64,000 nucleotides of DNA from Torymus aiolomorphi. Taxonomy: Eukaryota > Arthropoda > Insecta > Hymenoptera > Torymidae. The stretch covers positions 20,712,209 to 20,776,208 of the forward strand of contig CM070874.1 in assembly GCA_036365515.1 (NCBI GenBank), given 5' to 3'. Shown one piece after another: positions 1 through 64,000 of this stretch. Both the position numbers and the translations under genes were made by a program. The stretch's first letter is position 1, and each line of letters opens with the position of its first letter. The notes under the pieces were generated by a model. It was not told the origin of the DNA and searched no databases. It worked only from the letters and a program-made list of their open reading frames with translations.

Positions 1-1
1 A

Positions 2-645
2 ATGCACAAAAGTTTTTTAATTAACTTAATATCTAAAACAAAAAATTTACTAATTGATAAATTGATCGACTGTGAAATAATTGCTCATTTTGAAGAGTTC
101 GCTGTTTCCAAAACAACAGCAGATTTACGTAAATTTGATTCTAAATTAAATGAAAAATTAAAAAGCTTATTTTATTCGAAATATAAATACAATCTGGAAG
201 ATGAAATAGAACTAGACACTGGAAGATGAAATAGAACACAAATAGAAATAGAAATACACAAATTGTCGACACAGTGATAGATCAACGTACTCATAGAAAA
301 ACATCGACTGTAGCTAATATAAGTAACACCGACATAAATTCTAAGTGGTTATATAATCTTACTAGTACAGCTACTCCAGAATCAGTATTCAATGTTTTAA
401 AATTGGGCGAAACTTTTAATTTCACTAGTAATATTGACACCCGATCTAAATTTGAATTTTTTAAATCATTAGAATCTGGATTATATTTTTTAGAATTTAA
501 CACTGATAAATTAAGAAATAATATTTTAAAATCCTTTGAGAGTTTTTTAAAATCTACCAAAAAACAAAGTTTCTTCGCCAGCAAGATGATAAATGACATT
601 GAAAATACTAATTATTTTCTTAAACAAAAAAAAATTTACTGGTGA
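2..645 (+). pseudogene. PLE N-terminal region, two frame pieces
   Basis: Two lysine- and asparagine-rich open pieces (2-229 and 274-645) lie in different frames upstream of the RT. Between them are stops and a short GAAATAGAA-type repeat (about 226-252) that probably arose by replication slippage. The second piece ends in an A-run at about 623-632, and coding sense resumes in another frame at 642, so a slip in that run explains the break. In PLEs this region precedes the RT fingers and has no enzymatic function I can name. The assignment rests on position and on continuity with the RT, not on a motif. Confidence 0.65.
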
Positions 646-1817
646 CAAAAGTAGATAAGGGAAACGCCACAGTCGTTCTAGATAAAAATACATATATTGA
701 CAGTGTTGAAAAACAACTACAGAATGATAAATATTACAAAGAATTGTCAAAGAACCCTCTCAATAAATTAATTAGAACTACAACAGCATTTGTAAAGCGT
801 TGGTACAATTTAGGCATTTTTCAAGATTATGAATTTGATCTAAAACCAACGGAAATTAATAAAACTAATCTTGCAAAATGTTACGGTTTAGTTAAAGTAC
901 ACAAGACTGGACATCCTATACGTATTATTGTTTCCGCCGTTAATTCTCCGACATATAATTTATCTAAATTCTTGACAAAATTTTTAAATCATAACATTCC
1001 AAAAACTAACTCATATGTAAAAAATAGTTTTCATCTCAAAGAAAGGATAGATTCATTTGTTATACCTCCAGGATACACACTAATTAGTTCAGATGTAGTT
1101 AGTTTATTCACTAATACAAGCAAGGAAATTATTATAAAATCAATAGAAGATAATTGGAAATATTTACGCAATAAAATAAATCTTTCTTGTAAAGAGTTTT
1201 GTGAAGGTATTGACATAGTCCTTGACTCTACTTTTTTCCAATTTAATGACAAATTTTATAAACAAACATTCGGATCTGCAATGGGAAGTCCTGTAAGTCC
1301 TGTCTTGTGTGACTTGGCTATGAGACGCTTGGAGGAAGATTGTCTTAATAAACTAAGTTTTGATGTACCTTTATACTTACGCTATGTAGATGACATTCAA
1401 ATATGTATTCCCATTTGTTTAATCGATGAAACTTTGAAAGTATTTAATAACTTTGACAGTAACGTAAAATTTACAGTGGAAACCACAAATAATAATGAAA
1501 TTAGTTTTCTTGATTTGAAGCTCATAATTCAAGAGAATAATTCAATAATTACTAACTGGTATAGGAAACCTACTCATTCTGGTCGTTACTTAAATTTTAA
1601 TTCACAGCACCCATTATCTCAAAAAATCGCAATAGTCTACACATTAGTAGATTACAGTATCAAATTGTCAGACGTTAAATTCTACAGTAAAAATCTTGAA
1701 ATATCAAAAAAATTCTTACTAACTAATAATTACCCACATAATTTTATTAATAAATATATAAAAAAAGATTACAAAAATATACAATTACGCAGCTTCAAAT
1801 CAAGTGATTTTCAGTAA
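642..1817 (+). pseudogene. PLE reverse transcriptase
   Basis: This 391-residue piece opens with the PLE signature around TKVDKGNATVVLD (residues 1-13), where the DKG block precedes the RT core. It contains YGLVKVHKTGHPIR near residues 80-93, SSDVVSLFTN near 147-156 (the first catalytic aspartate region), GSAMGSPVSPV near 210-220 and the polymerase box YVDD near 248-251. All RT catalytic aspartates are therefore present in this piece. In family members the RT copies nuclear RNA at a nick made by the linked GIY-YIG nuclease. Here the frame ends at 1817 and the nuclease continues in another frame with 14 bases of overlap, so the fused product is broken. Confidence 0.92.
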
Positions 1818-2298
1818 TAAAAAATTGATAGTTTTACCTTATTTTCAAAAATTTGACTCTATTATTAAGAGAATTTTTCACAAAAATAATATTAATATAA
1901 TTTTCAAATGCATTGATAAATTCTCGAGATTTATTCAATTGGGAAAAGATCGAATGTGTCACATAGACAAATGTAACATTGTTTATAAAATAAACTGTAA
2001 TAACTGCAAAGCTTGTTACATAGGCCAATGTTCCAGGCATCTCAAAACTAGAGTAAAGGAACATGAAAGTAACTGTAAACATTTTAGAGAGAAATCAGCT
2101 TTAGTAGAACATATTAATGAAACAACACACTCATTTAACTTTGATAAGGTAAAAATACTTGACACAGAAAATAATAAACTCAAGCGATTGTTCTCTGAAA
2201 TGCTACATATTCATGTTAATGCGAATAATATTAATAGAATGTTAGACACAAACAATTTAAAATTTTGTTATAAAAATTTCCTTAATAATAATGTTTAG
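1804..2298 (+). pseudogene. PLE GIY-YIG endonuclease domain
   Basis: The 164-residue piece carries a cysteine-rich entry to a GIY-YIG fold: CHIDKCNIVYKINC (about residues 51-64), then CKACYIGQ with the YIG half of the motif, then RHLKTRVKEH with the conserved arginine and the EH pair, and a later EH in LVEHINETTH. The Cys pairs before and between the GIY and YIG halves are typical of PLE nucleases and probably bind zinc. The domain makes the first nick for target-primed reverse transcription. It is shifted one frame from the RT. The stop at 2296-2298 looks like the natural end because only untranslated sequence follows. Confidence 0.9.
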
Positions 2299-2573
2299 TA
2301 TTTTGACTATTAAGTTGAGAAAGCACAGTAGTTCGTTAATTTTATACGTAAGGCGAGACAGATACAAGTATTGTGTTTATGCACATACACACTCGTATGT
2401 AACCAAACATATATAAGAATATAACGCGACAGTGAAGCTTGTATTCACCGCTCTACCATCTAGCGTCTTGCCGTGTTGCTTTTGTAGAAATAACTGTAAA
2501 TTTGTAATAATACGTGATTTTTGTTTAACATTTGTTTGAATTTACATCTATCTTAACTTTTAGAAATCGGAAC

Positions 2574-2622
2574 CTGATGAGGGCCTTGTAACGTACGTCG
2601 TTCTGTACGGGCCGAAACGTCG
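2574..2622 (+). ncRNA. hammerhead-like ribozyme motif in the PLE tail
   Basis: CTGATGA at 2574-2580 is followed by an extended hairpin (GGCC pairs with GGCC, and inner CGTAC pairs with GTACG around an 8-nt loop), then GAAAC at 2614-2618 and GTC. CUGANGA, a stem, then GAAA is the hammerhead core order, and hammerhead motifs are known from PLE ends. In the simplest register one G stays unpaired at the base of stem II, so activity is uncertain. A parallel motif occurs at 54691-54719 in an unrelated place in this window. Confidence 0.45.
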
Positions 2623-2640
2623 TTATTTATTTTAATGAAT

Positions 2641-3520
2641 AAATAAGTTGATAGCGTTACCACCCGAGTCCTATTATCCAAATTAATCTATGGCTATCAC
2701 TAGAGGCATTTAATCATAAAATGATAAATAGAAGAAGTGTCGATAGAATGCAAAATAATAAAAAAAAAATAAAATACCCGTTGCGGAGTTGAAAATATGA
2801 ATAATTTACAAGATTAAAGGAAATATTATAACATTTAATTCATGAACTCAAGAGGTTTGAATCTTAGAAAAATTCTTAATAGATCGAAAACTGAAGTGTC
2901 CGAAAAAGGTGGAAGAGACTTTGAATTATAAGGGTAGAGGGAGAAAAAGGCAACCCCTAAGTTCAATTCTCGTGAGAAGGCGGGTTACTGGTTATAAGTT
3001 AGACGATCGAACAGCGGACCCCTGGGTGATGGGTCCAGCACGCCTCCACTGTGCAAGTTGAAGTAGTCCGTAATAAAACATCTATAATAAAATATTTTTC
3101 CAGTATATCATTTCGATTAAACGATGTCAAGAGGTTCTAATAATTATTAAGGACGTTCTCCGGGTCGAAACAGCAATTTTAGTTTTTATATTTTTAAATA
3201 ATGTTTTATTAATTTGATAATCCAAAAGTAAGTACATGTAACAAATATATACTTGAAAGAACATAAGACCATTTTTTTCAGACAAATTCAAGCAATAGTC
3301 ACTATGGTATTGTTACAATTAAAGACAAAAACTTCAATAAGTTCTTTAAATTTTTTTATTTTTTATCCGATCTTAACGCAATAAAGCTTATTTTGTTCGT
3401 TAAGAAATTTCAGGGGTAGTAGCGATGAGAAAATTTATGATACGAGTTACCAGTACGGCGCAATATTAATTTGTTTAAGAAAAGCAAGTCAAGTTTTCAT
3501 CAAAACTTTCTTAAGTATAT
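2641..3520. other. AT-rich noncoding stretch, no gene seen
   Basis: No open frame with recognisable content and no clear inverted termini. The end next to 3521 runs into a short TA microsatellite. Confidence 0.6.
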
Positions 3521-4766
3521 ATATATATATGAGCTATTTTTTGATAGAAGAGCCACCCCCTGAGTCCAAAACTGTATGGCAATTAAAAAATCGTAATGAG
3601 GCTTAAAAGTTTATTAGTACTATATATTTTTTTTGCCGTGTGGCTTTTTTAGAATTGCAATATTGCGGCTCCAAAATGGCGGCTCAAACTTGTTGTGTAC
3701 GTGAAATTATCCCGGAATTTGAAAATTTTCCCAGAATTTAAAAATGTTTTCAACTGAAATAAGTATATTTCTTATGTATTTTGATGCGCTGAATCCGAAT
3801 CTAAAGTTGGTTTAACTCAAGCGCCCTTAACATTTTGACTAAATCGCAAAAACTGCTCAAAAACGTGGAAAATCGTGAAAATCACAATATTAAGCATGAA
3901 AAAAACTTAGAAAAAATGTGTTTGACCTAAAATAAACATGTTTCTTATGTATTTTGATGCGCTGAATCCAAATCTAAAGTTGGTTTAGCTCAAGCACCCT
4001 TAAAATTTTGAGTAAATCGCAAAAACTGCTCAAAAACGTGAAAAATCATGAAAATCACAATATTAAGCATGAAAAAAATTTAGAAAATTTTTTCTTACCT
4101 AATATAAACGTGTTTCTTATCTATTTTGATGCGCCGAATCCGAATCTAAAGTTGGCGTGGCTCAAATACCCTAAAAATTTTGAGTAAATTGCAAAAAAAA
4201 CAGCTCAAAATCGTGAAAAATCGCGAAAATAACAGTATTAAGCATTAAAAAATTTTTTTTAATTTTCGAGCTGTTTTTTGCAATGTACCCAAAATTGTGA
4301 GAGTGTCGAAGTAAACAGACTTCAAATTTGAATTCAGCACATTGAAATACATAAGAAGCATGTTTATTTTAGGTCAAACACATTTTTTCTAAGTTTTTTT
4401 CATGCTTAATATTGTGATTTTCACGATTTTTCACGTTTTTGAGCAGTTTTTGCGATTTAGTCAAAATTTTAAGGGCGCTTGAGTTAAACCAACTTTAGAT
4501 TCGGATTCAGCGCATCAAAATACATAAGAAATATACTTATTTCAGTTGAAAACATTTTTAAATTCCGGGAAAATTTTCAAATTCCGGGAAAATTTCACGT
4601 ACACTACAAGTTTGAGACGCCATTTTGGAGCCGCAATATTGCAATTCTAAAAAAAGCCACACGGCAAAAAAAAATATATAGTACTAATAAACTTTTAAGC
4701 CTAATTCGATTTTTTAATTGCCATACAGTTTTGGATTCAGGGGGTGGCTCTTCTATCAAAGAATAG

Positions 4767-4780
<14 letters not shown>
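3521..4780. mobile_element. foldback element FB1, nonautonomous
   Basis: The two halves are reverse complements. The outer end GAGCTATT...GATAGAAGAGCCACCCCCTG at 3531 matches the reverse of 4725-4770, and the pairing runs through to a centre near 4240-4260. It lies in TA dinucleotide tracts on both sides, so a TA duplication cannot be separated from microsatellite. The arms hold a ~165-bp direct repeat (starting near 3760, 3920 and 4085 on the left; near 4256 and 4390 on the right), so the left arm has one more unit. No coding capacity. The sequence would form a hairpin of about 500-600 bp per arm. Confidence 0.85.

Positions 4781-4806
<26 letters not shown>
4769..4806. repeat. TA microsatellite
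   Basis: Uninterrupted TA dinucleotides between FB1 and the next inverted block. Confidence 0.95.
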
Positions 4807-4807
<1 letters not shown>

Positions 4808-5009
4808 CTATGGGAATTGGTATATTTGAAGAGATGTCGGCATTTTGAAGAGACTCCTCAAATTGCCCAACACAAGAATCGCGACTTTTGAGGAGAAATC
4901 TATACCCCCTTTTCCAAGAGTCGGTAACCTGAGGGTCATTATTTCTTTAGTCACATTGTCCGAACTCTGAGCGAAATGTTCACATCTCCTCAAAAGTACC
5001 AATTTACAA

Positions 5010-5013
<4 letters not shown>
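4807..5013. repeat. short repeat, inverted partner at 8930-9150
   Basis: A ~210-bp block with several ACTTTTGAGGA-like submotifs. Its reverse complement, diverged, is at 8930-9150 (shared TTATTTCTTTAGTCA and CTCAAAAGTACC). The pair symmetrically brackets FB2 and its flanking microsatellites, so the whole interval 4807-9150 is roughly palindromic. No credible gene. Confidence 0.75.

Positions 5014-5053
<40 letters not shown>
5014..5053. repeat. TA microsatellite
   Basis: TA dinucleotides directly abutting the left end of FB2. Confidence 0.95.
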
Positions 5054-5055
<2 letters not shown>

Positions 5056-6386
5056 GTAACTTCATGTCAAGTGTGACAGGTCAAAATTTTGAAATTGCTC
5101 AAAATTTTTTTACTAGTTCCAAATTAGCCCCAAAACACAACCCTAGAGTTTTAGAGCAAAATATTCAATCGTTCAAAAGTTAGGATTAATTGAAAATTTG
5201 AAAATTTTGAATTTTTTCATAAATCTTCAATTTTCATGATTTTTTAACTCAAAAACTTGAAACTTTTTCTATAGCTCATTAAATGGGAAAAAGTTTCCAA
5301 ATTGTAAGTAGAATTGCTCAGAATTTTTCCAGATTGATACCAATTATATTGTTAATTTATACGTAAGAAAATACCATACAAAATATGCTTAAGGCGGTTG
5401 TGACGTGATTAATATCCCTCGACAGAGGCTAAAAATTTGATACAAAATGTTACTTTTAAAACGAGACCTTGATGAAAGTGGAGTGCAAACTCAGAAATAA
5501 GTAACAGACAATTGAAACTGTATATATGTATATATATATATATGAATATACAGGGTAATTCTGAAACAATACAACATTTATATACCAACGTGATCAGCGT
5601 GAAAAACTGAGTCAAGATCACTTGGTCCCAAAAATTTTCCAGCAAATTTTCCGCACCCCTATTATGCACAGAAAAATTTCCCCCATAGTGCCGGTCCTGG
5701 CAGCGACGGCGCGAGCCAAGCGGCAGCCGCCGCGGCAAAGAGTGGAGGGCGTTGCTACGGAGTACGTTAACGGAAGCGGGAGGTAAGGGGAAAGCGAAAG
5801 AATCAAAATACCTCTGAAATCATCTTCTCAAAGAAATGGCTACATTTGGTTACTTATAAGGTAAATCGAGGTCGAAAAATCCGATTTTGAAATTCCTAGC
5901 TTCCTAAATCCAGCGGTTCTACGCGAAAACAGCGATTGAAAGTTTCAGTCGTTTATATCTCGAGAACGACTTAGTCTCCGACAAAATGGCTTGCGTCAAA
6001 CGATACAGCGTAAAATTTTGTATCGGAAACGAGTTTTTACTTGATTTCGATGAGCGCAAAGTTCCGAGATAATTAATCCAATAGAAATTAATGCCCCCCC
6101 CCCCCGGGCCTCCGGTATGCTTCTCTCGAAGTCTCGCTCAAAAACTCGTTCAAAGACTCGCATATTCAGCTAGACTTTGAGCCAGGCATCGAGCGTTATA
6201 CAAAGTTTATGCTCAGTTTAGATAAAGTTCATTCAAAGTTTTGACAAAGTTTGCGTAAAGTTTATACAAAGTTTACATAAAATTTATACAAAGTTTACAT
6301 GAAATTTATACAAAGTTTAGATAAAGTTACGACGAAGTTTATAGATTATAGAAAGTTGAAGGTCTGCATGAAAGGTGCCGCTCGAA

Positions 6387-6556
6387 GTCTGGCTAAAAGT
6401 CTGGCTAAAAGTATGACTAAAAGTATGGCTAAAGTATGGCTAAAAGTATGGCTAAAAGTATGGCTTAAAATTATGGCTAAAAGTATGGCTAAAAGTATGG
6501 CTAAAAGTATGGATAAAAGCATGGCTAAAAGTATGGCTAAAAGTATGGCTAAAAGC
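6387..6556 (+). repeat. 12-bp tandem array, left copy (FB2)
   Basis: About 14 units of AAAAGTATGGCT with variants (CTGG, GACT, GGAT). The frame repeats Lys-Ser-Met-Ala by accident of the period. The array is itself flanked by inverted sequence (CTGCATGAAAGGTGCC at 6365 and its reverse near 6570), making a palindrome inside each FB2 arm. Confidence 0.9.
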
Positions 6557-7313
6557 CAGACTTCGAGCGGCACCTTTCATGCAGTCCTTCAACTTTCTAT
6601 AATCTATAAATTTCGTCGAAACTTTATCTAAACTTTGTATAAATTTCATGTAAACTTTGTATAAACTTTATGTAAACTTTGTATAAACTTTATGTAAGCT
6701 TTATATAAATTTTACTCAAACTTTGTCAAAACTTTGAATGAACTTTACCTAAACTGACAACGAGAGTTCGCACCCTCTGGGAAACGGATTTTCGCAGTGA
6801 TTGGAGTCGATTTCTGGTACCTAAAAATGAAGCCCGTGTGCCTAATTCCATCTCATAGGCCCTTTTTCTTGAGATATGGGCAATATCATCTCAAATATAC
6901 TCTATTTCGCTAAAAAATTGTTTCTTCTATTGCCTCTCACATTGCAAGTATATAAGATACGAAAACGAGGGAAAATTATAAAAGTAAACAGTAAAACCTA
7001 AAATTTAAACCATGATTCGTTAAAAAATATCGATTTTTCAGAAAGTTACAAGCAATCAAAGATAGGGTACAAAAATGTTTAAAATTCCGATCCACTTAAT
7101 CGGTTAAAATGAAGACCAATTTTTCACCATTTTCGTATGCGATCTTTGATTGCTTGTCAGAAATGGACTCTCCTTGTCAGTTTAGATAAAGTTCATTCAA
7201 AGTTTTGACAAAGTTTGCGTAAAATTTATATAAAGTTTACATAAAGTTTATACAAAGTTTACATAAAGTTTATACAAAGTTTACATGAAATTTATACAAA
7301 GTTTTAGGCATAC

Positions 7314-7470
7314 TTTTATCCATACTTTTAGCCATACTTTTATCCATACTTTTAGCCATACTTTTAGACATACTTTTACCCATACATTTAGCCATACTTT
7401 TAGCCATACTATTAGCCATACTTTTATCCATACTTTTAGCCATACTTTTAGCCATACTTTTAGCCAGAAT
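7314..7470 (-). repeat. 12-bp tandem array, right copy (FB2)
   Basis: Same unit as the left array, in reverse orientation (TTTTAGCCATAC), about 13 units. Only its right side carries the GGTGCC...CTGCATG flank; the left flank is missing, so the two inner palindromes are not identical. Confidence 0.9.
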
Positions 7471-8310
7471 TCGAGCGGCACCTTTCATGCAGACCTTCAA
7501 CTTTCTATAATCTATAAACTTCGTCGAAACTTTGTATAAATTTCAGGTAAACTTTGTATAAACTTTATGTAAACTTTGTATAAACTTTACGCAAACTTTG
7601 TCAAAACTTTGAATGAACTTCATCTAAACTGAGCATAAATTTTGTATAACGCTCGATGCCTGCCTCAAAGTCTAGCTGAATATGCGAGTCTATTAACGAG
7701 TTTTTGAGCGAGCCTTCGAGAGAAGCATACCGGCGGCCGGGGGGGGGGGGGGGCGCATTAATTACTATTGGATTAATTATCTCGGAAGTTTGCGCTCATC
7801 GAAATCAAGTAAAAACTCGTTTCCGATACAAAATTTTACGCTGTATCGTTTGGCGCAAGCCATTTTGACGTAGACTAAGTCGTTCTCGAGAGATAAGCGA
7901 CTGAAACTTTCAATCGCTGTTTTCGCATAGAACCCCTGAATTTAGGAATCTAGGAATTTCAAAATCGTGTTTTTCGACCTCAATTTACCTTATAAATAAC
8001 CAAATGTAGCCATTTCTTTGACAAATTGATTTCAGAGGTATTTTGATTATTTCGCTTTCCCCTTACCTCTCGCTTCCGACAACAAACTCCGTAGCAACGG
8101 TTGCCCACACTCTTGGCGCGGCGGCCGCCGCACGAGTCTCGCCGCCGCCGCTGCCAGGGCCGGCGCTATGCGGGGAATTTCCCTGGACCTTACAAGAGCG
8201 CGGAAAACTTACTCGAAAATTTTTCGGGCCAAGTAATCTTGACTCAGTTTTTCACGCTGATCACGATGGTATATAAATATTGTATTGTTTCAGAATCACC
8301 CTGTATATGG

Positions 8311-8359
<49 letters not shown>

Positions 8360-8823
8360 GTTTCAATCGTCTGTTACTTACTTCTGAGTTTGCATTCCAC
8401 TTTCATGAAGGTCTCATTTTAAAAGTAACATTTTGTATCAAATTTTTAGCCTCTGTCGAGGGATATTAATCACGTTACAACCGCCTTAAGCATATTTTGT
8501 ATGGTATTTTCTTACGTAAAAATTAATAATATAATTGGCATCAATCTGGAAAAATTCGAGCAATTCTACTTACAATTTGGAAACTTTTTCCCATTTAATG
8601 TGCTATAGAAAAAGTTTCAAGTTTTTGAGTTAAAAAATCATGAAAATTGAAGATTTATGAAAAAATCCAAAATTTTAAAATTCTCAATTAATTCTAACTT
8701 TTGAACGATTGAATATTTTGCTCTAAAACTCTAGGGTTGTGTTTTGGGGCTAATTTGGAACTAGTAAAAAAAATTTTGAGCAATTACAAAATTTTGACCT
8801 GTCACACTTGACATGAAGTTACC

Positions 8824-8929
<106 letters not shown>

Positions 8930-9147
8930 AATTTCGGAAACCGGTACTTTTGAGGATCTATAGTTTTTTTCTCCAGAGTTCACATATGCTTGACTAAAGA
9001 AATAACTCCCTCTCTGCGTTGAAGGTATTAATATAAATCCCCAAAAGTACCGTTCCATGTCGAAGGAATTTTGAGGATGCCCTCAAAAGTCCGAAAAATC
9101 CTGAAAGTATCGAATCCGTGCTGACATAGATCCTCAAAAGCTGCATT

Positions 9148-9148
<1 letters not shown>
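8930..9148. repeat. inverted partner of the block at 4807-5013
   Basis: Diverged reverse complement of 4807-5013, sharing TTTGAGGA and CAAAAGTACC blocks; see that entry. Confidence 0.72.

Positions 9149-9207
<59 letters not shown>
9149..9207. repeat. TA microsatellite
   Basis: TA dinucleotides closing the palindromic interval; followed by about 180 bp of plain AT-rich sequence up to the next element. Confidence 0.95.
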
Positions 9208-9213
<6 letters not shown>

Positions 9214-9386
9214 AGTTAGTTAGTGATCAATTAAATTAATAATAATAGATGCGTACGTACATTAACTTGATTATAAGAACATATCTATAATACCGATATA
9301 ATGACGGGTAATTATATTCCAAGGAAAAAATTGTTTATTAAGATTGTTAATAAATAAACAAATGAAAATTTAATATAAGCGTAAAT

Positions 9387-10131
9387 AAAGGCTATAGCGG
9401 GATAAGATGGTTAAAATTGCACTCACCTGGATTTTTTTTGGGATTGACCGTACGAAAGTACATTACTGAAAACCTCTCCAGCCAAATTTTCAGCTCCCTA
9501 GGTGATGATTTGAATCTCCTAACCTAAAAAACGTATTTTTTCGAAAAAAGTTTTTTCGACCCTTTCTTTAAAAAAATCTGAAAAAATTCACGGACATGGG
9601 TTTTTGAGCAAGAAAACAGCCTGATTTTTTTCAGATTTAAAAAAAAAAAAAATTGAGCTCAGGAAAAATTTTTTAATTTTTCAATGATTTTTCAGGTTAT
9701 GTAGGTAATTTTTGGCTAACTTGTAAATAATGATTTTTTGTGTATTTTTTCCCGTTCTTTCAAATGGCGGTGTCCGAATTTGTGTTTTCGAGCCGGAACA
9801 TACTCAAAACTCGAAAAAACCGATTTTTTAAGCATTTTTCCCATGTTTTTGGCACATAACCTCAAAACCAATAGCTAAATAAGTGTTTATAAACAATTTT
9901 TTTTCAATTTCTTTCTATATCTTCCAATTCCACTGTCAGAACTACCATTTTTGCATCAAATAATGCTATAAAATCAAATTAAAAACATTTTTTTCGTGTT
10001 TTACCATGTTTTTGGAACATAACCTCAAAGAAGATCGTTCAATACGTGTTAGGGCATACAAAAATATTCTAAAAATTTTTAGAATCGAGTATTACTTCGT
10101 CGGTAGCTACAAAGGGCCTGATATAGCCTTT
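9387..10131 (+). repeat. left terminal inverted repeat of the DDE/SWIM transposon
   Basis: Matches 25055-25805 in reverse throughout, with point differences and small indels. Its inner edge (GATATAGCCTTT) is a reversed echo of the outer edge (AAAGGCTATA), so each arm also has short inverted ends of its own. The dinucleotides flanking one arm alone do not match each other, whereas those flanking the whole element do, which favours one large element over two separate insertions. Confidence 0.85.
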
Positions 10132-10367
10132 TAATTAATTATTTTTATTCAAATTCATTTGTAGATAAATAAAAATGAGTAAATATTTCTAATAGAAATT
10201 AGTTATTATAAATAGGTTATGAATATTTTTGTGCTTTTATTAAAACAATAAAATAAGTATGTACCATTTCATATTTGACCTTTATTCTTGCGAGAATTGT
10301 TTTTAGAAGTTCTATTTGACAAAATTACATGAGTAATAATTTTTAATATTGAATTATAATAATATTT

Positions 10368-11780
10368 TTAATCCTCGTCACTATCTTCGTCTATTACAGG
10401 ACCAATATCTGAAGTAGTAAATAATTCGGAAAGAACTTTCGCTGGTCTAATAATTTTTGACTTATATCTTGCATTACTGAGATAATATATGACTGCAGCA
10501 ATGTGAGAACAGGATCCTACAGTTCGTAATCCATTAGCACAGCCACACGCATGGCGTAGGATACCGCTGTATCCAATTGAGTTAGGTTTGTATTCGATGT
10601 AGTATTTGTAAGTCGTACTGTTAATATGCCTGGACCTTATTAATACTTTAATGATATTTGGTTTGATCTTCATATATTCCAAATTGATATTGTTACTATC
10701 ATCCATTAACTCAGCCAAATAACATACGGCTTGACCTAATTGATAGGTACCTGAAAAAAATATTTTGAGATCTCTTTCAGTCATCTCCGGAAAGTCAATG
10801 ATTTCTTGGGATGTTAACTTGATCGTAGTAGTGGGTCGTCTAGACCATCTGGTTGTCTCAGCTTCTAATGCTAAAGTATTTTCACTTTTATTAGAATTTA
10901 ACATTCTTTCGATGATTATACCTTGTACGTCACCGTCATTTTTATCGCTATTCAAACGCTTACCAAAAAGGTTGTTCAGAAAACATGCAATTCTACAATA
11001 TGCACCAGCTTTCAGTAAAAGTTTATTATCTAATTGCTGGTGAAGAAGCTTATACTTTTTACCAAGAATACCATGAACAGCCTCTACAACCCATCTCAAT
11101 TTCGTAACGTAACGAGATTCATTCGATTCAGTCGTACTCAAGTTGGGTCTATTTCCCTTTAAGGCAGGCATGAGAATCTTAAAGCCAAGACTTTTTAAAT
11201 AAGGTATCATATCCCTAAAACCTCTATCTACAACGCAAACATCATCTTCTCTCATGATAGTTCTTATACCATCTGGATCATCCATTACTTTCTTCATGAT
11301 GCTTGCATCATTTTCTGTAGCTAAAAACGGACCAGGGACATCAACAACGAATCCGTCTGTGGTGCAAATAGTGAATGGCTTGGCCAAAGGATATTTATGC
11401 TGACCTGAATATGACTTTCTTTGGTATCCATTATTTTTACATTTTTGGTGACGTAAGTAAGTTTCATCAAAAACCAAAACAAGCTCGTTCTCTAATTTAA
11501 ACAGTTTTTTTGCATAAATGGAAGTGTGATCACGTATGAGATCCTCCCTTTTAATACTTTTTACTCCAAAATATTTCGGTAGGACATCTTTTTCAAATGA
11601 ATTAATTACTGATTCACAAAAATCTGAAACTTTTATTTCGTTTTCTATTGCGAAAAAAGACGAAATAAAATTATTCGACGATCCAGTTCGTAATTTAAAT
11701 AAACATATAACCAGGGCTTGTGTAACGTCTCTAGAATCCGATGATCTCATGGAAACTAATAATTTTCTCAGCTCTTGCAA
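10368..11780 (-). CDS. DDE-superfamily transposase with C-terminal SWIM zinc finger (main part)
   Basis: 470 codons from the first Met; the open frame extends further upstream without a Met, to the frameshift near 11970. The catalytic triad of a DDE_Tnp_4-type nuclease is clear: Asp105 in VFDETY, Asp185 in VVDRGFRD and Glu233 in RWVVEAVHGIL. Between the first two lies a block on TENDASIMKK typical of this family. The C-terminus has CGC at 412-414 and CSH at 424-426, a CxC-x9-CxH SWIM finger that probably binds DNA, and ends in an acidic tail. In the family the enzyme cuts and joins element ends. The gene lies just inside the left inverted repeat, transcribed toward it. All three catalytic residues are intact. 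Confidence 0.85.
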   Translation of the reverse strand: MQELRKLLVSMRSSDSRDVTQALVICLFKLRTGSSNNFISSFFAIENEIKVSDFCESVINSFEKDVLPKYFGVKSIKREDLIRDHTSIYAKKLFKLENELVLVFDETYLRHQKCKNNGYQRKSYSGQHKYPLAKPFTICTTDGFVVDVPGPFLATENDASIMKKVMDDPDGIRTIMREDDVCVVDRGFRDMIPYLKSLGFKILMPALKGNRPNLSTTESNESRYVTKLRWVVEAVHGILGKKYKLLHQQLDNKLLLKAGAYCRIACFLNNLFGKRLNSDKNDGDVQGIIIERMLNSNKSENTLALEAETTRWSRRPTTTIKLTSQEIIDFPEMTERDLKIFFSGTYQLGQAVCYLAELMDDSNNINLEYMKIKPNIIKVLIRSRHINSTTYKYYIEYKPNSIGYSGILRHACGCANGLRTVGSCSHIAAVIYYLSNARYKSKIIRPAKVLSELFTTSDIGPVIDEDSDED

Positions 11781-11947
11781 TTGATCAGTCGAAAGACTAG
11801 TAAAAGAGAATAATTGTTTTTCGCTAAGCTCCGATGATTTTATTTTATCTAAAAATGTTTCCGAGGCTAAATCTGAAATTTTTTTTAAAAATAAACATAT
11901 TTCATCTGCAGTTAAAAAACTCGTGTTACTGTGTATCTGTATTAGTT

Positions 11948-12466
11948 TCAGGTCATCATCAAAATTCGTTTTTTTATTAAATGCTCAGTACAAACTCGAT
12001 TGCCATTTGGAATAAAGATTTGCATTTCTTTGAAACATTGCAGTCTTGCAGTCAATGGTACACATGGCAAGTTATTTTTGTTTCTACAAACGCAACATGC
12101 TGTATGAGAAATCATAGTTCTTTTGAGGGGCAACTCGGTGGAAGGATTTTTTTCTACAGTTGGTTTTAATACTACCTCAAAAACGCTCCCTGAACTCTGA
12201 GAGCTGGGTATTTCCGAGCTTGACTGCGAACTCATTGGCTGACTTTGATCACTGGTTGAAGGTTCTACTTTTCGTGTCTCAAAAAAAACAAGTCTTCTAC
12301 ATTTATCGCAAAGTTTAAACCCAATGTCAACATTATCTACATTTAACAGCTCACAAACTGCTTCGACTTCACTAGCTGAATTAATGATCTTAATCTGAGC
12401 TGATATTTTACTGAGATTTCGCTTGAAGCAGTTGCAACATTGATCAGTATCATCAAACTCATCCAT
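11948..12466 (-). pseudogene. N-terminal zinc-binding part of the same transposase, frameshifted
   Basis: 172 codons opening MDEFDDTDQCCNC. Two Cys-pair motifs (CCNC near 10-13 and CDKC near 54-57) and a second cluster, CCVC...CVP...CF...IFIPNGNRVCTEHL, near residues 124-164, look like DNA-binding zinc modules; the last resembles the end of THAP-type fingers, but I would not insist. A Ser/Gln-rich linker separates them. The frame closes just after a run of seven T (plus strand 11969-11975), and the next frame is open straight into the DDE part with no stop, so a one-base slip in that run divides what was one gene of roughly 700 codons. Start 12466 is the first Met and is well placed. Confidence 0.7.
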
Positions 12467-13058
12467 GTTCGATGTAAAAACTAAACTGGAGAATATTTAG
12501 GATATATTATGGGATCATGAATATAATTACACAAAATATCTGTGATCTTTAAACAGTTACTTGTGTAATAATCAATCTTTTTTAAAGATAAGCCATTATG
12601 TAATTATCACAAAATTAATGAATGGTAAAAAATTAAATATTTCTTGAAATGTGGACTGTATTCTGTTTTTTGTTAGGTATTGTCCGAAATTGAGATGACG
12701 ATCTATTCTAATTGACTCGAAAGTACAAATATAGACATAGATAATTTAAGCAAAACGAAACCTTATATAGAGACGGTTCTCTATTAAGAGAGAGCTTTTA
12801 AATACACTTCTTTTAACGCACACCTTTGTAAGAATGAGATTATCTATATATAAATACTTTTTTGGCAACTTGCTTGCGGAAAGCTAAGCAACATCTAGTG
12901 ATTACAATCCCATACAATCACTAAAAAAAAGAGATATGTTCTTAATTATTTATAATATTGTTTAAAACCTGGACCATTATTATTATCAATTTCCTTTAAT
13001 ATTAACTACTATTAAAATACTATTACAATACTAATAACATGTTGTGAAATTATATAGT
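12467..13058. other. AT-rich spacer upstream of the transposase gene
   Basis: No gene seen. It should contain the transposase promoter (minus strand) but no TATA/Inr pair stands out. It ends at the 9-bp duplicated target of the nested foldback. Confidence 0.5.
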
Positions 13059-13067
13059 GCAATATTT
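13059..13067. repeat. 9-bp target duplication, left (GCAATATTT)
   Basis: GCAATATTT precedes the terminal GACGGT of the foldback; the identical 9-mer follows the right terminus at 23430-23438 in the same orientation. Confidence 0.85.
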
Positions 13068-13289
13068 GACGGTATCTATTCGGACCCCTCCCGTGTAATT
13101 TTCCGTGTCCCGTAGAAAGTGCCGTGCAAAAAATTATACAAAAGATAAGGTTTCCGTTATCTTCCGTGTGTCTTGGTTATCTTTTATCTTCCGTCTCGTT
13201 CCCTTTCCAATCTCCGTAAAGATCCGTTCTCGATCAATAGAAACAGAATGCGGTCCGTAGGATTCCGTGTATCAGCAGTGTGATTCCGT

Positions 13290-14800
13290 AGCATGATAGT
13301 CAGGGAAAAATTGCGACCGTAATGTGCTGTAAATCGTCCGTGCCATTCCGTAGCATGATAAAATCAGGGAAAAATTGCGGCCGTAATGTTCCGTAAATCG
13401 GCCGTGTGATTCCGTAGCATGATAAAGTCAGGGAAAAATTGCGGCCGTAATGTTCCGTAAATCAGCCGTGTGATTCCGTAGCATGACAAAGTCAGGGAAA
13501 AATTGCGGCCATAATGTTCCGTAAATCGGCCGTGTGATTCCGTAGCATGATAAAGTCAGGGAAAAATTGCGGCCGTAATGTTCCGTAAATCGACCGTGTG
13601 ATTCCGTAGCATGATAAAGTCAGGGAAAAATTGCGGCCATAATGTTCCGTAAATCGGCCGTGTGATTCCGTAGCACGATAAAGTCAGGGAAAAATTGCGG
13701 CCGTAATGTTCCGTAAATCGGCCGTGTCATTCCGTAGCATGATAAAGTCAGGGAAAAATTGCGGCCGTAATGGTCCGTAAATCGGCCGTGTGATTCCGTA
13801 GCATGATAAAGTCAGGGAAAAATTGCGGCAGTAATGGTCCGTAAATCGGCCGTGTGATTCCGTAGCATGATAAAGTCAGGGAAAAATTGCGGCCGTAATG
13901 TTCCGTAAATCAGCCGTGTGATTCCGTAGCACGATAAAGTCAGGGATAAATTGCGGTCTGGATGTTCCGTAAATCGGCCGTAACATTCCGTACAATCATA
14001 AGATCAGGAAAAAATTGCAGCCGTGAGGTTCCGTAAATCAGCCGTGTGATTCCGTAACATGATAAAGTCACGGAAAAATTGCGGCAGTGGGATTCCGTAC
14101 ATCAGCCGTAACATTCCGTATTTCCTGAATCATAAGATCAGGAAACAATTGCAGCCGTGAGATTTCGTAAATCAGCCGCGTGATTCCGTAACATGATAAA
14201 GTCACGGAAAAATTGCGGCAGTGGGATTCCGTATATCAGCCGTAGCATTCCGTAGAATCATAAGATCAGGAAAAAATTGCAGCCGTGAAATTCCGTAAAT
14301 CAGCCGTGTGATTCCGTAACATGATAAAGTCACGGAAAAATTGCGGCAGTGGGATTCCGTATATCAGCCATAGCATTCCGTAGAATCATAAGATCAGGAA
14401 AAAATTGCAGTCGTGAGGTTCCGTTAATCAGCCGTGTGATTCCGTAACATGATAAAGTCACGGAAAAATTGCAGCAGTAGGATTCCGTATATCAAATATA
14501 ACATTCCGCAGCATACTAAAGGAAAGTCAGGGAAAAATTGCGAGCGTGGGATTCCGTATATCAGCCGTAACATTTCGTAGCATAATAAAATTAGGGAAAA
14601 CTTGCAGGACATTCCGTAGAATAAATAGAGCTAGGGAATACTCGCGCCGTAAGCGGCCGTATATTAACCGTGAGATTCCGTAGAATAAATAAAACCAGGG
14701 AATACTGGCGCCGTGGTTTGACGTGTATCAGCCGTGTGTTTCTGGAGAATAAATATTGATAAGAATAATAGTTTCCCGAAATTGACAGCGTACTACTCCC
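13290..14800 (+). repeat. 64-bp satellite array, left arm
   Basis: About 23 units of a 64-bp monomer (GCGG spacing 13441, 13505, 13569) containing CCGTAGCATGATAAAGTCAG and AAAAATTGCGGCCGTAATG. Early units are homogeneous; units after about 13930 are a diverged pair type (AAGATCAGGAAAAAATTGCA alternating with TCACGGAAAAATTGCGGCA). The recurrent TTCCGTA box occurs about twice per unit. Confidence 0.92.
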
Positions 14801-15257
14801 ATTTATCCAGTTGTAAATCATTTCTATATTTAAGATTTAATAATTTCTACATTATGACTTTGAATTGTGAGATGTTTCTACACGAAGCGTAGTGAGTTGC
14901 CGCTCTCAAGGTGCGCAAAGCTGATCATTCCCATGAATCGGAAATTCCCTCCCGAGTCTAGGGCACGGTTATTCTCGGAACGGAGGTGCGCAAGGTTCGA
15001 CTTTTTGTCTCTTAGGAGAAAACATTGAAAATAGATGGAGGTTTTTTACTACTTTGATTCGGGAACATTTTATTTCAATATCTTTCGAGTAAAAAGTCTT
15101 CTCCAGTGGGAGTAAATTACGTCTATTTTTGGAGTCTTTCCAATTCCGATTTCAGATAGAACGACTCCAATAACTCGTTGGAACATTTCGAATCTATTTC
15201 ATTTACGTGTGGGTTGTAAATGAATTTTTCAATTACTACGTCTGTACCAATTCTCTA

Positions 15258-15285
15258 CCCGGACTAGCTCAGACGGTAGAACATG
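15258..15285 (+). other. tRNA-Lys-like 5' half (A-box fragment), left arm
   Basis: CCCGGACTAGCTCAGACGG then TAGAACATG closely resembles the first 28 bases of eukaryotic tRNA-Lys(CUU), including the D-arm A box, but no anticodon arm, T arm or B box follows. It looks like the relic of a tRNA-derived SINE. The mirror copy is at 19647-19676. Not a functional tRNA. Confidence 0.45.
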
Positions 15286-15434
15286 TATGCAAGTATCATT
15301 GCGATAGATAAAGAGGAAAGAACAAACGAACTAACAAGATGTTGGCTGTAATTTTTGTTATCATATTCGAATGGTATGGCCCAAGGGAAATTTTGGGCTA
15401 ATTTAATTTTCTATATTAATAATTTTCTTTTTAT

Positions 15435-15779
15435 TTATTTAACATTACAGAAAATTCTACAAGTCGTCATCGTTATCGCCATTGTCATCGGATGAAAATG
15501 AGAACTGAATAACGATCTCGTGTGGGTTTTTTCTGGGACCAAACGTAGCCTGATGGGAAGCTCGACGTATTCAGGGACTATCACTTGGAAGGCCTCTGCC
15601 CTCGTAAAGACTCTGCCCTCGTAAACGAGATAGCCAAATCCCCAAAGGTAAATTGCCGCAATAGCTTTTTCTGCCAAAATGGAATTGTAACCCGTATATA
15701 ATAGAGAGAAAGAGATTATAAGTTTTATCTGAAACAATACCATTTTTACATCAGCAGACCAAGAGAAACCGCTATTCAT
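15435..15779 (-). CDS. small gene A of the foldback (left copy), unknown function
   Basis: 114 codons opening MNSGFSWSADVK. It has a hydrophobic stretch ISFSLLYTGYNS (about 22-33), then KAIAAIYLWGFGYL and the box FTRAEAFQVIVPEYVELP (about 58-75), and ends VPEKTHTRSLFSSHF plus a short tail. The LLxTGYxS and RAExxxVxVPEYxE blocks are shared with gene B in the same arm, so A and B are paralogues. An AATAAA lies within about 10 bases after the stop on the minus strand. The right-arm twin at 19158-19502 differs by only a few residues, which suggests constraint or arm-to-arm conversion. No family recognised; coding status is likely but not proven. Confidence 0.5.
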   Translation of the reverse strand: MNSGFSWSADVKMVLFQIKLIISFSLLYTGYNSILAEKAIAAIYLWGFGYLVYEGRVFTRAEAFQVIVPEYVELPIRLRLVPEKTHTRSLFSSHFHPMTMAITMTTCRIFCNVK

Positions 15780-16335
15780 GCATACATGACCACCTACTTA
15801 CTCATCTACTTATCACCCTACCTCGTTACCTATATACTTACCTACCTACCTACTTCCCTACCTACCTTCTAAAAATTTATCTACAAAAAGAAAACTGGTT
15901 ATATTGGGGTAAAGGTGAAGGATATCACTTAAAAATCAAAATACTACGTATCTTGTATCAATACCTCCACAGTGACATAGAAAAATAATTTTTTTTTATG
16001 TTTTCAGTCCCTCGTTGAACCAAATGATCGTAATTTCAGTGATGAAAATTGAGAAAAATAATGAGTGGGGCGCTGAGGGGGGGGGGGGCTACGATTCCTT
16101 CAAATTTCTTAAAAATAATGACATTTTTACGTTATTTGCAGGGGGTTCTGAGGGGGCGAAAAAGGGGGAGACGTGGCGTGGGGGGGCTGAGTCGTAAGCT
16201 TTTGATTACAAATATATAATATAGGAATATATATATATATAACTCACATGCTATCAATGTTCTCCGCTAGGTGGCGTATCTACAAATCTAGGCCATCTGG
16301 GAAACTCGCAAGTGGCAGGAGTTATCTTCGATTAG

Positions 16336-16343
16336 TATATAAG
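16336..16343 (+). promoter_or_regulatory. TATA box upstream of small gene B (left copy)
   Basis: TATATAAG preserved at the mirrored site as TGTATAAG (18572-18579, minus strand). A CT-rich leader follows (16383-16445), GA-rich in the mirror at 18490-18536. The gene B Met codons lie about 150-230 bp downstream. Confidence 0.5.
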
Positions 16344-16483
16344 AGACGAGTAAATCATGAACACGTGTATCGGCAGATGCACTATCTTTCTCTTTCTCTC
16401 CCTTCCTTTCTCCCTCCCTTTCTCTCTCTCTTTCGCTATCTCTGTTTCTTGCATGTATGCGCATGCATAAATAGCTGCTTCTC

Positions 16484-16849
16484 TTGATCTGCCGATGTCA
16501 AAAAGGTATTGAACCAAGTAAAACTTATATCTCTTTCTTTCTGTTACATACAGGTTACAGTTCCATGTCGCTATCTAAAAGAATTGTGGGATATGTCTTT
16601 GCGAATCTCTCGATCCCGGCTATCTGGTATATGAGGGCAGAATCATTGCGGGTGAGAGTCCCTGAATACGGCGAGAATGTCCGCTACCTCGGTCCCAGAA
16701 GACCCCCCTCCCCCGAGATCGTGCCGCTATCTTCTTTCGATGACGATGACGATGACGTGTCATCATCGTCATCGGATGATACCACCACCGATGACGACAA
16801 TGACGACCATCACAGCAGTGGATTCGGCAGCGCGGAAGGGGACCAATAA
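16484..16849 (+). CDS. small gene B of the foldback (left copy), acidic tail, unknown function
   Basis: 121 codons from the first Met, but the better start may be the Met at 16565 (MSLSKRIVGYVFANL), which the mirror copy also uses. Core: IWYMRAESLRVRVPEYGENV then LGPRRPPSPEIVPL, followed by a tail of Asp/Ser runs (about residues 86-112) made of GAT/TCA-type triplet repeats, ending SSGFGSAEGDQ. The RAESLRVRVPEY block matches gene A. Just before the core, AAAAG|GTATTG (16507) and TTACATACAG|G (about 16555) could be donor and acceptor of a very short (about 48-nt) intron. AATAAA at 16872-16877 follows the stop closely. Function unknown. Confidence 0.5.
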   Translation: MICRCQKGIEPSKTYISFFLLHTGYSSMSLSKRIVGYVFANLSIPAIWYMRAESLRVRVPEYGENVRYLGPRRPPSPEIVPLSSFDDDDDDVSSSSSDDTTTDDDNDDHHSSGFGSAEGDQ

Positions 16850-16969
16850 TAGTATTCTGTAATGTTTCATAAATAAAAAAAAATCAATATAGCAAATTAA
16901 TTTGACTTTAAATGTCCCTTTGCACCACACCATTCGAATATGGTAACAATTTTTTTTGCTCTTTATTTT

Positions 16970-17175
16970 AAACTTTTTCTTTATCTCGTCTAATACTTAA
17001 CACTAGTATTACTTTTTCAGCGGACAATTCATTCGTTCTCAACTAAAAGTCGTCACCCATAAGCATCTTGCCCCTACCTACTGCTTCATTGATTTTGAGG
17101 AAACGTGAATCGGAGCAGTCCAGAAGCCAAGGTTTCGGCATTAAGCTTGACTCTCGCCTCTCCTGAACCTAGAAA
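16970..17175 (-). pseudogene. broken mirror copy of small gene C
   Basis: Reverse complement of 17760-17957 with one extra A (around TTTCCTCAAAATCAATG) that shifts the frame and other changes (CTCCTGAACCTAG for CTTCTGGACCTAG). The intact form is at 17736-17957. Confidence 0.6.
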
Positions 17176-17735
17176 TAATTTTACTAGGATAACCAGGTCA
17201 CTGTAAAACGGAGACTGATTTTTCAAAACTCTACATCGATTCTCAACGCGGAGTCCACGAGATAGGAATTTTTTACGCGCATAACCGAAATAAGACCTTT
17301 TTCTACGCGAAATCGAAAGATACGACTTTTTTCTACGCGAAGTCGAGATAGGAGTTTCTTACGCGTAAAGCTGAGATAGGACTTTTTTCCACTCGACGTC
17401 GAGATAGGACTTTATTTGACGCGACGTCGAGATAGAACTTTTTCCACATGAAGGCCAGATAGGACTTTCTTTCTTCCAGACGACGAGATCATGTTCACAA
17501 GTCTTATTTCGATTGGCAAAGATGTAAGAACTAATGAACGAACAAACGAACGATCGAACGAACGAACGAGTTCTTCTTCTTCTTTCTTTTGGAATAGCGC
17601 TGGTTGGACTAAAATTGTGCTCTGTTCCATCATTATTTCGGCTTTGCGCGTAAGAAAGCCCTATTTCGGGGACTCCGCATTGAGAATCGCTGTAGAGTTT
17701 TAAAAAATCAATTTCCGTTTTAAAGTGGCCTGGTT

Positions 17736-17957
17736 ATGCTAGTGAAATTATTTCTAGGTCCAGAAGAGGCGAGAGTCAAGCTTAATGCCGAAACCTTGGC
17801 TTCTGGACTGCTCCGATTCACGTTTCCCCAAATCAATGAAGCAGTAGGTAGAGGTAATATGCTTACGGGTGAAGACTATAACTTGAGAACAAACGAGTTG
17901 TCTGCTGAAAAAGTAATACTAGTGTTAAGTATTATTCGAGATAAGGAAAAAGTTTAA
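17736..17957 (+). CDS. small gene C near the centre of the foldback, unknown function
   Basis: 73 codons; content runs LFLGPEEARVKLNAETLAS, then LRFTFPQINEAVGRG, then LSAEKVILVLSIIRDKEKV and stop, with AATAAAG 3 bases later. TTATTTCTAG|G just before GPEEARV (about 17757) looks like a splice acceptor, so the listed Met may be intronic and this may be the last exon of a longer gene whose upstream part I cannot locate. The left-arm counterpart is frameshifted. No family recognised. Confidence 0.4.
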   Translation: MLVKLFLGPEEARVKLNAETLASGLLRFTFPQINEAVGRGNMLTGEDYNLRTNELSAEKVILVLSIIRDKEKV

Positions 17958-18087
17958 AATAAAGAGCAAAAAAAATGTTACCATATTCGAATGGTGTGTT
18001 GAGAAGGGAAATTTAAAGTCAAATTAATTTTCTATATTAATTTTTTTTTTATTTATGAAACATTACAGAATACTATTATTGGTCCCC

Positions 18088-18360
18088 TTACTCGATGCCG
18101 AATCCACTGCTATGATGGTCGTCGTTGTCATCATCGGTGGTGGTATCATCCGATGACGATGATGACATGTCATCGTCATCGGATGAATATAGCTGCACGA
18201 TCTCGGGGGAGGGGGGTCTTCTGGGACCAAGGTAGCCATGATGGACATTCTCCTCATATTCGGGGACTCTTACCCGCAATGCCTCTCTCCTCATATACCA
18301 GATAGCCTGGATCGAGAGATTCGCAAAGACATATCCCGCAATTCTTTCAGATAACGACAT
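18088..18360 (-). CDS. small gene B of the foldback (right copy)
   Basis: 90 codons from MSLSERIAGYVFANL, homologous to 16565-16849: IWYMRREALRVRVPEYEENV, LGPRRPPSPEIVQL, then a shorter Asp/Ser tail ending SSGFGIE. The tail is shorter by several triplets and the last residues differ because of a small deletion near the stop. Upstream on the minus strand the same ACATACAG|G acceptor and AG|GTATTG donor-like pair is kept (about 18370-18420), as is the TATA-like box at 18572-18579. Retention of the frame in both arms supports coding. Function unknown. Confidence 0.5.
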   Translation of the reverse strand: MSLSERIAGYVFANLSIQAIWYMRREALRVRVPEYEENVHHGYLGPRRPPSPEIVQLYSSDDDDMSSSSSDDTTTDDDNDDHHSSGFGIE

Positions 18361-18490
18361 GGAACTGTAACCTGTATGTAACAGAAAGAAAGAGATATAA
18401 GTTTAACTTGGTTCAATACCTTCTTCACATCAGCAGATCAAGAGAAGCAGCTATTCATGCATACGCATACATGCAAGCAACAGAGATAGC

Positions 18491-18494
<4 letters not shown>

Positions 18495-18536
<42 letters not shown>
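18495..18536 (+). repeat. GA microsatellite in the gene B leader
   Basis: About 20 GA units between the TATA-like box and gene B (right copy); the left copy has a shorter, interrupted CT tract at 16383-16445. Confidence 0.9.
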
Positions 18537-18538
<2 letters not shown>

Positions 18539-19157
18539 CTGCCGATGCACGTGTTAATGGTTTACTCGTCTCTTATACACTAATCGAAGATAACTCCTGC
18601 CACTTGCGAGTTTCTCAGATGGCCGAGATTTGTCGATACGCCACCTAGCGGAGAACATTGATAGCGTGTGAGATATATATATCTTCCTATATTATATATT
18701 TGTAATCAAAAGCTTACGATTCAGCCCCCCCCCCCCCCCCCACGCCGCTCCTCATCCCCTTTTCGCCCCCTTAGAACCCCATGCAAATAACGTGAAAATG
18801 TGATTACTTATACATTATTTTTAAGAAATTTGAACGAATCGTAGCCCCCCTCTCCTCCCTCAGCAACCCACTCATTATTTCTCTCAATTTTCATCACTGA
18901 AATTTAAGATCATTTGAGTTAACGAAGGGCTGAAAACATAAAAAAAAATTATTTTTCTACGTCACTGTGGAGGTATTGATACTAGACACGTAGTATTTTG
19001 ATTTTTAAGTTATATCCTTCACCTTTACCCGAATATAACCAGTTTTCTTTTTTTGGATAAATTTTTAGAAGGTAGGTAGGGAAGTAGGTAGGTAGGTAAC
19101 TATATAGATAACGAGGTAGGTTGATAAGTAGATGAGTAAGTAGGTGGTCATGTATGC

Positions 19158-19502
19158 ATGAATAGCGGTTTCTCTTGGTCTGCTGATGTAAAAATGGTAC
19201 TGTTTCAGATAAAACGTATAATCTCTTTCTCTCTATTATATACGGGTTACAATTCCATTTTGGCAGAAAAAGCTATTGCGGCAATTTACCTTTGGGGATT
19301 TGGCTATCTCGATTACGAGGGCAGAGGCTTTACGAGGGCAGAGGCCTTAAGAGTGATAGTCCCTGAATACGTGGAGCTTCCCATTAAGCTACGTTTGGTC
19401 CCAGAAAAAACCCACACGAGATCGTTATTCAGTTCTCATTTTCATCAGATGACAATGGCGATAATGATGACGACTTGTAGAATTTTCTCTAATGTTAAAT
19501 AA
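19158..19502 (+). CDS. small gene A of the foldback (right copy)
   Basis: 114 codons, same length as the left copy at 15435-15779 with about nine residue differences (for example K for L in VKMVLFQIKR, LDYEGRG for LVYEGRV, ALRVIVPEY for AFQVIVPEY). The ALRVIVPEY form is closer to gene B (SLRVRVPEY). AATAAA occurs within 10 bases after the stop. Equal length in both arms despite substitutions argues that the frame has been selected, at least until recently. No function assigned. Confidence 0.52.
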   Translation: MNSGFSWSADVKMVLFQIKRIISFSLLYTGYNSILAEKAIAAIYLWGFGYLDYEGRGFTRAEALRVIVPEYVELPIKLRLVPEKTHTRSLFSSHFHQMTMAIMMTTCRIFSNVK

Positions 19503-19646
19503 ATAAAAAGAAAATTATTAATATAGAAAATTAAATTAGCCCAAAATTTCCCTTGGGCCATACCATTCGAATATGATAACAAAAATTACAGCCAACATCT
19601 TGTTAGTTCGTTCGTCCTTTCTTCTATCGCAATGATACTTGCATAC

Positions 19647-19676
19647 ATGTTCTACCGTCTGAGCCAGTCCGGGTAG
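19647..19676 (-). other. tRNA-Lys-like 5' half, right arm
   Basis: Reverse-strand mirror of 15258-15285, with GGCTC for AGCTC in the A box. Not a complete tRNA. Confidence 0.4.
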
Positions 19677-20149
19677 AGAATTGGTACAGACATAGTAAAC
19701 GAAAAATTCATTTACAACCCACACGTAAATGAAATAGATTCGAAATGTTCCAACGAGTTATTGGAGTCGTTCTATCTGAAATCGGAATTGTAAAGACTCC
19801 AAAAATAGGCGTAATTTACTCCCAAAGAAGAAGGCTTTTTACTCGAAAGATATTGAAATAAAATGTTCCCGATCAAAGTAGTAAAAAACCTCCATCTATT
19901 TTCAACGTTTTCTCCTAAGAGACAAAAAGTCGAACCAAGCGCACCTCCGTTCCGAGAATGGCCGTGCCCTAGACTCGGGAGGGAATCTCCGATTCATGGG
20001 AATGATCAGCTTTGCGCACCTTGAGAGCGGCAACTCACTACGCTTCGTGTAGAAACATCTCACAATTCAAAGTCATAATGTAGAAATTATTAAACCTTAA
20101 ATATATAAATGATTTACAACTGGATAAATGGGAGTAGTACGCTGTCAAT

Positions 20150-23100
20150 TTCGGGAAACTATTATTCTTATCAATATTTATTCTCCAGAAACACACGGCT
20201 GATACACGTCAAACCACGGCGCCAGTATTCCCTGGTTTTATTTATTCTACGGAATGTCCTGCAAGTTTTCCATAACTTTATTCTGCTACGAAATGTTACG
20301 GCTGATATACGGAATCCCACGCTCGCAATTTTTCCCTGACTTTCCTTTAGTATGCTACGGAATATTATGACTGATATACGGAATCCTACTGCAGCAATTT
20401 TTCCGTGACTTTATCATTTTACGGAATGACACGGCTGATTTACGGAACCTCACGGCTGCAATATTTTCCTGATCTTATGATTCTACGGAATGCTACGGCT
20501 GATATACGGAATCCCACTGCCGCAATTTTTCCGTGACTTTATCATGTTACGGAATCACACGGCTGATTTACGGAATCTCACGGCTGCAATTTTTTCCTGA
20601 TCTTATGATTCAGGAAATACGGAATGTTACGGCTGATGTACGGAATCCCACGACCGCAATTTTTCCGTGACTTTATCATGCTACGGAATCACACGGCTGA
20701 TTTACGGAACCTCACGGCTACAATTTTTTTCCTGATCTTATGATTGTACGGAATATTACGGCCGATTTACGGAACGTCAAGACCGCAATTTATCCCTGAC
20801 TTTATCGTGCTACGGAATCACACGGCTGATTTACAGAACATCACGGCCGCAATTTTTCCCTGACATTATCATGCTACGGAATCACACGGCCGATTTACGG
20901 AACATCACGGCCGCAATTTTTCCCTGATGTTATGATTGTACGGAATGGTACGACTGATGTACGGAATCCCACGACCGCAATTTTTTCACGAATTTATCAT
21001 GCTACGGAATCACACGGCCGATTTACGGAACATCAGGGGCGCAATTTTTCCCTGACTTTATCATGCTACAGAATCACACGGCCGATTTACGGAACAGCAC
21101 GGCCGCAATTTTTCCCTGATCTTATGATTGTATGGAATGTCACGGATGATGTACGGAATCCCACGGCCGCAATTTTTCCCTGACTTTATCATGCTGCGGA
21201 ATCACACGGCCGATTTACGAAACCTCACGGCTGCAATTTTTTCCTGGTCTTATGATTGTACGGAATGTTACGGCTGATGTACGGAATCCCACGGCCGCAA
21301 TTTTTCCGTGACTTTATCATGCTACGGAATCACACAGCCGATTTACGGAACATCACGGCCGCAATTTTTCCGTGACTTTATCATGCTACGGAACCACACT
21401 GCCGATTTACGGAACATCACGGCCGCAATTTTTCCCTAACTTTATCCTGCTACGGAATCATACGGCCGATTTACGGAATCCCACGCCCCGCAATTTTTCC
21501 CTGACTTTCCTTTAGTATGCTACGGAATGTTATGACTGATATACGGAATCCTACTGCCGCAATTTTTCCGTGACTTTATCATTTTACGGAATCACACGGG
21601 TGATTTACGGAATCTCACGGGTGCAATTTTTTCCTGATCTTATGATTCAGGAAATACGGAATGTTACGGCTGATGTACGGAATCCCACGACCGCAATTTT
21701 TCCCTGACTTTATCATGCTACGGAATCACACGGCCGATTTACGGAACATCGCGGCCGCAATTTTTCCCTGACGTTATCATGCTACGGAATCATACGGCCG
21801 ATTTACGGAATCCCACGCCCCGCAATTTTTCCCTGACTTTCCTTTAGTATGCTACGGAATGCTACGGCTGATATACGGAATCCCACTGCCGCAATTGTTC
21901 CGTGACTTTATCATGTTACGGAATCACACGGGTGATTTACGGAATCTCACGATTGCAATTTTTTCCTGATCTTATGATTCAGGAAATACGGAATGTTACG
22001 GCTGATGTACGGAATCCCACGACTGCAATTTTTCCCTGACTTTATCATGCTACGGAATCACACGGCCGATTTACGGAACATTACGGCCGCAATTTTTCCC
22101 TGACTTTATCATGCTACGGAATCACACGGCCGATTTACGGAACATTACGGCCGCAATTTTTCCCTGACTTTATCATGCTACGGAATCACACGGCCGATTT
22201 ACGGAACATTATCGCCGCAATTTTTGCGTGACTTTATCATGCTACGGAATCGCATGGCCGATTTACGGAACATTACGTCTGCAATTTTTCCGTGACTTTA
22301 TCATGCTACGAAATCCCACAGCCGATTTACGGACCATTACGGCCGCAATTTTTCCCTGACTTTATCATGCTACGGAATCACACGGCTGATTTACGGAATC
22401 TCACGGCTGCAATTTTTTGCTGCTCTTATGATTCAGGAAATACGGAATGTTACGGTTGATGTACGGAATCCCACGACCGCAATTTTTCCGTGACTTTATC
22501 ATGCTACGGAATCACACGGCCGATTTACGGACCATTACAGCCGCAATTTTTCCCTGACTTTATCATGCTACGGAATCACACGGTCGATTTACGCAACATC
22601 ACGGCCGCAATTTTTCCCTGACTTTATCATGCTACGGAATCACACGGCCGATTTACAGAACATTACGGCCGCAATTTTTCCCTGACTTTATCATGCTACG
22701 GAATTACACGACCGATTTACGAAACCTCACGGCTGCAATTTTTTCCTGATCTTATGATTGTACGGAATATTACAGCTGATGTACGGAATCCCACGGCCGC
22801 AATTTTTCCGTGACTTTATCATGCTACGGAATCACACAGCCGATTTACGGAACATCACGGCTGCAATTTTTCCGTGACACTATCATGCTACGGAATCACA
22901 CGGCCGATTTACGGAACATCGCGGCCGCAATTTTTCCCTGACTTTATCATGCTACGGAATCACACGGCCGATTTACAGAACATTACGGCCGCAATTTTTC
23001 CCTGACTTTATCATGCTACGGAATCACACGGCCGATTTACGGAACATTACAGCCGCAATTTTTCCCTGACTTTATCATGCTACGGAATCACACGGCCGAT

Positions 23101-23225
23101 TTACGGAACATTACGGCCGCAATTTTTCCCTGACTTTATCATGCTACCGAATCACACGGCCGATTTACGGAACATTACGGCCGCAATTTTTCCCTGACTT
23201 TATCATGCTACGGAATCGCACTGCT
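20150..23225 (-). repeat. 64-bp satellite array, right arm
   Basis: About 48 units, twice the left array, in reverse orientation. Composed of homogeneous 64-bp blocks (especially 22040-23215) mixed with the diverged pair type; larger segments around CCTTTAGTATGCTACGG (20343, 21511, 21840) recur, showing expansion by duplication of multi-unit blocks. No coding content. Confidence 0.92.
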
Positions 23226-23429
23226 GACACACGGAATCCTACGGACCGCATTCTGTTTGTATTGATCGAGAACGGATCCTTACGGAGAATGGAAACGGAA
23301 CGAGTCGGAAGATAAAAGATAACCAAGACACACGGACGATAACGGAAACTATCTTTTGTATAATTTTTTACACGGCACTTTCTACGGGACACGGAAAATT
23401 ACGCGGGAGGGGTCCGAATAGACACCGTC

Positions 23430-23438
23430 GCAATATTT
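23430..23438. repeat. 9-bp target duplication, right (GCAATATTT)
   Basis: Identical to 13059-13067. Confidence 0.85.
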
Positions 23439-24445
23439 CATTATATGTAGGCTAGGCTTAAAACTGTGCATGACAATGCTTGATAGCAAGTTCTTATAAA
23501 TAAAATATATGTTTTCAATGAAAAGATTTGATCTTTTTTTATTAGTTAATAAAAATTTCATTGGATTTTCAACATATTCCAAGAAACTAAAAGTTAATTA
23601 AATCTATACAATATTGTACTTAATCATCAATTAAGTTACCAAATATGTTGCACAATGGGTGCATTTCTCAATTTAATAAAAACCTCTACTCATTGGAAAA
23701 ACCCATTTTATTTATGAGAAGATGATATTAAGTATAGTGATACGAATTCTTAAATCCCACACCTAATATTTTTAAAAACTTTCCAGACAACAAAAGCTCG
23801 ATTTATGACTACATTACACAATGTTATTTCACAACGCTTTCAAAAAAATTAGTAAACTGTTCAAGATTTGTTTAGGTTATACAACATGGTAAATGAGATA
23901 AAATTAAAAAAAAAATTTTGATCGCTTTACCTAGAAAGCATTAAAAGTTTACAGAAATGAAATATTTAATAAACTCGATGCTAGTAGATTTCATATCTTT
24001 TGATAATCACCAATTTCTATCAATAGTATGTTCGTGTACTTATCAAATTCAATTTTGCAATAAACAGTGGTTTACAGAGTGGTTTTCCAAAACATACTTT
24101 AAAAATGTATAACCTGGCAAATAAATATTTAGTTTGTGTAATGGTGCAATATAACCGATACTTTCCTTTGATAAAATTAAATAAGAAAAAAAAAGAATAG
24201 TAATATTCTTCATACATATATCCGGAAAAAACTTACAACATACAAAACAGATGCAAAAACTAGCTGGCTTTGCAACAAAAGTTGTATTTAAATATTTGAG
24301 AAAAAATTAATAAGTTTTCGACTATCCTTTTAAATAGACTTGCAACTAGCAAGAAATTGTGATGTACTTTTTTAGTAGCAAGTATTTAAAAAAGTATTGT
24401 TCTTCATTTTAGATAAACAATATACTCACTCAAACTCATTTCAAT
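23439..24445. other. AT-rich interior of the DDE/SWIM transposon, no gene seen
   Basis: Only short chance open frames. It would join 13058 directly if the nested foldback were absent. Confidence 0.5.
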
Positions 24446-24803
24446 AGGCCCGTTTCACTCAAAAAAATATAAGGACCAGATACGGAAATACTATGGGTTA
24501 GTATATCTATATATATGAGGAACAGTGCTTATTCCCGCTGTTCCTCGTATATATAGATATACTAACCCATGTTATTTCTGTTCGTTTCACAAGTGAACAG
24601 ACCATTCCGGTCGTTTCTCCTGTCTAATTAACAAAATAAATTAGTTAAAATAGACAATTTGAGTTAAATAGAATGAAGAAAAGTAACATTTTTTTATTTT
24701 ATTTTATTATATTTTAACACAATTTGTCTATTTCAAATCTTTTTTTTTATAACTAGACAGCAGAATCGACCGAAATAGTCGGTTCACTAGCGAAACGACC
24801 AAT
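24446..24803. mobile_element. small inverted-repeat element (MITE candidate)
   Basis: Ends GGCCCGTTTCACT and, reversed, GGTCGTTTCGCT; AATA on both sides could be a 4-bp duplication. It includes a strong hairpin, GGGTTAGTATATCTATATAT at 24496 paired with its reverse ending near 24571 around a 12-nt loop. Confidence 0.4.
24494..24572. repeat. 31-bp stem hairpin
   Basis: GGGTTAGTATATCTATATAT...GAGGAACAG pairs with CTGTTCCTC...AGATATACTAACCC, with one mismatch and a ~12-nt loop. Confidence 0.8.
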
Positions 24804-25054
24804 AAAAAAAACGCACCCCACATGCTGATATTCAATTACAGAACTATTTCAATCGTTTGTTACTTTAAAGCATATTTTTATCATTATAATTATGCAGATC
24901 GGTAGTTGAAGTACAGATGAATGTATACTCCATGCGGCACTTGACTATCTGCATATCAACTCATAATAATTAATATTGATGCATAGTTATAAATACATAC
25001 ATATGTTCATATGTTTCACGAATAATTCTGCAATATGCAGTTTCCCTGCGCCTG

Positions 25055-25805
25055 AAAAAGGCTATATCAGGCCCTTTGTAGCTACCGGAGAAGTAATACT
25101 CAATTCTAAAAAATTTTTTTCATTAAAAAAATTTTTAGAATATTTTTGTATGTCCTAACACGTATTGAACGATCTTCTTTGAGGTTATGTTCCAAAAACA
25201 TGGTAAAAAACACGAAAAAAATGTTTATAATTTAATTTTATAGCATTATTTGATGCAAAAATGGTAGTTCTGACAGTGAAATTTGAAGATATAGAAAGAA
25301 ATTGAAAAAAAATTGTCCATAAACACTTATTTAGCTATTGGTTTTGAGGTTATGTGCCAAAAACGTGGGAAAAATGCTTAAGAAATCGATTTTTTCGAAT
25401 TTTAAATATGTTCCGACTCGACGCAAATTCGGACACCGCCATTTGAAAGAACGGGAAAAAAATACACAAAAAATCATTATTTACAAGTTAGCCAAAAATT
25501 ACCTACATAACCTAAAAAATCATTGAAAAATTAAAAAATTTTTTCTCAGCTCATTTTTTTTTTAAATCTGAAAAAATCAGGCTGTATTCTTACTCAAAAA
25601 CACATGTCTGTGAATTTTTTCAGATTTTTTTAAAGAAAGGGTCGAGCGGAAAAAAACGTTTTTTAGGTTAGGAGACTCAAATCATCACCTAGGGAGCTGA
25701 AAATTTGGCTAGACAGGTTTTTAATAATGTACTTTCGAATGGTCAATCCCAAAAAAAAAATCCAGGTGAGTGCAATCTTGACCATCTTCTCCCGCTATAG
25801 CCTTT
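25055..25805 (-). repeat. right terminal inverted repeat of the DDE/SWIM transposon
   Basis: Reverse complement of 9387-10131; begins AAAAAGGCTATATCAGG inside and ends CTATAGCCTTT at the outer edge, then AT. Confidence 0.85.
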
Positions 25806-25807
25806 AT

Positions 25808-26577
25808 CCCAATTCGGGCTAACCTTAAGATATTAATCCAACAGAAAAAGAACGTCTCCAGTAATTGCACGAAAATTCAATATATAATTAATTATTTAAT
25901 ATAATATTAATTAATGTTTATCAAGAAACTGCATTTGAATTAATAGATTATTATTATACTAAATTAGCGATTAACCAATGCCGATTTACTAATCAGATAG
26001 TTGATATCAGTTCATTATGTATTTTACCCGAACTTTCAATGCTCATTTAAAGAAACCATTACGACCACCTCCCCGGCAAGATGGTTAACTCATAATAAGT
26101 TATCGCCACGCGGTGCAACTATTATAGTCCCGAGACGAAGTATGATTGTAACGCGAAATTCACAGTCATAAAATATACGTCAAACTCTCTTACCTTTTCT
26201 GGTCCTGCTTGATCGAGAATAGTTAGGGGTATAATTAAAATAATTCCTTTGAGTTGCTTCAGTTATAAAGAATGCGTTTTATCCTTTTTATTAAGGCCTT
26301 GTGTTTACAAAGAGGATCCAAATTCCCTTTTACAATATTATTCGTCCAATAGTACCCAAATAAGCATATGTGTATATTTTGCTCCGCTAATATTTCTCCT
26401 TGTATTTCGATTGATAGGTAGGTCTCTTTTTATATTAATTGAGAAACTAAGTATTTATTATTTACTCTATAACAATGTATTTTACTCTTTCTGATTTTAT
26501 ATTAATAATATTTCTTCAAATGTTCGCAATATTCTGTCTTTGAACAATTTAGTCAATTTATTCTTTTCGCTAATAAT
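25808..26577. other. noncoding stretch, no gene seen
   Basis: No recognisable coding frame or repeat ends. Confidence 0.5.
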
Positions 26578-27699
26578 TTCCGACTGTCGGGACAGAGAGA
26601 TTTTCGCGGGCAGGACACCTCAGACCCGCGAAAATTCTCTCCCACTACAACCGTTTGCTGTCTCTCTCTCTCACTCTCATTTCATATACGAACGCAGGTA
26701 AGGCAGGGAGCGCGAGAGATAGCCGGAAGGTGCTGCTACTGATCCAGCGCAGCGCCTGTTCTCCTTGCCCTCGTATGCGTTTCCTCGCGGTCGCCGCGCC
26801 AGATCAGTGCCATTGCCCTGCTAGCGCGGCGATTCCTGGTCACCGCGCAATTCTTATTTCCTAATTGTCTTTGCGCAATGGCAAGCTACAATGAATTTAA
26901 CACTCGTTGCGGCTTTAACAATAAATTGATAAAATTAAAAATTAATAAATTAATAATTAAAATATTGGCACGTAACACTCCCTAATATGCGTGGACCTCA
27001 TATCCCCCGTCTACTTAGGTTTAAAAATTATTTAAATAATCGTTTTGATTATTTTTCATGACTCCCTTATATGCGTGTACCTCGCGTTTCCCGACTGCTT
27101 GGGTTTAAAAATTATTTAAATAATAGTTTTGCTTATTATTTCATGTCTTCATGACTCTCTTATATGCCTGGACCTCGCGACTCCCGGCTACTTGTGTTTA
27201 AAAATTATTTAAATAATCGTTATGCTTATTATTTCATGTCTACATGACTCCCTTATATGCGTGGACCTCATAAACCCCGCCTACTTAGGTTTAAAAGCTA
27301 TTTAAATAATCGTTTTGCATATTTTTTCATGTCTACATGACTCCCTTATATGCGCGGACCTCATATCTCTGGCCTACTTGGGTTTAGAAATTATTTAAAT
27401 AACCGTTTTGCTTATTTTTTCATATCTACATGACTCCTTTATATGCGTGAACCTCACATACCCCGTCTACTCAGGTTTAAAAGCTATTTAAATAATCGTT
27501 TTGCTTATATTTTCATGTCTACATGACTTCCTTTTTTTCATGATTCCCTTATATGCGTGGACCTCACGTCCCCCGGCTACTTGGGTTTAAAAATTATTTA
27601 AATAATCGTTTTGCTTATTTTGTTATGTCTACATGACTCCCTTATATGCGTGGATCTCATATCCCCCGCCTACTTGTGTCCAACGCGCTGACAGTCGGC
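26578..27699. repeat. possible DNA element with hairpin head and 93-bp array
   Basis: CCGACTGTC at 26579 and its reverse GACAGTCGG near 27690 may be short inverted ends. Inside are a GC-rich hairpin (TTTTCGCGGG 26601-26610 with CCCGCGAAAA 26625-26634), a CT-rich GC-balanced block to about 26880, and the 93-bp tandem array. The delimitation is tentative. Confidence 0.35.
26982..27680. repeat. 93-bp tandem repeat, about 8 units
   Basis: Units start TATATGCGTGGACCTCA near 26986, 27070, 27163, 27256, 27349, 27442 and on to 27645; period 93 after a first unit of 84. Each contains TTTAAATAATCGTTTTGCTT and CATGACTCCC. Units differ by point changes, one by a short internal duplication near 27530. 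Confidence 0.93.
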
Positions 27700-27754
27700 T
27701 ATAGTATAATTATCCAACTATGTTCGGGTATCGTATGCTAAATTATTAATATAA

Positions 27755-27856
27755 TTATTGAAAATAGGGGAGATAGGGGAGATTTCTCGATTATAGGGAG
27801 AATAGGGGAGATGCTTGGAAATAGGGGAGAATAGGGAAATAGGGGAGAGAGTATGA
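27755..27856. repeat. degenerate AGGGGAGAT minisatellite
   Basis: Repeats of ATAGGGGAGA and AGGGGAGAT, about ten imperfect units. Confidence 0.8.
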
Positions 27857-27863
27857 CTCCTGT

Positions 27864-28173
27864 TATAATAAACTCATAAATATTTGAAAATTAGTACTTT
27901 ACACCTGCAATATCTGAAACTCAGCTAACTGCTTCTACTTGTGTTTTCTGAAAACAATTTGAAAAATGCCCACTTTTTTATATTTTATCGATTATCAACG
28001 AAGTGCACTAGTTTTTCATACTCAAAAATATTAGCATTTATTATTTATAATAATCTAAATAATCCTTTTCTTCATAAACGTTATAATCTTGTTTCTCAAC
28101 TTTTGATCCAAAATTGATTGACTAAAATATAAAAATAAAATACTAATTTTCAATCATTTATGAGCTTATTATA
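27864..28173. repeat. inverted repeat, ~33-bp arms
   Basis: TATAATAAACTCATAAATAT... (27864-27896) pairs with ...ATTTATGAGCTTATTATA (28141-28173). Probable small hairpin element. Confidence 0.65.
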
Positions 28174-28255
28174 AATAAATTAGGCCTTAAATCGAAAAAA
28201 TGATAAGATTATTTTCCTCAAAAACTATCAACTTTCAGAAAAAATTGGTATCAAT

Positions 28256-28410
28256 AAAAAGTGCTTAGAATTCATCAAAAAATGCATTAGAATTTTTTCA
28301 GAATTTTTCTTGAATTTTTTTTTAATTTAAGAAAAATTCGAGTATAAAAATTTTCACAATTGTCTCCAAAAATTCTATTACATTCTTTGATGAATTCTAA
28401 GCACTTTTTG
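28256..28410. repeat. inverted repeat, ~30-bp arms
   Basis: AAAAAGTGCTTAGAATTCAT near 28256 pairs with ATGAATTCTAAGCACTTTTT ending at 28409. Confidence 0.7.
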
Positions 28411-28824
28411 TAATTATCATTTTTTTCGAAAAGCTTATAGTTTTTTAGTTAAAGCGTCCTAAACATAATAAGCGAAAATCTCGTTTCGGACGCCATTTTG
28501 GATCATTCAGGTGACAAAATTAACTTTCCAAGGACAGTTTTTTCAAGTTCAGACAATCTCTCCACCATCTAAATTGGTTTCAAGATGATTGCATAACGGA
28601 CAGTTGATAAGAAATGACAAAAAATCCAAAAACAAAATTCTATGTTTTTTACACTTAAACTTCATTTTTGAGTAATAAAAACTTTTTTTTCTAATTGTGG
28701 ATGTCACCCTTGGAAAGATCGATGAAAAATCTATGAATTTCATGTGTTCAAAAATTTCTTAGGTCCAAATTTATCCCATCTAGAGAGCTCTGAAGAAGTG
28801 ATGAAAAAAGTGTCCCCGCGGGCG

Positions 28825-29409
28825 TTAAGGGGGTTAGTGCGGTAACATACAAGCCAAAAGTACAGCTGGTCGAACGCCGTACGCCTCACGCTCTCTCGAG
28901 TCTCCCCACTCTCAAAATTTCACGCGAGACTGTCCACGCACACATAGCGCCGCTTCATCTGTGTGTACATACACATAGAAGCGCTACGTCTGTGTAGACA
29001 CACACGCAGCGAGCCTTCGTTTGTTTACACGCACACAAGGACACGCGCGGCGTCGTCTACCCTGAGGCTACGTACTTTAAACAACTGTATCTCGAAAACG
29101 GTGAAGCTAGGCTTCCTGAAATTTGCAGAGGACATTCAAAGTATTGTCCTTAGTAACATATCTCTTTTTCTTTCAAGTCTTAAGAAAACTTTCCAAGTTA
29201 TTGACGAAAACGTTCATTTTTTTACATTTCATGACGACGGTCCCATAAGACACCGTGTTAAATTTCGTAACTTTGGGAGCTTATATCTCACAAACGGGGA
29301 AGCTAGGCTTTCTGAAATTTACAGATACTGCGTATAATAGTAATATGAGTCTACCCTGCAAATTTCAAGAAATTCTTAAGAAAAGCCAATATCGCACTAA
29401 CCCCCTTAA
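28825..29409. mobile_element. 585-bp nonautonomous element with TTAA ends
   Basis: TTAAGGGGGTTAGTGCG at 28825 and its perfect reverse complement at 29393-29409. TTAA at both tips fits a TTAA-targeting superfamily such as piggyBac, but the tips read GGG rather than the usual CCC, so the family is uncertain. The interior has GC-rich ACAC/GTGT blocks and two related ~130-bp segments (around 29095 and 29275, GAAGCTAGGCTT). The open frame across it (28963-29337) has no support. Confidence 0.6.
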
Positions 29410-29640
29410 TGGGTTAATATTATTCATCTCATGTCATAGATCCTGTCACTGAATTTTGTCAATGTACAATATAAAAAATCGATGCCAATTCATTGGCACG
29501 TAGCTTCCTCAAACATAATTTATTGATCCCTTTAATTAATTTTTACTTCTAATATTTAAAATTTAATACTTTATCTTGTACGGTTAGAATAACTAGGAGA
29601 GGATCATGGATCCGGATTCAGCTTCTACTGTGCGTTATAT

Positions 29641-30680
29641 CTTTTTTCGTAATGAACCGATTTTTTTGGGCAACGAACTTGATCTGAAGTTATATAAAAG
29701 CTACATCTGTGCCAAATTTCAGCACGATTGGGTAATTTTTACTCTTGTTATCGTGCGACAAGGAAAACGCAAATTTTTTTTAAAATAATTTTTTTCTAAA
29801 AAACAAATGAAGATAATCTCCTGAAATTTTAACCAAATATAGTCTTCTATAAATTTAATAAGTGGTTAAAATTTTAAGTCGATAAATCAAGTAATCTCTG
29901 AGAAAATGCGATTCGAAAATTAAAAAAAAAAATTTTTTACCTCAAATATCTTTTTTCGTAATGGACCGATTTTTTTGGGCAACGAACTCGATCTGAAGAT
30001 ATATAAAAGCTACATCTGTGCCAAATTTCAGGACGATTGGATAATTTTTGCTCTAGTTATCGTGCGACAACGAAAACACAAATTTTTTCTAAAATAATTT
30101 TTTTCTAAAAAGAAAATGAAGATAATCTCTTGAAATTCTAACCACATATAGTCTTCAACTAGTGTAATAACTGGTTAAAATTTCAAGTCGATAAATAAAT
30201 TATTTTTTGAGAAATTAATTTATGAAATATAAAAAAGTTTTCCTTAACAGCAATTGACAGAGTGAAGATTTTTAAATTTTAAAAAAGGAAAATATAGGTA
30301 ATTTAAATACCTTTCAAGAAAAGTTTATTATATTATGCAATAACGACTGTAAAATATGAAAAAATCAAAAAAACTGAAATTCAAAATTCGTTTTTGGAAA
30401 ATAATTTTTTTTTCTAAAAAACAAATGAAGATAATCTCTTGAAATTTTAACCACATATAGTCTTCAATTAGTGTAATAACTGGTTATTTATTTCAAGTCG
30501 ATAAATAAATTATTTTTTGAGAAATTAATTTATAAAATATAAAAAAGTTTTCCTTAATAACAATTGACAGAGAGAAGATATTTAAAATTTTAAAAAAGGA
30601 AAATATAGGCAGTTTAAATACCTTTCAAAAAAAGTTTATTATATTATGTAATAATGACTGTATGATATGAAAAAATCAAA
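29641..30680. repeat. direct repeats of about 305-309 bp
   Basis: CTTTTTTCGTAATG at 29641 recurs at 29950 with the next ~280 bp; the following segment (about 30108-30370) recurs at about 30411-30680. Together this is a slipped tandem set with two overlapping repeat phases. No gene. Confidence 0.85.
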
Positions 30681-30818
30681 ATCGTTTTTTGGTTATAAAA
30701 CAAAAAAAATTCAATAAAAACTCAAATCCATCAGAGTACCTTTCTTTTTCCGCGAGACAAAGAGAATAAGCTTTACCGGAAGAAAATCGGTCGATTCGTT
30801 TCGGAGATATGAAGAGTT

Positions 30819-30820
<2 letters not shown>

Positions 30821-30909
<89 letters not shown>

Positions 30910-31030
30910 GCACGCACGCACGCACGCATGCACGCACGCACGCACGCACACACGCACACACACATACACACACACACAAACACACACACACATACACACA
31001 CACACACGCACACAGACATACACACGCGCG
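30821..31030. repeat. CA microsatellite with CGCA interruptions
   Basis: Pure CA to about 30904, then CGCA units, then interrupted CA/TACA. The Thr-His and Cys-Val open frames across it are artefacts. Confidence 0.97.
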
Positions 31031-31189
31031 CGCGAAAACAAAAATGATCAAAATCAACTAATACACATACATCGCCTTAAAACATCTTTTTGAACATTTT
31101 TTTTTCGATAATTTTTTTCATCGTTACAAAGCTTCCTCTATGAGGAAGCAAAATACATTAAACATATATTTTCAACTATACAGGCTCAT

Positions 31190-32945
31190 AATAACATTTA
31201 TATTTACTTTCCTGAATTTTCAATGGGAGCCACTTACACTGCACGGTGGTCTTGAACGATGCCGAAAATAAAAATAGGAATACCCTCAAACTTGCAATAG
31301 TAATTGGTTCCCTAATCATTCTAGATAACATATGTGGTGAAACGAAAATGACCCCCTTAGCCGTTTTTTTATCCAAAAAACAACAAAAAACAATGATTAA
31401 GGTGCAGGAAGCAAAGTTCTTAACATAACGGAAAATATTTTTGTTAGAAAATTTCCAATTTTGCAAAAGTATATTTTGTCCATTAAAAAAAAATTCAATA
31501 AGAAATACAAATCTTTTTTGCTTTTCATTCAATTTTAATTTGCAAGGTCTCATTTCCTTCCTTGTTAAATTTCAGGGGGAGTCAACGATATCAAAATTGA
31601 AAAATTTTCAAAACCTGCAAAGTTATATGCAATTGCTTGTAGATTTGTCACTGAATTTTATAAACAATTGCATATAACTTTGCAGGTTTTGAAAATTTTT
31701 CAATTTTGATATCGTTGACTCCCCTTGAAATTTAACAAGGAAGGAAATGAGACCTTAAAAATTAAAATTGAATGAAAAACAAAAAAGACTTGTATTTCTT
31801 ATGGAAATTTTTTAATGGACAAAATATACTTTTGCAAAATTGGAAATTTTCTAAAAATTTTCTAAAAATATTTTCCGTTATGTTAAGAACTCTGCTTCCT
31901 GTTATATCAGTTTTCAGATTGGAGTGTGTAAATGAATTTTTGTAAAAAATGTTTATAGCTTTAGGTCTACTAGACCGCTGGAGCCACCTTAATCATTGTT
32001 TTTTGTTGTTTTTTGGACCAAAAAAAAGGCTAAGGGGATTATTTTCGTTTCACCACATATGTTATCTAGAATGCTTAAGGAACCAATTAGTATCGCAAGT
32101 TTGCAGGTATTCCCATTTTTATTTTCGGCATCGTTCAAGACCACCGTGACTGCTAATACACTCTCTTCGCATTCTTCATATCTACTCAAAATTAAATTTC
32201 ATACGTAATCTATTATTATGTGTGCAAAAGCTGAAGGTTAATTACTATAAAGAAGTCCAAATCAAAGTAGATGACAGACAATTTAGCAATTTTATATTCC
32301 AATACACAGACAAATACTTCCTACCCTATCATTTTTAAATAAAATTTCAGAAACTATGTAATCTGTAAACATGTAAATCATTAGCATCCGTAATTTAATT
32401 ATTCAATTTAAGCTTACACTGAAACCATGCTCCAAAATTAGGTCCAAAGAAATTTATTATTAACATGTTAAAAGCTAGGGTTTTAAAGTCAGAGTGTTGA
32501 AATATAGTCATCAAAATTGTCTGTCAAGTACCCTAGCTTTTAATGTTAATAATAAATTTCTTTGGAACTAATTTTTGAGCATGGTTTCAGTGTAAGATTA
32601 AAATTAAATAATTAAATTATGGATGCTAATAACGTACATAATTAAAGATTACCTAGTTTCTGAAATTTTATGAAGCCAAGTCTTAATAAAAAAACCATAT
32701 TTTATTTCAAAATGGTAGACTAAGAAGTATTTGTCTGTGTATTGGAATATACAATTGTTAAATTGTCTGTCATCTACTTTGATTTGGACTTCTTTATAGT
32801 AATTTACCTTCAGCTTTTGCACACATAATAATAGATTACTTATGAAATTTAATTTTGAGTAGATAAAGAATGCGAATAGAGTGTATTAGCAGTGCAAGCA
32901 GTTCCCATTGAAATTTCAGGAAAGTAAATATAATTAATGTATTTT
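31190..32945. mobile_element. foldback element with a second foldback in its right arm
   Basis: TATTTACTTTCCTGAATTTTCAATGGG at the left pairs with the reverse near 32905-32935; arms continue to a centre near 31650, where TTGCATATAACTTTGCAGG flanks the loop. In the right arm the pairing is interrupted after GACCACCGTG (32145) by a ~750-bp block that is itself palindromic, and then resumes (CAGTGCAAGCAG, 32897). No coding capacity. Superfamily not identified. Confidence 0.8.
32147..32898. mobile_element. inserted foldback inside the 31190-32945 element
   Basis: CTGCTAATACACTCTCTTCG and its reverse at the right; arms pair over more than 300 bp toward a centre near 32510. It interrupts a paired arm, so it is younger than its host. 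A clean target duplication was not visible. Confidence 0.7.
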
Positions 32946-33835
32946 TTATACATTGACAAAATTCAGTGACAAGATCCATGACATGAGATGTATGAATAAT
33001 ATTAAGTTCTCAAATCCACCCGGTTGTCGAAAATACAAATTCTTGGTTTCTATTGATATTTAAAAAATACATAACTTTTTTTGAGGAGGCTTTGCCAATC
33101 TCGATCCGGGGCTTGTTTTCAAGCATTTTTAATAAAGAATCAAAAAAAATTTTGTCGAACAAAAAATATTATGCGGCAAAAATTTTTTTTTTAGGTTAAG
33201 GTATACTAAGAAGCAACCAATGAGAGACTTTCAAAATGGTTAATAAAATAAATATGACCACATTCTGCAAGTAAAATGCAAAATTTTTTCCAATCAATGT
33301 GCTTTACAAAAAATTTCAGGATTTTGAGTAAAAAAATGACAAAAGTTGAGTTTTCACAAAAAATTGCAAAAAATAACAATTTTTCATGTAGAATAACTTT
33401 TGTATTTATCAAAATATGGGTCTAAAAATCTAGGAACATGTTTTTTTCACCAAAAACTGTTAACTTGCTAAACCTAAGTGATTTTAAAATTTTGAGCTGC
33501 TGACTTCATGTGAAATATCCCATACATGTAATAACATCGATTATTTATAAATATAAAATAAATGACATTGCTCATGGAAATGTTTGTTTACATCTTAAAT
33601 GATAAGTAATAGTAATAGTTTTTAATTGCAAATCTCACGATAATATTTACTTAAGGCGGTCTTACACCTATAGGTCTTTCTGGCCAAAATTACCCAAAAA
33701 AATGATAAAAATTATTATCATAATAAAATAATCAAAATATATTGTAAATATAACTTATTTTGAATAAAATGAGTCAAAGCAGAGGTCCTTAAACTCATTT
33801 TACCCTCAGTTATAGCATTTTCAAGAAAAAAAGTT
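32946..33835. other. AT-rich stretch, no gene seen
   Basis: Contains CTGACTTCATGTGAAATATCCC near 33500, reminiscent of the FB2 end (GGGTAACTTCATGTCAAG reversed), so it may hold a diverged half of a related element; weak. Confidence 0.4.
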
Positions 33836-33839
33836 TGTC

Positions 33840-34149
33840 GTAACTTTTCTCTGAGACCGCATCATGGATTTTCATGGGACAAAGTGCAAATTGTTCCTAA
33901 TATATGTAGTTATGGGCGTAAGAGTTGCAATTTTAAGGTTTTTATGTATAAGTATTTGTTTCATGACAAAAACTGATTTTTTGCAATAATTTTTTGCATA
34001 TTTTTGAATTTTGTGTGTTTTTGCCATGAAAAAAATACTTATACATGAAAACCTTAAAATTGCAACTCTTACGCCCATAACTACATAAATTAGAAACAAT
34101 TTGCACTTTGTCTCATGAAAATTCATCGACTGGTCTCAGAGAAAAGTTA
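33840..34149. repeat. inverted repeat, ~130-bp arms
   Basis: TAACTTTTCTCTGAGACC at 33840 pairs with GGTCTCAGAGAAAAGTTA at 34132-34149; centre near 33995. A near-complete hairpin with few mismatches. Confidence 0.85.
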
Positions 34150-34439
34150 CGACAAACTTTAAAAAATGACATTTTGAGAAACAAGCCTGCAAAGAAAAAT
34201 ACCATAAGACTCAAAAAATAATCAGCCATTTAATCTCCATTCTTTTCCTTCTTGAAACTCATTTTCCTGTATATCTGTTATCTGTTCTCCGATACAAAAT
34301 GGTTAAAACAGAAGCTCTGGCACCTTGCATGCATCCGTTCCATTAAAAGTTATTGCTAAGCTAGCAGCATTCGTTCCATTAAAAGTTACTGTTCAATCTG
34401 TCCTTTTGCACTTTTGATTCATCCACTGTTGAATCACTT

Positions 34440-35150
34440 TTTAACACACTGTACTGAGTTAACAAATATTTATTAAAGTTAATTAATGGGGAATTAGACT
34501 TTAATAATTCATTTCTTGAATTCAAATAAGATTTCTTCAATACTAATAAATAAAAATTAATTTTGCTGGTTGTTTTACATGAAAATAATAAAATATTTAT
34601 TGTAAGTTAATTAATAGTTTCTTAAATCTAATAATTGAAAATGTAAAACAAATAAGTGATTTTTTTAATTAAGGTTATATTTTTTAAATACTAATAAATA
34701 GATAGTTAATTTAATACTTGCATATATATTAAAAGTCACAAAATATATTATACATAAAACTAAATATTTTCTTAGTTGAAATAATTAAGAATTTTAAATT
34801 AAGTAAATAATTTCTCAAATCAAAATAATATTTTCCTTATATTAATAAATAAATATTTATTATAATGAATGCATATATTTAAATTAACAAAATATTTAAT
34901 TAGTACAAATAAATATTTACTTAAGTCAATTATTAAAACTTGTGAAATTAAATAAATAATTACTCATTTTTACTAAATCTATTGACACTATTTAATAAAT
35001 ATTTATTTAATATAGATAAATATTTCTTTAGCATAAGTAAATAAATTTTGTTAACTTAAAGAAATATTTAAATAGTGGTATTCTAATAAATAATTTATTA
35101 GATTTTAAGAAAATTTAGTTGATTTCAAGAAATATTTTTTTCAGTGTATG
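34440..35150. repeat. AT-rich low-complexity region (AATAAATATTTA-like)
   Basis: Dense recurrence of TTAATAAATATTTA motifs without a fixed period. No gene. Confidence 0.7.
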
Positions 35151-35456
35151 GTTAATTACGATTAATAGATATAACAACCATGATACTTTTAATATATTGC
35201 ATAAAAGTCATATTAAAATAGTAATAACATGGAGTAAAGTTACGAATATGTCAATGTTTAATATTTATTACTAAAATAAGTAGTTAGTTAAAAAATTTGT
35301 TTTGATATTTAAATGGTTACTAATGTAGTATAAAGATATACCTATATCACATGTATTTAAATTTTCGAAAGAGATCAATCCGCATTGATTTTAAAACTGA
35401 CTAAAAATGTTTAAAAATTAAGAAAATAGAATTTTAAAATATCATGTCTTTCACTA

Positions 35457-35539
35457 TTTTATAGCACTGCGTGACCTAAACCCACACTTAGGGCGCAGAT
35501 AGGCGTAACAGCAGACTTAGGGCAAGCAGTGCTATAAAA
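35457..35539. repeat. 83-bp hairpin with perfect 14-bp ends
   Basis: TTTTATAGCACTGC at 35457-35470 and its exact reverse complement at 35526-35539, with ACTTAGGGC repeated inside. Confidence 0.75.
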
Positions 35540-35927
35540 TTCTATATGCTACTTAGGTCACACGTATCGTTATGTACTATTACGTTGGTAAACGAAAGGA
35601 CCACTTCTTCTCAAAATAGCTTCTATTTTCAGAACAAATTATCCGATAGAAAAAACGCTTATTTTGTTATTTGTTCAAACAATATTGTACCACTTCTATC
35701 AAAAAATACCTCAAGATTCGGATTCTTCATGCTAAAGAATTTAAGGGGCACTGCAGTTTTACTAGATCAATCGGTAGAGACTTTTAGATGGAAAAACGAT
35801 ATACAAGCAATTTTTCATTTACGATCGGTTCATCTCAATGTCCTCTATCTTAACTTCATCCTTCTTATCCAAAGTCTCAAAACTGTGAACTCCATTTTTG
35901 ATTTTAACCATTGATGAAAAATTTCGT
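35540..35927. other. stretch with an unsupported 122-codon open frame
   Basis: The open frame 35546-35914 (plus) encodes nothing I recognise, has no visible promoter or polyA signal and lies against a foldback end. I treat it as probably noncoding. Confidence 0.4.
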
Positions 35928-37582
35928 GACTTTATTTGGTTTTTCTCTTATATCTCGTCCTGGAGGCACTTTAAGGAAAAAGTAGTCTAAGATCATTTTT
36001 GTTCCTTATTAAATTTCTATCAAAGTTAACTTTGTTTTAAGTCTATAAAGGGAATAGTTAACTTGCAAAACCATCAAAGTTGAAAATAGTACTTTTCGAT
36101 ACTAGTGCAATAAAAAGAATTCTGGCACGAGTGTGAGTTGACACACTCGTCGTGTCAGAATCATTTTTATCATGAGTATTGAACATTATTTTTTAACATA
36201 ACGCGCGGAAAGTGCTTTTTAGCGCATGCTTGAAAACCTAAGCTTGTGTAAAAGTGGTGCTTTACGCAAGGAGTGTCAAAATAGTACATTCCGCAACTAG
36301 TGCGCAAAATAGGTCATTCCCGGGTGACCTATTACGCACGTGTTGCGCTAACTAGTTTTCCTAACGAGATGCGCAGAGTTCGATTTTGCAATAAACATAT
36401 TTTTTTTCATTATTATATAACTTTTGATTAAAAAGCCAGAATAACCTGAAATTTGATATGAAGCATGTTTTTGTCTGTACAAAGGTGTATGCCAAATTTC
36501 AAATGAATTCATTGTTTATTATACAAGAAATTAGCGGGTGGGGGTCGTTTTTCTTTCGTCCTTAATTGCATATTGCACCGCGTCTACAAAAATCATGACA
36601 CACCGTTAAGCAAAGTTTAGAAAAATCATAAAACTCTTCAACTTTAATATCCATTTTTAAAATTTAAAAATTTTCAATTTATACCAAAGTTATAGGGGTT
36701 AATACGCGACCACCACATTGTTTACACGCACGTCTAAAATGTTTAAACATTTCCAAAATAATTTTACTTTTTTAATCGGTGCAGTACGTCCCTGGAAAGG
36801 TCTTGAAAAATGCTATAATTTAAAAAAAATAATTATTGTAACCCGATAAATATTTTAAGGATGAAAACATGTTTGCTATTCAGGGCATTGCAGTTTAAAT
36901 AGTACTCTCACTCCTGCATGAATGTCCATTTCATAAAATTGAAAATGTTTATGCAAAATGTCAATTCAAAATAATTGTTAGATTTTGAAAAACTATCGTC
37001 GGAAGTTAAAAGAAAAGTGCGCGCGCGGCCGCGCACGACGGCTGGGACTGTCGGCGCCCGATCGATACTATCGTGGTTGGGAAGGCGCGACTGTGTAGTT
37101 TACATGCCCACATGAATAAATCTTAAATGGAAAAAAGAGTGCGACTCTGTCTCTCGCACACGCTTTTGTCTCTCTTGCACACTCTCTCCGTCTCTCTCTT
37201 TCACAGACGCTGAATTTTTCCGTCCCTGCTTCGCATCTCCGAAACTTTGTGACATTTTCAAATCGCATTTTGTCATAAACTATTTGATATAAAACGACGA
37301 TTTTTTTATAAATCAATATGCCACAAGGAGATCTACGCGTTTCTGTAAGCGTTAATAAAAAAAAAAAATTAATGAAGGTGTTATTTTCAACTTTTCAAAA
37401 TTGAAGTTGACGATTTCTACTTTTTCTATTATTATTTATATATTAACTTATTAATAAATAACTAAAAACTTGATATTCTTATATTTATGCACAATAATTA
37501 CATTCATTGTTAGATCTATTTATTTATGCATCTTCTCACATCGTTTATGCCTTACAGTAGTAAAATTTCTTAATTTATTAGT

Positions 37583-38311
37583 TGTAACGTGGCAAATTGC
37601 CTGTTACTAGAATAAGAAGTATTTGGGATGGCAAGGCGGCCGCGGCGAGGATGTTCGACGCGCGACATTGCGCACACACAATTATGCACGCACCTTCCTC
37701 CCAATACCCTGAGTCCCTGCGCACAGCTTTTCCCCCTCCCCGTGTCAAGCCGGCCAGGAGACGGAGAGAGATCAGTAGCAGCTACAGCGAAGACAAGCTG
37801 TAGCTGGAGCAAGAGCGAGCCACGTGCGTTTCACCGCGTGCCTCGCGAACTGCTAATCGCCCGCATCGCACCAGTGCTGTGGCTCCTCGAAACCGTCGTT
37901 CGTCATCGAGAGGGCGGGAGCCGCAGCCACGACCGTCTGCCGAATCTAGAGAGAGAGCGAGAGAGCAGCCTGCAGCAGCAGCGAGCCTGGCCGAGGTTGG
38001 TCCTCCCTTTTTGTTCCCCGAGTTTCCCTATCCGTGAGTGTGCGCATAGGCGTCGGGAGTCACGGGACTCCGAATCCGCGCGAGCTGCAGCACGAGCTGC
38101 AGCTATAGCTTGAGTTAAGGTTCACTCCCGGCTACGCTAGCCAGCGAGATTTGTTTATGGTGCAAGTGACGCATGCACCTGGCGTCCAGTTTGTATTCCT
38201 AGAATTAAGTGCTTATCAATAAAGTAACTTGTTGGTGGTTTTTTTATACCTTAAATTGTACTTTGATTGATACCCGCATACCTTTGCCCTGATCCCCAGC
38301 AGAGTGTCACA
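37583..38311 (+). repeat. GypsyA 5' LTR
   Basis: 729 bp, TG...CA ends. AATAAAG near 38218 is a likely polyA signal. It lacks about 240 bp that the 3' LTR has around 41905-42088 and 43110-43150, although the flanking LTR sequence is about 95% alike by eye. Confidence 0.9.
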
Positions 38312-38313
38312 AA

Positions 38314-38333
38314 TGGCGCAGCCAACGTGGGGC
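38314..38333 (+). promoter_or_regulatory. GypsyA primer-binding site, tRNA-Lys-like
   Basis: TGGCGCAGCCAACGTGGGGC resembles the complement of the tRNA-Lys(CUU) 3' end (TGGCGCCCAACGTGGGGC) with two extra bases. It sits 2 bases after the LTR. Confidence 0.7.
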
Positions 38334-39143
38334 CACGGTAAAGGCCGTGACATAGTGAAAGGGATCACTGCGTCGTGATATTCACCATCGCGGCACGCAC
38401 ACACAACGGGAAACCGCGAGGGAGGAAGCGTTCTGGCAGCCATTGTGATCGACTACCGCGTGCAAGCTTAATTAGAAACGCAGTAGTTCTCTTGATTATT
38501 TAGCCAGACGTTTCGCTTTGGAAATTATTTATATTTTGGTTTACTTGATTTTAAAATAATTTATTGCGATTTCATGAGATTTTTCAAGTAAAAGTTCATG
38601 AGTAAGCTTGAAAAATCTACTTGCTACAGCTTTAGCCACGCGGCGTGTAAGAATAGCCTCGTGTTCAGGAAGTGAATTTAAGTTACAGTGGAACTTTCTG
38701 AACACTATGGCACGACAGAATCACCGGTTTTAAAATTTCAATTATTGTTACGTTGATGGTTTGTCTTTGCTCGCTTTATGCGCCATTCCGTACCTTATTC
38801 CTCCAAATTTCCCCAGCTTCCTCTAAAGAATTTTTGCGTGAACGGGGAAGGGGAAAATTCGGATTTACTTTTTGCAGTTCACGAGGAGCAAGTGTGTACG
38901 TGACACTCGTTTTTCGCTTTGTTTTTTTTTTATTTTGGCTTACTTTTTTCTATTGCTGTGTGCTTATTAGTATTTTAATTTCTTGATAGTATTTAGTAGA
39001 AATTATAAATTGGAAATTAGTAATTTAGATTTAAAATTTTAAGTATAAATTTCGCGTGAGCGAGAAAATAAGCGGAGCTAAGCGACCGGGGCTATCTGAG
39101 AGAGTAGTGAACATGGCGAATTCAGCTTGGAGTTTGGCTTCGC
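38334..39143 (+). other. GypsyA leader
   Basis: Untranslated leader of about 0.8 kb. Met at 39113 (MANSAWSLASLGL) is probably the true gag start but lies in another frame from the long gag piece, so a slip near 39140 is likely. Confidence 0.55.
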
Positions 39144-40175
39144 TTGGTCTTCGACGGAGAAGATTTGATGTGGGTCGACTCGGTAGCTGCAGCTCAAGCT
39201 ATCAACCGCGCGATCAACAAGATGACCGACGGAGAAGTCGCCATCAGTGTCGACAGTCATGGTCTAAATGTATGTTCTAACGCAAGAGAGTTACGTAACA
39301 GGTTGGAACGACATTTGATCAGAAGACATTTTGGATTTGACGCTGCTCCATGGAATCCGGTCATCGATGGACAGTCCGAGATGCTTGAGCCGAGGCATAT
39401 TTCTTCTTCCCTTCTTAATAGTAGCAATTTGATAGGAAATGTTTCGCGAGCTAGAGGTTTTGAGATTCCGACCAGCACAGGGATTTTCCATCCAGATGTT
39501 TCGAGGATTTCAGATTTATCATTGAAGAGGCGAGCCAGTACTGTTGCGGTAGACGAGATTAGCGGCAGGAGCAAGTTGAATCATCAACCTCATGCACAAT
39601 CGACTAGATGCCCTCTTAGGTTTCTCTATGCTACCGGTAGTAATTGTTGCAGTCAAAGGTGCAAGGATGTGACAAGAGTGGTGAGTGTGCCGATTTCGGT
39701 ACCATCTTGTTCGACTGCTGAATCAACACTTGTCCACGCAAACCCGACTTGTTGTAGTACTTTCTTCTCTCCAATGCCAGCGCCGTCGTTAGAATCAGTT
39801 CGGGTTGTTCGGATGTCCAATGAGAAGTTTAATACAGCTCCAGCTGTCGTTTCGAATCCAAGCTTAAGTGAGAGCTGTAGCAGACTAAGTTTTGTTAGGG
39901 ACGATAGAGTAATTTCACCTGTAACAAAACTTTCGCCAAGTTTTTTAAGTTCTGAAGGTTTTACCAGCCAATTAAACGTATCTCGTCAATCCGAAGTGCT
40001 GAGTTATCGCGCTCCTATAGATTGCAAATGTTCAATGTCGACCAAGCAGAAAGTTGATAGTTGTTTTAAGTTTAAGGAAATGCTATCTCAGCTAAAGCCA
40101 CCGTTGCGGTTAGGGAAGCAGTTAACTAGACCCTGTTGCACACGTTGTTCATATAATCATCCATACCCTGCATGA
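39144..40175 (+). pseudogene. GypsyA gag
   Basis: 343 codons. The N-terminal part (WVDSVAAAQAINRAINKM... ELRNRLERHLIRRHFG, residues 9-64) has the layout of the SAP-like helix pair that opens the gag of GypsyB in this window (ELKTHVRR...ILIDRLIHFDLRRLFG). The rest is Ser/Cys-rich and low in identifiable motifs. Gag would form the particle and package RNA. The probable Met at 39113 is out of frame. After the stop at 40175, gag-like sense resumes only in fragments (40584-40793, then the zinc knuckles), so the gene is broken. Confidence 0.6.
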
Positions 40176-40583
40176 GAAGTATTAGGAATTTTTCGGAGGT
40201 GGCAGCGGTTAAAAGGGAAAGAACTCTGGCAAGATGGACACAAAGTATACAAGACGCCGCCTCCATCGGACGAGTCGTTCTTTTCTTTGAATAGTAATAC
40301 TATACTTATGCTGCCTCGTCAGGCTAAGTAAGCATCCGTCGAGCCAACAGGATCAGAATTGCTACCTATCAGTAGTCTTCACAGTTTGGCAGCAGTATCC
40401 TCTGTTAACGTAGGTAAAGCTGACTTATCCCCTATTGCAAGTTTACGAGGGGAGAAAGTAGCACAAAACAAGAAAGCGAACTATTCTAAGGGCTTAGGTA
40501 AATGAGTTAAACAGCCCAAGGCTGCTAAAGCTGAAGCTAATCAATCCGAAGAGGTTATCAGCCCCGTTAAGAAACAAAAGCAG

Positions 40584-40972
40584 GTGATAGAGGCGTCTCT
40601 CCCTCAGCTAGAACCAGGGAGATTCGAAGAAGAAAAAATATCGAGCCTTGTTTCCGCTGTAGCCAAGTTGGCCACTGGCAAAGAGTGTGTGACTGCCATT
40701 AGGAAGCAAACTTGTGCACAGCTAAGTAAATCTCTCCGCCAGGACCGTCGTAAAGGAACTTTAAGACGTCGCTCTAGTCAAGCCCTCACGTGAAGCTGGA
40801 TACGCTCGGCCTGGATGTTGGAATTGCAGAGAATTCGGGCATCGGTGGATTGCTTCCCTCGTCCCCGTCGACGCGTCTGCTACATGTGTGACCAAGCAGA
40901 TGTCACGATAGCTACTTGTCGTACGTACTGTCAGGAGTGGGGGCAGCGCCAATTTCGTCACCTAAGGTAGTA
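40584..40972 (+). pseudogene. GypsyA gag C-terminal part with zinc knuckles
   Basis: A charged piece (40584-40793) leads into CWNCREFGHRWI (about 40816-40851), the first half of a CX2CX4HX4C nucleocapsid knuckle; a one-base frame change is needed to reach the last Cys and a second knuckle, CYMCDQ...ATC (about 40878-40920). No protease follows. Stops and frame changes show decay. Confidence 0.65.
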
Positions 40973-41645
40973 GGCCTAATGTCTGATGTAGCTGGTAGTA
41001 GATTATGTTCTTTCGAAGATGTCGATTGTTAGTAGAAAGAGCATAGGTAGTAGAAAACGAAAATTAGGTTCTTCCTTTACCCTTTCCTTTGGTAGCCTAA
41101 AATTTAAGTGAACGCGTTTTCATTAAGCTGAAGCATGAGTAAATCGCAATAAATTTATATTTTGGTTGTTTGGTTAAATTTGATTCGCGGTAAATTAAAA
41201 ATGCTATCTAGGTCGCCAACACGCGGCTCAAAAAGAGCATTAGTCCAAAAGATCGGCCGGGTAAGATGCTGTTACGCAACAAGTTTCTTTTTATTGTATT
41301 TAAACTATGAGTGAATGAGAGATGTTGGAGTATCGTGTGAGAGTTCGCGATCGCCTTCGGTAATTGCGTAATGATATAATTGTGGACAATTACTAGCGCC
41401 AGATTGCAGAGTAGCGCCAGATTGCAGAGAGTAGGAGACATACTCACCGGGTTACATGCACATAGATCTACTTCTAAGCTCAGCTGCAGAAGATGTTAAG
41501 GGACCCAAACACGTACACTCACACCGCTGTAGCTATGACCGAGTAGCTTAGAGTAAGTTAGCTACAGCGAAGAAGCTCTAATCAGATTTAATAGTTTAGA
41601 GCAGTGATAAACATGTGAAGGTAGTCCACGGACTACTTCGAGTGT
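40973..41645 (+). other. GypsyA interior after gag, no pol
   Basis: About 670 bp without RT, integrase or any open frame of note; direct repeat of GCGCCAGATTGCAGAG near 41397 and 41413. Confidence 0.6.
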
Positions 41646-41657
41646 AGGAGGAGGAGT
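41646..41657 (+). promoter_or_regulatory. GypsyA polypurine tract
   Basis: AGGAGGAGGAG immediately before the 3' LTR, the expected plus-strand primer. Confidence 0.7.
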
Positions 41658-42088
41658 TGTAACGTGGAAAATTGCCTGCTACTAGAATAAGAAGTATTTG
41701 GGAAGGCACGGCGGCCGCGGCGAGGATGTTCGACGCGCGACGTTGCACACATACACAATTATGCACGCACCTTCTTCCCGATACCCTGAGTCCCTGCGCA
41801 CAGCTTTTCCCCCTCCCCGTGTCAAGCCGGCCAGGAGACGGAGAGAGATCAGTAGCAGCTACAGCGAGGACAAGCTGTAGCTGGAGCAAGAGCGAGCCTC
41901 GTTCTCTCAGGCCGCTGACAGCAGCAGCCGACGCCAGAGGAGAGAGAGGGAGAGATGCACTGTGCTGTAGCGCCCTCGGCCATCCATGAGAGACACCGCG
42001 CGTGAGCATCGGGAGCCGTGTGGACTGCTCGCTCGCGCCGCGGTGAAGAAGACGGCCGATCAGCGAACCACCCGAGAGCAAAGCAGCG

Positions 42089-43105
42089 CACAGTGGGCTA
42101 TAAAATGCAAAAAAGTATCAAAATTCTCGATACACTAGAAAAATGAATATTTCTTGATTATTTTTGTGCAAATCGACAATTTCAAACATTATCTTTAATA
42201 TTTTTTTTATCGTTTACAGGATTATTTCATTTTACTGTAACTGTGGAATGCGTACAAGCTGAAACAATTGAAGAATCATTATTTTCGCTTTTAAATTTCG
42301 AGCTTTACTCGAAAAGTGGATAAATAATTTTTTTTTTTGCGTGAATTAAAGTTTGGGACATTACATGGGACAGGTGCGAATAATAAATAATAATAAATAA
42401 TAAATAAATATCCATATTTATTTAATTTTCAACACACTCGCGCACACACACGCACACACACACGCACACACACACTTAGACACACACACATACACACTTA
42501 GACACACACACACACACGCACGCACGGACGCACGCACGCACGCACACACACACACACACACACGCACGCATTAATGTATATATGTATATTTTATTTTATT
42601 TATTTATTTATTATATAATAAAAAGGAATTTTTTATATGTATTAAAATCGGCCAGAAAAATATTCTTACGCAACCTGTAAAAAAATATTTTTCTTAATAG
42701 GCTATATTATTATAATTTCATAAATGATTTGATAAAAATAATAGTTTCATAATGTCAAAATTCTAATTGAATAATGTTATTCACATTCTGTAAACGTTAA
42801 AATATTTTATACAATGATTTTGAATGATCATAAATATTTTGGTTGGATTCCAACTGTTTACGTCTAGGCTTTTGTGTGACATTTGCCTATTTTATTATTA
42901 TTATTATTATTATTTAATATTATTTATTATTTATTCGAGTAAAGCTCGAGCAGTTTCAGTAAAATGAAATAATCCTGTAAACGATCAAAAAAATATTAAA
43001 GATAATGTTTGAAACTATCGATTTGCGCAAAAATAATCAAGAAATATTCATTTTTCTAGTGTATCGAGAATTTTGATACTTTTTTGCATTTTATAGCCCA
43101 CTGTG
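42089..43105. mobile_element. Transib-like foldback T1, RSS-like ends, TSD CAGCG
   Basis: 1017 bp. Both tips read CACAGTGGGCTATAAAATGC inward, paired for about 200 bp. CAGCG at 42084-42088 and 43106-43110 is a 5-bp GC-rich duplication. A CACAGTG heptamer plus a 5-bp GC-rich duplication is the signature of Transib, the relatives of RAG1. After a 12-base spacer comes CAAAAAAGT, loosely like the RSS nonamer. The interior holds a CA/CGCA microsatellite (42430-42565) and no open frame, so it is nonautonomous. Confidence 0.78.
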
Positions 43106-43517
43106 CAGCGTGGGCAACGCCGGCCGGCATTATTCAGTCGTCTACCGCCGTGCCGCGAGCGTTCCACCGCGTGCCTCGCGAACTGCTAATCGCCCACACC
43201 GCAACAGTGCCGTGGCTCCTCCAAACCGTCGTTCGTCGTCGAGAGGGCGGGAGCCGCAGCCACGATCGTCTGCCGAATCCAGAGAAAGAGCGAGAGAGCA
43301 GCCTGCAGCAGCAGCGAGCCTGGCCGAGGTTGGTCCTCCCTTTTTGTTCCCCGAGTTTCCCTATCCGTGTGTGCGCGCGTACGCGTCGGGAGTCACAGGA
43401 CTCCGAATCCGCGCGAGCTGCAGCACGAGCTGCAGCTATAGCTTGAGTTAGGGTTCGCTCCAGGCTACGCTAGCCAGCGAGATTTGTTTATGGTTCAAGT
43501 GACACGTGTACCTGGCG

Positions 43518-44087
43518 CACAGTGGTGCCGATCGATGCAAAAGTGATGAAAATTCGTGCTTTAGTACAATAAGGCTCAAAAAATTTTTATAAAATACGTT
43601 TTGGATTCGTGAAGTAATTTCCTACGATAAATCGTTTCTCTCATGGCTGTAGCATTGCTCTTGTTTTAGTAAGGAATACGTTAAATGCCGTTTTTCTGGA
43701 GTTTATTTATTTATTTTTTTGTTTTTAAGTAGGATTAAATATTTTTTTGTTTATAATAAGCGCCCATTTTTTATAAATATAATTTTTTTCAAACAACTGC
43801 ATAAGTCCTAGAATTTTGAAAAAAATTATATATATAAAAAATGGGCGCTTATTAACAAAAAAAAAAATTAATCCTACTTAAAAACAAAAAGAAAAAAAAT
43901 AAATTCCAAAAAACGGCATTTAACGTATTCATTACTAAAATAATGAGCAATGCTACAGCCATGAGGGAAACGATTTATCGTAGGAAATTACTTCAGGAGT
44001 CCCAAACGTATTTTATAAAAATTTTTTGAGCCTTATTGTACTAAAGCACGAATTTTCATCACTTTTGAGTAGATACGCATCACTGTG
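43518..44087. mobile_element. Transib-like foldback T2, RSS-like ends, TSD TGGCG
   Basis: 570 bp. Tips CACAGTGGTGCC (left) and CACAGTGATGCG (right, reversed), then shared CAAAAGTGATGAAAATTCGT; the whole element is one palindrome with a centre near 43800-43830. TGGCG at 43513-43517 and 44088-44092 is the 5-bp duplication. Same superfamily signature as T1 but a different internal sequence. Comparison with the 5' LTR (CCTGGCGTCCAGTTTG) shows the empty site. Confidence 0.8.
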
Positions 44088-44221
44088 TGGCGCCCAATTT
44101 GTATTCCTAGAATTAAGTACTTATCAATAAAGTAACTTGTTGGTGGTTTTTTTATATACCTTAAAGTGTACTCTGATTGATACCCGCGTACCTCTGCCCT
44201 GATCCCCGGCATAGTGTCACA

Positions 44222-44872
44222 TAGTATATCTATATTATGTATTTAAACTTTTGAAGAGCTTTTACAATGATTTAGTAGAAAAAAGTAATATTTAACGTGC
44301 TGCCCAAATTTGTCGGAATATAAGATTTGAATCAAATACAAAAATTAACACCATTGAATTGAATTAAAACTTCTTTATTTGAAAACAAATACAATAATAT
44401 TAATATAATTACAAAATAGCTTACTAAATAATTAACTTATAAGAAATATTACATTTGAAATTATTCTAATTTTTTTTACATGGTACTTCATCAATTGAAT
44501 CATTTATGTTGTCGTGATTAACGTCGTGTCATCATTCACAATAAAGTATAAACGATATAAAAAGCAGCGTTATCAAATATATGCAATAATGAATGTAATT
44601 ACTGCAAAATATAAAAAACTTTTAAAAAAGTTTAAATACAAATTTGTACTGCATATATTGTAGAAACCAAGAGGTAACTCCCGTTTAATCTTAATAAAAA
44701 TAGAATAAAAAAAATAAAATATACCATATAGATACACTAGTAAGTTAAAAAGTTTTACTAGTGTTAAGTATAAGAGGTGAGAAAAGAAGCGTAAACAAAT
44801 AGATGTAAAAATGAATGTAATTACTGTACATAAAAAATAGGAATCTCAGTTGTTTTTTACTTATTTATTAGT
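44222..44872. other. loop and inner right arm of the dispersed foldback
   Basis: No gene. The last ~270 bp pair in reverse with 37455-37582. Ends ATTAGT at the GypsyB insertion point. Confidence 0.6.
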
Positions 44873-45710
44873 TGTAACATCAACTTTGATGTTACAATAA
44901 TTCAATGTAGATATTCGACCTACAACCAGCGTACTGTAGTCGAACAGAAAAAAACCTATAACTAGAAAAAACTCAGATTGACGAGCAGGCCCTAGGTAGC
45001 CTATAAACATCCCTCTAACACAGTACTTACATATATATTGCCCTACCCTACATAGATGTACCTTGTAGAAGAGAGTATACGAACTCTCTGTTAGAATAGA
45101 AAAGAAGATCTCGTAGAACAGAGATAGACTATATTGTAGAAGGCTTAGCAGTCGTAGCCTCTCAACTGTCCCCCTATCGCCTCTCCATACCAAGCTTGTG
45201 GTATCTCTCCCTCATACTTGGACCATATTGCACCTGAAACACACATAAAAAACAATTACGATAGGCTATAAATTACTCACTGTATGGATTGGTGAATGTT
45301 AATTGTGCTAAGCTCTTGGAACGATGGCCTTTTCTCTTATAATCACCCGTCAAACGTATATGAAGATGGGGTCGCTCGAGCAGGAGATCACCGCCTTGGA
45401 TGGAACGTCTCACCTGCAAGAAGAACACTAGTTTAAATAAGAGCAAGACTACAACAACATAGAAATGATGCTAACCTGCTGAAGACACTGCAATAACTTG
45501 AAGTACAGGGCTGCATATATTCAGCTTCTGGTGTCTCGCTCATGGAATAAGTAGTGGCAGCATCTACAGCAGCACCTACAGCTGTATCTCCTGCAGCCAC
45601 AGCAATCATAGAATGCAACGTCCGCACATTCATTTGCGCCCCTTCCAAAATCGCCTTTCCCTCTATCCCTCCCCCACACACTTCTCCACCAAAGTAAATT
45701 CATTGTCACA
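44873..45710 (+). repeat. GypsyB 5' LTR
   Basis: 838 bp, TGTAACATC...TTCATTGTCACA. Its last ~95 bp match 53685-53777. Confidence 0.8.
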
Positions 45711-45729
45711 AATGCTTCTACAAAAGCCA

Positions 45730-45749
45730 TGACGCAGCCAACGTGGGGC
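45730..45749 (+). promoter_or_regulatory. GypsyB primer-binding site, tRNA-Lys-like
   Basis: TGACGCAGCCAACGTGGGGC, the same site as in GypsyA with one change, displaced to 19 bases after the LTR. Confidence 0.6.
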
Positions 45750-48068
45750 TCCGGAAAGCCCGAGTGGTATGTACGCAAATTCGTGATCGAATAGGGCCTA
45801 GGACAGAGTGCATCGAAATATAATACTTAGCGTGTAACACTTGAAACGCGCGCGACGCTCGACACGCACACTGGCAATAGGATATAGATAGCCATTTTTC
45901 GCGGTCGTGGTCGTACAGGAGTACGAGGATACAAGCACGCCGGCGGCCATTTTGAGGCACGGCGTCGCTTTTGGAATTTGGCAAAGTGGTTAACGCTGAG
46001 CCAAGTAAATCAAAATTTACACCAAAGCAAAACAAAAAAATCAATTATTCATTAACAAAAGTGGTGAAGAAATTTATTGGAATAATAAGAAAATTTATTG
46101 CATTCGAAATACAAACGAATAAATTGGAATCAGAATTGGAAATTTTAAATAAAAGAAACTTTGCTGAAGTAAATATTGAAATTAAGTCCACTAAAAACAT
46201 TTTCAATCAACATCGGATTTTGTAACATTTTGGATTATTAATATATTTTCTTATGCAAACAAATAATATTCGCACCTAAGCTTATAATTACTTATATGCA
46301 TATATACATATATTCCCACATGCTTTGCCCATCATTCTACCCGCCTACCGCTACACTATCGCTTTAATTACCATTACACGTTTACATTACTGCCACACTT
46401 TTCCCCTGTAAAATAAATAAATTTTCTCTGCTTGGTTTGAGTTTTGCGAGGAGTTTTGCCATTTCTTTTGCATGAAAATAACATTTCGTGATTCCATAAT
46501 AGTGAGAATATCCTAATTGCCACTAAGAATTACCAAATGATATTGTACATAGAATTTTGTTAAAAAGGAAATAAAATATTGAAAGTAGATTTTCAATATT
46601 CAAAACTTTATAATCAAGAATTTGAGTCGTGAAATACACATGAGAAATACATACGACAACATCGCGTGTGAACCTTGCAATGTTTACATTGAGGGATTAA
46701 TGCCTAGAGCACAATAGAATATTCGTATGATTTAATATAACTACCTTGATTTCGAGGTTTACTTAATGAAATTCTAATCTTGAACATTTTCGAGATTCAA
46801 AACCTATGCAATGTCACAATAATAATATCAATGGTTATTAAATAAATTCAATAATATAACAATAGTGATAAATATTTGGAAATAAATAATAATTTTTAGA
46901 TAACTACATAAACGAAAAGTTGTTTGAAATAAACAAATAACCATAATGAACAAAAAAATTATTTAAAACAATTTTTGAAAAAAAAATAATAAATAATTCA
47001 AATAAAAATTTTTTTATTTCCGGTAATTACATATTGTATATATGATTTAGAATAATTTAAGCTAATCAGTATAGAATTGGGATTGAATATTATTTCTTGC
47101 TTGTAGTATGGGGAAACAGTCGAAATGCTAATAGATGTTTAAAATTTTGTTTGGATTACAAATACAATTACTCTGAGTAATATAAAACATTTTTTTGTGG
47201 TAGTAATTAGTTACTATATTTGTAAGCTTGCTAATATTTGTTTGGGTGTAATATATTTTTACACATTGGGCCATTTGCTTAAAAAACTCGAATTAGTTAA
47301 ATAATATTATAAGAATTCATAAAAATTTTTTTTTTAAATTATTTAATATTGGTAGAAATTATTTTAACATAGGAATTCTTGTTTTTGGTATACGGAACGA
47401 AAAAAAAAAGTTTTGACATTTAGAATTTTCTTTTCACAATTGGAATAAACAAGAATTTTCAAAAGACATTTAAAAATTTTATTGTGATAAACAAAATTCT
47501 TTTGAGAATAGTAATTACCGTGTATTTTAATTTACTATTTTGGCATTGCAATATACCCGAAAGGCATTTCAAAGCCAAATACCACCGCTTGACTTATCCT
47601 TGCTATTTATGAACCCTATCAACTATAACAACCTAGTTACAGTAATTACAATAGCTGGAATTTAATTATTGGCGTTAGCACTTGTAACTACCTGGTCTTG
47701 ATATTTTTTTCCCTGCTTACAACTTGCCTGTCGTAAGTGCTTTGATTTTTTACCCTCACTTTGCTTGCCACTCAATTGGAGCTTTCAAAGGCTTTAACTG
47801 GTTTCAGTTTTGGGATTTGCTCTCATTAGATTTAATTTAATCGGGTGTGAATACAGGTTAACGTAGATTTGGATTTGATGTATTTTTTGTTGTTGTTTTG
47901 AAGTAGTATATTTAACTGGATTAAAATTTTGCGAATAAAGAAAACTTTACGTTAATTTAAATTTATTTAATGTATTAAGATTTTTTTTGAGAAGGCAAGC
48001 AAAAGTGAGCTAACAAAGCAGTCCTGAACAATAAACCTGAACCCCCGTCGAGTATATATACTCAGAAA
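45750..48068 (+). other. GypsyB leader region
   Basis: 2.3 kb of mostly AT-rich sequence before gag. The 84-codon open frame at 45971-46225 is Lys-rich and unsupported. The length is unusual for a Gypsy leader, so other small insertions may be hidden here. Confidence 0.45.
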
Positions 48069-48506
48069 ATGGTGGACTACATAAGTAAAGGCTTTGCAAC
48101 CGCTGTCGAGGCGGAGCGGGTAGTTCTACTGGAGGAATTCTCTAAATGCTCCGATGAGGAATTGAAAACTCATGTACGAAGGTCAAGGATAAGGAGAGAT
48201 GGAGAAAGAGAAATTCTGATAGACAGATTAATTCACTTCGACTTGAGGAGGTTGTTTGGTCCAGCCGCTGCGGAATGGGACGGTGAAAGGGGCAATGATC
48301 CCTCGCGCAGTTCGGATCGTACGTCAGTGGACGCCAATGACCTATTACTCTCCGATACGAACATGACCTTCGATCAATCGTGGAGCAAGAGAGAGGTAGA
48401 TGGCGCTGTCGATAATCGATTAATAGAAAGCACCTCAGACCAAACCCAGACTCTACCCCCCCCCCCCCTCATACTGCGAGTAATATATTTCACTCGACCA
48501 CGGTAG
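48069..48506 (+). pseudogene. GypsyB gag, N-terminal part
   Basis: Starts at MVDYISKGFATAVEAERV. Residues 20-60 (EEFSKCSDEELKTHVRRSRI...LIDRLIHFDLRRLFG) form a SAP-like helix-turn-helix layout. The frame is lost in a 13-C tract (48456-48468), where a slipped base moves gag to the frame that carries the rest; a TAA at 48530-48532 follows in that frame. Confidence 0.75.
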
Positions 48507-48532
48507 AACCCCATAGGAAAATGTCAGAATAA

Positions 48533-50692
48533 TCGACAGGTGCGATCGCGAAAACCCCACGAGTCGCAAAGGGGTTAACGCCTATCAATGAAGAGCCGCA
48601 AACTTTCCGTAACACCGGAGACACACAGGTAGTAACTACTGCCACACCTTCCGGATCGGATGGCATCGATAACTCGCAAATAAGGAATAGGAAGCCGAGC
48701 AACCCAAATGTTCGGTTAGACTTTTCGAATTTGAATTTCCCTCCCCCAAATGAGGGAAGAAGTAGAATACCCCCCGTAACAAATAACTCTTTAGCGAATG
48801 GCAATAACCGATCCATATACACACAATCAACCATTGCAAATAACAGGCAATTAAGGTACTCGACCAGTAACCATCACACAAACCAGGTCCCGGTAGAGTC
48901 ATTATCGCATCCCCACCATACGTCGACCGCAGATGTTACTGGTGCGCAAACGAATTTTACCCTACGACAAATGCTGTCACAACAGCATAACACTCAATCA
49001 CCCTATCAAAATCAACAACCGTATATAATGAACGGAGCGCAGATGATGCCCCCTTATTACCCCCCGTTCATCGGAAATTTTGCTGGCGTGCATCCGTACA
49101 ATTAATTAAGGTATTCTATGAATTTTCACCCACAAGGCTATCAGCCGCATTTAGCATTACCTTTTGGTTCGACCACTTTGCCGCGGGAACATATACCACC
49201 CCAAGGGGCCCAAAGTTTCATTCCCCAACAACAATCGTGTAATAACACTTTTTCGACCCAGAGGTTCGATGATCCTTCGTATATTTCTCAATCGAATTCG
49301 CTATTTCCCCACAATTCCACTCACAATACTAGCGCCACAGTAGCTCACGACGATTCTCGTTTGATTCGTCTATTGCGAGATTGGAAAATTTCTTTTACTG
49401 GAAAACCGCAAGAGGATGCTGATGATTTTCTGCGTCGACTTTCGGCGTTCGCCAGAAGTTATAACACCTCCGATCAGACTCTTCTACGGCTACTACCTGT
49501 CATTCTTCAAGATAGAGCAGAAAGCTGGTCGCAACCTCTAGCTAGAGACTGGATGACATTTGACGACTTCAAAGCAGCTCTTTAACTACAGTACGGGAAG
49601 ACTGATTTCCAACTTCGGTTAGAAGATGAGATAAGGAATAGAACGCAGGGGCCAGGAGAAACCATGGCTTCATTCTTAGCAGCGTTAAGACTGCTACTCG
49701 ATAAAACTGTGCCGTAAATTTACTTAGAGGGTCAATTGGACAAAGCTTTTCGAAATCTCCACCCAAGTTACTCAAGGGTAATTCGTCGAGTTCAATTTAA
49801 TACCTTTCAAGAGCTGTTACAACTAGGACAACAGGAGGAAGTACGAAAGGAACGGGAGAGGAACTATAAGCCCCCATCCTCACCGGACGCCTCCCTGTTT
49901 CCTAATGTCGCCTTCTGCCCACTAGAAGACTTACAAATAAGACGTAAGCCGAGGAATCAAGAAGGAAATAAGGTAGCAGTGAGTAAAGTGGAGGGAGAAT
50001 GGAATGAAACAGCTACCCTCAATAATGTGAAGTTCGCGCCACACAACCCACCGAAACGAGAGTCAAACGAGTCGCAGAACAAAGAAGTCTCGCCTAAGGA
50101 GATTCCCAAAAATCGGACCAACCCGCCAGTGTCTAAAACTGCAAATAACTCCAACGTTGCAGCCACACCAACCACGTCTGCCTCGGAAAAGGCAAATCAA
50201 CAAGAGCGAACTTTTCCTTGTTGGGTGTGCAACGACTTAGGACATTGGGCTTACCACTGCCCACATAGAACTGGAAAAATTTCTTTAAGTGCGGCAGAAA
50301 AGACGAAACCATCAGAACGTGCCCGAACTGTAAAACAAATTCGGGAAACGCCAAAGGGGGAACTCAGTAAGGGCCGAGACAACCCCCAACAAAAATCAGG
50401 CCCTATAACACAACAACCGCAAGGAGTGGTACATAAACCCTCGAAAATATCGTCGAATAATAATAAAGTAGATTCGAAAGTTGAAGTAAAAAGAATAGAA
50501 AGTAACCCCGAAGATAGGAAATCATCGTCGAAATCTAGCTCACTCTTGGTAGAATCGTCCCTAGGTAGCATAGCTTCGACAAACACTCAGGGTATAGGGT
50601 CCTCTAGTCTAAGGATAAACTTAGAACCAACACTACAGCAACTCCTAGCTCCAGAGTCGCACAAACCTCCTACCGAAACACTACCGAACTAA
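48533..50692 (+). pseudogene. GypsyB gag, capsid and nucleocapsid parts
   Basis: One frame holds a Pro/Gln/Asn-rich linker (to about 49320), a capsid-like segment LIRLLRDWKISFTGKPQEDADDFLRRL...LLPVILQDRAESW (about 49360-49530) typical of Gypsy gag, and a nucleocapsid knuckle CWVCNDLGHWAYHC (about 50219-50260, CX2CX4HX4C) followed by a Lys/Ser-rich tail. In-frame TAA stops sit at 49106, 49586, 49715 and 50693. The protein would package genomic RNA in particles. Confidence 0.8.
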
Positions 50693-50799
50693 CAACACAA
50701 CCCCCCTCACCACCCAAAACACAAACCTCCTACTGAAACACTACCTACACCTCTACACAGCGACCCAGAATCAGGATTAGTTAATAGTGGTTTTTCATC

Positions 50800-51565
50800 A
50801 CTTGCGAAATTTGACACAGCTCCAATCGCGGATACAGAGAATAGGCTATATCTTAGCATAGAGATAGCAGGAAAATGTTACTTTGCTTTGATAGATACAG
50901 GAGCTGCGGCATCGTTTATAGGGTCTAAAGTAGCCGAACATATGACTCAGAAAATTACCCCTACTGAATCATATATGACGCTAGCGAATGGACAATTAGA
51001 AAAAATTAAAGGCCTAGTGGATATAACTTTTCACATAGATGGGGAATCTATTACTATTCCTATTAGAGTGGTAAATCGTTTGGATTATGACATTATTTTA
51101 GGCATGGATGTATTACCCAAATTAAAGATTAGAGTAGATTTAGAAAAAAGATCATGGAATACAGATAAAAAAATAGTCAGACCTTTCTTTCCTAAGCTAA
51201 AAGATCCGGGAGTAATAGTTGCCACCGCGTGCATAGGAGGAGTTACAGAACTAACACTTAGTCAGCAAAAGGCCATTAATGATTTAGCTGATAAATACGT
51301 AGTAGCTAGAGAAGGAAAATTAGGTACCACCCGAATAACTCCGCATAACACAGATGTGCAGGGACATCCACCGATTAAACAACTCCTTCGTCGTACTTCT
51401 TCAAAACTTCTCAAACAAGCATATGAAGAAGTAGATAGGTTGTTAGCAGAAGGCATAATCGAACCTTCAGAAAGCCCATGGAGTAGCTGTCCTGTCTTGA
51501 TTCCTAAACCTAATGGTACAAGCAGGATGTGCATAAATTATCGCCCACTAAATAAAGCGACTTAG
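50800..51565 (+). pseudogene. GypsyB protease and start of RT
   Basis: The aspartic protease active site is IDTGAAASFIG (about 50888-50920), with the second conserved block YDIILGMD near 51089. RT begins after a spacer with EVDRLLAEGIIEPSESPWSSCPVLIPKPNGTSRMCINYRPLN. A TAG at 51563-51565 stops the frame, which remains open and homologous afterwards. Confidence 0.88.
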
Positions 51566-52037
51566 AAGAAGGAAGACGCTTATCCATTACCACATATCGA
51601 TTCAGTCTTGGATAACCTTCGAAACGCTCGCTTCCTATCAAAATTGGATTTAAGCGCAGCATATCACCAAATATCTTTGGAAGAAAAGTGTAAAGAATAT
51701 ACCGCATTCGCAATGCCAGGTGAAGGTCTTTACCAATTTACTCATATGCCTTATGGCTTAACCAAAGCACCCGCAACTTTCCAACGGGGCATGGATCGTA
51801 TATTCGGGCCAGCTTATCATCCGCATGTCTTTGTATACATGGATGACATAATAGTTGCCACGAATAGCTTCGAAGAACATAGATGATTTTGGCTCGACAA
51901 AGTTCTCAATGAATTAAAGGAAGCCAACCTCGCTGTAAATCTCGAAAAATCAGTTTGCATGTACGGAAGTAAAATATTTAGGGTTTGTAGTTAACCGCCA
52001 AGGGTTAAAGGCAGACCCCGATAAGATCGAGCCGATC
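51566..52037 (+). pseudogene. GypsyB RT palm region
   Basis: FLSKLDLSAAYHQI (first catalytic Asp), FAMPGEGLYQFTHMPYGL and the polymerase box VYMDD (about 51830-51846) are all present. After a TGA at 51884-51886 the frame continues to about 51958, where a one-base change is needed to follow LGFVVNRQGLKADPDKI. Confidence 0.88.
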
Positions 52038-52535
52038 TTGAACTTCCCGGCTCCTCAAAATATGAAGCAACTTCGAAGTTTCTTAGGTATGATAGGTTGG
52101 TACACTCGATTTATCGAATCGTTAGCGGAAATAAAGCTTCCCTTAACGAAATTACTACAAACGAACGTACCATATGGGTGTGGTGAAGAGCAGCAGAGAG
52201 CATTTGAGATGTTACTCTTAATGTTAACACAAGCTCCTGTGTTAGCTCGCCCCGATTTTAGCAAACCCTTTTGTGTCCAAACGGATGCAAGCAGCTATGC
52301 TTTAGGGGCAGTTCTAACTCAGAACTTCGAAGGGGAAGAACATCCGATCGCGTACGCAAGTCGAACTCTAACCAAAGCTGAACAGAACTACACTCTAACA
52401 GAAAAAGAATGTCTGGCAGTTTTATGGGCTGTTCAGAAATATAGAGGTTATCTTCTAGGAGAAGAATTCGCAGTAATTACTGACCACTCGAGTCTATTGT
52501 GGTTGCATAACCTAAAGGACCCGACGGCCGCTTAG
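52038..52535 (+). pseudogene. GypsyB RT thumb/connection and RNase H
   Basis: RSFLGMIGWYTRFI (RT thumb), then the RNase H start FCVQTDASSYALGAVLTQ with its catalytic Asp, LTEKECLAVLWAV with its Glu, and AVITDHSSLLWL. The frame breaks near 52530 in DPTAA, and homologous sense continues after two more frame changes. Confidence 0.9.
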
Positions 52536-52567
52536 CGCGTTGGGCCATGGCCTAGCAAGCCTACAAT

Positions 52568-53674
52568 ATGACTATTGTTCATCGTAAAGGAGCTTTACAT
52601 AAAGTTCCTGACGCTCTCTCTCGGGCCTTCGTGGAAGAGTGTCAACTCGCAGTCACGGGTCTAATCGTACCAGATAAGTGGTATAATAACCAAATATCCA
52701 AAGTTTCAAAGGATCCACAAGCATTTCCGAATTGGAAAGTCGAAAATAACCTCCTTTATGAACATAGGCCCGATCCAATGATCGATCCTTTCGTATCCGA
52801 CCTAGACAGATGGAAACTAGTATTACCAAAACTAGATCAGGAAAGAGCTTTGTTCGAATGTCATAACACACCTGATGCAGGGCATCTAGGTGTGGACAAA
52901 ACATATCATAGGTTACTCCAGTCGTACTTCTGGCCGCAAATGAAAAGAGATGTAGTCCGCTATGTAAAACAGTGCATAGAGTGCCAACTTCACAAGGTTT
53001 CACAACAGGCCCCTATGGGATTAATGGGTCAGAGAAATGTAGAAGGGCCATGGTCTATAGTTGTAGCCGATATAATGGGCCCCTTTCCCCCTAGTAGAAG
53101 TCAGTTTCGTTATGTGATAGTCTTTCAAGATTTGTTTACTAAGTATGTAGAAATAAAACCCCTTCGTAATGCCAAAGCAAAAGACATTATTAAGGCGTTA
53201 GACGACTTAATTGTTTTTCGCTGGGGCTGCCCAAAATTTCTAGTTACCGACAACAGAACAGAATTTTCAAATAACTTAATGAACGCAAAATTAAAAGAAT
53301 TAGGAATTACCCAGACTACCATTGCACCTTACCACGCACAAGCAAACCCAGTAGAAAGAACAAATAGAACCTTAAAACCCATGATTGCAACCTTTCTCGA
53401 TAAAGATCAAAGAACATGGGATGTACATTTAAATGAGTTTGCTTTCGCAATAAATACCTCGGTACAAACATCAACACAGTTAATCCCAGCATTTCTTAAT
53501 TTTGGCAGAAATCCTCGACAAACTCGAACCCTCAAACAAGCACGAGAAAAATCCCAAACATTTGAACTGATAGATAGCGTGGGATGGGCGGATAGAATGC
53601 AACGTCTCCCAGCAATATATGACTTGGTACAGACTAATTTGAGAAGAGCGAATGAAAGACAAGCTCCATATTAA
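52568..53674 (+). pseudogene. GypsyB integrase, C-terminally truncated
   Basis: The end of RNase H (MTIVHRKGALHKVPDALSR) leads into the zinc domain (H...H in HNTPDAGHLGVDKTYH, C...C in CIECQ) and a catalytic core with Asp in VVADIMGPFP, Asp in LVTDNRTEF and Glu in NPVERTNR, so the DDE triad is intact. The C-terminal domain is missing: after ANERQAPY the sequence jumps into LTR. Confidence 0.9.
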
Positions 53675-53684
53675 AATCGTAAGT

Positions 53685-53777
53685 GTTTGCGCACATTCAT
53701 TTGCGCCCCTTCCAAAATCGCCTTTTCCTCTATCCCTCCCCCACACACTTCTCCACCAAAGTAAATTCATTGTCACA
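53685..53777 (+). repeat. GypsyB 3' LTR remnant
   Basis: CGCACATTCATTTGCGCCCC through TTCATTGTCACA matches the last ~95 bp of the 5' LTR; the other ~745 bp are deleted together with the integrase C-terminus. Confidence 0.85.
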
Positions 53778-54653
53778 TAGTTAATATATAAATAATAACA
53801 GAAAAAGTAGAAATTGTCAATTTGAATTTTAAAAAGTTGAAAATAACACCTTCATTTTTTTTTAAATTTATTTATTAACGCTTACAGAAACGCTTACATC
53901 TCCTTGCAGCATGTTGATATAAAAAAAAGTCGTTTTATGTCAAATAGCTTATGAAAAAAAGCGATTCGAAAATATCAGAAAGTTCGCAGATGCGAAGTGG
54001 GGCCGGAAAAATACAGTGCCTGTGAGAAAAAGAAAGAGGGGGAGAGTGTGCGAGAGAGACGAAGAGCGTGTGCCAAAGTCGCGCTTTCCCCTACCACGGC
54101 ATTATCGATGAGGCGCCGACAGTGCCCGCGGCAGCGCGAGCTGCTTTCTTTTCACTTCCGACGATGATTATTCGAAATCTAACAATTATTTTGAATTACT
54201 ATTTTGTATAAACATTTTCTATTTTGTGAAAAGGACACTCCTGTATGAAGAGCCAGAGCGCTATTTAATGTACAACGCTCGCAATTTTTGCAAACACGTT
54301 TTCATCATTATCTTTTAAAATATTTATCGGATTTGAATTCTTTCTTTTTAAATAATAACATTTTTCAACACCTTTCCAAAGGTGTACCACCGATTTAAAA
54401 TAAATTATTTTTGAACGTGTTTAAATATTTTAGACGACGCGTAAACAATTAATAGTTTACAAAATTGAAATTTTAAAAATTTTCAAAATGGAAATTTAAG
54501 TTGAAAAGTTTTATGATTTTTCTAAATCATTGAAAATATTACTTATGTCGACTGCAATTTACTATCAACTTATAAAAATTTTTCCATCGGCCTTACAGTC
54601 TTGGTGGTTATAAAATGGTGGTGGGGGTAAAAGAAAAGAAGGGAGCATGAGGG

Positions 54654-54690
54654 TATATAAGGAGGTGTATCGCGGGTTTCATTTCAGTCC
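54654..54690 (+). promoter_or_regulatory. TATA plus Inr core promoter
   Basis: TATATAA at 54654-54660 and the arthropod initiator TCAGTCC at 54684-54690; the Inr A at 54686 lies 32 bases after the first T of the TATA box, the canonical spacing. Confidence 0.55.
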
Positions 54691-54719
54691 CTGAGGAGGA
54701 GCCGGAGCGAGCTCGAAAC
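54691..54719 (+). ncRNA. hammerhead-like motif
   Basis: CTGAGGA, a GAGC/GCTC hairpin and GAAAC in hammerhead order, right after the predicted start site. As at 2574-2622 one G is unpaired at the stem base. Confidence 0.4.
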
Positions 54720-55278
54720 GTTGAGCAATTTGGTGGTGGGGGGCAGTCAGATCGTCCTTTGCTAATCAAGTTTTTTCCAGGTTTTAATTAAGTTTTTATT
54801 TCAGATTCTGCGAGGGTGATTATAAAGAAGGGCAATCTGACTGCCATAAATATTAATTATTTTAATTTAATTTGCAAGACTGTAAAACCGATGGAGAAAT
54901 TCTTATCAGTTGATTTTTCTAAACTTTACTGAGCAGTGTGACATAATTTTTGTAGACGCGGAGTAATATGCAATTAAGGGGATATCGAAGCCAATTACAG
55001 ATTCCTACATCGCATTTTACAGTATTTAAATTCTGTTTTAAGGATTTTAATATTATTGCAGGCATTTGCTGTCTGTATTAGGTTAACAAACGACGGATGA
55101 CAATGATAATTAATGAAAATAAAAAATTGAATAACAACAGTAGAAAATACGAGAATGTCGATATGTAATTCTAGATAGGCTCCGATATCCCCTTTCACCC
55201 TCTAATTTCATGTATAATAAACCATAAATTGGGAAAAACATAAATAAAAAAACCATAAATAAATAAATTAATTAATTA

Positions 55279-55608
55279 TGTTTTGTGTTGTGAATGTGGG
55301 TGGATCGTGGACTGGAGAGGTTCAATAATTGAAGGCGTTTCGTGTGGAGATAAGTTGGTTTTATTGTCTTTGTCCGTTGTGCCGTAGCAGGCGTACATGG
55401 GTTGCCGTTCTCTCTCTCTGGCCGTCGCGCGTGAACTGAGGAGCCGGCCGGCGCTACGAAGTGCCGTCTGAGTGTCTTTGTTGAAGGAGGGGCGGTGAGA
55501 GAGGACCGCGTGGAGAGCGCTGATTGGCTGCGCCCTTGCTCGAGCCGTATATTGCCTTATAAGGCGTGATGACGTCAGCGTCTCCTCTGAGGCGTTGGAT
55601 CGCCAACA
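55279..55608 (-). repeat. BEL 3' LTR
   Basis: 330 bp. It lies at the 3' end of the minus-strand element; a purine-rich run (GGTGGGCGGCA, reading minus) borders it at 55609-55619. Confidence 0.93.
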
Positions 55609-55642
55609 TGCCGCCCACCTTCGCCAGACTGGCGAACGGACC

Positions 55643-58195
55643 TCAGGTGGAAGGCTGGAGGAGAATGACCTTGGTGATGGGGCGACGAAGAGTTGTGTTA
55701 GCGGTGCGAAGATCCACCACGCGGGAGATACCATCCTTCCCTGGATAGATGGCGATGACACGGGCCAGCGGCCACTTGGCTGGCGGAGTGAGCTCATTTC
55801 TTATGAGCACGAGATCGCCCACCGCTATAGGAACCTGCTGTTGCCTCCACTTTTGACGGACCTGAAGAGAAGTGAGATATTCCTTCGACCATCGATGCCA
55901 GAAGTGTTGAGCCAGCTGGCTAATTAGGAGCCAGCGCTTTCCAAGTGTGATGTTGACTTCCTTGACATCTTCTTCCGGAACTAAAAATGATGAGCGTTGT
56001 ATAAGAAAATGTGAAGGTGATAGGAAATCAAGGTCAGTTGGATCGTCGGTGAGAGCAGTTAAAGGTCTCGAGTTGAGGCAGGCCTCGACCCGGCACATGA
56101 GTGTGGCGAGTTCAGAAAAGGTGAGAACTTGCTCTCCAATGACTCGACGCAGATGATGTTTCGCTGACTTAACTGCTGCTTCCCAAATACCTCCAAAATG
56201 GGGTGCACTTGGAGGGTTGAAAATCCAAGACATGCCTTCCTTGGCAAGAGAATTTACAATTTGAGTTGAGTAAGAAGCAGAAGAGCTAACCATCTGTTTT
56301 AACAGAGCATCTGCACCTACGAAGTTCGTACCTTGGTCAGAGTATAGGTTTTTGCAATGACCTCTACGAGCGGTGAAACGGTGGAAAGCAGCGATGAACG
56401 CTTCACTAGTGTAGTCCTCAACTACCTCGATGTGTACAGCTCGTGTAGCCATGCAGACAAAAATCGCAATATAACCTTTCATGGTTCCCTTTCCCCTAGT
56501 CTTAGTGAGACGAAGCTGAATGGGGCCGGCGTAATCGACACCAGAGCCCTCGGAAGGCGGGGAAGGGCGCACTCGAGCCTTTGGCAACTCCCCCATTAGT
56601 TGAGTTGGCACACGGGCGGCATGGCGGGAGCATGCTAGGCAAGTTCTGATGACTTTCTTGACTGCGGATCGACCTTTCACTATCCAGTACTGACGTCTGA
56701 GTGTTGCAAGGGTTAATTGAACACCACCATGAAGAGTGCGCTGATGAGCATCTCTTATTAATAAAGTTGTAAAGTGACAATCAGCTGGAAGGATAAGGGG
56801 ATGCTTAGCATCTTCTCCGAGAAGTGAGTGAGAAAGACGACCGCCCACCCTGAGTAAATGATCTTGAATCAAGGGGTTTAGCGATAACAAAGGGCTTTTA
56901 GTCGAAAGTTTACCTTGCCTAACTAATTGTTGAAGTTCAGCCTTAAAGTAAGCAGTTTGAATTAGGTGGATCAAACAAAGTTTGGTGTTTCCAATCTCAC
57001 TAGCACTAATCTCCTCAGAAGTCGGAGTGTGATGGCGTAGTAGGGATTGAAAGACAGAAGGAATACTAACGCCTAAATTAGACGACGTCGTACGCTCTAT
57101 TTTCGAGCTGACTCGATTAATGAATCGAAAGCAGTAAGACGCTATTCGTAATAATTTATCTAATGAAGAGTACTCACTAATAAGACTCCAAACTTCTGGA
57201 GTACTCTCCACCGAATTTGGAGTGTTCTTACTAGCGACTAGAGTATAACTAGTCTGAAGATTGAGGCTATTCACGTTGAAATTGAGCTCGTCATGAGACC
57301 TCGACCAAGGTTCATGATTATCTGAGAGCCAGCCGGGGCCTTGCCACCATAAGCGATGCGAAGCTAGTTTTGAAGGCTCAATTCCTCGAGATATGACATC
57401 GGCGGGGTTGTCAGCAGAACGCACATGATGCCAATATGCGTCAGGTAATAGAGTCTGAATTTCCGAACACCTGTTAGCTACAAATACACCCCATCTTGAC
57501 GGGTGGTCTTTCAGCCAAAATAGTACGTCTGCTGAGTCTGACCATAGATGAATACTCTCAACCTTAATGGGAAATGATTCGACAAAAGTTTTCACCAGAC
57601 GAGCAAGTAGCAACGCAGCGCAAAGTTCTAAGCGAGGTATGCTTAGTGTTTTAAGCGGAGCTACTCGCGTCTTAGCCACTTGAAGGGTGACGATCGCTTC
57701 TTGTGTCTGTATTAAGCGCAGATAGACTACAGCACCATATGCAAACTTAGATGCGTCTGCGAATCCGTGGATTTCAAGAAGTTCGCATTGTGGCGTGTAT
57801 CCACTCCAGCGAGGGATTTTAATCTGACTAATAGAATGAAGATCTTGCAACCAAGTCTGCCACCGATTTGAGATATCGATAGGAAGTTCCTCATCCCAGC
57901 CAATTTTAAGTAGCCATAAGGATTGCATGATGATTTTAGCGGTAATGACTATGGGGGCCAACCACCCCATAGGATCAAAAAGACGAGCTATTCTTGAAAG
58001 AACAGAGCGTTTCGAGAAGGGCAATTCGATTGGCTCTTCTACGATGTGAAAGCTAAAGCAATCACTATTAGGATGCCAGCCTATACCTAAAATTGGTACA
58101 GATATATCTGAGGCAAATAATGTTATGGAATCTGCAGCTAACATGTTCGAGAGTAGATAAGAGAGAACTTCAGTATTATTTGATGTCCATTTTCG
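55643..58195 (-). pseudogene. BEL pol, part 2: RNase H and integrase
   Basis: Homologous sense begins near 58195 with LRKWTSNNTEVLS (the open frame extends to 58474, but that stretch is a shadow). ILGIGWHPNSDCFSF and RIARLFDPMGWLAPIVI lead to the RNase H-like block LEIHGFADASKFAYGAVVYL and HLWSDSADVLFWL. Integrase: zinc site H...H/C...C (DAHQRTLHGG; CLACSRH), then Asp in GVDYAGPI, Asp in YSDQGTNF and Glu in HFGGIWEAAVKSAK, and a C-terminal domain WRQQQVPIAVGDLVLI. DDE triad intact. Ends 35 bases from the LTR, as usual for BEL. Confidence 0.9.
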
Positions 58196-59171
58196 AAGAT
58201 TGCCATAAAATCGACTGAAAGGGTTGATCACATTGTTCGACACCAATCTGCCTGAACATTTTCTCCACGACGGGACTTTGAAGAAGATTAGGTCCAATGT
58301 GAAGAAGATCATTGACCGAAACACCTGATTTAGACTTACTCGAGCCATTAAACACTGTACGTAACTTGGTTGTCGTACTGGTTTCTTTCCACACACCGTG
58401 ATGTGGTAAGAAGGCCTGAGATTTGTTAGAAGATGGATCAAATTTTGTGGAGAGTGACATATGACCAAGGTCAATGTACTCCTTCATGAAATCACTATAA
58501 GCTATTTTGAGTGTTTCGTCCTTGGCGAAGTTTGTTTCGAGACGATTGAGTGCGCGTAATGCACCAGAATGAGAGCTCTCGAGATGAGCAGATCTCAACT
58601 GGTCTCGACTTTTCCAGGGTAGGCTTACTATATATTGCCCTGTTTCATCTTGACGAGCTGTTTTTTGATAGAAGTCCTCGCATGCTTGTTCGTCAGGCGA
58701 GTAAGATTTTTTGTCGACAGGTATTTCCTCCGCCCTCCAAAAATCTTGTACGAGCTCCAATAGTTTGGCTTCATGCTCGCAGTTGTTCGAACAATGAAGA
58801 ATTATTGAGTCTAGCCCTATTTCTGGCGTTGAAGAAGAGAGATTACCTGTCAAGAGCCATCCAAGTTTGGAACTAAGTGCTATCGGCTGAAGACTTTGGC
58901 CCTTAACTATTTGATTTTCAATGATTTGCGCATAAGCGCTTGCACCGAGTAGAATATCGATACGTGAAGGTTCGAGATACTTGGGGTCAGCTAGTTGCAG
59001 CCCTCTTAAGTATTCGAAATTTGTATTACCCCCTACGACGGGAGGCTTATACGATGAGAGTTTTGGCAAAACAATGCCATCAACTTCCAAAGAGAAAGTT
59101 GAATTGAATTGCGGTTGTATAGTAAGACGGGCTACTTTAGAAGAGACAGCAGCTGTCTTTTCACCTATACC
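58176..59171 (-). pseudogene. BEL pol, part 1: protease end and RT fragment
   Basis: Same frame as gag, after a single TAA (59172-59174). It contains the family block IDILLGASAY, then the RT N-terminal part AYSDFMKEYIDLGHM, VWKETSTTTKLRTVFNGSSKS and SVNDLLHIGPNLLQ. The next conserved segment, normally ending in the ADI motif with a catalytic Asp, is missing: NLLQSP joins directly to VVEKMFRQI. After QSILW the frame is lost and the polymerase box is absent. Confidence 0.88.
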
Positions 59172-60731
59172 TTAGATGTGCGTGTGACTGGTTCTACAGT
59201 TTAGAGAAAGCAAGTTACACATAGCTTGTGTAACAACTGAGATTTGGGATCCAGGATCAATCAGCGCACGAACTAGAATTTTGGTTCCGTTAGGACCAAG
59301 GGCGTTAACCCTAGCGGTAGCTAAAAGTACTCCTGTACATTTAGTACTTTCTCCACTATTGAGGGAGACTGCTTGAAGAGCAGATTGATCGTCTTTAGAA
59401 ATGACGAAATTGCCACAGTTTGGGCTAGAGGTGCTGGTCGCTGAGTCAATCTGATCAGTCTGCAACGAAGTGATTGCTTGATAGTTGTCAGAGTGCACCA
59501 TGGTGTGATGCTTGGCTTTACAAACAAAGCATCGGTACGTGGAAGTACAATTTTTAACGTTGTGCTTCCCTAGAAAATTGAAACAAAAGTTTGAAGATTT
59601 AATTAATTCCTTTCGTTCAGGAACCGTTTTATTGATAAATCGTTCACATCTATTTGTGAAATGAGATTGATTGCAAAAAGAACATTTCGTTTTTGAAGGG
59701 TTCATCGGAGAAGTCTGATGAGAATAAACCGACTGAGCATTGTCATGCACTGGTTTTCGAGATTTTGTATTAGGTGATTGTGCTTTTGAATTATTGTTCG
59801 CAGAAGATTTAGTACCTGCCTCGATAGCCTCCAGAGTGAGGGTTTGGCTTTGAAGAAAAGCTTGAAGTTGTTCCATTGTAGGTGGATCGACACTATCACC
59901 TAAGTGTCTTTCCCATTCTTTTCGCGTATTCAAATCAAGACGATTCAGTGTAAAGTGAACGATCAAATCACTACCTAAAGAAGCCGCTCTATTTAGAGAG
60001 ATCAGACTAGCGATGGGATTGAGGATTTCCCTATAAATCCGTTTGATTTCCGATGAAATATCTGACTTCATAGATTTGACTGCGAAGATTTCCGAGATAT
60101 GAGAGTTAACAATACGCCGTTGATTTTCGTAATACTCGGTTAGAGTGGTCCATGCACGTTCATAATTATCACCAGCAATGGGAAGAGATTTAATTTTCTC
60201 AAGTGCTTCACCCGTAAGGTGAGTGCGAAGATAATGCAATTTGAGAACAGGCGTTAAGTCTTCACGTCGATGTATGACTGAACGAAAGACGTCTCTAAAA
60301 TTTTCCCAATCCGAGAATTTCCCCGAAAACTTTGGTAAATCTACTTTCGGCAACGATTTAAACGAAACGTTCGTAGATCGAGCAGTGCTTGCAGGCACTG
60401 GCTCAGCAGTCGAATTAGAAGATCCTTGAGCAGCATCTCTAGTTTCAAAAGTTTCTAAGTAATCAAGAAAGTCTCCTCTCCGGAGGTAAAAACTATCCTC
60501 AACCAGATCAAAGAGATTAGTTGTAAAATAGGCATGATCTTGATCAATATCCTCAACGAGCATAAGTTTCTCGTGATTTACCCGAAACGACGTAAAATTA
60601 GTTTCAAGTCCGGTTAGACATGATTTTGCATAACCTTTCGTCATATTATCTTTACCCTTAGATTTGAAATTTTTAAAGGAGTTTGTAATTTTAGCTTGGA
60701 GTGCCATCTGCTTAGCATGAAACGCCTCCAT
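59172..60731 (-). CDS. BEL gag and protease start
   Basis: 519 codons from MEAFHAKQMALQ. The DUF1759-type gag core runs about residues 100-270 (LPKVDLPKFSGKFSDWENFRDVF... LKLHYLRTHLTGEALEKI). Zinc-binding clusters follow: CSFCNQSHFTNRC near 345-357 and CFNFLGKHNVKNC / CFVCKAKHHTMVH near 382-410 (the second Cys of one knuckle is Phe here). The retropepsin active site is VRALIDPGSQISVV near 486-499, with Pro in place of the usual Thr or Ser after Asp; family members often show DSGSQ. The frame closes 13 codons later at TAA, and pol continues in frame. Confidence 0.9.
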   Translation of the reverse strand: MEAFHAKQMALQAKITNSFKNFKSKGKDNMTKGYAKSCLTGLETNFTSFRVNHEKLMLVEDIDQDHAYFTTNLFDLVEDSFYLRRGDFLDYLETFETRDAAQGSSNSTAEPVPASTARSTNVSFKSLPKVDLPKFSGKFSDWENFRDVFRSVIHRREDLTPVLKLHYLRTHLTGEALEKIKSLPIAGDNYERAWTTLTEYYENQRRIVNSHISEIFAVKSMKSDISSEIKRIYREILNPIASLISLNRAASLGSDLIVHFTLNRLDLNTRKEWERHLGDSVDPPTMEQLQAFLQSQTLTLEAIEAGTKSSANNNSKAQSPNTKSRKPVHDNAQSVYSHQTSPMNPSKTKCSFCNQSHFTNRCERFINKTVPERKELIKSSNFCFNFLGKHNVKNCTSTYRCFVCKAKHHTMVHSDNYQAITSLQTDQIDSATSTSSPNCGNFVISKDDQSALQAVSLNSGESTKCTGVLLATARVNALGPNGTKILVRALIDPGSQISVVTQAMCNLLSLNCRTSHTHI

Positions 60732-62277
60732 TTTGAGATCAAGTTAATTCAGACTAGTAACAAATTTGATTTTTAACCTAAGTATTGCTTGAACTATGTT
60801 TACCAACTCGAAAGTAGAATAACCATAAGTGAAAATTGTTACAATTAAGCCTTAGCCTAGGTTATAATACTTATGATAGTATGCACGTAGATATTCGCTT
60901 GGAGATGCGACGTTGCGCGACTGCTAACGTTCCCACGGTGATTCAGCTGTTGATCAGTGTTGACTGCTCGAAGGGGAGTAACTGCCAGTGTTGAATTCAG
61001 CAACTCCTGCAGCGTGTAATCAGCAACTGAATCCGGAAGGGTATCCAAATGTAGATAAGCAGCCTAAGTTGAGTCGCGATGTTGCATCCGCAGGCAGCAG
61101 TAAAACTGCAAGGTTCAATAATATAAGTATTTGCTAAGTCGAAAATTACATTCAATTTTCACAAGACTAGTTAAATATTACAATTAATTTTATAATAAAC
61201 TCAAACTCAAGTTAAATAGTGCTAGTCTCAAATTAAATTTACTCAATTTTAATTAAAGTAATGTGACTAAATAGAGATCATTAAATTCTCATTAAAAGTA
61301 ATAAATGTACTAGATTGACTAGACGATAGTTGCAAATTTAATTTAAACAAATTGGAACGATACGTGTGTCCAAGTATTAGGACAGTCGAGGTATCAGTTC
61401 GCTTCCTGTGGTAGTCCTTGGATGGACTGGTGTAGACCCCGTAGCGCAAGCTGCACGCGGGTACTCCGTGTCTTAACCGGTGCGAGCCCCGTAGCGTGTA
61501 CGCCGCACGCGGGTACTCTTTGTCTTGACTGGCGTGGACCCCCTAGCGCGTAGGCGCCACGCGGGTACTCCTTGAAATGAGAGGTGTGAACCCCGTTTCG
61601 ACTCTTTGCACTAGCCGGCAACGATTAGATGATCATCGTACGATGGCGATGATTCTAGAGCTGGTTTACAACGCACGCTCTTCTATAGATTGCCACTTGT
61701 TGGTCTTGACTCCAACAAGATGGCTGCCGATCACCGTACGAACGCGGTGATTCTAGAGCTGGCTTTACAGCGCACGCTCTTGGCGGATTGAAGCTGGTCA
61801 GCGACGCACGCTTCTTAACAGAAGTGCCACTTGTTGCTCTTGGCTACAACAAGATGGCTGATCATCGTAAAGCGATGATTCTAGAACTGCCGATCATCGT
61901 ACGAATGCGATGATTCTAGAGCTGGCTTTACAGCGCACGCTCTTGGCGACGTCTTGGAGTCGGTTGACACGCACACTCCAAGGCGCTTTCAGAAAATGGG
62001 GTCAATAGCAATCGATGTGCTATTTCCCCTCGGAAGCCTTAGAAGGTGGCTTCCGAATTCACGCGACGGCGTAACAAACGAGAGAGAGAGAGAGACAGCA
62101 GCGTACGCGCGCAGTCGGCATGCGTGAGCATGCGACTGTATCGGCACTCCCGACTACGAACACTTTAGATGCGTACCTGAAGAAGAAAGACTAGTCCTAC
62201 GCCACTCGTGAGTAGACGTAGGGCGTAGAGAAAGGCTTCTTCGGCATGGCCATGGCGACGTCACTCCTTCTCCCACG
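60732..62277 (-). other. BEL leader with two internal repeat sets
   Basis: 1.5 kb between primer site and gag. Set 1 (about 61430-61610): ~57-bp units with CCCCGTAGCG, CACGCGGGTACTCC. Set 2 (about 61625-61960): GATCATCGTACG...CGATGATTCTAGAGCTGG hairpins followed by CAGCGCACGCTCTTGG, and a repeated CCACTTGTTG...CAACAAGATGGCTG. No gene seen. Confidence 0.7.
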
Positions 62278-62295
62278 ATCCGGCTCGAAGGACCA
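62278..62295 (-). promoter_or_regulatory. BEL primer-binding site for tRNA-Tyr
   Basis: Plus-strand ATCCGGCTCGAAGGACCA equals the 3' end of insect tRNA-Tyr with CCA (T-stem CCGGC, acceptor TCGAAGG). On the minus strand the site starts 2 bases after the 5' LTR. Confidence 0.85.
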
Positions 62296-62297
62296 AA

Positions 62298-62629
62298 TGT
62301 TTTGTGTTGCGAATGTAGGTGGATCGTGGACTGGAGAGGTTCAATAATTGAAGGCGTTTCGTGTGGAGATAAGTTGGTTTTATTGTCTTTGTCCGTTGTG
62401 CCGTAGCAGGCGTACATGGGTTGCCGTTCTCTCTCTGGCCGTCGCGCGTGAACTGAGGAGCCGGCCGGCGCTACGAAGTGCCGTCGGCGTGTCTTTGTTG
62501 AAGGAGGGGCGGTGAGAGAGGACCGCGTGGAGAGCGCTGATTGGCTGCGCTCTTGCTCGAGCCGTATATTGCCTTATAAGGCGGGATGGCGTCAGCGTCT
62601 CCTCTGTTTGAGGCGTTGGATCGCCAACA
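62298..62629 (-). repeat. BEL 5' LTR
   Basis: 332 bp. Differs from the other LTR by a CT and a TTTG indel and single-base changes. Confidence 0.93.
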
Positions 62630-62633
62630 ATTA

Positions 62634-62945
62634 AGTTAAATAAATTTAATCATAAATAAACCATAAATTTCATTTTGAAATTTGGCATGCACTTTTGTAT
62701 AGACTAAAATACGTTTTATATGAATTTCAGACCATTCTGGCTTTTTGATAAAAAGTTATTTAATTATGAAACAAGGTGTCTTTTCAACTTTGACGGTTAT
62801 TTGCAAGTTGACTACCACAGTTATTGACTTCGGAAAAAGCTAATTTTGTTCGAAATTTAATAAGGAACAGAAATAACCTTGACTAATTTTTTCACAAAGT
62901 GCTCAAAGGCTAGATATAAGAGAACAACTATAAGAAGTCTTTCAG
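62634..62945 (-). repeat. right arm of the dispersed foldback, outer piece
   Basis: Reverse complement of 35928-36070 and 36360-36500 joined, lacking the extra block at 36095-36345. Confidence 0.75.
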
Positions 62946-62960
62946 CCTCCTATTCTCCTC

Positions 62961-63104
62961 TTATGCTTGCTCGATTTTCCTTTCCAGTTTATCTATCTTT
63001 TCTCGTACATTCCTGTCTTGCACTGCTCTTCTCTCAATCTCTCCTTCCAGTCTGTTTTCTAGGATTTCGATTTTCTCCATTCCCTCTATTCTGTCTTCAG
63101 CCAT
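62961..63104 (-). CDS. short coiled-coil frame after the LINE, possibly the start of another LINE unit
   Basis: 47 codons opening MAEDRIEGMEKIEIL, with Glu/Lys/Leu heptads throughout (coiled coil). It follows the stop of the RT C-terminal frame by about 155 bases on the same strand. Such Glu/Lys-rich coils open the first ORF of R1/Jockey-like LINEs, so this may be the head of a tandem unit or part of the 3' region. Low certainty. Confidence 0.3.
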   Translation of the reverse strand: MAEDRIEGMEKIEILENRLEGEIERRAVQDRNVREKIDKLERKIEQA

Positions 63105-63258
63105 TTTTTCCTTATCTTTCTCTCCTCGGACTAACCTCTCTTTTTCCTTTCTCTTCCGCCTACGTGCACTCCGAACTTAGTTCTTTTCTTTTCTGCCTTT
63201 TGGTTATGTCTCTGTACCTATCCTTCTCTTATATCCTGTCTCTGCCCATTTTCTACTC

Positions 63259-63951
63259 TTAAGGTCGTTCTACACACTCTTCTCCCATTCCTCCGTCTAT
63301 ACCTTCTGGGTCCGTCTGCAGTATCCTGGTTCTTGTTGTTCTATCCAGTCTATCTGTGGTTCTGTCTTTCTCTTTATCCTCGTGTCTTCTTCTTATCCAG
63401 TTCACTTTACGTAGCGCGGCCAGATTCTCTTTTCCTCCTTTCAATCTTTTACCCCACTTTTTTCCTATCTGCTTTGTGTATTCGCACTTATCAAATATAT
63501 ATTCTAGTGTTTCCTCCTCTTTCTTGCATACTCTACATCTCCTATATTCATCTTTCATCCAGTACCTGCTACTTTTATTTTCACTTCCCATCCTATATCT
63601 TCCGGCTATCTCTATTTCCCCTTTTCTGTTTTTTCTACCCTTTTCCTGGTATTTTGGTATGTCGTCCGACACGATAATTCTCTTCACCTTCCTTGCGTAT
63701 CTTGATACTTCTACCTGCATTCTTCTTTCTTGTTTGTCAATATCTTTACCCCTCTGTGTCATTTCTTCCCAGATTTCTTCTCCCGCTTCCAGTCTCCTCT
63801 CTACCTCCTCCATAGACCATCCTCTTCTTTCGTAGAATCTTCTTTTGCTTTCTTCCTGTTCTGCCTGTTTCTCCTTCTTCTTTATGATGTTCCAACACTC
63901 TCTTTCTATCGATCCTTCCTCTGCTTCTGCCACCTTCTTCTCGTATTTCAT
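63259..63951 (-). pseudogene. non-LTR retrotransposon RT protein, C-terminal part
   Basis: 230 codons. A charged region is followed by EIAGRYRMGSENKSSRYW then RRCRVCKKEEETLEYIFDKC (about residues 135-155), the Cys-rich tail that ends R1/Jockey-type LINE proteins, then a basic tail. An in-frame TAG lies about 24 bases upstream of the first Met, and the rest of the protein would lie beyond the window edge, so this is a broken copy. Encodes no RT active site itself. Confidence 0.75.
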
Positions 63952-64000
63952 CGCTCTTTTTCCGTTCTTATTGCAATTTTGCCCCTATTTGTCTCTTCGT

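Follow-up and report, generated by a model that had tools for sequence, protein, structure and literature searches.

The question raised by this locus is what kind of sequence forms the palindrome of about 10 kb (10.36 kb) at positions 13068-23429 of the window, the 64,000-nucleotide stretch of Torymus aiolomorphi CM070874.1 analysed here, and whether it belongs to a known class of mobile element. Its parts follow one another in mirrored order on both sides of a short loop:

13059..13067, no strand: left 9-bp target site duplication, GCAATATTT
13068..13249, plus strand: left terminal inverted repeat (TIR), about 180 bp, beginning GACGGTATCTATTCGGACCCCTCCCG
13250..14755, plus strand: left 64-bp satellite array, about 23 units (TRF), CCGTR one-stranded
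14756..17292, plus strand: non-satellite part of the left arm, holding a nested inverted duplication
15435..15779, minus strand: degenerate paralogue of the small gene, with no sign of constraint
16565..16849, plus strand: small gene of 94 aa, with an acidic Ser/Asp-rich tail and the end SSGFGSAEGDQ
17293..17633, no strand: loop between the arms, about 340 bp, with 28-bp repeats
17634..20260, minus strand: non-satellite part of the right arm, mirroring the left
18088..18360, minus strand: mirrored counterpart of the small gene, 90 aa
19158..19502, plus strand: mirrored counterpart of the degenerate paralogue
20261..23250, minus strand: right 64-bp satellite array, about 46 units (TRF), CCGTR one-stranded
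23251..23429, minus strand: right terminal inverted repeat (by arm-to-arm alignment)
23430..23438, no strand: right 9-bp target site duplication, GCAATATTT, an exact copy of the left

The two arms measure 4.2 and 5.8 kb, and their outermost 230 bp can be aligned with a single internal 2-base gap. The longest inverted match, 13255-17293 against 21620-17633, comprises 4,087 aligned bases at 88.5% identity, and the left half carries an additional, older inverted duplication (15471-15783 against 16463-16757, 69%; 15355-15454 against 16853-16949, 78%). The preliminary description had proposed a foldback with a 9-bp duplication and mirrored order, and both the exact GCAATATTT on either side and the 88% likeness of the arms bear this out; its satellite estimate of about 23 against 48 units was close to the TRF counts of 20.8 + 2.3 units in the left arm and 46.0 units in the right arm.

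That description had also called for a genome search for such ends with 9-bp duplications. We searched 1.08 Gb, designating window-type ends family A and sister ends family B. Genome-wide, the 16-base end is matched exactly 14 times and the 26-base end 33 times at no more than 3 mismatches, with 0 for the reversed control in each case. Exact 9-bp duplications flank 7 of 13 end pairs, with spans of 10.4-80 kb, against 0 of 156 control comparisons of non-partner flanks at 8/9 or better. The seven are the window copy, C3 (31.5 kb), C2 (12.6, 23.3 and 16.25 kb), C5 (16.15 kb) and C4 (80 kb), and the six pairs lacking an exact duplication include C1 66.8 kb (2/9), C2 95.75 kb (7/9) and C2 39 kb (3/9). 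Related copies were found on other chromosomes; at the other family-A loci, the 64-bp satellite follows or pairs with the end in seven of the eight examined, the exception being a 95-bp copy.

These copies bear on the reading that the palindrome is a segmental inverted duplication or an assembly artefact, with no transposon involved. Long palindromes and satellites are indeed difficult to assemble, but the arms of the window copy fall well short of 100% identity, exact 9-bp duplications accompany copies on four contigs, and the joined C3, C2 12.6-kb and C2 16.25-kb stretches contain zero N; we consider this reading extremely improbable. The palindromic form itself may be secondary. The right flank of the C3 copy recurs to either side of the core of the window copy, at 96% and 93% identity, and the inner flanks of the C3 copy itself have no match to each other. 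The window copy may have arisen through repair or gene conversion that duplicated one end, inner flank included, at the opposite end, giving the order TIR-flank-core-flank-TIR, and unequal exchange or slippage would afterwards have altered the satellites arm by arm.

The window copy holds no transposase, and its identity as a MULE (Mutator-like) element rests on linkage. The preliminary description had suggested a MULE-type transposase between such ends, and one was found at C4 and C1 (B ends) and at C2:6.45M and C2:135.76M (A ends). Scoring covered 150 of 338 candidates, and four of the 150 scored PF10551 matches fall within the 13 paired spans, which together make up 395 kb, with 0.055 expected (P ~4e-7 if independent), although the four are non-independent in that C1 and C4 represent copies of a single element and one span contains two of the matches. 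In the C1 66.8-kb and C4 80-kb copies, the MULE domain lies 23.9 and 24.5 kb inward of the right end, the transposase regions are 97.8% identical over 2.1 kb, and the 1,526 bp inside each end are 99.5% identical on both sides; the C1 transposase is interrupted. The transposase parts at C2:6.45M and C2:135.76M, the latter with just one A end found, are 98.3% identical over 357 aa, and the family-A transposase is 54% identical to that of family B. Transposase type matches end type in four of the five loci read.

Two domains, PF21056 and PF10551, were recognised in the transposase, and D52, D116, E228 and CxC...CxH are invariant across 10 aligned sequences; we take the first three to be the DDE triad and the last to be a SWIM motif. 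The proteins it resembles are of the ZSWIM/MULE kind, and a few of them have a PHD finger (listed in 5 of 46 protein relatives). No PHD was found in transposase frames L060, L061 and L063; the B copies have a probable PHD remnant (24.5 bits, E 5e-6, best reversed-sequence score 7.6 bits), with no Pfam report. FLYWCH was not found in the three transposase frames, which may be incomplete at the N-terminus, or in a frame of 94 aa upstream, and a PDB search returned chance-level matches only (best E 0.17).

Linkage of this kind invites the objection that the giant spans are a different large element, or chromosomal DNA lying between two small foldback ends, with the MULE genes as nested insertions. 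Nested MULEs do occur, because the fifth locus read, C2:6.470M, is a divergent MULE within a family-A span; in the C2 95.75-kb span, the second of two MULE genes matches the first at only 32% identity, and further MULE matches lie near but outside A ends at C2:187.02M (12.9 kb) and C1:196.70M (53 kb). Copy size is itself partly a matter of nested insertion, since the C3 31.5-kb and C2 23.3-kb copies contain other transposons, seen by eye as a BEL-like gag frame and a LINE-like ORF pair. A scored MULE match is present in just one of the seven exact-duplication spans, that of C4, and both B copies could have inherited their transposase as a nested MULE. Against the objection stand the exact 9-bp duplications that flank the 31.5- and 80-kb spans, the two ends and near-equal transposase offset common to C1 and C4, and the tracking of end type by transposase type; we regard it as unlikely. 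Our verdict is that the window element is a giant variant of MULE/foldback elements, and we hold it probable that it belongs, as a non-autonomous member with an extended foldback, to a giant MULE transposon family.

Among known systems, Drosophila FB/NOF combines long inverted repeats of tandem subrepeats with 9-bp duplications and a MULE-type transposase. The likeness is one of anatomy, and lies in the tandem-subrepeat inverted repeats and the 9-bp duplication present here. MULEs typically make 9-bp duplications, within a range of 8-11 bp, and P elements make duplications of 7-8 bp; here, 9-bp duplications flank seven pairs exactly (six not), and the transposases within same-ended loci are MULE rather than P/THAP. 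These two observations disfavour a P-superfamily (Galileo-like) foldback of convergent anatomy, and we rate such an origin very improbable. The resemblance to Galileo is nonetheless real: as described in the available text, its TIRs are likewise long and internally repeated, with tandem repeats bound by the transposase, and grow when TIR1 and its flank are copied to the other end; it differs in its P/THAP transposase and in longest TIRs of about 1.26 kb in D. mojavensis (PMC3688188, PMC3573991).

Rehavkus, a MULE-related group of arthropods and annelids, shares the 9-bp duplications and a minisatellite beside the TIR (here in both arms), and our family may belong to it. Its transposase is described with a PHD finger, seen here only among some relatives and as the probable B-copy remnant, and its reported TIRs of 26-400 bp compare with arms of 1.7 to 5.8 kb and spans of up to 80 kb in our family (excerpts of PMC6446971). 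Tm1, a Phantom-type MULE/foldback of root-knot nematodes, likewise has 9-bp duplications, TIRs composed mostly of variable tandem motifs, and both MITE-like and transposase-bearing copies, but differs, in the available account, in its tandem motif of about 14 bp, its Phantom-type transposase and its smaller elements of 1.1 and 2.6 kb (PMC3169594). Tetris, a D. virilis foldback placed in Mutator because of its duplication size, has 220-bp repeats in its TIRs and 8-10-bp duplications; the portion of the report available gives it no conserved ORFs or transposase, whereas the ends of our family are linked to a transposase (PMC4079207).

Size sets the present family apart. The accessible text of a 2026 survey gives complete arthropod MULEs as 1.9-10.0 kb, with TIRs that reach 1,193 bp in the text and 1,527 bp in a single row of a table, and the member of about 80 kb, with its 9-bp duplication and Mutator-type transposase gene, is well above the sizes surveyed there (PMC13359780). 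For an 80-kb span to have both an exact duplication and an internal transposase would stretch the cargo-size limit, transposition efficacy falling above 6 kb of cargo according to the part of a review available (PMC6431247). Dispersed satellites and inversions could be seeded by such elements.

The small genes had been described as standing in place of a transposase. This holds for the window copy but fails as a simple replacement, since a relative without the extended foldback has small genes too. The tiny acidic-protein genes are retained in the window copy under weak constraint, and the 94-aa gene has, by eye, an acceptor-like AG upstream and AATAAA downstream. It has 0 relatives at E 0.01 (10 candidates compared), and no Pfam family scored above cutoff for the four small window proteins; for a related gene in the C3 copy, 89 aa long, public assemblies contain five relatives at 52-84% identity. 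The proteins probably serve the element in an accessory role.

The arms are further marked by CCGTR, which lies on one strand at about 50 per kb and occurs in the cores in roughly chance numbers or fewer. Over the outermost 1,680 bp on the left of the window element it is found 78 times forward and 4 times in reverse, and over the last 3,250 bp 148 against 11 times by strand. TIR-internal arrays in the family have units of 64 bp and 127/253 bp, and lie in both arms in the window. The A and B satellites are 66-69% alike, so that we reject their being unrelated, and the sharing of CCGTR is partly a matter of common descent. By analogy with Galileo, we infer that the CCGTR arrays are candidate transposase-binding sites. 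Marzo et al., in the text available, describe such a role for the tandem repeats of Foldback and Phantom as untested (PMC3688188), and one-strand arrays common to two families with satellites this distant make the question directly testable.

In the mechanism we propose, a SWIM-type DDE transposase provided in trans by the larger copies would bind the ends as well as the numerous CCGTR motifs of the satellite arms, pair the two arms, and then cut and paste with a 9-bp stagger. We advance only tentatively, at somewhat less than even likelihood, the joint picture of a MULE lineage in which single units some 65-80 kb long transpose whole, with kilobase one-strand CCGTR arrays, often one helical turn apart, letting the transposase pair distant ends, the tiny acidic proteins acting as an element-encoded helper, and shorter palindromic copies such as that in the window deriving from the copying of one end onto the other. 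As regards spacing, a global period of 10.6 bp is present in the A arm and absent in the B arm, where spacing of 9, 10, 19 and 29 bp is seen only locally.

The element occupies positions 13068 to 23429 of the window and is directly flanked at both ends by GCAATATTT. When one arm is compared with the reverse complement of the other, the first 230 bases are near-identical, with a single internal 2-base gap, and the longest inverted match reaches 88.5% over 4,087 aligned bases, with a loop of ~340 bp between the arms. TRF resolved the 64-bp satellite into 20.8 + 2.3 units in the left arm and 46.0 units in the right, and the left half also contains an older inverted duplication (69–78%). The preliminary description of a foldback with matching ends, GCAATATTT on both sides, inverted arms and 64-bp units was thus structurally right.

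Using the element's ends as queries, we searched the 1.08-Gb genome (21 contigs, with nearly all bases in five). The 16-base end gave 14 exact matches and the 26-base end 33 matches at ≤3 mismatches, with none for either reversed control. These matches sort into family A (GACGGTGTCTATTCGG), a sister family B (GAAAGTGTCTATCCGG) and a third type represented by one pair only (GGCAGTGTCTATACGG). Together with one further exact 16-base end, they comprise 34 ends, which we grouped into 13 convergent neighbour pairs, leaving 8 ends without a partner.

Agreement of the 9-mers flanking each convergent end pair (contig, span length)
Window copy: 9/9
C3, 31.5 kb: 9/9
C2, 12.6 kb: 9/9
C2, 23.3 kb: 9/9
C2, 16.25 kb: 9/9
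C5, 16.15 kb: 9/9
C4, 80 kb: 9/9
C2, 95.75 kb: 7/9
C1, 2.3 kb: 6/9
C5, 0.8 kb: 5/9
C2, 39 kb: 3/9
95-bp copy: 3/9
C1, 66.8 kb: 2/9

Identical 9-mers flank seven of the 13 pairs, the remaining six having 2 to 7 matching positions out of 9, whereas none of 156 comparisons between non-partner flanks reached 8/9; the 9-bp duplication is therefore a property of the family. The search thus recovered the other duplicated copies that the preliminary description had proposed looking for, and the duplications across the family argue against an assembly artefact. Duplications of 9 bp are expected of MULE (Mutator-like) transposases. Separately, two right ends lying 4.1 Mb apart (C2:241440456 and C2:245597988) have a common outer flank, identical over its first 34 bp and with 782 matching positions in an ungapped comparison of its first 1,000 bases; judging from this likeness, one is probably a segmental duplicate.

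The MULE transposase domain PF10551 gave 150 scored hits out of 338 candidates in the genome, four of which (C4:82.914M, C1:75.048M, C2:6.470M and C2:6.483M) fall within paired spans against an expected 0.055, although the four are not independent. A fifth, C2:135.781M, lies 21.6 kb inward of an unpaired family-A end. From a partial reading of these five loci, C4 and C1 carry the same transposase gene (97.8% DNA identity across 2.1 kb), placed 24.5 and 23.9 kb, respectively, from MULE domain to right end, and on both sides they share 99.5% identity over the 1,526 bp inward of the end. The C4 frame encodes 587 aa with PF21056 and PF10551, the C1 gene is interrupted, and all ten aligned sequences have the same D, D, E and CxC...CxH residues. 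At C2:6.483M and C2:135.781M, where the ends belong to family A, the proteins are 98.3% identical across 357 aa and 54% identical to the family-B protein. At four of these five loci the gene is oriented toward an end, which lies 21.6, 23.9, 24.5 or 36.3 kb away (the last at C2:6.483M). The MULE affinity proposed from the window sequence thus gains support through linkage, as transposases occur in loci with the same or sister ends. Alternatively, the transposases in the giant spans could be nested insertions: of the seven exact-duplication spans, only C4 (the sole such span among those holding PF10551) contains a scored MULE hit, and C2:6.470M, one of the five loci, carries a different MULE ~32% identical to its neighbour. 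These two observations slightly raise that alternative and slightly lower the main reading; we nevertheless regard nested insertion as unlikely, and a giant MULE family with the window copy as a non-autonomous foldback as probable. Two hits outside family-A ends, C2:187.024M (C2:187024406) at 12.9 kb and C1:196.698M (C1:196698313) at 53 kb, are possibly rearranged copies and lend no support to the linkage.

Among 46 protein relatives, five bear a PHD finger; the best named relative, a protein of the hymenopteran Trichogramma kaykai (43%), has none listed. A PHD-like frame was spotted by eye in a family-B copy (BLASTP against one relative, E 0.013), and a profile built from the PHD ends of the five relatives scored this frame in the 12.6- and 16.15-kb copies at 24.5 bits (E 5e-6). 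Hits in the 16.25- and 23.3-kb copies were weaker (14.5 and 14.1 bits), and the top reversed-sequence score was 7.6 bits. Pfam did not report a PHD in this frame of the B copies. For Rehavkus, PMC6446971 describes duplications of 9 bp together with a PHD finger and a minisatellite; the resemblance is suggestive, short of proof of membership.

Comparison with the 31,486-bp C3 copy bears on the origin of the window copy. The arms of the C3 copy (~1.7 kb) consist of end plus satellite, and there is no match between its two inner flanks. However, its right flank occurs on both sides of the window core, at 96.0% (left) and 93.1% (right) over ~1.56 kb. The two window flanks agree with each other at 93.4%, and the inverted gene pair of the C3 copy itself has a 96.4% match in the window core. 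Since one C3 flank appears on both core sides while the C3 inner flanks are unlike, the window copy looks like the product of an end plus its flank copied onto the opposite end, the same route to longer TIRs that is proposed for Galileo (PMC3573991).

The 94- and 90-aa window frames and two C3-copy frames gave dN/dS values of 0.33 to 0.56 (six pairs, few changes), and a second small-gene type in C3 and B copies 0.32 to 0.60 (six pairs, few changes), against 0.76 to 2.3 for degenerate paralogues (three pairs, few changes). This second type has five relatives in public assemblies, three of which share with the window and C3 proteins an acidic tail with SSGFGS. The small genes thus have the look of real genes belonging to the element family; that they act as helpers or in anti-silencing is speculative. 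Elsewhere in the C3 copy (4899–5946 of its sequence), two frames without a Pfam family above cutoff are similar to the N-terminal portion of large polymerase-like proteins encoded in animal genomes.

Within the arms, the motif CCGTR is concentrated on one strand. The left arm (1,680 bp) holds 78 forward and 4 reverse occurrences (shuffled, 7.4 forward) and the right arm (3,250 bp) 148 and 11 (shuffled, 13.0 forward), against 2 and 4 in the 5,400-bp core. Two other cores lie near shuffled numbers (36 and 32 against 28 and 24; 7 and 18 against 9 and 14). Thirty of the 34 known ends were examined, and 25 carry at least 30 forward and at most 6 reverse motifs in their first 1.5 kb. Those that depart from this pattern are the two ends of the 95-bp copy, a single end in each of the 0.8- and 2.3-kb copies, in which this stretch extends into the opposite arm, and the end L047 (41 and 17). 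Outside flanks hold 0 to 6. Somewhat more than half of neighbouring motifs are spaced 10–11 bp apart in A and 9–10 bp in B; a global 10.6-bp period is present in the A arm and absent from the B arm. The shared arrays partly reflect common descent, as the A satellite still resembles that of B at 66–69%. By analogy with Galileo, whose TIR repeats are bound by its transposase (PMC3688188), CCGTR may be a transposase-binding site. Relative to the open-access literature, the scale (80 kb with exact duplication), the satellite arms with their one-strand motif arrays, and the small genes in inverted pairs appear to be new.

The window contains several other elements.

Other elements in the window
642–2298: reverse transcriptase frame, then GIY-YIG-like frame, both Pfam matches below cutoff; Penelope-like by eye
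5049–8829: second foldback, arms 5049–6767 and 7167–8829 (86.8% alike), ends GGGTAACTTCATGTCAAGTGTGACAGG, tandem units of 11 bp (AAAGTTTATAC-like) and 12 bp (AAGTATGGCTAA); it sits in a TA/CA microsatellite, which makes any duplication unreadable
10368–12466, minus strand: DDE_Tnp_4 locus, 0.6 kb beyond the left end of the 13068–23429 element, with transposase frame at 10368–11780 (PF13359, E 4e-13), SWIM-like tail (CxC...CxH, by eye) and another frame upstream
26977–27676: 93-bp satellite, its unit by eye like a 93-bp array within the C2 23.3-kb element
49118–53674: Gypsy-like by eye, with protease domains
55643–60731: BEL/Pao element (PF05380 and PF03564)
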